Assembly (NCBI GenBank): GCA_027001645.1
Contig: JALTMP010000388.1
Location: forward strand, 1-32,366
Source of the DNA: Candidatus Heimdallarchaeota archaeon
GTDB lineage: Archaea; Asgardarchaeota; Heimdallarchaeia; Heimdallarchaeales; JAJRWK01
Length of the DNA stretch: 32,366 bases
Direction of reading: 5' to 3'
The number at the start of each line of letters is the position of its first letter. Positions within the stretch are counted from its first letter, which is position 1. Positions 1-32,366 of the stretch are shown here, one piece after another. A program made the position numbers and the translations under genes. The notes below the pieces were generated by a model. It saw only the letters and a program-made list of their open reading frames with translations, made no database searches and had not been told where the DNA came from.

Positions 1-1797
1 CATGAACCATGTTTCTCCCCTAACGGCGAGCATTTGGCCTTCGTCATTTCAACTGAGGGAATGAATTCCATTTATGTTGTTGACTTCAAAAATGGGATTC
101 ATCCTTCAAATTTTAGGAAAATTAATGCTGGCGAGGAATCAAAACCATCTGCTCTTTACGGGGGTGGTCACTATTGCTGGAATAGCTCCTCTGACCTAAT
201 ACTAATCGCAAATAAACAAGGCTTATGGAGAATAAGACTTGCTGATGGGAAGGAAGAGCGTCTTTCCCCAGCAAGTTTCAATGCAAGTGCACCCGTCGTT
301 TTCGAACAAAGAGCATACTTTACCTCAATGCTTGAAAACACAATGGTCTTAGCAAGCATACGCCTTGGCACTGCCTCCCTACCATTACAAGAAAGCGAAT
401 TTCATAATTTCATCATCGATCCCGTTTGTTCACCTTTTGGCGATTTTATCGCGTGGCATGAATGGGATTTTCCTTACATGCCTTGGGATGAGAGTCGTAT
501 CACCATCAAGACTCTTCGGTCGCGCTCAAATTCGTACAAGAAAAATGAGCTATTCACCTTGGCCAAGATTAGAACAAGCTTTTCGCAGCCATGCTGGCAT
601 CCTAAGGAAAACTCAATGGTGTTTCTTTCCGACCAAACAAGATGGCTGAATCTTTGGTTCCTCGAAGAAGTTGGAGAAACGCCTAGAATTCTCTTTGAGG
701 ATCACTCCGAACACGGCTATCCCTCTTGGCTCGCGCGAAGGAAAACACTCGCATGGAGCCATGATGGTAAGAAGATTTTTCATGTTCGAAACACTCAGGG
801 AGAAGTGCGTCTGGCTTACTATGATTTCAGCAACGAAGAAGATGTTGTCTTGGGACTTCCTCCTGGTTACTACGAAGGGCTAACAATTCATCCCAAGAAA
901 CCGATTATTTCCTTTGTCTTCTCTTCTCCATTTATACCCCCCACATTATTTGCCTACCATTATGAGAACGGGGTGGTTGAAAGTCTTATTTCAAGCCATT
1001 CTCGCTTTGGAATCTCAGAAGGCCTCCTATCCGTACATCACTTTAAATTTCCTACAACTGATAAACAAGAGGCTTACGGAATCCTTTACCGGTCCGCAAA
1101 TGCAAATATTGAAAAGGCCCCGATAATCGTAAATGCACACGGTGGCCCCACTTCTCAGAGGCTTAAATCCTGGAATCCCAATGCTAACTTTTTCTCGACT
1201 CGTGGTTATATCTATATTGAACTCAATTATAGAGGAAGCACCGGCTACGGAAGAAATTATGCCCAATCTCTCAATGGATATTGGGGAAAGCGAGATACAG
1301 AGGATGCCGTCCACTTGCTTAGCTATCTCAGCCGCAAAGGGATTGGAGATACCGAAAGAGCTACTATAATGGGAGGAAGTGCAGGAGGCTTCCTAGTACT
1401 GAATGTAATGACAAAATATCCCGAGACCTATTCTGCCGGAATTGCCCGTGCTCCTGTAACTGACTTATTTCATCTGGCTCGCCACACTCATTACTTTGAA
1501 TCTCACTATAATCACATGCTGGTGGGGAAACTACCCGAAGATGCTGAAAAATACAGAGAATATTCCCCCATATTTCATGCGGAAGAACTCAAGAGACCCC
1601 TAATGATAATTCAGGGTGAAAAAGATCAAGTCGTCCCCAAGACCCAAGTAGAAGAGTTTGTTCAAAAATCTCGAAAGAATGGTGTTCCTGTTTCCTATGT
1701 GACCTATGCTAATGAAGGACACGGAATCGAGCGGAAGGCAAATCTCCTGGATATGTACAATAGAATAATTGAATTCATTGAAAAACATGTCTTGTAA
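1..1797 (+). CDS. S9 family prolyl oligopeptidase / acylaminoacyl-peptidase, 5' truncated
   Basis: Serine peptidase of the S9 (prolyl oligopeptidase) family, expected to cleave short or N-acylated peptides in the cytoplasm. The frame is open from base 1 and reads HEPCFSPNGEHLAFV, a TolB/PD40-type beta-propeller blade, so the gene begins upstream of the window; a TTG at 34 is not a credible start. The N-terminal two thirds is a beta-propeller with repeated SPxG/SHDGKK-type strands. The C-terminal alpha/beta hydrolase domain begins near base 1060 and has an oxyanion-type HGGPT segment. The catalytic triad is visible: Ser in GGSAGG (codon 1378-1380), Asp in GEKDQVVP (1624-1626) and His in EGHGIE (1720-1722). 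No signal peptide can be judged because the N-terminus is missing. The family call is secure; substrate preference is not deducible. Confidence 0.93.
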   Translation, partial: HEPCFSPNGEHLAFVISTEGMNSIYVVDFKNGIHPSNFRKINAGEESKPSALYGGGHYCWNSSSDLILIANKQGLWRIRLADGKEERLSPASFNASAPVVFEQRAYFTSMLENTMVLASIRLGTASLPLQESEFHNFIIDPVCSPFGDFIAWHEWDFPYMPWDESRITIKTLRSRSNSYKKNELFTLAKIRTSFSQPCWHPKENSMVFLSDQTRWLNLWFLEEVGETPRILFEDHSEHGYPSWLARRKTLAWSHDGKKIFHVRNTQGEVRLAYYDFSNEEDVVLGLPPGYYEGLTIHPKKPIISFVFSSPFIPPTLFAYHYENGVVESLISSHSRFGISEGLLSVHHFKFPTTDKQEAYGILYRSANANIEKAPIIVNAHGGPTSQRLKSWNPNANFFSTRGYIYIELNYRGSTGYGRNYAQSLNGYWGKRDTEDAVHLLSYLSRKGIGDTERATIMGGSAGGFLVLNVMTKYPETYSAGIARAPVTDLFHLARHTHYFESHYNHMLVGKLPEDAEKYREYSPIFHAEELKRPLMIIQGEKDQVVPKTQVEEFVQKSRKNGVPVSYVTYANEGHGIERKANLLDMYNRIIEFIEKHVL

Positions 1798-1873
1798 GGA
1801 TTTTCTCATTATTTCAAGATATAGAAGAAGTTGTTGACTAGAACATTAATAAGAACAGTAAAGGCAGTTCTTA

Positions 1874-1910
1874 CTATATTCTTTCATTTTTCAATACCAA
1901 GAAGAGTGAT
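1874..1910 (+). promoter_or_regulatory. TATA box and RBS for the DUF4091 gene
   Basis: CTATATT at 1874-1880 is centred about 37 nt before the ATG at 1914, giving a predicted transcription start near 1904. GAGTGAT at 1904-1910 can serve as a weak Shine-Dalgarno sequence. A second AT-rich candidate, ATTAATAAG near 1844-1852, is also possible. This is inferred from motif and spacing only. Confidence 0.4.
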
Positions 1911-1913
1911 ATT

Positions 1914-3995
1914 ATGCAGTACTTTCCAAAAAGGAACAACGTTTTTTGTCTATTCTTATGTTTGTTGCTTGCTTTTTCTCACTTCAATGGATTCGTATTA
2001 GGGGAAACAATTCAGACTCATCAAGCAAGCCCAGACTTCTGGATAGCTCATTCTACAACAAAGATCTTCAAGGATAATACTGGTACTGAGTCCCTTTCAA
2101 CATCACCCCAGGATTCAGACTTTCTTCAATTGTTCGTGGCCAGAGGAAGCACAGAATTCTTTCAAGTAGTAGTAAGTGCGGGTTCCTCGGATCTATCATC
2201 GTTGCAAATTGAAGTTTCTGATCTCGTTAGTTCGAATGGTTCTATTATTTCAAAGAAAAGTGTTGGTGCATTCTTGGAATATTATGTTCGGGTTAGATCT
2301 GATACATATTATGAAAGCGTCCTTGCCTATGAGAAAGGAGAGTATCCTGATGCCTTGATTCCACTAGTTAATTCCTTTGCCGTGAATGCCGGAGAAAATC
2401 AGCCCCTATGGTTTTCCATAACGGTACCACAAGATGCCTCTCCCGAAAACTACACCGCTACAATCTCGGTTAAGGGCGATCTAGAGGCCACGGTGCAAGT
2501 ATCGATTGCGGTTCTTAATTATTCACTGCCCCAGACAACGGGGCTCTTTAACCCTGCCTATGTTGATTTTTGGGAATTAGATGAATTACAAGACCTAAAC
2601 GATCTAGAGTTGGCATCTCAAGTGGAAAGCTATGCAAAGTTCTTCGCCGATAGAGAAATCTCTCCTTCAAATACTTATGATGTCTTTGATACCTTGCCCC
2701 AAGAAAAAAGCCAAGGCGTATGGGACTTTGAAAACTGGTGGGAAAGCTACTCAAAATTAATGGAAACCCTCTCTCCTTATCAGAATCCCCTTGTTCTACG
2801 AGTACCAGTGTCATTTGATGATCTGGGAATAAGCTATTACGAAGCCCATAAGAAAGCATCACAAGATAAGTTTCTGCAATTTCTCTCACAGTTTAAACAG
2901 TTCGCTCTAGAAAAGAATTTGACCCGGGGTCATGGTTTTGAATGGTTTGTTTGGATTGAAGAACTAGATGAACCTAGCGATGAATATGCTACGTGGTTAT
3001 TGGGCAAGTACGCTTATCTTGCTTGGAACAGCAGTGATTCAGACATCTTCTTCCATTACCGAATTGATGGATCTATCGATTGGGACAGCCAAGCAGTAGC
3101 AATTGACCTCGAAACAGACACTTCGAATTTCGTAGATCTTACTGATTCATTTACAATCTTGGTGTCTCCCCAAGAAGACTTTGAGTTCTCTCAAGAGTAT
3201 CTCTCACAAGTAATTGAGAAAGGAAGAAAAGTGCTCATTTATCAGCAAGCCTGGACTGCACTCGAAAAAGGGGATGAAGACCTTCCCACAAATGCTGAAA
3301 ATAGAGACTACGAATTCCCATCACTCCCTGGAATTGTAAATCCCGCGCTGTTTCACAGGATCCTTCCATGGATGGTGTGGAAATACAATGCTTCAGGTAT
3401 CGGTTTCTGGGCTGTGATGGCTTGGTATGATGCAAAACATGACAGAATTATCAATATATGGAATGACGATCCTGCTCTATGGATCTCTGGAGGACCATTT
3501 GGTGTTCAAGCTCAAAATGGAGATGGCTGGCTCATTTATCCTGGCCATCTGGTTCCGCCAGAGACTAATCAGCCCCCCGTCAATGGACCCGTTTCTTCCT
3601 TACGCTTAGAATTATTCCGCAAGGGACTAGAAGACTACAAGTACCTCCAAACTCTAAGATCCATGTTTCCAAATCTTTCTGATCAAAAGAAGGATATGGC
3701 ACTCTCACTCATAGCTCAAGCCAACTCCCTCATATCCTCCATCAGTAATTTTGAACGGTCAGTATCGAAATACGATGAAATTCTGAATTCAATTAAGGTG
3801 TTTCTTGAAGCCCTAAATACGTCAAACTTTGCGTCGTTCAAAATCAATTGGAATGTGATGTGGACACCCAACGACATCTTGTCTCCGGCTCCCGCACCGG
3901 ATAATGCTGATGATTTTTACTATGTCATAGCTGTAGTCATAATTCTTGTTGGAATGTTCATTTTATTGGTGCTTTTGAAAAAGAGACAGAAGTAA
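1914..3995 (+). CDS. Secreted, membrane-anchored DUF4091 / GH123-like glycoside hydrolase
   Basis: Predicted extracellular carbohydrate-active protein. Residues 1-30 form a signal peptide (basic start, then a Phe/Leu/Cys-rich core, likely cleavage after VLG). The ectodomain carries many N-x-S/T sites. Residues 345-356 contain WIEELDEPS; the adjacent Asp352-Glu353 matches the Asp-Glu pair used by GH123-type beta-N-acetylgalactosaminidases. Residues near 565-585 read RLELFRKGLEDYKYL, a hallmark of the DUF4091 domain, which covers the GH123 catalytic region. A C-terminal helix (about 668-689) followed by KKRQK would anchor the protein with its enzyme domain outside. The gene is preceded by its own promoter. 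The glycan substrate is unknown; I infer hydrolase activity from the Asp-Glu pair and fold family, not from an overall match to a characterised enzyme. Confidence 0.8.
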   Translation: MQYFPKRNNVFCLFLCLLLAFSHFNGFVLGETIQTHQASPDFWIAHSTTKIFKDNTGTESLSTSPQDSDFLQLFVARGSTEFFQVVVSAGSSDLSSLQIEVSDLVSSNGSIISKKSVGAFLEYYVRVRSDTYYESVLAYEKGEYPDALIPLVNSFAVNAGENQPLWFSITVPQDASPENYTATISVKGDLEATVQVSIAVLNYSLPQTTGLFNPAYVDFWELDELQDLNDLELASQVESYAKFFADREISPSNTYDVFDTLPQEKSQGVWDFENWWESYSKLMETLSPYQNPLVLRVPVSFDDLGISYYEAHKKASQDKFLQFLSQFKQFALEKNLTRGHGFEWFVWIEELDEPSDEYATWLLGKYAYLAWNSSDSDIFFHYRIDGSIDWDSQAVAIDLETDTSNFVDLTDSFTILVSPQEDFEFSQEYLSQVIEKGRKVLIYQQAWTALEKGDEDLPTNAENRDYEFPSLPGIVNPALFHRILPWMVWKYNASGIGFWAVMAWYDAKHDRIINIWNDDPALWISGGPFGVQAQNGDGWLIYPGHLVPPETNQPPVNGPVSSLRLELFRKGLEDYKYLQTLRSMFPNLSDQKKDMALSLIAQANSLISSISNFERSVSKYDEILNSIKVFLEALNTSNFASFKINWNVMWTPNDILSPAPAPDNADDFYYVIAVVIILVGMFILLVLLKKRQK

Positions 3996-4051
3996 TGAAG
4001 GATAAGCTTCCTGTTACATGCTTTCTTCATTTGCTAGGGGAAACCATGCTT

Positions 4052-4960
4052 CTAAAGGTTCAATATTCTTTCAAGATTCTTGTAAAAAATCAAATTGATT
4101 TCTTCCTGTGTCAACCTCAACTCGTTAGCTACTGCAAGTTGCCAATCGAAAATCGCTCTCCTCCATCCTCTGGGGAAAAACGAGCTATCTGTTCCAAAAA
4201 TAACGTGGTCTACTCCTGCAGCGTCAATCACCTTTCTGAACACGTCTTTTAGAGACAATTCATACGGAAGATACTTCATCCACACATTAGAACTACTCGT
4301 CTCTGCATAGATGTTTTTGTAGTGATACATCAAGAAGAGAAGTTCCCGAAAATATCCTGTTCCAAAGTGTGCTAATGCGAATCTTACCTTGGGGAATTCA
4401 AGCGCCACCGGAGAAAGATCAGTCGGATTCATGAATCTCATGTCTGCAGTGCTTCCAACGGAAACGCCAAAGTGAAATGTTACCAACAAGTTATGGTCCT
4501 GGGCAATTTCGTAAATCGGTTTTACTCTCTCTTCGTACGCGTGAAAATAATGCAAGGGCGGGTATAGCTTGACCCCTTTTACGCCAATTTCTGAAATTCC
4601 CTTTTCAAGGATTTCCTTGGCCTCTGGTTGGGTGGGGTCTATGGAAAGAAAGGGAATAAATCTATTAGGGTATTCGCGAATGGCGACCCTAAGATCATTT
4701 AATTCGTTGAATTCTGGAAGAAGGACTATCTTGTCTACGTTATATTTTTCAGCTTCTCTTACCCACATCTCTGTAAGTTCTCGAGGGTCTTTAGGGGGAA
4801 GTTCAATTTTTCCCCCTCTAAACTGCCAATTCTTTACCAATTCCTCCGGACTATTGAACCCCCGTTGTTTAGCGATTCGATTGAAAAATGAGTAGCCAAA
4901 AAAGTGACAATGTGAATCGTACACTTTATCTGGAGTGTACCAGCGATCTACACTAGACAT
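4052..4960 (-). CDS. Amidohydrolase-2 family metal-dependent hydrolase
   Basis: TIM-barrel hydrolase of the amidohydrolase-2 (ACMSD/uracil-decarboxylase-like) family, cytoplasmic. The metal-binding HxH is at the N-terminus in YDSHCHFFGY (residues about 15-24). Later family landmarks are LLVTFHFG (barrel-strand His), ALAHFGTGY (second conserved His) and VIFGTDSSFFP, whose Asp is the usual catalytic/metal residue near the C-terminus. At 302 aa the length is typical. The ATG at 4960 has a good AAAGGAG ribosome-binding site 8-9 nt upstream on the minus strand. It is convergent with the DUF4091 gene (56 nt between stops) and divergent from the TFE-beta gene. These proteins are decarboxylases or hydrolases of small aromatic or carboxylic substrates; the actual substrate cannot be told. 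Confidence 0.85.
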   Translation of the reverse strand: MSSVDRWYTPDKVYDSHCHFFGYSFFNRIAKQRGFNSPEELVKNWQFRGGKIELPPKDPRELTEMWVREAEKYNVDKIVLLPEFNELNDLRVAIREYPNRFIPFLSIDPTQPEAKEILEKGISEIGVKGVKLYPPLHYFHAYEERVKPIYEIAQDHNLLVTFHFGVSVGSTADMRFMNPTDLSPVALEFPKVRFALAHFGTGYFRELLFLMYHYKNIYAETSSSNVWMKYLPYELSLKDVFRKVIDAAGVDHVIFGTDSSFFPRGWRRAIFDWQLAVANELRLTQEEINLIFYKNLERILNL

Positions 4961-5145
4961 GGGCTCCTTTCAGTTCTTCTTTTGAAAAACCTTAGCAAAT
5001 GCCCATAAGTCCCCTTCAATAATTGGCTTAATTCTCATCTGCGAGTTCTCCTATTTCATATTGATTGCTTCATTGATGGGCGATTTTTTTCGGTTTTGTT
5101 CTTTTTTGATAAGTGTTTTTCTAATCTACGGGCACCATAGAATTA

Positions 5146-5200
5146 CTTTTAAGCTACTTTTCACATAGTAGGAATTGGCGTTAGAAGCCCAGAGGATGAG
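5146..5200 (+). promoter_or_regulatory. Promoter and RBS region of the TFE-beta-like gene
   Basis: CTTTTAAGC at 5146-5154 is a plausible archaeal TATA box, predicting a start near 5176 and a leader of about 30 nt. GAGGATGAG at 5192-5200 is a Shine-Dalgarno-like stretch just before the ATG at 5206. The 245-nt divergent spacer 4961-5205 shows no other clear gene. Confidence 0.4.
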
Positions 5201-5205
5201 AGTAC

Positions 5206-5634
5206 ATGGCGATCTTGGAAAACCCAACGAATTATGAAAGCATACGAAAAAGCGAAGCAACTTTAAGTGGCTACGAAGAAGGGCTCGAAAACGCGATAAT
5301 GGATTATCTAGGGGGCATGGAATCAGCAACCGTCAAGTATTATGATTTAGTAAAAGAATTTGGGGGATATCCTATAGTTAAGGAAAAACTCAAACAGCTA
5401 ATGTTCGAAAATCGAATCATTATTGATCACAAACAGGGAGAGCCTTGGCAAGTACGCTTGCCGAAATCTGAGTTGTCCGAATGGGACACTCTAGACTCCA
5501 TGCCATGCTTCGCTTGTCCCAAAACGGATGAATGCGGAATGAATAATCCCGTCAATCCGGTAACATGCAAGCTGTTCAATGAATGGCTTGATGATTCTCT
5601 TCTCCTCCTCGATTTTTCTTATAACAGCGAATAA
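5206..5634 (+). CDS. TFE-beta / RPC39-like transcription factor with Fe-S cysteine motif
   Basis: Likely the beta subunit of archaeal transcription factor E, which with TFE-alpha helps RNA polymerase open promoters. Residues about 24-86 look like a winged helix (YYDLVKEFGGYPIVKEKLKQ followed by a beta wing). The C-terminus has Cys101, Cys104, Cys110 and Cys121 in the pattern C-x2-C-x5-C-x10-C, followed by the NEWL end motif. From memory, the C-terminus of human RNA polymerase III subunit RPC39/POLR3F has the same spacing, also with a Pro two or three residues before the last Cys and EWL after it. That cluster is a [4Fe-4S] site in RPC39 and in crenarchaeal TFE-beta. At 142 aa it is short, with one winged helix plus cluster. 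An unrelated winged-helix Fe-S protein is the alternative. Confidence 0.78.
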   Translation: MAILENPTNYESIRKSEATLSGYEEGLENAIMDYLGGMESATVKYYDLVKEFGGYPIVKEKLKQLMFENRIIIDHKQGEPWQVRLPKSELSEWDTLDSMPCFACPKTDECGMNNPVNPVTCKLFNEWLDDSLLLLDFSYNSE

Positions 5635-5777
5635 AAATATCAAATTGTTTATTGCTCTTCTTCGTAGCGTTCTGAATTTTCCTTTCCTTGCCAAAAAGTA
5701 GAACCGACGAATATTCTAGGTTTGGTTTGTTTGAATTCAGGAACGGGTAGGAAAACGAGATGAACCACAAACAGCAT

Positions 5778-5817
5778 TTATTTATTGAGTTATTGGGCTC
5801 AAAGAGTCTGTAAATAA
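5778..5817. terminator. Hairpin between convergent genes
   Basis: TTATTTA at 5778-5784 pairs perfectly with TAAATAA at 5811-5817, and the adjoining TTGAG (5785-5789) pairs with CTCAA (5798-5802), leaving an 8-nt bulge. It sits between the convergent ends of the TFE-beta-like and pyrophosphatase genes and could slow transcription from both sides. No long T tract directly follows, so it may only be a stabilising 3' structure. Confidence 0.35.
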
Positions 5818-5871
5818 GAAAGAGAAAGAAATGTTGGAGGGGAATAGTTTTTCTGAGTCTGTTTTCTAAGG

Positions 5872-8112
5872 TTACAATCCCAGCTTGTCAAATAAATCAG
5901 TGATGCTGAAATTCTTGTCGAAATAAATGAATACTGGGATGAATACCAAGGCTACCGTATTGATCAGTTTTACGAGCACGTGAATACTGGGTCCCGACGT
6001 ATCTTTGGCGGGATCACCAACAGTGTCGCCAACAACAGCTGCCTTATGTGCTTCACTACCCTTTCCGCCAAATTCTCCTGCTTCAATGAGTTTCTTAGCA
6101 TTATCCCAGGCTCCACCAGCATTGTTCAATGTAAAGCCTAGCATAATCCCACTGAATGTCGCTCCAATGATGAATGCTGCCACTGCCACAGCTCCAAATA
6201 TGATGCCAACAAGCACGGGAGTAACAGTCACTAGCAAGCTGGGAATAATCATTTCCCTTAGAGCTGACTTTGTACTAACATCTACACATTTTCCGTAATC
6301 GGGGTCTTCTGTTCCTTCCAGAATTCCCGGGATCTCTCTGAACTGGCGTCTCACTTCTTCAATCATTCCTTTTGCAGCCCTTCCGACTGCCCCAAGACTC
6401 ATGGCAGTAAAGATGAATGGGAGGAGCGCACCAACGAGAGCTCCCATGAGAATGTGGGGATTGGTAATATTGACCTCAATATGCCCTTCGCCGTAGAGGC
6501 CTTTAGCTTCTCTTGAGAGATCTTCAAGATAAGCCTGGAAAAGTAAGAGGGCCGCTAGACCTGCACTCGCCATTCCATATCCTTTCGCTAAGGCTTTTGT
6601 AGTATTCCCAACAGCATCGAGAGCTTCCATGGTTTTTCGAACATCTTCACCAACGTCTGCCATTTCAGCTACTCCACCTGCCTGGTCTGCAATTGGACCA
6701 TAACCATCCATGGCGAGGATCATTCCCGTAACGCTAAGCATGGCCATTGTCGCAATAGTGGACGCGTATACTCCCCAAAGAACGGGGTTGCTAATGAGAG
6801 AACCTTCGCCAGCAAATTTTGAACCATAAAGGGCTCCATAACGTTCTCCGAAGATGAATGATCCCATTATCGCGATTATGATCATAATTGTCGGAATCGC
6901 AGTGCTTTCCATTCCTACTGATAAACCGGTAATTATGTTGGTTGCCGCGCCTGTCTTTGAAGCCTCTGCAATCGACTTGACCGGTCGATAGTGATAGTTT
7001 GTGTAGTAGTCGGTAATGGCCATAATGACCCATGCGAGGAAGAGTCCAAGTAAAGCTGCGCCAAACATGAATCCGAATAAAGCCATTGAACCATATCCTT
7101 CACCAAGTGGCTTTGCAAGCATTGTGTAGATAAGGATACCAAAGACAATTACAGCACCGATAACGTTGAGATTGTATGCCCTTCTTAGAGGAGTCATTGG
7201 ATCTTTCTCTGATTCATCAAGTTTCACGAAAAAGCTTGCAAGAAGGGTTACCATTAACCCCCACCCTCTTGCAACAAGTGGGAAGATTATGAAATTAACT
7301 GCGATTTTGTCATCAACGCCTAGGCTGGTGAGTGACAAGTAAAAGGTTAGCCCTACAATCATGCCTCCGATGTTTTCACCTGTAATCGACTCAAAGAGGT
7401 CAGCACCTCTCCCTGCACAGTCTCCAACAGCATCTCCAACATTATCTGCAATGACTGCTGGGTTTCGCGGGTCATCTTCAGGAATTCCTGCTTCTACTTT
7501 TCCTACAAGGTCGGCACCAACATCTGCTGCTTTGGTGTAGATTCCTCCGCCAAGCTGAGCGAAGAGAGCTGCGAAGCTAGCCCCGAATGCGAATCCAATG
7601 ATGTCTTGTGGTGCTGGAGCTGCTGTAGAGCGCCAATTGCTGTAAATGAAGTAAAGTATGCTGATTCCAAGTAGGCTTAATGAAACCACAAGCAGTCCCA
7701 TCACTAGTCCTCCGCGGAATGCAATGGTCAAAGCATCATTTTTGCTTCTTCTCGCTCCTTCTGTTGATCTTGCGTTTGTGTCTGCAGCGACAATCATTGC
7801 TACTGCTCCAGCGATAAGACTGGTCGTTACACCAATGAGGAAAGCAATCAATGTGTATGGTTTCCCGCCGTATCTTGTCAAGTCAATTGCGAGATAGAGG
7901 ATTCCTGCTACGACTGCGCCGATAATCCCAATTGTAGAATATTGGCGTTTGATGAATGCCAAAGATCCCTCTTTCACAGCGTTTTGAATTTTAATCATTG
8001 CTTCTGTTCCGCGATCCTGCTGATGAATCCACTTGATATAGTAAACCGCTGCAATCACAGCGATTAAAGCAGTTATGGGAGCGGTCCAGAAATAACCGTT
8101 AGCAACTACCAT
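5872..8112 (-). CDS. hppA: Membrane-bound proton-translocating pyrophosphatase
   Basis: Integral membrane pump that couples hydrolysis of pyrophosphate to ion export. At 746 aa with about 16 hydrophobic segments it matches the family. The substrate site is clear: DVGADLVGKVE followed by GIPEDDPRNPAVIADNVGD and the ADLFES segment (about residues 190-240), and near the C-terminus GDTVGDPAKDTSGPS. The ion/potassium determinant reads GNTTKALAKG, with Lys506 where potassium-dependent enzymes have Ala; Lys here marks the potassium-independent class, which are proton pumps. The following variable position is Ala509. The second signature reads GDAVGD where I expect GDNVGD in most members. The ATG at 8112 has an AGGTGAG ribosome-binding site. 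The promoter lies near 8195, with palindromes. Family confidence is very high; proton specificity is inferred from the Lys. Confidence 0.97.
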   Translation of the reverse strand: MVVANGYFWTAPITALIAVIAAVYYIKWIHQQDRGTEAMIKIQNAVKEGSLAFIKRQYSTIGIIGAVVAGILYLAIDLTRYGGKPYTLIAFLIGVTTSLIAGAVAMIVAADTNARSTEGARRSKNDALTIAFRGGLVMGLLVVSLSLLGISILYFIYSNWRSTAAPAPQDIIGFAFGASFAALFAQLGGGIYTKAADVGADLVGKVEAGIPEDDPRNPAVIADNVGDAVGDCAGRGADLFESITGENIGGMIVGLTFYLSLTSLGVDDKIAVNFIIFPLVARGWGLMVTLLASFFVKLDESEKDPMTPLRRAYNLNVIGAVIVFGILIYTMLAKPLGEGYGSMALFGFMFGAALLGLFLAWVIMAITDYYTNYHYRPVKSIAEASKTGAATNIITGLSVGMESTAIPTIMIIIAIMGSFIFGERYGALYGSKFAGEGSLISNPVLWGVYASTIATMAMLSVTGMILAMDGYGPIADQAGGVAEMADVGEDVRKTMEALDAVGNTTKALAKGYGMASAGLAALLLFQAYLEDLSREAKGLYGEGHIEVNITNPHILMGALVGALLPFIFTAMSLGAVGRAAKGMIEEVRRQFREIPGILEGTEDPDYGKCVDVSTKSALREMIIPSLLVTVTPVLVGIIFGAVAVAAFIIGATFSGIMLGFTLNNAGGAWDNAKKLIEAGEFGGKGSEAHKAAVVGDTVGDPAKDTSGPSIHVLVKLINTVALVFIPVFIYFDKNFSITDLFDKLGL

Positions 8113-8153
8113 TTTACGATCTCACCTTTTCAGTGAATGCGAATGAATCTAGC

Positions 8154-8209
8154 TGGCCCTAGGCCAATCTGAACAACAATCATGGTACTCATTTTAAACC
8201 CTTAGGGTT
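8154..8209 (-). promoter_or_regulatory. hppA promoter with two small palindromes
   Basis: TTTAAA within 8192-8198 is a TATA box for the minus-strand hppA gene, predicting a start near 8168 and a leader of about 56 nt. The palindrome AACCCT-T-AGGGTT (8197-8209) abuts and overlaps the upstream (BRE) side of the box. A second one, TGGCC-CTA-GGCCA (8154-8166), lies at the predicted transcription start. Both could be regulator sites; the second could instead form a leader hairpin. Confidence 0.4.
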
Positions 8210-8291
8210 CTAAACTATTGATCCCTAATCAAAGAAGACCTAACTCCCATACTTCGTAGTACAAATATTTTTTCTTCAAAAAACAAGACTC

Positions 8292-8720
8292 CTATTTTTT
8301 GATCCACACTGCAAGCTCATTGCCAAAAGGCTTGACACGAACTGCTATGCTGAATAGATCGTGTTCGGTTTCTCCATCCCTAACAAGCCGAATCTTGCCT
8401 CTAAAGTCGTTTGTTAGAACATCCGATATGCGCACTTCTTTTTTCACCCGCAATATTTCCGAAGAGAAGAATAGATCTCTTGAATGAAGACATTCTTGAA
8501 ACAAGTCAATATTTGCATCTTCTGGGATCAGAAATACTGCGTTATCCCACCCTGGAAAGGGATTGTTCCCCATTATGAAACCAACAAGGTCTGTGGGAAA
8601 TATGATCTTAGTGCCTGTTCGATGACCACAAAGAGCTATGTCTTCTAGAATTGCTCTAGCATCAGTAGCAATTACATTATCATGCATGGGCTTAATCGGG
8701 ACGATTATGTTAATGTGCAT
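8292..8720 (-). CDS. Hypothetical protein, 142 aa
   Basis: I do not recognise this protein. It is a compact soluble protein beginning MHINIIVPIKPMHDNVIATD, an extended beta-rich start, with LCGHRTGTKIIFPTDLVGF in the first third and a basic beta-strand end (ELAVWIKK). There is no signal peptide, membrane segment or obvious catalytic motif; a single His-rich spot (CGHR) stands out. The ATG at 8720 lacks a convincing Shine-Dalgarno sequence. It lies between hppA (downstream on the same strand, 179 nt away) and the methyltransferase (60 nt upstream, same strand), so co-transcription with the methyltransferase is possible. Codon use looks like its neighbours and the frame is open throughout, supporting a real gene. 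Confidence 0.7.
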   Translation of the reverse strand: MHINIIVPIKPMHDNVIATDARAILEDIALCGHRTGTKIIFPTDLVGFIMGNNPFPGWDNAVFLIPEDANIDLFQECLHSRDLFFSSEILRVKKEVRISDVLTNDFRGKIRLVRDGETEHDLFSIAVRVKPFGNELAVWIKK

Positions 8721-8780
8721 TTCTTAAGATGTGAGAAGAATTGTTCCGTAGAAACGTTGCTTTTTGTGTGATTGACTGTT

Positions 8781-9545
8781 TCAAATTGGCTCACAAAGCG
8801 CTAGAATTGTTTTGAACGTAATGAAGTATTTTTCTCCTTGCTGTTCCAAATCAATATAATCTCGTAGCTCTTCAGGGATATTTTGCAATAGTTTGATGAT
8901 CTCTTCCCTTATTCCTTCCTTGTGGGTTCTGGATAACCAAACGTCTAAATCTTCTCTTTCTCTCTTGTATTCGAGAACCACAATATCCCATCGTGTTTGG
9001 TCAAGTAGGTCCTTAAGATCTGGTTCTGCAATTAATCTCTTGTGATTTTCATCACGCATAGACTCAATCAAATCCATGAGTGCAGCGTATTCGTAGTTGG
9101 CGGGTGCGATGTGATCTATGATGAGCATTTTTCCATGCCTTGCGACCACCCTTCTTAATTCCCTTAAAACGCGTTCTGGATTTCTCCAGTGATGCATGCT
9201 CATTCTTGTTGCGATTTTGGTGAAGTGTTCGGGCGGATAGGGGATTTCATCTGGTTCCGCTTCTGCAAGGATTAGATTTGCAGCTAGTTTTGCATCTCTT
9301 ACTTTTCGTGCGATTTTTATGAATTCCTTCCGTGAATCAATTCCTACGGAAATCCAGCAGTGCTCTGCCATGCTAGCTGCTAAAAATCCTGGGCCGCATC
9401 CAACTTCTAGGCAAACATCATTTTTGTCGATTTGGAGAAGACCAATTGCTTGTTGGAGCCCTTCTTGGTGCATTTGTGAATTGATGTATTTGTCAAAATC
9501 ATACTGGCTTCCGCGGGCATTTCTAGCATAATCAGATTCAGCCAT
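8781..9545 (-). CDS. Class I SAM-dependent methyltransferase
   Basis: Cytoplasmic methyltransferase of the Methyltransf_11/UbiE-like superfamily, 254 aa. Motif I is VCLEVGCGPGFLA (about residues 44-56), the SAM-binding glycine loop; the following acidic strand end VGIDSRKEF is motif II. IPYPPEHFTKIATRMSMHHW is the post-motif segment, and VVARHGKMLIIDHI is the following strand. The C-terminal 90 residues are a charged helical cap (KREREDLDVWLSRTHKEGIREE) that probably contacts substrate. The likely acceptor cannot be deduced; small molecules such as quinones or arsenite are typical in this superfamily. No Shine-Dalgarno precedes the ATG; a TATA box centred about 24 nt upstream suggests a leaderless message. 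Confidence 0.88.
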   Translation of the reverse strand: MAESDYARNARGSQYDFDKYINSQMHQEGLQQAIGLLQIDKNDVCLEVGCGPGFLAASMAEHCWISVGIDSRKEFIKIARKVRDAKLAANLILAEAEPDEIPYPPEHFTKIATRMSMHHWRNPERVLRELRRVVARHGKMLIIDHIAPANYEYAALMDLIESMRDENHKRLIAEPDLKDLLDQTRWDIVVLEYKREREDLDVWLSRTHKEGIREEIIKLLQNIPEELRDYIDLEQQGEKYFITFKTILALCEPI

Positions 9546-9564
9546 ATTGTGAGAGAATCGTCTT

Positions 9565-9574
9565 TATTATATTT
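9565..9574 (-). promoter_or_regulatory. TATA box for leaderless methyltransferase mRNA
   Basis: On the minus strand the run AAATATAAT is centred near 9569, about 24-25 nt before the ATG at 9545. The start codon has no Shine-Dalgarno sequence, which fits transcription beginning at or next to the ATG. A second AT-rich box near 9580 would give a leader of a few nucleotides. Confidence 0.5.
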
Positions 9575-9689
9575 AACTTTATATCGCTAGAAACATTAAG
9601 AAAAGAAAATCAGAACAACAGACCAGGTTATCTCACAGTCTCTTCTTTCTCCAAATGCTTTTTTGATGAGTAAGTGAGGTAGGAAGGGG

Positions 9690-9717
9690 AGGTAATACCT
9701 CTTGAATTTCATTCAAG
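9690..9717 (-). terminator. Tandem hairpins at the end of the Cache/VWA operon
   Basis: CTTGAAT-TTC-ATTCAAG (9701-9717) is a perfect 7-bp stem with a 3-nt loop that straddles the stop codon of the Cache receptor gene. Immediately downstream on the minus strand is AGGT-ATT-ACCT (9690-9700), then a pyrimidine-rich stretch. It may be a 3' end structure of the operon message; the overlap with the stop codon is unusual for a terminator. Confidence 0.35.
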
Positions 9718-11859
9718 AATATTTCTCAATAGGTAGAGTAGTGGAATATAGGTTTGATCCCTTGTGTCTGGATTGATAACAATTGTTTGAGAATGATCCA
9801 ATTTTATCCCGTATTCTTCTGGAATGCGCTCGACGATTTCGCTTAGTGTTTCCTCTGAAATTGCCAGAAGTGAGCTGAGAGCGGCTAACGGAATCCTTTC
9901 TGATTTGAGAAGTAGCGCGGCTAAGAATACAAAGCGATTGTTTCTGATTGTCTCATATTTGCTTACATCGTACGTATCAGAGGACAGAAACTCATTGATA
10001 AGATCCGAAGGGATGCGTTCTGCCTTTTCTTTGATCAGTAATAATTGAGAAATCACTTCGAAGTCTCCAGAATTGTATTCGGCAACTATTCGGCCAAGGT
10101 TTTTTCTCAACTTGGACTGATCAATGATAACATTGTTTCCTTTTGTTGTGACTCCAATAGAGTCGGGTAGAATATCAATCCAAGCTTTGATTGCTTCTGG
10201 CTCTTTATTCAGCAACCGAGAAAGAAGCAGTAAGTCAAGAAGTTCTTGAGATTGAAAAATCGTCGCCACTATTTCGGCTTTTGTTAATCCTGATAATTCA
10301 GAATAGTCTCCACGCAACAAATTGTTCAAGTCTATTTTCCTATCCCTGATTTTCGAGGCTAACTCACTGTAATCTTCGCTTTTGCCATGAATTTTTCCAA
10401 TAAATGTCTCGAGTTTTTCAATAGGGTTGAAGAGTGTCTCAAGTTTTTGATCGACTAGTTCAATAGCTGTATCGATTTTTTCGCTAATCTTTTCTTCTAT
10501 GGCTTGCTGAGGATTACTCAGAAATGCTAATCCTTCATCGAAGCTTAGAGTTTCTGAGATAGTTGTTCGAATTTTCATTCCTTTTTCTCTAATCTTGTCC
10601 GCAGCTAGCTGGGAAGCTTCTTCAATGCTCATCGGTGTTTGTCCGAGTTTTTCCAGAACTTCTTCCAGAGTGATTTTTTTCAAGAACCCATATTTTCTAA
10701 GAATTATCACTCCTATGATGCCCAGTATCGAGATTACTGCAAACGGAACTGGCAAAACATCGCTGAGCTCATAAGACCCTTGTACCACTTGCTTGTTCAA
10801 TTCTCTAACGCTCAGAATTATGAATTCAAATCCTTTAACTACGTTAGCTGTAATGATAATTGTTGATGAATCAGTATTTACTATTTGCTGATTAAATTCC
10901 TGGACGCTGAAGTTAAGATATTGCTCGTGAGACGCACTTGGAGAATAGAGCTGTGTCATGTTCAAAGTAGAATAATATGAAGAATTCCAAAGGAAATCGT
11001 TCAGATCAACGTTTGAATGAGCAACTATGTGTTTGTTTCTATCCATTACTGCTTGGTAGTTTTGAGATGCTTGTGCTGGAGAATAGAGCATGCTTTGAAT
11101 GCTCTTAACTTCAAAATTCAAAGCAACTACTGCTAGCAGTTGATCTTTGAAATAAAGGGACTTAGAAATGGTCAGATAAATCGAATGTAACTGGTTGTCA
11201 ACTTTTGCTGTCGAATAAATCATATCTGAAGAATTTGCTGCCTTCAAGTACCAATCCTTTTGGCGGAAGTCTTCCGTTGCGTTAAAGTTGTAGTTTGGAA
11301 ACGTTCGTAGCACTCCTGCAGGGGTTCCGACTTGTATTGAAATAGTCTCCTCTAGTAAGCCGAATAGCGTGGGTAGGAGTAAGTCCAAGTTCGCGGTAAC
11401 ATTGATCTCATGAATAATCTGTTTACTCCAATTATTCTCATCTCCGGAAGCATAGACCTTAACAACAGATCTTTGAAAATCAACAGTTGTGTTATATCTT
11501 TCTGAGAATTCCGGTGTTGGAGTAAGCTCTCCATAGTAGTACGACCGTACGTTGCTTGTTTTATTCTCCAAAAGCGTTTTGCGAGTATAGTTCTCGACGA
11601 GAGAAAAGACTTTTTCCACTGAGTTCAAGTACTCTGTTAATTCCTTACTCATGCCCAGAACAAGAGTTGATTGCGCATCTCCGTTCATCGCAATATATTC
11701 TTGGGAAAGATCAGTCGTAAGCTGAGTCTGGAAAAATGAAGTATATGTGGATAGAGGAATAAAGGCTAATGTAAAGAAAATGACTACTACTGCCGGAATG
11801 AGAGAGTATGCGAAACTAGACGCTATCTTGTTGATTCTTGTTGATACAGGCTTTTTCAT
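9709..11859 (-). CDS. Cache-domain membrane receptor with two cytoplasmic winged-helix-like modules
   Basis: Predicted transmembrane sensor, 716 aa. One membrane helix at about residues 13-37, an extracellular region of some 330 residues (about 38-365) with double-Cache character (FRQKDWYLKAANSSDMIYS, the typical ligand-pocket stretch, and many N-glycosylation-type sites), and a second helix at about 366-390. The cytoplasmic part has a helical/coiled region (about 395-530), then two similar blocks: LSRLLNKEPEAIKAW..PDSIGV..NNVIID (about 541-580) and LSSLLAISEETLSEI..PEEYGI..TIVIN (about 657-696). Each looks like helix-helix-wing, i.e. a winged helix. There is no kinase, GGDEF or methyl-accepting domain. 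The ATG at 11859 overlaps the stop of the VWA gene (ATGA) and has a GGAGG ribosome-binding site. I infer ligand sensing relayed to DNA or a partner protein; the output is unproven. Confidence 0.75.
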   Translation of the reverse strand: MKKPVSTRINKIASSFAYSLIPAVVVIFFTLAFIPLSTYTSFFQTQLTTDLSQEYIAMNGDAQSTLVLGMSKELTEYLNSVEKVFSLVENYTRKTLLENKTSNVRSYYYGELTPTPEFSERYNTTVDFQRSVVKVYASGDENNWSKQIIHEINVTANLDLLLPTLFGLLEETISIQVGTPAGVLRTFPNYNFNATEDFRQKDWYLKAANSSDMIYSTAKVDNQLHSIYLTISKSLYFKDQLLAVVALNFEVKSIQSMLYSPAQASQNYQAVMDRNKHIVAHSNVDLNDFLWNSSYYSTLNMTQLYSPSASHEQYLNFSVQEFNQQIVNTDSSTIIITANVVKGFEFIILSVRELNKQVVQGSYELSDVLPVPFAVISILGIIGVIILRKYGFLKKITLEEVLEKLGQTPMSIEEASQLAADKIREKGMKIRTTISETLSFDEGLAFLSNPQQAIEEKISEKIDTAIELVDQKLETLFNPIEKLETFIGKIHGKSEDYSELASKIRDRKIDLNNLLRGDYSELSGLTKAEIVATIFQSQELLDLLLLSRLLNKEPEAIKAWIDILPDSIGVTTKGNNVIIDQSKLRKNLGRIVAEYNSGDFEVISQLLLIKEKAERIPSDLINEFLSSDTYDVSKYETIRNNRFVFLAALLLKSERIPLAALSSLLAISEETLSEIVERIPEEYGIKLDHSQTIVINPDTRDQTYIPLLYLLRNILE

Positions 11860-13652
11860 TGCACTTCCTCCTTGTCTGCAACTACTCTAATTCTAACCAC
11901 GTAGACGATGATTGCTGACCCTAATCCAAGTAACCCGCTTGGGAAAACAACAAAAGGATCAATGTTCAATTCACTCATCTTGGATTTTATGCTGGAGTCC
12001 AAGATTTGGTCTAGCTGGGTGGTAAGTCCAAGAATCATTGATGTATTGCCCACTGGAACTAACGTGACTAGTTTTTCTTTCCCGTTGTATGAGATGATTC
12101 CTACACTAAATATTCCCTGTTTTGCATTGTCTTTCATTTTCACAAATTCTCGTGAATCAGTTTCAAATTTCTCAATCGGTTGTTGAATATCCTCGGGATT
12201 CAGTCCCTCTAGCGAAAGCCCTTCAAACTTCGAATGAAAGAGCGTGATTCCCCCACTATCTATGAGAAAATAGCTAGTATTTCCGCTAGTTAGCGATGAC
12301 TTGATTAATTCTATGATTCGATTAATCTGAATGTCGCTTGAGACTACCCCTTTTACTTCATTTCGAACAATGACCGGAATTGCTGCAGGCAATATTAGTC
12401 CATGTCCTTCTTTCGAGATTTCTGGGAATCCCCAGTTTACAGTTTCAAGTATGTTCTGTGAGAAAAAGGTCAAAATCCTAGTTGTTGCTTCGCTAACCAG
12501 AATTGTTTCATTCAAAGTAACAACAATTCCTCCTGTTTCATCAGCTATGGGCTGCATTATTTTTGTTTCATTTGTGCTATGAATTGACACAAATAGAAAC
12601 TGAGCATTAACAAAGCCATTGTTTTGCTCGAGATTCTCAAGTATTTCGTCTACATCTGTAATTCCGGCTGTGGGTTGACCATCAGTCAAAGAAATGATCA
12701 AGGAGTTTCTAGTCTTGCTACTGTACTGGTTAAGAATTTCGAGACTTTGCAACAATCCCTTATTCAAGTTAGAACTTAGATCCGGTCGAATTTTTTCAAG
12801 AAATTCTAGAGAAGCATTATACGAGGAATCTGTTAACACTTCAAGAGAGTCAAACACAGACTTCGTATCAAAATTAAATCTCAAGATATTGAATCTGTCT
12901 TTGGGTCCCAGAGAACTAATCAGCTGAAGAGTCATGTTTTTGGCTTTTTCGAACTTTTCTCCCTTCATTGAACCCGAGGCATCGAGTAGAAAGACGACAT
13001 CCTTTGCACCTGTTGCTCCCAAGGAATACCATGATTCTAATGCTGGATCAAACTCTTTTTCTAAAGACTGCCAAGGATAAATTCTCGTGAAACCGCTTGA
13101 AAATCCAGTAATAAATCTCACGAACTCCACGTCATTGTCGTAGAAGGTTTTTAGGAGGTGGTCTTGTTTTGCGGTTCTTAAGATCTCGGCTTTCAGTTCT
13201 GGAGAAACTTTCGTCAAGGGGTGCACTTGCTCCTTTTCTGCAGAAAGATATTCTTCTTGATACTCCTCAGAAAACGCTCTTGGGGAGATCATATATGCCG
13301 ATGCTTCGTACGAAATCCTTTTTTCCAATTCTTCATCATAGAATGTTCCTGGCGGCTGTTCAATGTCAGAATTATGATAATAAGAAGGAACACTCGGGAT
13401 GAATGTATCATTGAGATATATCTGCTTTGTAAAACGCGACAATGATTGAAGAATGCCCTCTTCGAACTTGAGGCTTTGGCTCAACACGTTTGCGGATGAT
13501 TTTGCTTCTTCTAGAAACGCTTGTTTCAGTTCGTTCTTCAATTCTGAGGGTAATCTTGGTTCCGACTCGGATATTGTGTAATATGAAGTTGCAGCACCAA
13601 AGGCAATGCTGACAAGCAACATTGCACCTAGAACAATACTATGTAATCTCAT
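11856..13652 (-). CDS. VWA-Cache membrane protein, alpha2-delta-like
   Basis: Extracellular von Willebrand factor A protein, 598 aa, with the layout of calcium-channel alpha2-delta subunits: signal/anchor helix (about 6-24), an N-terminal VWA_N-like region (about 30-210), VWA (about 215-390), a Cache-like region (about 400-560) and a C-terminal helix (about 568-588). The metal site (MIDAS) is intact: Asp224-x-Ser226-x-Ser228 in LLDASGSMKG, with DLSSNLNKG and SLTDGQPT supplying the other ligands. In the region SKEGHGLILPAAIPVIV the protein resembles the Cache half of alpha2-delta and prokaryotic relatives. The stop of the preceding gene abuts its ATG with no gap (TAG-ATG), with GGAGG upstream; its stop overlaps the next gene. 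Probably binds a protein or ligand outside the cell together with the neighbouring Cache receptor. Confidence 0.82.
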   Translation of the reverse strand: MRLHSIVLGAMLLVSIAFGAATSYYTISESEPRLPSELKNELKQAFLEEAKSSANVLSQSLKFEEGILQSLSRFTKQIYLNDTFIPSVPSYYHNSDIEQPPGTFYDEELEKRISYEASAYMISPRAFSEEYQEEYLSAEKEQVHPLTKVSPELKAEILRTAKQDHLLKTFYDNDVEFVRFITGFSSGFTRIYPWQSLEKEFDPALESWYSLGATGAKDVVFLLDASGSMKGEKFEKAKNMTLQLISSLGPKDRFNILRFNFDTKSVFDSLEVLTDSSYNASLEFLEKIRPDLSSNLNKGLLQSLEILNQYSSKTRNSLIISLTDGQPTAGITDVDEILENLEQNNGFVNAQFLFVSIHSTNETKIMQPIADETGGIVVTLNETILVSEATTRILTFFSQNILETVNWGFPEISKEGHGLILPAAIPVIVRNEVKGVVSSDIQINRIIELIKSSLTSGNTSYFLIDSGGITLFHSKFEGLSLEGLNPEDIQQPIEKFETDSREFVKMKDNAKQGIFSVGIISYNGKEKLVTLVPVGNTSMILGLTTQLDQILDSSIKSKMSELNIDPFVVFPSGLLGLGSAIIVYVVRIRVVADKEEVQ

Positions 13653-15803
13653 CTAAAATGCCTCCATAGCTTTCACTCGATTTCTCACAACGTAATAGAT
13701 GTAAAGGAGTGGTGCTTGAATACCTGCCAGAAGCTGAACTTGTTGATTACTTAACGAAGTAAAGTCAGGAAGTGGCAAGATTTGTCCCACTAAAGAATAA
13801 ATGATTGCAACAAATCCAGATAGAATAACTAGTTTATTTGCAGTTTCGCGTTGGGCCTTACTGATTCCCAACGTTTTGTTCATAACGGTATAATAAATCA
13901 CTTGTTCTTCAAACGGTTCTGCAACATCTGGTGGAATGTAATTCTTACTTAGGTCGAATAGTGGGTATCCAAGAACCAATAATTGCTGATCTCCTGATTT
14001 TTGAGGAGTGATTGATATTTTGAATTCTGCTTCCTCATGTGGATCGACGTGTAATTCAACCAAGGAAGGTGTTACCGTATCATGTGCTTCAAAAACCAAG
14101 CGAATTCCTGGTAGTGAGGAAGGATTTCTACATTTTACCTGAATCACAGCTGTTTCCTCTTCTACCAATTCTGTAAGAGGTTGGAATCGTGTAATCAGTT
14201 TTCCATCGGGGATTCGAGACTTATCCGTCACATTTTGGAGTTCATTGAGAATGTCGTTGCCTTTCAAAGTGGCAATCCATAATATTGTTACTGCCAAAAT
14301 AGCCCAGAACACGCTACTTCTTTCCTGAATTGAAGGGCTACCTTCGAATGTTACTAGGTACGCTTGGAACGCAAGGAAAACAACAAAGCCCATGCTTGTT
14401 AGGACTAAAACTATTTGCTGAACTTGAATAAGCCGTTCTCCATACTTTTCCAAGACTTGGCGTAAGCGGGTTTTTTTCCTTCCCAGAACTTGGTGGTCTG
14501 TTGTATCTGTTGAAAAAGTTAGCTTTAGCTTATTTTTGTTAATTTTCTTTTTCTGCGTATAGAATGTCCATGTGAGTAGTGAAGCAATTATCCCTATTTC
14601 TATTGCTATCGTCGTAGCTAAAAGATTCGCATTGGTTTTGACGATTTCATAAATTCTACTGGGATTTGAAAGAAATGCTGATACTTTTTCTCCGATCATT
14701 GAGAGGCTAACAACACCTATGTTAATTCCACCGAATCCAGCGACTTTCTTAAGGGTCGTATTGGGATTCTTGGTCTTCGATTCGAACTCTATGATTGTAT
14801 CGTCCTCTTCTATTTTCTTATACTCTTTTTCACTAAATGGTAAAATGCGTATTCTGACACTTACTTTCTTTTGCTTCGCGGGCAGAACATAAAACATCTG
14901 TGTCCAAATAGAGCCCGGATCGAGCAAGTCGGTTCTGTCAAACGTGGGTGTGATTTTAGCATTTGCTACTGCCTCAATCGTAAATATCGAGGTTACTTCC
15001 ATTAAGCTCTTGAATTTGACACGTATCGGCGACCACATGCCAACAGTTATGGGGTGATCCACAATTTCAACACTCACGATTTCGGCTTTTCCCATTTCTG
15101 CAATGTTCACTTCCAAATCCCTCATCAAGAGGTCCTTAACATATTCTGCCTTTTGTAAATAAATCTCATAGCTCATGAAAAAAATAAGAACGGCGGGGAC
15201 AAGCAGGATAATAAGAAACGCATCCGTTAGAAAATATACCAAGAATGTCTCAATCCCTTCACTTGGATGGACTCCTTCTTGCAGTTCTGATCCAAAGACA
15301 AACAAGATATTCTTTATCAAACTAATTCCAATCATTGCGGAAAGAGTACTTCGAAATAAGAGTAGTAGTATTTCTTTACTCACTAGTCCTTTAGCCGAAT
15401 TAATTTTTTGCATCCGATAATCATTAGTTAAGAATCCAGTAATCCACGCCCCGACCCCTATTGCTCCCGCAGATATCAAGAGGCTCAAATCTATTCTAAC
15501 TGCTGTAACACCCGTTTCTAAGTAGATTCCTAGTTCAGAAGCCAGTGGTCCGAGAGTGCCGGAAATTCCCCCAATCTTCTTGCCAAAAATGATTCCAGAA
15601 CTAGCAATTAATATTATCCCAACATCGAAATCCGCAAAGGGAAGACTGTTGCTGAGATTGAATGCCTCAAATGTTTTGTTTACAAATACGTAAATCGCTG
15701 TTACTACTAAAATTATGAGCTGTTCTCCTCTACCGTAGCCCGCATCCTGGCGCTTGGATGCGATGTTCCAAGATGACATGAGTGTTGGTAATGTTTTTTT
15801 CAC
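13653..15803 (-). CDS. Multi-spanning membrane protein with two Ig-like domains
   Basis: First gene of the three-gene membrane operon, 716 aa, from a GTG at 15803 (an ATG at 15779 is a possible alternative). Residues about 27-215 hold around six membrane helices whose glycine-rich stretch GIIFGKKIGGISGTLGPLAS resembles the integral-membrane modules of ECF S-components or MASE-type sensors; this is a resemblance only. Next is a soluble beta-rich region (about 225-350) that looks Ig-like, then one helix near 395-420 and a pair near 455-510, a second beta-rich domain with an adhesion-type NPSSLPGIRLVFEAHD segment (about 535-640), and two final helices. No catalytic motif is seen. The stop abuts the start of the VWA gene. 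It may be the membrane scaffold or transporter partner of the VWA and Cache proteins. Confidence 0.7.
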   Translation of the reverse strand: MKKTLPTLMSSWNIASKRQDAGYGRGEQLIILVVTAIYVFVNKTFEAFNLSNSLPFADFDVGIILIASSGIIFGKKIGGISGTLGPLASELGIYLETGVTAVRIDLSLLISAGAIGVGAWITGFLTNDYRMQKINSAKGLVSKEILLLLFRSTLSAMIGISLIKNILFVFGSELQEGVHPSEGIETFLVYFLTDAFLIILLVPAVLIFFMSYEIYLQKAEYVKDLLMRDLEVNIAEMGKAEIVSVEIVDHPITVGMWSPIRVKFKSLMEVTSIFTIEAVANAKITPTFDRTDLLDPGSIWTQMFYVLPAKQKKVSVRIRILPFSEKEYKKIEEDDTIIEFESKTKNPNTTLKKVAGFGGINIGVVSLSMIGEKVSAFLSNPSRIYEIVKTNANLLATTIAIEIGIIASLLTWTFYTQKKKINKNKLKLTFSTDTTDHQVLGRKKTRLRQVLEKYGERLIQVQQIVLVLTSMGFVVFLAFQAYLVTFEGSPSIQERSSVFWAILAVTILWIATLKGNDILNELQNVTDKSRIPDGKLITRFQPLTELVEEETAVIQVKCRNPSSLPGIRLVFEAHDTVTPSLVELHVDPHEEAEFKISITPQKSGDQQLLVLGYPLFDLSKNYIPPDVAEPFEEQVIYYTVMNKTLGISKAQRETANKLVILSGFVAIIYSLVGQILPLPDFTSLSNQQVQLLAGIQAPLLYIYYVVRNRVKAMEAF

Positions 15804-15870
15804 TTAATTCTTTTTCGAAAATAAGTAACTTCACGACTATGCGATCGTGGCATTCCGCGAGAAGTTAAGA

Positions 15871-16602
15871 TTATCTAAGGTCCCCAATATCAAAACCAAG
15901 TTCCATTTCATCCGAATCATCATCGACAGAAGATTCTCCTTCATATTGCTCCGACGAAAAGCGCATCATGGGAACAAAAGAATAATCGAAAGGAATAATG
16001 GGCGGTTCGGGAAACTCCATCTGAGTTAATTGAGATAGCTCTTTTAATGCTATTTGTGCTGCTTCTTCATCCTCATCCTCATCACAATATACCAATAGAG
16101 CAACCACACTCTTCTCGTGGGACGTACCATAAGCTAGAATGCTTGCCAGAGGACCGATCATCGGCAGACGATCACCCATCGTCGTCTTGATTCCATGTTG
16201 CTTTTCATATTCAGGGGTTGTAACATAAGCTGCCCACTTATTATCTCCCGGCTGGCGGGTAACCTCTCTTAGACCTCCAATGAAAATGTATTCCTTGAAA
16301 CCCCACTGAATGACGGTAGCCATCATAGCATCCCAAAACTGTTGAGGTGTTGCAGTGACCGGAATTGGAATCCGTGGAACAAGATAGTATACAGCTCGTC
16401 CTTTTTCCTTATAAAGAGTGATTGGTGCCTCAAGTCTGGATCGATGTAGCCATGTTGAATTTCCCCAAAAACCGACAGATTCTAAGTCAAGGGTTTCTGC
16501 TAAATGGTTCATAACATTAAACCCTACATTCCCGAAGCCTGTAAACCCTGTGATTAGGATTGCATTCTTCTCTAGTTTATCCGGATCGACTGCGAATACC
16601 AT
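15871..16602 (-). CDS. PAC2 family protein (proteasome assembly chaperone-like)
   Basis: Member of the PAC2/DUF75 family, relatives of eukaryotic proteasome assembly chaperones and the archaeal PbaA/PbaB group, 243 aa, cytoplasmic. The N-terminal LITGFTGFGNVGFNVMNHL is the family's glycine-rich opening strand-loop-helix, and the middle reads EYIFIGGLREV followed by VTTPEYEKQHGI and GDRLPMIGPLASILAYG, as usual in archaeal members. The C-terminus is an acidic tail (SSVDDDSDEMELGFD) with no HbYX proteasome-docking end. The ATG at 16602 has a GAGGAAG ribosome-binding site. The next gene on the strand starts 67 nt after its stop, so it may or may not share a transcript with the VWA/Cache operon. 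A role in proteasome assembly is inferred from family only. Confidence 0.85.
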   Translation of the reverse strand: MVFAVDPDKLEKNAILITGFTGFGNVGFNVMNHLAETLDLESVGFWGNSTWLHRSRLEAPITLYKEKGRAVYYLVPRIPIPVTATPQQFWDAMMATVIQWGFKEYIFIGGLREVTRQPGDNKWAAYVTTPEYEKQHGIKTTMGDRLPMIGPLASILAYGTSHEKSVVALLVYCDEDEDEEAAQIALKELSQLTQMEFPEPPIIPFDYSFVPMMRFSSEQYEGESSVDDDSDEMELGFDIGDLR

Positions 16603-16753
16603 TCGACTTCCTCATTTCTAGGGAATTCGGAATGACTTAAGAAAATGCGTATTGTACTTCATCTAGCAGAAAAACAGCGAGCCTTTTCTGAATAGTCTAT
16701 TCTGCGTTCCAAAACTCCAATGCAAATTCAGTGGTATTTTTCACTATAACTGA

Positions 16754-16760
16754 TTTATAT
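16754..16760 (+). promoter_or_regulatory. TATA box of the PGF-CTERM-like protein gene
   Basis: TTTATAT is a strong archaeal TATA box centred about 41 nt before the ATG at 16798. Transcription would begin near 16784, leaving a leader of about 14 nt that still contains the GGTGA ribosome-binding site. Confidence 0.65.
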
Positions 16761-16787
16761 GAAGAAGAATAGATGATATAATAATAC

Positions 16788-16792
16788 GGTGA
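16788..16792 (+). promoter_or_regulatory. RBS that fixes the start at 16798
   Basis: GGTGA lies 5 nt before the ATG at 16798. An in-frame GTG at 16789 is inside this ribosome-binding site and is therefore rejected as the start. Confidence 0.6.
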
Positions 16793-16797
16793 TTATT

Positions 16798-18921
16798 ATG
16801 AAAAAGGTTAACTTAGCGATTACGCTTCTAACCGTAGCTTTTTTGGTTTCTGCCTCTGTGCAGACACCAACGGGTCAAACAACAAGCGCTCAACCCATGG
16901 TGTTGGGAGATAGCTTGTTCTTTGACATTTTCAATTACATGGACGAAACCACATCTGCGTTTGTAGAGAATATTGACGATACGACCGGTCAAACTCTCGC
17001 AAATCACACTGAATCCGGGGTAGTCTCCATTGACAGTTCTGGCTATGGGGAGCTATTCACTGTAGAGAGCTTTGTCGATAGTATTGCCGGTGCTGTAAGA
17101 GGGGAAACGTTTGCACAAGCTGGCAGCTTTATGAATTTCACATGGAATGATTGGGAGAACTTCAGTGGAACCCCCAATCAATTCGGTGATTCATTTCAGC
17201 AACCACTTGATGGAATGAACATGCCTTTCGAAGATTCTTTCTATGCGCTCTACAATAGCACGTACACCATGATCTTCCCTGAAATGCAGGAATTTATGAT
17301 TCCCGTCTTCGAAATTGACGGGATCGATGATGGTCTACCGTTTATTGACGAGAGCCTCTCATCTATACTTGACCGGGCGCTCTATGGCTATCTTGACTTG
17401 GCATCCAGAAATGTTACGCTGTCCGGAAACGTGGTAACAATCTCGAGCGCTTTTGAATCAGCATTCAATGTTTCAAACATTGCTATCTGGGCCGGTGGCC
17501 CGATGCTCCCATGGGCAGAGTACGCTTTTGATATTGAAGCATACCTTGATATTAACTTTGAAGCCTCATTCAACAGTACTTCCGGTATACTGCTCAATTT
17601 CACCTCGACAGACTCTTTTTACGTTCGATTTACTGCCACTAACGTTCCGTTACCTCCACCACCAGGACCACTCTCTCTAGATCAGACCAGTCCATTAGCA
17701 AACATAGTCATCGAAAAATCCTCAACTCAAACTACGGACGTTATTGTGGTCGATTTGAACTTTGGACCCGATCGCATCAAACCCGGCGTAGATCCCAATT
17801 ACGTATTTAACTATGGCGATCAAATCGTGTTTGACTCGGGTTGGTCTTCTGGTGGAATTGCAACAAGTACGATTTCTGATGGGTCCACTGGGCAGATGAT
17901 GAATTACTTCGAGCGAAGCGATTATTCGTACGCTGGAGGAAATACAACACTATTCACTGCTTTCACTGAATTACCTGTCTCAATTAACTCACTTGGTTTG
18001 AGTCAGTCAATCGACGGAATCACCTTCTTTGGAGCCAAGAATGTGTTTGGAGTTACTAGAGATGGTAGCGAGGCTCACGGATTCAGAGACCCAACTAATA
18101 GCTTTGTATGGGACAACAGCACATGGGGACCAGAATTCGAAACAGAGATCAATTACAACATTGTCGAAATTCCATACAATTCAACCCACCCCATGATCGG
18201 TGGATTCGATGACACCGTTGATGTATTCGACTACTTTGGAGATGATAACGGCAAGGACAAGATGCCATTCCTTGACCTAATTGCTGGTAATTCCGTTGTT
18301 CCGCAGACCTCACTCATGTCCTACGACTACTACTGGAACCTATACGTCAACGGATTTTCCAATTACTGGATTAACGCTACAGATGTCATGGCAGAATACA
18401 GCAAGACTTGGAACTTTGTAGTTACTGATCCAAGCATGTTAGACATTCCTGATCTTTCCTCTGTAAACCTCAATGTTGAGATCAGGTTCGATTATTCTGA
18501 AATCTTCACATACGATCGCGACCTTAACATCATTGTTGGTCACTTTGAAAACCTCTGGCTTGACATTTACGTAACCGGCTCAGGCAACATCAACGATCCA
18601 AACACGGGATCGTCCATTCCCATCTCTATTGACTTTACGTTCAACGTTTGGTTTAACAACTATGCTGATCTGATGTCAATTCCTGTGTTCTACCAAACTG
18701 CACCAACATTCACACCAACAGACACTGGCACCTACTCTGATACATTCACTCCCACCAACACCAGCACCCCAGCAAATGACACCACACCTGCTAATGACAC
18801 AGCCCCTGCTGGAACAACCTCGCAACCTGCTCTACCGCTTCCTGGTTTTGGATTTTATGCAACGCTCACTGGTGCAATGGCTGTGACAAGCGTTGTAGTC
18901 ATTAGAAGAAAACGGATCTAA
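16798..18921 (+). CDS. Secreted surface protein with PGF-CTERM-like sorting tail
   Basis: Exported protein of 707 aa. Residues about 1-22 form a signal peptide (MKKVNLAITLL, hydrophobic core, cut near SVQT). The long ectodomain is rich in Asn/Asp/Ser/Phe/Tyr with many N-x-S/T sequons, and has no cysteines that I see. A Thr/Pro/Asn linker follows (TPTDTGTYSD and ANDT repeats, near 18715-18825), then a terminal LPGFG motif, a hydrophobic helix and RRKRI. PGF followed by a helix and basic tail is the layout of archaeal PGF-CTERM sorting signals processed by archaeosortase; none is encoded here. The ATG has a GGTGA site and TATA box, and a terminator follows. The function of the ectodomain is unknown; a cell-surface role is inferred. 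Confidence 0.8.
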   Translation: MKKVNLAITLLTVAFLVSASVQTPTGQTTSAQPMVLGDSLFFDIFNYMDETTSAFVENIDDTTGQTLANHTESGVVSIDSSGYGELFTVESFVDSIAGAVRGETFAQAGSFMNFTWNDWENFSGTPNQFGDSFQQPLDGMNMPFEDSFYALYNSTYTMIFPEMQEFMIPVFEIDGIDDGLPFIDESLSSILDRALYGYLDLASRNVTLSGNVVTISSAFESAFNVSNIAIWAGGPMLPWAEYAFDIEAYLDINFEASFNSTSGILLNFTSTDSFYVRFTATNVPLPPPPGPLSLDQTSPLANIVIEKSSTQTTDVIVVDLNFGPDRIKPGVDPNYVFNYGDQIVFDSGWSSGGIATSTISDGSTGQMMNYFERSDYSYAGGNTTLFTAFTELPVSINSLGLSQSIDGITFFGAKNVFGVTRDGSEAHGFRDPTNSFVWDNSTWGPEFETEINYNIVEIPYNSTHPMIGGFDDTVDVFDYFGDDNGKDKMPFLDLIAGNSVVPQTSLMSYDYYWNLYVNGFSNYWINATDVMAEYSKTWNFVVTDPSMLDIPDLSSVNLNVEIRFDYSEIFTYDRDLNIIVGHFENLWLDIYVTGSGNINDPNTGSSIPISIDFTFNVWFNNYADLMSIPVFYQTAPTFTPTDTGTYSDTFTPTNTSTPANDTTPANDTAPAGTTSQPALPLPGFGFYATLTGAMAVTSVVVIRRKRI
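18769..18811 (+). repeat. Short tandem repeats encoding the ANDT linker
   Basis: Imperfect tandem units encode PANDTTPANDTAPAG in the glycosylation-prone stalk of the surface protein. The units differ by a few silent or conservative changes, typical of low-complexity stalk expansion. Confidence 0.5.
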
Positions 18922-18941
18922 TCCATTTAATTGAAATCTTC

Positions 18942-18977
18942 GCTCGAATCATTTTCGGGCGTTTTTTCTCTTTTTTT
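18942..18977 (+). terminator. Terminator after the surface-protein gene
   Basis: GCTCGAA (18942-18948) pairs with TTCGGGC (18954-18960) across a 5-nt loop, with one G-U pair, and is followed directly by T6 (18962-18967) and T7 (18971-18977). Hairpin plus U tracts fits termination of the message 20-55 nt after the stop, separating this gene from the PrsW gene. Confidence 0.65.
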
Positions 18978-19045
18978 CTTTCTGGCCATCGAACTTCTTG
19001 GTAATCTTTTGTTTCTCATCGAAAAACAGACCTAATTGTACTAAG

Positions 19046-19054
19046 TATTTATAT
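19046..19054 (+). promoter_or_regulatory. TATA box of the PrsW-zinc-ribbon gene
   Basis: TATTTATAT is centred about 29 nt before the ATG at 19080, so the message would start within a few nucleotides of that codon. The upstream in-frame ATG at 19053 overlaps the TATA box and would not be on the transcript. Confidence 0.6.
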
Positions 19055-19079
19055 GGGCACTAGCTGGATAACTCTAAGC

Positions 19080-20813
19080 ATGCATCCCGCGCACCAGCAA
19101 GAACAAGGATATCCACGATCAAGGATTTCATTACTGTTCCAAGAACCACGGCTCTCGATACTTGTCCTTTTGCCATTATTAGGAATCTCGCTTCTGTTAC
19201 TAGGGAATCTCAGTGATGATCTCTTTCCTTCAGGTCTCGTTTTTCAATCCTTGGCAGTAGTGTTTGCACCGTTATTCTTCTCACTCACTCTGATCTTGTT
19301 TGCCGGCTTCGCTTTGAAGAATTTTCTAAAAAATGAAAAATATTTTGGCTTTTTGATTCAGTTCATTTTTGTATCTGGTTTAGTGAGCCTGATCACTGCT
19401 TTAACACTGAATACTCGATATTCTAATCTCATTTACATCATGTCTATTGTCGTGGGATTTCTTTTAAATTCCGATCTTGAGGGTATTTCAAATCTCTCCT
19501 TCATTTTTTTTGTTTCCGTAGTTGTGCCTTTATTCGAAGAAGCTGCTAAGATCATCGGAATTTTCTATCTTTCAAAGACCACCCTAACCGAAAAAGAAAC
19601 AGGGAAAGAAGTTAGAGCCCTAAATAATCCCGGATTTATTATCTTTTCTGCAGTCGTTGTTGGAAGCATTTTTACGTTTATTGAGACGTATTTCTATTCA
19701 ATCCTTGGGTCGGGCATTTTTATCGAAACGACCGAATATTTTTGGCCATTGATTTTATTTCAAATCATGGTCCGATTCGGAAGCCCATTGCATGTTGCAT
19801 CAACCATGATTTCCGCTTATGGAATCATTCTTTCTCTTTACGAAGAAAATCGGCCTTCGATGTCAGTTGATTCCTATCGCCGTTTTCTGCCGGCTTTCTT
19901 TCTTGCCTGGGCTCTTCATGGTGCTTGGAACTTCTTTGCAGTCATGTCAGAACCTGGTGCGGGAGCTCCCTTCGGGACAATTACATTGTTTGGCTTCTAT
20001 ATTCCCCAAACATTCATTATTCTTACACCCTTGATATGGGTTGTTATCATTGGGTTGCTAGTCAGGGTGCGAAGTATTGAAACTCTACGTTGCTCATTCT
20101 GTAATAACTGGCATTCTCCTCCATTTTCTGCAGAGTCCCATATCAGCTCACGCTATTCTCAGAGCATATTCGGTAAAGTCCTTAACCAAATCACTTCTTA
20201 CTGGTTTAGACCCGGCATTTGTCCAAATTGTAAACAGCCCATGACAAATCCTGAGATCTGTATGTCCTGTGGCTCGAGGTCGCTATATACGTGCCCACAG
20301 TGCTTTGCCGTAATACCCATTTGGGCTACTCGTTGCTGGAAATGTGAAACTCTATTATTCCCCCCATTTGAAGCGACTATTCAATTCAGGAAATCCTACC
20401 TTGACGTATTCTCTCTCACCATCTTGAGACTCTACTTAATTAGTTATCTTGCTTCTGCGCTTATCCTTCTCTTTTACTTTAAAGAACTTGGTCAAGAAGT
20501 TCGAACCGCTCTCTTGTTCATCGTTATGCTAATACTAATGTCAGGAGCTTTCTTTGTCTCCTATTTCTGGAGTTCCAACGATGCAACCCGCGGTCTTGGA
20601 ATCGCCTTTGCTCGAATTGTAACGGCAATGTTTTTCCTTTTGCTTCTTGCTTTGATGCTAATGCTTAATCTTATTTTCTTGGTTTTTTGGTATATTTTTT
20701 CCCAAACTCTATTCTTTATAGGCCTTTTTCTGATGCTTGGCTTAGCGTCGCTGTTTATATTAATGATAACAACAACCCTTTTTGGAGGTAGCCCCTTAAT
20801 TCATCCCCCCTAA
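19080..20813 (+). CDS. PrsW-type intramembrane protease fused to zinc ribbons
   Basis: Polytopic membrane protein, 577 aa from the ATG at 19080. The first 350 residues have about eight hydrophobic segments and the PrsW glutamic-protease landmarks: PLFEEAAK (Glu153-Glu154-x2-Lys157), FIETYFY (Glu202), PLHVAST (His238) and ALHGAWN (His280). PrsW enzymes cleave membrane proteins such as anti-sigma factors within the bilayer. After the helices comes a cytoplasmic cysteine region: CSFC near base 20092-20103, then CPNC, CMSC, CPQC and CWKC between 20220 and 20346, consistent with zinc ribbons. Four further helices close the protein. The fusion is unusual; most PrsW proteins end after the protease. 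It precedes the MoxR/DUF58 operon by about 40 nt and may be co-transcribed. Protease activity is inferred from the conserved residues. Confidence 0.82.
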   Translation: MHPAHQQEQGYPRSRISLLFQEPRLSILVLLPLLGISLLLLGNLSDDLFPSGLVFQSLAVVFAPLFFSLTLILFAGFALKNFLKNEKYFGFLIQFIFVSGLVSLITALTLNTRYSNLIYIMSIVVGFLLNSDLEGISNLSFIFFVSVVVPLFEEAAKIIGIFYLSKTTLTEKETGKEVRALNNPGFIIFSAVVVGSIFTFIETYFYSILGSGIFIETTEYFWPLILFQIMVRFGSPLHVASTMISAYGIILSLYEENRPSMSVDSYRRFLPAFFLAWALHGAWNFFAVMSEPGAGAPFGTITLFGFYIPQTFIILTPLIWVVIIGLLVRVRSIETLRCSFCNNWHSPPFSAESHISSRYSQSIFGKVLNQITSYWFRPGICPNCKQPMTNPEICMSCGSRSLYTCPQCFAVIPIWATRCWKCETLLFPPFEATIQFRKSYLDVFSLTILRLYLISYLASALILLFYFKELGQEVRTALLFIVMLILMSGAFFVSYFWSSNDATRGLGIAFARIVTAMFFLLLLALMLMLNLIFLVFWYIFSQTLFFIGLFLMLGLASLFILMITTTLFGGSPLIHPP

Positions 20814-20842
20814 TCCAGAGAATATGAACAACCATGAAATTT

Positions 20843-20848
20843 GAGGTG
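20843..20848 (+). promoter_or_regulatory. RBS that fixes the MoxR start
   Basis: GAGGTG lies 5 nt before the ATG at 20854, so the in-frame GTG at 20848 that overlaps it is not the start. Confidence 0.6.
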
Positions 20849-20853
20849 TGAAT

Positions 20854-21798
20854 ATGGTAAAATCAATAGATGAAATACATGAACTGGGTGAAACAATCCT
20901 ACAAGAAATGAAAAAAAGAATCATCGGCAATGAAAGAATTCTAGAACTTATTCTTGAAACAATGCTTGCTCGCGGGCATGTTCTCCTTGAAGGAGTTCCT
21001 GGAATTGCAAAATCCTACATGGCCGCTACTTTGGGAGAAGTACTCGGCATGGATCACAAACGCATCCAATTTACCCCCGATTTGATGCCCGCCGATATCA
21101 CCGGGTCATCAATTTATTCTCCAAAAGATCAAGAATTTACTTTTATCCCTGGTCCCGTTTTCACAAATATTCTGCTCTGCGATGAAATATCACGAGCACC
21201 TCCCAAGACGCAAGCAGCTCTATTAGAAGCCATGCAAGAGAAACAAGTTTCGGTTGAGGGAAAGTCCTATCCTCTTCCAGATCCCTTCTTTGTAATTGCA
21301 ACCCAGAATCCAATAGAACAAGTCGGTGTGTATCCCCTTCCAGAAGCTCAACTAGATCGTTTTATGGTAAAACTTCTTGTAAGTCTGCCAACCTTCGTGG
21401 AAGAACTTTCACTGCTTAAGTCCAAGCGCAAAGAGTTTGTTCCAAAAGTCGAGCCTGTTACCTCTGCAAAAGAGATTTTGGAAATCCAGAATTTGATCGA
21501 AACCGTCGAGATTTCCGATCAAGTCTTGGAATACATCGCCAGTCTGGTGGTTCGCACCCGTTTTGTTGAGGCCCTTGCTTTGGGTGGTTCTCCTCGCGCT
21601 AGTTTGGCTCTAATGTCAATGTCGAGAGCTCGAGCCGCGCTACACGGTAGGTCATATGTCGAGCCAGATGATATCAAATTCCTCTTCTTCCACGTAATGA
21701 ATCATAGACTTATTCTCACACCTCAAGCAGAGGTCGAACAAATCCCAATCACTCAGATCATTGAGTCGATTCTAAGAGAAAGCGAAGTAGTTGTCTGA
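20854..21798 (+). CDS. MoxR-family AAA+ ATPase
   Basis: Cytoplasmic AAA+ ATPase, 314 aa, of the MoxR/RavA clade that acts as a chaperone for the partner protein encoded next door. Walker A is GVPGIAKS (Lys53-Ser54); Walker B is ILLCDEISRAPP (Asp110-Glu111), followed by KTQAALLEAMQEKQVSVEG, a MoxR signature. The sensor-1 segment is VIATQNPIEQ, and YPLPEAQLDRFM continues it; RASLALMSMSRARAALHGR is the C-terminal lid with the sensor-2 Arg. Length and motifs are complete, so the ATPase should be active. It starts the operon with DUF58 (22-nt gap), DUF4129 and DUF4350, the familiar MoxR set thought to assemble or activate VWA-type envelope proteins. Confidence 0.96.
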   Translation: MVKSIDEIHELGETILQEMKKRIIGNERILELILETMLARGHVLLEGVPGIAKSYMAATLGEVLGMDHKRIQFTPDLMPADITGSSIYSPKDQEFTFIPGPVFTNILLCDEISRAPPKTQAALLEAMQEKQVSVEGKSYPLPDPFFVIATQNPIEQVGVYPLPEAQLDRFMVKLLVSLPTFVEELSLLKSKRKEFVPKVEPVTSAKEILEIQNLIETVEISDQVLEYIASLVVRTRFVEALALGGSPRASLALMSMSRARAALHGRSYVEPDDIKFLFFHVMNHRLILTPQAEVEQIPITQIIESILRESEVVV

Positions 21799-21821
21799 AT
21801 TTGAGAAAAACGGAAGAATAA

Positions 21822-23381
21822 GTGAGCGTCATGTCAACTGAAGAAGCCCCTCGTGTCAATCCTGAGCTCGTCATAACTACTCGTGGAGTCATTTTCCTCC
21901 TTAGTGGCTTCTCCATCTTTGGGTTTGGCTTAATATTCGATCAAATTGTCTTGATATTACCAAGCGCACTTGTAATTACATTCTTTGCATACTCGCTGAT
22001 TTCTCTCATTCGATTTGCAAATACGTCGTTCTGGTTTGATATTTCGGTTGCTTCCACAACGATTCGAGCCAAGAATTTTCTTGTATTTCGTGCAAGTGTT
22101 TTTTCCGATTCTGACATGCCGATACGCGGCGTCTTATCTGTCGATGTTAGCGATGGATTATTCCCACTCTTACCTGCAAAATCATTCGTAAAAGTTAGTC
22201 TTGAGAAAGAAGGTAGCCTTTCAGCAATGTACTTGTCTCCCTTTAGAGGCAAAGAATACATCGAATCTGTCTCGTTTCATTTTGGAGGGCTCTTTGGCTT
22301 CTTCTTTGCAAGAGTACGTTCCGAACTTGAAATTCCCATTTATGTAATGCCTGAACCCCAACGAATATCGCTTCCCTGGACTGTTAAGCAACGAATTCTT
22401 GATGACCTTATCGCTGAAATCTCTATTCCTATTAGAGGACGGGGAACCGATTTCTTATCTCTCAAGGATTTCGAATTTGGAGATGAGATTCGTCATATTC
22501 ACTGGAGGGCCAGTGCCAAGCATCAAAAACTGATTTCAAAAGAATTCGAGGAACCAAAGCAGTTGAGATTTCTTATCATTGTTGACGCGTCTTCTTCAAT
22601 GGCTGGACCAAAATTGGAATTTGCTCTTTCTGCAGCAGTTGAACTCGCAAGTGCTCTTAGACGATCAACACACAGTTTCTCTGTTCTCATACACAGTGAT
22701 AAAACCTTAAGGCTCCTTTCACCAGGGCATTCGATCCAAGCCTTGCATCGCCTAGAATTAGAGCTTTACGATGTTCAGCCTGACGGTGAATATTTTAATT
22801 TCGAGGAACTTCGCAACTATATTTCCACTAGGCGATTAGAGGATAGTGTTGTTATCCTAATTTCAGACCTTGAGCTCGATCCTGCTGAAGTAAAAACAGG
22901 CTTAACACTCTTAATGCCCATCGTAAACCATCTCTTTTACTTACCCTTATTCACTCCCGGCTTTGGAACTCTTGCATATACGAAGGTTAGAGAAAAAACT
23001 CAGTATCGAAAGGAAGAAACTAACTACAGACGAACCATCATCGAGCCTCTTCTCTACTTGAAATATAATAAGAGAGCTGCGGACTATGAAAGTGCTACTG
23101 CCCGAATCAAAGGAGGCATGCACGTTATCATGAGCTACGAGACTAATATCCTTTTAGAACTTCACACGTTGTTAAGGAAAACCGGTCGGTCTACGAGAAC
23201 TAGGGCAACGTCTCGAATGAGATCCGCAAGTGGGTCCTTCTCGCAAGTTAGCAATGACAACGCCGCTCGTCTCTTGACTTCTAAGTCTACCTTTCCCTCG
23301 AGTCGAATTCCATCGAATGAGAACAAGAAAATGCGACAACCGCAAGAAGCGTGGCGATATGAAGGAGGAATGAAGAAATGA
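21822..23381 (+). CDS. DUF58 protein with VWA-like domain
   Basis: Membrane-associated partner of MoxR, 519 aa from the GTG at 21822 (ATG at 21831 is an alternative). Two hydrophobic segments at about residues 15-62 anchor it. The DUF58 core follows: RGRGTDFLSLKDFEFGDE, then IRHIHWRASAKHQKLI, the family hallmark with the conserved Gly-Asp and Trp-x-Ala-Ser. The VWA-like half has the metal motif Asp255-x-Ser257-x-Ser259 in VDASSSMAG and a later Asp in ISDLELD. About 90 extra residues at the C-terminus are basic and Ser/Arg-rich, longer than typical DUF58. It sits directly after MoxR and its stop overlaps the next start (ATGA). Likely a MoxR client at the inner face of the membrane. Confidence 0.93.
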   Translation: MSVMSTEEAPRVNPELVITTRGVIFLLSGFSIFGFGLIFDQIVLILPSALVITFFAYSLISLIRFANTSFWFDISVASTTIRAKNFLVFRASVFSDSDMPIRGVLSVDVSDGLFPLLPAKSFVKVSLEKEGSLSAMYLSPFRGKEYIESVSFHFGGLFGFFFARVRSELEIPIYVMPEPQRISLPWTVKQRILDDLIAEISIPIRGRGTDFLSLKDFEFGDEIRHIHWRASAKHQKLISKEFEEPKQLRFLIIVDASSSMAGPKLEFALSAAVELASALRRSTHSFSVLIHSDKTLRLLSPGHSIQALHRLELELYDVQPDGEYFNFEELRNYISTRRLEDSVVILISDLELDPAEVKTGLTLLMPIVNHLFYLPLFTPGFGTLAYTKVREKTQYRKEETNYRRTIIEPLLYLKYNKRAADYESATARIKGGMHVIMSYETNILLELHTLLRKTGRSTRTRATSRMRSASGSFSQVSNDNAARLLTSKSTFPSSRIPSNENKKMRQPQEAWRYEGGMKK

Positions 23382-24244
23382 GAGAAGACCCAATTGTTTT
23401 TCAAGATTGGGACATCGGGCTTTTACTGCCCAAAATCCATTCTCGCTATGGTACTTTTAATCTCATCACGAGTCTATTAATCGCATTAATCTCTGGGGCG
23501 TTGGGGTTCTATTTGCGTCTTGATTTTCTTTTCCTCCTGTCTGTTTTCTATGCTATCATTTCATTGCTTGCTGAAGGACTCATGACAAGAATTGAATCAT
23601 CATCGCTTGCCAGAGTGAGTTTCTTCGTCATAACCTTGTTTTTTGGCGTTTTAACTATGGATTCTCTCTTTTCCATTTCTATGCCTAACGTGAAGAGAAT
23701 ACTTGTTTCATTTTCTATCCTTGGCATAACTTTTCTAATAGCAATCAAAGGAATGATCCTGCTCGTTGATGAGCAACTAAACGAAATGGTTGGTCAAGTC
23801 CTTATTCCGAGAAATGCAAATTCAAAGAAAAAGCTTGTCGAACAAATTCATCTATATGAGAACACTCAGTTCCGCTTCCGCACTCCAGAGGAAACTCGTG
23901 AGACTACTATTCATTTGCTGAAATATTATTTACGATTCTTTCTCTTGGGATTCGCACTAACTATTCCGTTAATTATTGGAGGAATCACTAATTCCGAAGC
24001 TATGTATGAAGCTAATCTAGGACCATTTAGAATTGCTATTGGAATAGGTGTGTCCGTTCTAATATTCTTATTCCTGTTTGTTCCCATCTCTTTTACTATA
24101 TTGTTCATGCTCGATAAGGCTCAAGGCTTTTGGAATAAGTTAGCTGAAAGAATTAGATCAAGGGCCAATTCTCAAACGAGTGAAAAAGATAAACTCGACA
24201 CAGAGGTGCCCTCAGTACCCCTTGGGGATTTATCACCGAGATGA
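23378..24244 (+). CDS. Membrane protein of the MoxR/DUF58 operon
   Basis: Unrecognised integral membrane protein, 288 aa. Helices are visible at roughly residues 25-65 (a pair), 72-93 and 104-126, then a soluble, charged loop (about 130-180, with QFRFRTPEETRETT), and another pair at about 184-248; the C-terminus is a charged tail ending GDLSPR. No catalytic motif is seen. The ATG overlaps the DUF58 stop (4 nt) behind GGAGG, so translation is coupled, and the next gene starts 6 nt after its stop. Its position inside the module suggests that it is a membrane subunit of the DUF58 assembly. Other archaeal clusters may carry a homologue, but I cannot tell. Confidence 0.8.
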   Translation: MREDPIVFQDWDIGLLLPKIHSRYGTFNLITSLLIALISGALGFYLRLDFLFLLSVFYAIISLLAEGLMTRIESSSLARVSFFVITLFFGVLTMDSLFSISMPNVKRILVSFSILGITFLIAIKGMILLVDEQLNEMVGQVLIPRNANSKKKLVEQIHLYENTQFRFRTPEETRETTIHLLKYYLRFFLLGFALTIPLIIGGITNSEAMYEANLGPFRIAIGIGVSVLIFLFLFVPISFTILFMLDKAQGFWNKLAERIRSRANSQTSEKDKLDTEVPSVPLGDLSPR

Positions 24245-24250
24245 TTAAAC

Positions 24251-25159
24251 ATGATACCAGAAAAACCCACGCACTCAAAGAATAGGTCCTCCCCGCCTAG
24301 TAAACCTCTTCCAACGAGACTCCTATTTGAGCCCAGTGCTGACACCCCAGAAATTCGACGTAGCTCTCAGCAGTGGCAAAAAACACCGTTTTCTGAAAAA
24401 ATCTACGACTTTGAGAGAGCTCTTGCGACCTTCACGGTATTCTTTCTTTTCTTCTGGGGGGCCTTCATTGGTTTTTCACTTGCTGGAATAAGAATAAGTA
24501 ATAACCTACTTAATTTCTTTTCTGCATTTCTGCTAAGTATTGATCAAGGTTTCATTTTCTTTGGTTTTCTCTCACTCTTTCCCTACGATCAGTTAGTTCT
24601 TTTCTCTATGATAATTGGGTGGACGGCTGCCTCAATCTATGCAAGGATTAAATTTGGCAGGCTATACTATTTAAGATCAATAATGTATGCCGGCATTTTT
24701 CAGCTGACAATGACTATTGGGTTGTTTGTGGTGATTCTTTTCCCTTTTCTGGTCACGATCATTCTCTTTCTTCCCTCTTCGCTCACGGGGATTGTTTTGT
24801 TTCTTATCCTTGTAGGAGTCTACTCTGTAATTGTTCCTATCGTTTTTGGATTGCTTGGGGTGTTCATAGGTGCGATTATTCAAAACGAGGTTCCTTACCA
24901 CCCAATCATAAGGCTAGTTCCTAGTTTTTTGCTATCCCCTTTTGGACAACTATACCACACATCATCACAGAAATCGAAAAAGGAAGAAATGAGCGGATAC
25001 TGCCCATTTAGAATGAAACAACAGCCCGGATGTCGTTTCCTTGGTTTGAGGGCTGCAAACCTTCCACTAATATGTGATGATCCCCGTGCTTGGATGAATT
25101 ATTGCACGTTGTATTCCCACCTTAGCGAAAAAATCGGAGGAAAAACAATTGAAAGTTAA
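24251..25159 (+). CDS. Membrane protein with C-terminal four-cysteine tail
   Basis: Unrecognised, 302 aa. The N-terminal 60 residues are polar, then about five or six hydrophobic helices (roughly 62-220), then a cytoplasmic or external tail of some 60 residues. The tail has Cys251, Cys261, Cys275 and Cys285 with spacing 9-13-9, within CPFRMKQQPGCRFLG, LICDDPRAW and NYCTLY. Four spaced cysteines with conserved-looking Pro/Trp/Tyr around them suggest a metal site (zinc or Fe-S), but I do not recognise it. The gene starts 6 nt after its neighbour and its end overlaps the TTG start of the DUF4129 gene by 11 nt, so it belongs to the MoxR/DUF58 operon. Function unknown. Confidence 0.78.
   Translation: MIPEKPTHSKNRSSPPSKPLPTRLLFEPSADTPEIRRSSQQWQKTPFSEKIYDFERALATFTVFFLFFWGAFIGFSLAGIRISNNLLNFFSAFLLSIDQGFIFFGFLSLFPYDQLVLFSMIIGWTAASIYARIKFGRLYYLRSIMYAGIFQLTMTIGLFVVILFPFLVTIILFLPSSLTGIVLFLILVGVYSVIVPIVFGLLGVFIGAIIQNEVPYHPIIRLVPSFLLSPFGQLYHTSSQKSKKEEMSGYCPFRMKQQPGCRFLGLRAANLPLICDDPRAWMNYCTLYSHLSEKIGGKTIES
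25136..25140 (+). promoter_or_regulatory. RBS that supports a TTG start
   Basis: GGAGG lies 8 nt before the TTG at 25149, inside the end of the preceding gene. This spacing and the downstream signal-like helix support TTG as the real start of the DUF4129 gene. Confidence 0.65.
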
Positions 25160-25943
25160 AGACCTCTCCATAAGCGCTACAATTGGGATTGGCTGGGTTT
25201 TGCTTGCAAACTTCTTAAATGGAATCTATACCTCTCCTGATCTGAGCTCGCCCTCTATCCAAACAAAGACAAGTTCAGCAACTGAGACTTTTTCCTTTAC
25301 TCCGGGATCGTCCCAAAACGGCGGACCTGTTGACTTCCTAAGAATACTACTTACAATTTTTATAATCGCTGTGATTATCGGCATTCTATACGCGGTATAC
25401 CGAATATTGCCCGAAAATTCATTCATTAGACGAATTAGGAGTGCTCCTCCCAAATCGGAAAGCGTCGAAAAAAGAGTTAAATCTGTTTCTGAAGCGCGAG
25501 TTAGGGCCAGAGCCATACTTGAGAAAGGGCTTGAAACAGGAGAATACACTTGGGCTGTGATAGAGGCGTATCGGGTCCTAGATAAGGAATTAGATGCTTT
25601 TCGAACCATTGCCAGACCTAAGCATTGGACACCTAAGGAATACGCCTATCACGTCAGCCACCCGATATACCAACCCTCAATTCGAGCCATTGTCGAGATT
25701 TTTTATCGGGTGCAGTATGGAAAGCAGGAAGCCACGAAAAATGATGTAATGGACTTCCTAACCCTACTCGACGGAATATTTGTCCAAGAGGTTACTCCAA
25801 CCATAGGACAAGAAATTGCAAATCTGGTGCAAAGACATGAACTGAGCTATCAAGAAGTCCTAATCCCACGGGTAGCTGATTTTACCAAGCCCTTCGTACC
25901 AGGAGGGACGGTGATTGAAAAGGAGGAAGTAAGAGATGAATGA
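25149..25943 (+). CDS. DUF4129 domain membrane protein
   Basis: Membrane protein of the MoxR module, 264 aa from a TTG start with GGAGG before it. An N-terminal signal-like helix (about 8-25), an external Ser/Thr-rich loop and a second helix (about 57-82) are followed by a cytoplasmic domain. That domain has YRVLDKELDAFR, then RPKHWTPKEYAYHV and IFYRVQYGKQ, the arrangement of DUF4129, which also forms the C-terminus of the TgpA transglutaminase-like envelope proteins. There is no transglutaminase core here. The end overlaps the DUF4350 start by 8 nt. It probably contacts the DUF58 or MoxR proteins at the membrane; this is an inference from gene neighbourhood. Confidence 0.88.
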   Translation: MKVKDLSISATIGIGWVLLANFLNGIYTSPDLSSPSIQTKTSSATETFSFTPGSSQNGGPVDFLRILLTIFIIAVIIGILYAVYRILPENSFIRRIRSAPPKSESVEKRVKSVSEARVRARAILEKGLETGEYTWAVIEAYRVLDKELDAFRTIARPKHWTPKEYAYHVSHPIYQPSIRAIVEIFYRVQYGKQEATKNDVMDFLTLLDGIFVQEVTPTIGQEIANLVQRHELSYQEVLIPRVADFTKPFVPGGTVIEKEEVRDE

Positions 25944-27303
25944 ATTGACCCAACCGATTCCCCATATATCCAAGATAATCAAGTACGCCCTAATTTCACT
26001 TATTTTTGCAATACTGTTCATGGGATTATTATGGGCCGTCCTACCAAGCAAAGAAACCGTCTATCCTCCTCACGCGTACGATAATTCCGGAGATCTGGGG
26101 AGCTCAGCGCTCAAGCGTGCATTGTCCAGCCAATATTCGTTGGTTCAAAACAAAGTCTCTTTGCTTGAATTGTCATATTCTCAAGACTCGATTCTTCTTA
26201 TTATTCAGCCTGAGAAAACCTATAGTGCTGTCGAAATGAATTATCTTCAATATCTCATCTCGCAAGGACAAGCAGCGATTATACTGGGAACTAATTCTGA
26301 AACCATCCAGCTTCTTGGTAGATTCGGGTATGACGTCTTTCGGAGCCCGTTATATGACTATACTCGAAACTATGGTTCCCCATCATTACTACAAGCATCT
26401 GCATTCAATGGCAAATCTGTCTTGCTAGTCAAGCCTTCTCCCATTTATGATATTGGTTACTATGGAGATATTTATCGAGATGTGACTCCTCTGGTCAGTA
26501 CTTATGACTCTGCAGCAGTTGTAGATGATCCTGAATATCCCCTATATGGTCCATATGACATCATTTTGAGAGATCGAAGATACAATCTGATCGTTGGTGC
26601 CGATGGTTGGAGCTTCACCAACTTTGCTCTTGATATAGAGCCCGCCAATATCGAGCTACTAATAGACTTGATTGAGATATTAGGTCGCTTCCAAACGGTA
26701 ATCCTTGAAGAGAGCGCATATGCTTGGGTTTCTTCTTCCAAAACCTCTGCGCTTACAGTAATGAGCTCTTTCTTCCTGAGAACCGCAATCAACCCTTGGT
26801 TCATTCTAATCGCTTGGGTCGGTTTCCCGTTGCTTGGAGTTTTCCGATCTGGAATTCTGAAATCGAAAGGTAGGAGTTCAGAGTTAGGGAAAAGAATTAG
26901 CCAAAGACTGCGCGACCTACACGTCAGAAACACTCCTCTCATCTCTCTTACCCTCGAAGAGCAGTTCTTAACAAAGCATGATCTATGGCAAGGGTATCAT
27001 CGCTACTCCTACTTTGCACTAGTTGCTCAAGAATATCTAAAGGAGCTTCAGGAAAGTGGCTTATATGACGTCATTCCCCAGAGGCTAATCAAATCACTGA
27101 TGCTCATTAGAACTAAGGCCTTGCCAGAAACAATGATCTGGCAGATGTTGGAGGATCTCACAATCGCTTTGGAAATCGTAAACAAAGAAGGAGCAGAGCA
27201 AGCCCGTGAAATCCTACAACAATTGGATCAAACCTGGTCAAACAATGAATTTCCAGCTGAGCATCTAGTCGAATCTGAGAACCATTATTGGATGGAGCGG
27301 TAG
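25936..27303 (+). CDS. DUF4350 domain membrane protein
   Basis: Last gene of the MoxR module, 455 aa. A helix at about residues 14-36, then an extracellular domain with the DUF4350 pattern: DNSGDLGSSALKRALSSQY, LLELSYSQDSILLIIQPEKT and YLQYLISQGQAAIILG, a GATase-like fold that probably lacks catalysis. A second helix is at about 284-304 (NPWFILIAWVGFPLLGVF), followed by a cytoplasmic helical domain of about 150 residues. The ATG at 25936 has GGAGGAAG upstream. The gene ends 17 nt from the convergent DinB-like gene, so a bidirectional end is expected there. DUF4350 proteins regularly occur with MoxR, DUF58 and DUF4129; the biochemical role is unknown. Confidence 0.9.
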   Translation: MNELTQPIPHISKIIKYALISLIFAILFMGLLWAVLPSKETVYPPHAYDNSGDLGSSALKRALSSQYSLVQNKVSLLELSYSQDSILLIIQPEKTYSAVEMNYLQYLISQGQAAIILGTNSETIQLLGRFGYDVFRSPLYDYTRNYGSPSLLQASAFNGKSVLLVKPSPIYDIGYYGDIYRDVTPLVSTYDSAAVVDDPEYPLYGPYDIILRDRRYNLIVGADGWSFTNFALDIEPANIELLIDLIEILGRFQTVILEESAYAWVSSSKTSALTVMSSFFLRTAINPWFILIAWVGFPLLGVFRSGILKSKGRSSELGKRISQRLRDLHVRNTPLISLTLEEQFLTKHDLWQGYHRYSYFALVAQEYLKELQESGLYDVIPQRLIKSLMLIRTKALPETMIWQMLEDLTIALEIVNKEGAEQAREILQQLDQTWSNNEFPAEHLVESENHYWMER

Positions 27304-27320
27304 TTGCTTCTTCAACCCAA

Positions 27321-27839
27321 TCATTCTATGTTTTTGAGATCTATCAAGAGCGTTACTGCATCTGCCATCCGCCCAAAAGTGTCAGAGTTTCCTAATTTTT
27401 TCGCACCAATAGCTTGTCTGAGATAAGTGATCGTGCCAGAATGGTAAATCGCATGTTGAACCGTGCGCAAGAGAACCCACTGGAAAGATGGTTTTTCACT
27501 CCCCGGCGGGACATAAACGTATCCTTTTTCCTCATATTCCCGTTTGACATTTTGTTGCAGGAGTTCAGATACCCTCTGTTGCCAGAGATTGAACCCTTCC
27601 AATGTCATTTCCCTGTTTGCATAATCAATTTCAGATGTTTCCAAACCAGCGAAGCGCATCCAATATATTTCTGCATTGACAATATGGGTTGCTGTCCTCT
27701 GAATATTCCATTTGGCTTGAGTCGGGAATGCTACCCATTGTTCCTCAGATAATCCGTCAAGAAGCTTCAAGAGGTGTTCTCTTGAAGCAAGATGTGCATT
27801 AAGAAGCTTTTCCAAGAAAAGATTCGTATTCGAACTCAT
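27321..27839 (-). CDS. DinB/YfiT-like putative metal-dependent protein
   Basis: Four-helix-bundle protein of the DinB/YfiT superfamily, 172 aa, cytoplasmic. The two metal-binding regions are present: WNIQRTATHIVNAEIYWM (first His) and VQHAIYHSGTITYLRQA (His-x3-His, second and third ligands). Family members are thiol-dependent transferases or hydrolases and bind nickel or zinc; the substrate here cannot be assigned. The start lacks a Shine-Dalgarno sequence and a TTAATAAT box is centred 26-27 nt upstream, so the message is probably leaderless. It follows the 'quinate dehydrogenase-like' gene on the same strand by 57 nt but seems to have its own promoter. Confidence 0.88.
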   Translation of the reverse strand: MSSNTNLFLEKLLNAHLASREHLLKLLDGLSEEQWVAFPTQAKWNIQRTATHIVNAEIYWMRFAGLETSEIDYANREMTLEGFNLWQQRVSELLQQNVKREYEEKGYVYVPPGSEKPSFQWVLLRTVQHAIYHSGTITYLRQAIGAKKLGNSDTFGRMADAVTLLIDLKNIE

Positions 27840-27861
27840 AGTTTTGAATTATAATTTCGCG

Positions 27862-27869
27862 TTAATAAT
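27862..27869 (-). promoter_or_regulatory. TATA box for leaderless DinB-like mRNA
   Basis: ATTATTAA on the minus strand is centred about 26-27 nt before the ATG at 27839, the spacing expected when transcription begins at the start codon. No ribosome-binding site is seen. Confidence 0.55.
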
Positions 27870-27896
27870 GTTCTCGTCAGTGTTTCAATTACATTT

Positions 27897-28793
27897 TCAT
27901 AACTTGCTTAATGTTGGTCTCAGTTTTTCTCGATCAATGATTTGCAACAGTTCCTCATCTGTTAGTGGTCGCCCCTTGTTTGCAGCCGCAGTTATTCCCG
28001 CTTCTAATGCGTTGGTTCCAAAAGTCCTTCCATTCAACACTGGAGTCGAAGTAATGACATGGGTAACCCCCCTTTCTTTTAGGAATTTCATGTCATCGAG
28101 CGTCGTCGTGTTCGTAACTATTATCTTGCCTGAGAGATCCAAAGGGGCATATCTTCGGATATAGTGAAAATCTCCAGCGATAATTGTTGCCCAATTAAAT
28201 AATTTCTCGTGTCTTGGTTTGTTTTGAAGCTGTTTTTCACCAGTGGGATAAATCATGCTAAGTGGAAGCCTTCCAATGACTGGTAGAAAAATTCTAGCAA
28301 GTTTGCGGACTCCCCTTAGCGTTCGGATCTTGATTGGAATACCGAGTGCGAAAATGAAATCTCCCATTATGGTGTCAAATCCTGCTTCAACGAATGATTT
28401 CGCCATCCCATAACGATCAACAGCACTTGTGATGAGTACTCTTTTCTCCTTCTTTTCCAATTCAATGTGTTCCTCAAGAAACTCGGCTAATCGGCTCTCT
28501 AGGGTTGTCTTGAGGCCATTACCGTCCACCACCGGAGTTTGTTTTACATTCTTGATCATTTTCCATGATCCATGAAGCTTGTAGAATCTATTTTCTACGC
28601 GCAAGTATAAGTCCGTACCTCCAACCCCAAGAGCATCAACTTTTCCGTCATATTCTGTCATTTTCTTCTGAGCCAATTTGATGTCTCCATTGGTTCCTTC
28701 TCGTCGAATAGTAACTTGTTCTCCGAGGATTTGAACAACAGCTTCGTGATCTCTTGCATCACTTCCTAGACTGACGCTCACTGCAATTTTCAC
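27897..28793 (-). CDS. Protein of the family often annotated 'quinate 5-dehydrogenase'
   Basis: 298-aa protein from a GTG start. The opening MKIAVSVSLGSDARDHEA and the segments KVDALGVGGTDLYLRV, KQTPVVDGNGLKTTLESR, YGMAKSFVEAGFDTIMGD and VITSTPVLNGRTFGTNALEA match a prokaryotic family that databases often label quinate 5-dehydrogenase. I see no classical Rossmann nucleotide loop (GxGxxG) and no evidence for shikimate-pathway context, so the enzyme name is doubtful; the real function is unknown. The end region GRTFGTNALEA followed by the helix TDEELLQIIDREKLRP is well preserved. It lies between the acyl-CoA dehydrogenase and DinB-like genes on the same strand; a CTTAAG-type box centred 26-27 nt before the GTG suggests a leaderless message. 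Confidence 0.75.
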   Translation of the reverse strand: MKIAVSVSLGSDARDHEAVVQILGEQVTIRREGTNGDIKLAQKKMTEYDGKVDALGVGGTDLYLRVENRFYKLHGSWKMIKNVKQTPVVDGNGLKTTLESRLAEFLEEHIELEKKEKRVLITSAVDRYGMAKSFVEAGFDTIMGDFIFALGIPIKIRTLRGVRKLARIFLPVIGRLPLSMIYPTGEKQLQNKPRHEKLFNWATIIAGDFHYIRRYAPLDLSGKIIVTNTTTLDDMKFLKERGVTHVITSTPVLNGRTFGTNALEAGITAAANKGRPLTDEELLQIIDREKLRPTLSKL

Positions 28794-28814
28794 AGATAGG
28801 CATTATTCTTGATT

Positions 28815-28824
28815 TTCTTAAGAA
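28815..28824 (-). promoter_or_regulatory. TATA-like box supporting a leaderless GTG start
   Basis: TTCTTAAGAA is centred at 28819-28820, 26-27 nt before the GTG at 28793, and no ribosome-binding site precedes the GTG. The motif is weaker than a canonical TATA box. Confidence 0.4.
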
Positions 28825-28887
28825 TTCCCCCGTTGTATCGTGAAACTGCCTAGTATGGTCTGAGGGTGTTTTTTCAAAGGAACGGTT

Positions 28888-30132
28888 TTATTCGAACACT
28901 TTTTCCTCGCTTGCAAAGGCCTCCTTAGCATCAAGTTCTGTATCTCTCTGAAATCGCTTAGCATCTAATACTTCTTTGTAATATTCGTGTTGGATTATCA
29001 GATTCATTATCTCAGAAGTTCCAGTCCAAATCGTTGAGAGTCTTGCATCTCTAAAGAAACGTTCAATTGGATACACGTTAGTGTAACCAATTCCACCCAT
29101 AACTTGCAAAGCTAGGTCAATAACCCTGTAGCACTGCTCTGTTGCCACTCTCTTTGCTTCAGACACAAGTCTTCGACATAGTGCCGGCTGATCTTGGTAT
29201 TCGTCTAGAGCTTTTGCGGCCATGTACACCATTGCCCGAGCGCTGTCAAGCAATGTTATCCCCTCGGCGATTTTGAAACTCACTCCTTGAAAAGCTCGAA
29301 TGGGTCTTCCAAAGGCTTTTCTTTTTGAAGAGTATCTTGTCGCTATTCTCAAGCTAGCATCTGCCATTCCAAGGATTCCCGCAGCACTTGTCATTCTTTC
29401 CGGATACATCATTTGATAGAATATCTTTCCACCATCGCCCTCATTCCCAACCAGGTTTTCCGCTGGCACTCTGACTTTATCAAAAACCAACCTTCCCGCG
29501 CCTCCCCCTCGAGTCCCCATTAATCCATACGTGTATTTGACCTTCACATTCTCATCTCTTTCCACAACAAATAGCGAGATTTGTTGTTGCCGAGGGATAT
29601 CAGGATCACTACTTGTTCGAGCATAAACTAGAAAAATATCTGCACCAATTGCTCCCACCACAAATCGCTTTTGCCCTGTCAAAACATAATGATCTCCTTG
29701 TTTTTCAGCAACTGTCGCGGCACCAAAAAAGTCACTACCCCCGCGGGGTTCCGTGAGAGCTTCTGCACAAAAAAGGTCTCCCTTAAGTATTGGACGCAAG
29801 AACCTTTCTTTTTGTTCTTTGGTTCCAAAATGATTAAGGGCTTCCCCACAAATGCTTGGCAACGAATAAAGGCAACCCAATGCAAGGGAAAGGTGTCCTA
29901 TTTCTTCTAGGACTGCCATTTCCGCAACCCATGAGGCGTCTTGCCCTCCATACTCCTTTGGAAATCTTAGACCAAGTAGACCTTCTTCAGCAAGATTTCT
30001 GACAAAATCGGTGGGATACTGGATCTTATCTTCATCCATGTCCAAGAGAAGCTCCCGAGGAACCTTGGAAACGAATTCTCTAGCTTTTTCTCTTAGCGAA
30101 ACCTCTTCGGACCTCAACAGAAAATCATACAT
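28888..30132 (-). CDS. Acyl-CoA dehydrogenase
   Basis: FAD-dependent acyl-CoA dehydrogenase introducing an alpha-beta double bond, 414 aa from the ATG at 30132 (MYDFLLRSEEVSLREKA matches the usual N-terminus). FAD/substrate regions include EALTEPRGGSDFFGA, RSSKRKAFGRPI-type arginine-phenylalanine motif (SSKRKAFGRPIRAFQG), VMGGIGYTNVYPIERFFRDAR and IWTGTSEIMN. At the usual catalytic position of MCAD/SCAD (Glu in YEGT) this enzyme has Thr370, while Glu245 in YPERMTSAAG aligns with the helix-G glutamate used by isovaleryl- and long-chain-type enzymes, so the base has probably moved. No electron-transfer flavoprotein genes are nearby. The start codon follows a TTTAAG-type box by 26 nt, suggesting a leaderless message. 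Confidence 0.95.
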   Translation of the reverse strand: MYDFLLRSEEVSLREKAREFVSKVPRELLLDMDEDKIQYPTDFVRNLAEEGLLGLRFPKEYGGQDASWVAEMAVLEEIGHLSLALGCLYSLPSICGEALNHFGTKEQKERFLRPILKGDLFCAEALTEPRGGSDFFGAATVAEKQGDHYVLTGQKRFVVGAIGADIFLVYARTSSDPDIPRQQQISLFVVERDENVKVKYTYGLMGTRGGGAGRLVFDKVRVPAENLVGNEGDGGKIFYQMMYPERMTSAAGILGMADASLRIATRYSSKRKAFGRPIRAFQGVSFKIAEGITLLDSARAMVYMAAKALDEYQDQPALCRRLVSEAKRVATEQCYRVIDLALQVMGGIGYTNVYPIERFFRDARLSTIWTGTSEIMNLIIQHEYYKEVLDAKRFQRDTELDAKEAFASEEKVFE

Positions 30133-30153
30133 GCCATTAGATATGCTCAAAGA

Positions 30154-30162
30154 GATTTAAGC
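30154..30162 (-). promoter_or_regulatory. TATA box of the acyl-CoA dehydrogenase gene
   Basis: GCTTAAATC on the minus strand is centred near 30158, about 26 nt before the ATG at 30132. It makes the upstream in-frame TTG at 30150 an unlikely start, because it would fall outside the transcript. Confidence 0.55.
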
Positions 30163-30466
30163 AATTCTGATATTTTAGTAGGTAAATCCTTTGACCAAAG
30201 ACATGTCCTTTATTCATATAACGGTTCTAAATTGAGTTCAAGGAACAACCAAAGGTTCTTCTCCCGTGAATTCAAGTATTCCGTATCTTGAAACCCGTTG
30301 AATTGCTTGCAAATTAGATAACAAGCAATATTTCATAATACGCCAGTAATTTAACACAATTACATCTGACCCTGGATCACTGCTACAATCACACGACATT
30401 TTTGGGTTTTTCCAACTCTCGGTCAGATATGAAGGAAAAAAAATCAGATGATATGTTCTGAGACTC
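30163..30466. other. Gene-free spacer with one hairpin
   Basis: No supported gene or tRNA is seen in this spacer of about 300 nt. It contains a perfect 8-bp inverted repeat, ATTGCTTG (30302-30309) and CAAGCAAT (30322-30329) with a 12-nt loop, and the T8 terminator near 30436. The rest has no recognised element. Confidence 0.5.
30436..30443 (-). terminator. T8 tract after the thiamine-binding gene
   Basis: A run of eight T on the minus strand lies 24 nt after the stop at 30467, behind a small GAGA-G-TCTC inverted repeat. Archaeal RNA polymerase terminates efficiently on such U tracts. Confidence 0.55.
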
Positions 30467-30775
30467 TCAAGTTACTGCATTGACCTTATCTTCCATCTTC
30501 CGGGGCTTGTCTCTGCGATCATCAATTTTTAATGTCGTTACCACTCTCTTGCACCCATGCTTGAAAAGCGCTTGATGTGCCTTCTTCGTTACGTCTAGGA
30601 TTGTATCAAGAGATTTCGCCTCAATGACCGTCCCCATTGGATGATGCCATACTCGAATTCCTGGATAGTTATCAATTACTTTCACAGCTTCCTTGACGTA
30701 TTTGGATAGGCTTGTCCCCACCCCATGGGGTGAGACAACTAATTCTGCTATAATCGCGAAATCATTGTCGGACAT
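30467..30775 (-). CDS. MTH1187-family thiamine-binding protein
   Basis: Small ferredoxin-like-fold protein of the MTH1187/YkoF (DUF77) family, 102 aa, cytoplasmic. The family landmarks are all present: IIAELVVSPHGVGTSLSKYV at the start, HHPMGTVIEAKSLDTILDVT in the middle, HQALFKHGCKRVVTTLKIDDRRDK near the end and a final MEDKVNAV. Members bind thiamine or its precursors and typically assemble as tetramers. The ATG at 30775 has no Shine-Dalgarno sequence close to it; instead the 3' arm of a 12-bp inverted repeat ends 9 nt upstream. A T8 tract follows the gene. Family assignment is strong; ligand identity is taken from the family and is not shown here. Confidence 0.93.
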   Translation of the reverse strand: MSDNDFAIIAELVVSPHGVGTSLSKYVKEAVKVIDNYPGIRVWHHPMGTVIEAKSLDTILDVTKKAHQALFKHGCKRVVTTLKIDDRRDKPRKMEDKVNAVT

Positions 30776-30784
30776 ATCATTAGA

Positions 30785-30908
30785 AACACAGTGAAAGAAA
30801 ATAATATTGTTTGTTTTGCTTCAAACAAAAGCCCTCACATATTACCTTTTCTCCTTTCGGTGATACGCGAGCACTCCCGAAAACAATTTGCTACGTTTTC
30901 ACTGTGTT
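30785..30908 (-). ncRNA. Candidate structured 5' leader of the thiamine-binding gene
   Basis: The minus-strand leader has AACACAGTGAAA (complement of 30897-30908) pairing perfectly with TTTCACTGTGTT (complement of 30785-30796), a 12-bp closing stem that ends just before the start codon. Inside it are a hairpin TTTCGG/CCGAAA (30855-30882 region) and a 7-bp hairpin TTTGTTT/AAACAAA (30810-30829). This is the layout of a riboswitch or similar cis-regulatory RNA, but the TPP riboswitch consensus (CUGAGA and GAUAAUGCC-like segments) is absent. A DNA-level inverted repeat for a protein is the alternative. Confidence 0.4.
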
Positions 30909-30968
30909 AGTCAAAAACCCGCCTTTCGGAGAGGTTAGTAGTATTCATACGGAAGATTTTCCTAACTG

Positions 30969-30991
30969 AGTAAATGTTTACTACTTAAATG
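30969..30991 (-). promoter_or_regulatory. TATA box with adjacent palindrome (thiamine-binding gene)
   Basis: ATTTAAGTA (30983-30991, minus strand) resembles a TATA box. Directly downstream of it is the palindrome AGTAAA-TG-TTTACT (30969-30982), which would lie between the box and a start near 30960, a typical archaeal operator position. The leader from there to the ATG would be about 185 nt. Confidence 0.45.
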
Positions 30992-31063
30992 AAGAGGATT
31001 AGAAACTTTGAGATGAAAACGAAGAGCTCAGGATTATCTCTTGGTTACCATTTCTGCCTTCAA

Positions 31064-32212
31064 CTACACAGACAAGAGAACATCAAAACCGATTAGTTGG
31101 AGAATAATTATGCACACCCCTTCAAAAGCGTCGAGTTGAAGGTCATCTTTCATAAGGAGATTTACAAAGAGGAGAATGGATCCTGAAAGCACTACTTGGA
31201 CAATTGCATAGGAATCGAGGCGAAATGGGGTTCCAATAAAGTATAGGAAGATGCTTACTAGTCCGATCATGAGCAGCAAGGTCGCTGAGATCGAGGAAAG
31301 GACGTTTCCAAAGACTAACTCTACGTTTTCCTGTGCCTTAATTGCTACTCCCCACTCAGGAAGTGAGCCCAAAAAACCAACAATGATCGCGATTTGTGCC
31401 TCATTTAGTTCTAATCCACTGGTTTCCGCCTCGTGAATCAGGATTTCAGCCCCATTTGCCAATAGCTCTCCCGCAATTATGATTCCTATTAATCCGAGAA
31501 TGAGAAACTTAAGAATAACTCCCCACTGAAGCCGTGGCTGTTTTTTCAGCATTGATTTTTGTTCGGGCGAAACCTCGGGTTGAAGTGATTTGTCAAGCGT
31601 GATGAAAACTAGATAGGCAACGTAAATGGCCACAGTCCCCACAGAATAAAGAACTGGTATTTTCAGAGATGTCTGACCCGCATCATCAACCACTAGCTTT
31701 CCAGTTAATCCCTCTGCCAAGTTGAAAACAAGGAGAAAAATCCCAGTTAGGAATGCAACAATCATTAATTCTGATTCGTATCTTAGGGTTGTAACTGGAA
31801 CTTTTATTTTTCCACCCTTCGAAATGCTCAAACTAACCGTTACCACTCCAAAAAGAAGAGTGTTTGCTCCTGCAACGATTAGTACTGTTAGGATGCCAAT
31901 ATTTGCCTGTCCTCTGACAATCAAAAGGGTCGCTAAGATTAGTTCTGGTAGAAATGCCATCATCATGCCCAAGACTCCTGCCGCATAACTACCAATTCCA
32001 ATTCTTTCAGCCATGAGGGTTAGACCCTCAACAGCCCACTCGGTTGGTTTTATTATCATCCAAAGCGCAAGAATAAAACCAAGCACTGCTATTAGAATAG
32101 GGGACGAATCAAGAAATCTAATAACAATATAAGCTACTGACAACAGAACAACTAACGCAATTTCCATTTTTCCTAATTGTAAAGAAGGATTGTGATGATG
32201 GTTATCACTCAT
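31064..32212 (-). CDS. Sodium/calcium exchanger-family membrane protein (CaCA superfamily)
   Basis: Integral membrane antiporter-like protein, 382 aa with about ten to eleven helices. Two alpha repeats in opposite halves carry the ion-site motifs: MAFLPELILA followed by IVAGANTLLFG in the first, and VGFLGSLPEWGVAI followed by FGNVLSSISATLL in the second. The Pro-Glu pair of the CaCA family is present in both, but the surrounding GTS and GSN residues are altered (AFLPE, GSLPE, AGANT), so this is a divergent member. The N-terminus SDNHHHNPS has a histidine run, possibly metal-related. It starts at 32212; no clear ribosome-binding site is seen. Exported ion is uncertain (calcium, sodium or other cation). 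Confidence 0.85.
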   Translation of the reverse strand: MSDNHHHNPSLQLGKMEIALVVLLSVAYIVIRFLDSSPILIAVLGFILALWMIIKPTEWAVEGLTLMAERIGIGSYAAGVLGMMMAFLPELILATLLIVRGQANIGILTVLIVAGANTLLFGVVTVSLSISKGGKIKVPVTTLRYESELMIVAFLTGIFLLVFNLAEGLTGKLVVDDAGQTSLKIPVLYSVGTVAIYVAYLVFITLDKSLQPEVSPEQKSMLKKQPRLQWGVILKFLILGLIGIIIAGELLANGAEILIHEAETSGLELNEAQIAIIVGFLGSLPEWGVAIKAQENVELVFGNVLSSISATLLLMIGLVSIFLYFIGTPFRLDSYAIVQVVLSGSILLFVNLLMKDDLQLDAFEGVCIIILQLIGFDVLLSV

Positions 32213-32366
32213 AATCCGCGAACCAGCATGATTTTTTTTAACTCATTCGGCAAACACCGCAGTGGAAAAGAGGAGCCAGATACATTGACTTGCGAAGTAG
32301 ATCGGGTGTCACTAAATCTCAAGTAACTCGACAAGATTGTTATAGAATTACCCATCTGCTTTACTA

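Follow-up and report, generated by a model that had tools for sequence, protein, structure and literature searches.

A conserved Heimdallarchaeal operon encoding a VWA-in-dCache protein of alpha2-delta-like build, a dCache receptor, and a polytopic membrane protein

The alpha2-delta proteins are subunits of voltage-gated calcium channels (CACNA2D1-4) and the target of gabapentin and pregabalin, and CACHD1 is an alpha2-delta-like protein that binds Wnt receptors. Among animal proteins, only the alpha2-delta proteins and Cachd1 are known to contain dCache domains (PMC9901441), and a 2025 review describes the same restriction for eukaryotic genomes (PMC12303104). The dCache_1 domain of the animal proteins is split by a von Willebrand A (VWA) domain (PMC9901441), in the same manner as in a protein encoded by an Asgard archaeon of the Heimdallarchaeal lineage. 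A search of the full-text literature found no prokaryotic alpha2-delta or Heimdallarchaeal Cache/VWA system, though mention in other literature is possible.

The window analyzed here is a 32,366-nt stretch of DNA from a Heimdallarchaeal genome of 3.09 Mb (88% complete), in which it is contig C388. It carries three consecutive genes, referred to as MEM, VWA, and CAC, with the following features:

15803-13653, minus strand: MEM, the first gene of the operon, an open reading frame of 716 amino acids with a GTG start, encoding a polytopic protein
15168..15734, minus strand: MEM residues 24-212, putative six-helix ECF S-component-like domain (PF07155/PF12822 in homologues)
14775..15116, minus strand: MEM residues 230-343, first Ig-like beta-sandwich, predicted to be cytoplasmic (AF2 pLDDT ~70-80, Foldseek)
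13881..14195, minus strand: MEM residues 537-641, second Ig-like beta-sandwich, predicted to be cytoplasmic (AF2 pLDDT ~76-84, Foldseek)
13661..13665, minus strand: ribosome-binding site for VWA (GGAGG), 8 nt ahead of its ATG and within the MEM 3' end
13652-11856, minus strand: VWA, an open reading frame of 598 amino acids, encoding a protein with two TM helices whose dCache_1 carries an inserted VWA domain
13005..13544, minus strand: VWA residues 37-216, N-terminal section of the interrupted dCache_1 (flank profile)
12459..13004, minus strand: VWA residues 217-398, MIDAS-bearing von Willebrand A insertion (PF00092, alignment)
11958..12458, minus strand: VWA residues 399-565, C-terminal section of the interrupted dCache_1 (PF02743, flank profile)
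11867..11871, minus strand: ribosome-binding site for CAC (GGAGG), 7 nt ahead of its ATG and within the VWA 3' end
11859-9709, minus strand: CAC, an open reading frame of 716 amino acids, encoding a two-TM dCache receptor, a paralogue of VWA without the VWA insert
10762..11751, minus strand: CAC residues 37-366, extracytoplasmic dCache domain (Pfam, profile, alignment)
10360..10629, minus strand: CAC residues 411-500, long helices or coiled coil after the second TM (AF2 helices, low confidence)
10111..10302, minus strand: CAC residues 520-583, modelled first winged-helix domain (AF2 H-E-H-H-E-E, pLDDT ~75-90)
9763..9960, minus strand: CAC residues 634-699, modelled second winged-helix domain (AF2 pLDDT ~85-93)

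MEM and VWA abut with a spacing of 0 nt and VWA and CAC overlap by 4 nt (ATGA), exactly where an earlier sequence-only reading of this DNA had placed the junctions, and the strong ribosome-binding sites that it had assigned to the last two genes were also recovered. No Shine-Dalgarno site was evident in the sequence inspected upstream of the MEM start. Upstream of MEM, at a distance of 67 nt, is a PAC2 gene (15871-16602), and a methyltransferase gene is found 163 nt downstream of CAC. Elsewhere the window contains genes for a membrane-bound ion-translocating pyrophosphatase (5872-8112, minus strand), a 710-aa secreted-type protein with no Pfam match and a sub-cut-off C-terminal Loki-CTERM sorting signal (16789-18921, plus strand), and a sodium/calcium exchanger (PF01699; 31064-32212, minus strand). 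A MoxR/DUF58-type operon is found a few kilobases from MEM-VWA-CAC (20848-27303, plus strand), encoding in a row a MoxR AAA ATPase, a DUF58 (VWA-like) protein, two polytopic proteins, and a DUF4350 protein.

The VWA protein matches PF00092 (7.9e-16) and dCache_1 (PF02743; 1.1e-11). It had previously been given a serial VWA_N-VWA-Cache layout, of which the alpha2-delta-like VWA and Cache parts hold, but the VWA domain is inserted within a single dCache_1 domain, and Pfam VWA_N (PF08399) has no match in the window protein and only weak, sub-cut-off matches in 3 of 7 relatives. In the archaeal and the animal proteins alike, the insertion interrupts the dCache domain between the motifs WYxxxxxxxKD and W..Y(V/L)D with identical junction spacing (WY, 7 residues, and K-D before the VWA domain), and PctA, CAC, and the VWA-less dCache proteins of a sister family, f5, are uninterrupted at this site in the alignment. 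The common position could be the product of convergence. The MIDAS, previously described as intact, is better called near complete: DASGS (residues 224-228; D224-S226-S228) and Asp324 align as expected, but the Thr position is occupied by Ser294. A serine in place of this Thr can also coordinate metal.

A profile of the VWA family matched alpha2-delta-1 with an E value of 2.7e-36 over residues 152-550, through the VWA domain and both dCache halves, and CACHD1 with an E value of 3.1e-33 over residues 157-477. With the same profile, matches to ITIH, integrin, and BatB proteins spanned only residues ~211-410, the VWA domain, and those to chemoreceptors spanned almost only residues ~404-483 of the distal dCache; this partial coverage serves as an internal control for the full-length match to alpha2-delta-1. 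Used alone, the N-terminal and C-terminal flanks matched the alpha2-delta-1 flanks with 32.6 and 23.2 bits, respectively, against 7.1 for the best of 600 shuffled sequences. The isolated VWA domain of the window protein is nearer to ITIH (3.4e-19) than to alpha2-delta (1.1e-6). A chaperone-usher or adhesin class, which the sequence-only reading had named as the competing assignment, was rejected because such matches cover the VWA domain only, the best full-length matches being alpha2-delta-1 and CACHD1. A plain VIT-VWA protein was rejected as well, since there is no VIT domain and the dCache flanks are significant on their own, as was an apparent bacterial alpha2-delta-like protein on a plasmid of Pontibacter sp. 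G13, in which only the VWA domain matches. With its two membrane anchors, the VWA protein has almost no cytoplasmic part and so must act through a partner.

The three genes form a real, conserved operon. MEM, VWA, and CAC are also colinear in three related genomes (G009, L022; G004, L023; G005, L024), with overlaps of 4-8 nt, so that the proposal that the genes are kept together in relatives was borne out. VWA and CAC share the 4-nt overlap (ATGA) next to a divergent MEM in G014 (L018) and also overlap by 4 nt at a contig edge in G011 (L025). The genes flanking MEM-VWA-CAC differ between genomes, and the relatives' proteins are only 27-32% (MEM), 24-33% (VWA), and 20-24% (CAC) identical to those of the window, so the gene order has outlasted what a chance neighborhood would allow; chance adjacency was rejected because order and overlaps recur across genomes. 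Two of the relatives carry, immediately 5' of MEM, a gene with Big_7 Ig and endonuclease/exonuclease/phosphatase domains (L022:388-2568 and L023:2022-4178) that is absent at the window.

Full-length VWA proteins were found in 8 of 227 genomes of the phylum, with a contig-edge fragment in a ninth. All nine genomes belong to one class, six to the window's order and three to family f5, and the VWA gene is always followed by a dCache gene. No relative was found on viral contigs. Presence is patchy, as two congeners of the window genome (G001 and G002) lack MEM, VWA, and CAC altogether and G007 has MEM without VWA. In f5, a VWA gene is followed by a VWA-less dCache gene, and there is no MEM:

L019:9042-12085: f5 pair of VWA-in-dCache and VWA-less dCache genes
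L020:8262-11305: f5 pair of the same build
L021:11750-14664: f5 pair of the same build

A leucine-rich-repeat/Prok-RING gene lies downstream of the pair in L019, and the VWA gene of L020 is interrupted by a TGA. In other Asgard archaea, MEM is divided between two neighboring genes, the break following the first Ig/TM pair, with no VWA nearby; such pairs were seen across the phylum (L077 and L080-L086), with neither VWA nor CAC in the vicinity, and apparently represent an undescribed two-subunit membrane family with Ig-like domains. Because MEM is split elsewhere, the simplest reading of the window protein is that two partner subunits have been fused in it. These distributions bear on the possibility that VWA and CAC alone make up a two-protein receptor, a split alpha2-delta-like sensor, and that MEM is an independent gene that joined the operon in one order. 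The MEM-less f5 pairs, the phylum-wide MEM homologues away from VWA, and the lone MEM of G007 all fit such a receptor; however, MEM adjoins VWA in all five genomes of the window's order that have both, colinearly and at 0 to -4 nt in four of them, and we regard this explanation as somewhat unlikely.

CAC has TM helices at residues 16 and 368, with the dCache domain between them and the modelled winged-helix tail predicted to lie inside; its dCache_1 match (PF02743; 5.3e-9) is below the curated cut-off. Its earlier description as a Cache receptor stands and can be extended: CAC aligns with the VWA protein across the dCache domain, with a gap exactly where the VWA domain sits, making it a paralogue with a predicted coiled-coil/tandem winged-helix tail. 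The CAC profile matches the dCaches of chemoreceptors and, in CACHD1, the second dCache (7e-7). The VWA-less f5 homologue also matches the second dCache of CACHD1 (2.1e-11) but matches PctA better, so that a one-to-one correspondence between CAC and the animal second dCache is not supported by these comparisons.

The AF2 model of the cytoplasmic tail (mean pLDDT, 71.5) consists of helices followed by two winged-helix domains. A profile of the winged-helix repeat, built on an alignment whose first row included a few wrong leading residues outside the winged helix, with marginal effect on the searches, matched the archaeal Lrp-type HTH protein PH1519 (E value, 1.8e-4) as well as MarR-type HTH proteins, and recovered the second CAC winged helix in the window at 7.4e-24. 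In Foldseek searches with the tail, no match had an E value below 0.1, and the top entries were a mixture of PCI-type winged helices of the COP9/26S lid and CRP. CAC might be a membrane-bound one-component transcription regulator, with its Cache domain external, its winged helices internal, and VWA and MEM as accessory proteins, as the tandem winged-helix model and the Lrp/AsnC- and MarR-type matches would suggest. The winged helices are mostly acidic, however (pI 4.6 and 5.0 in the window; the first acidic in 5 of 5 measured proteins; most tails acidic; the second basic in L022 and L023), which makes docking of a protein more likely than binding of DNA, and the best, nonsignificant fold matches include PCI-type domains beside CRP. 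We consider a transcription regulator rather unlikely.

MEM is multi-spanning and Ig-like, as the sequence-only reading had it, but the Ig-like domains are probably cytoplasmic, and the first six helices appear to resemble an ECF S component. The protein has ~12 TM helices, with both termini placed inside by charge distribution, and the loop charges of six MEM orthologues place both Ig-like domains, a long basic loop, and the C terminus on the inner side. The modelled Ig-like folds resemble transglutaminase C-terminal Ig domains in Foldseek comparisons, and the second has a weak match to PF00927 (Transglut_C; E value, 0.005). Among 22 MEM homologues, 12 match PF07155 (best, 8.8e-7) and 4 match PF12822 (best, 2.6e-8), mostly below the curated cut-offs; the six-helix core and its homologues carry an FGPxxGxxxGxxGN-type signature. 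In its membrane part, the AF2 model is of poor quality (mean pLDDT, 55), the S-component-like helices being of low confidence. The window genome also encodes a MEM paralogue (G000:C173; L088:5427-7658), downstream of which are encoded membrane proteins that carry zinc-ribbon and RING-like domains.

The S-component family matches raise the possibility of a solute uptake or uptake-sensing unit, in which MEM would bind a small molecule in the manner of an S component, VWA and CAC would sense the same solute, and the cell's ECF-T/ATPase module might energize transport. ECF-T (CbiQ) genes were indeed found in 9 of 10 genomes, including that of the window, but no ECF-T or ATPase gene was found beside MEM in the neighborhoods inspected. 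PDB profile searches with the whole of MEM and with its TM domain returned no match, solved S components included, and MEM has six extra helices and two Ig-like domains, which together with the sub-cut-off matches leave an uptake unit unlikely.

The amino acid-binding motif of dCache domains consists of Tyr, Arg, and Trp-Tyr, followed by Asp (Y-x4-R-x-W-Y in cache 1 plus an Asp in cache 2; PMC9901441). The window VWA protein has FDPALESWY, in which the Arg is absent, and retains the Asp; the Arg is lost in every MEM-associated VWA protein (E, S, Q, D, and E at this position) and in CAC. In contrast, the motif is complete in both proteins of the f5 pair (YDPRTRPWY and YDPRIRLWY, plus the Asp in GxD), which suggests amino acid sensing by the f5 pairs and, for the MEM-associated clade, either a different ligand or a role that has become structural. 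With the motif in both of its proteins, f5 makes the question of the ligand directly testable on purified proteins. That the VWA protein serves surface adhesion, with Cache merely a spacer and the operon devoted to cell-cell or matrix attachment, is quite improbable, for although the near-complete MIDAS, the ITIH-like isolated VWA domain, and the loss of the Arg agree with such a role, the dCache fold persists to either side of the VWA domain and in CAC, and the CAC tail is conserved and of signaling type.

The reading that we favor, at a probability of about 0.62, is that the three gene products make up a Heimdallarchaeal membrane sensor complex, for which the assembly, dimer, ligand, and output are inferred. 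The VWA protein would be an extracytoplasmic regulator built like alpha2-delta and CACHD1 and acting via a partner, CAC would be its sister dCache receptor carrying the cytoplasmic output (coiled coil and two winged helices), and MEM could be a membrane scaffold or a small-molecule-handling subunit. The dCache domains, probably as VWA-CAC heterodimers, would sense an outside ligand while the VWA face holds on to a surface partner or the outer loops of MEM in a metal-dependent manner, and the resulting change may reach the coiled coil and winged helices of CAC, the Ig-like domains of MEM, or both. Against a complex stand the evidence that MEM is not obligatory (f5, G007, and the split Asgard homologues), the absence of the trio from the two congeners, the poor membrane model of MEM, and the closeness of the isolated VWA domain to ITIH.

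Several described systems share parts of this build. ITIH and other VIT-VWA proteins are alike in VWA sequence and give the best single-sequence match, but the archaeal protein has dCache flanks and lacks VIT. The ECF S components (RibU-like; PF07155/PF12822) have a six-helix core that MEM appears to share, and MEM differs from them in its additional helices, Ig-like domains, and missing ECF-T/ATPase neighbors. The dCache_1 chemoreceptors, such as PctA and Tlp3, hold dCache_1 between two TM helices and are matched by CAC and its f5 homologue; unlike them, CAC has no MCP signaling domain, HAMP, or kinase, has the predicted coiled coil and tandem winged helices as output, and has an incomplete Y-x4-R-x-WY motif. 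CACHD1 is closer, with two dCache domains, the first bearing a VWA domain, and a TM anchor; the VWA protein matches its first dCache/VWA unit and CAC its second, although in CACHD1 both belong to a single polypeptide. We know of no MEM-like partner of CACHD1. Unlike the archaeal pair, CACHD1 carries an extra FZD-interaction domain (PMC7615972).

The likeness to alpha2-delta comprises a MIDAS-bearing VWA domain that interrupts dCache_1 at the same position, a colinear profile match of ~400 residues, and an accompanying second, VWA-less dCache, encoded in the archaeon by the separate gene CAC. However, alpha2-delta is one cleaved, membrane-anchored polypeptide that, like CACHD1, contains its second dCache, whereas in the archaeon the dCache units are divided between two proteins, each of which has two TM helices, and the VWA protein ends after one dCache domain and a TM helix. 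VWA_N is unmatched, the amino acid-binding Arg is absent, and there is no confident voltage-gated channel: no Ion_trans match over the cut-off was found in ten carrier or relative genomes (68-94% complete), fragmentary assemblies that could hide one, which makes a pairing of alpha2-delta type with a channel unlikely there. It is conceivable, if doubtful at present, that the VWA-dCache and dCache pair is a split prokaryotic form of alpha2-delta/CACHD1 descended from a single shared insertion of VWA into dCache, to which one order added the nonchannel partner MEM. If so, the VWA-in-dCache build, regarded as specific to animal calcium channel subunits, would predate its pairing with channels and would have worked as a stand-alone surface sensor. 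The Asgard operon, in genomes with no confident voltage-gated channel, is a minimal system in which to ask about the role of this build before channels. Membership in the alpha2-delta family is not claimed, three tests of it having come out negative; the evidence favors an extracytoplasmic regulator of alpha2-delta type acting with a dCache receptor over an alpha2-delta subunit.
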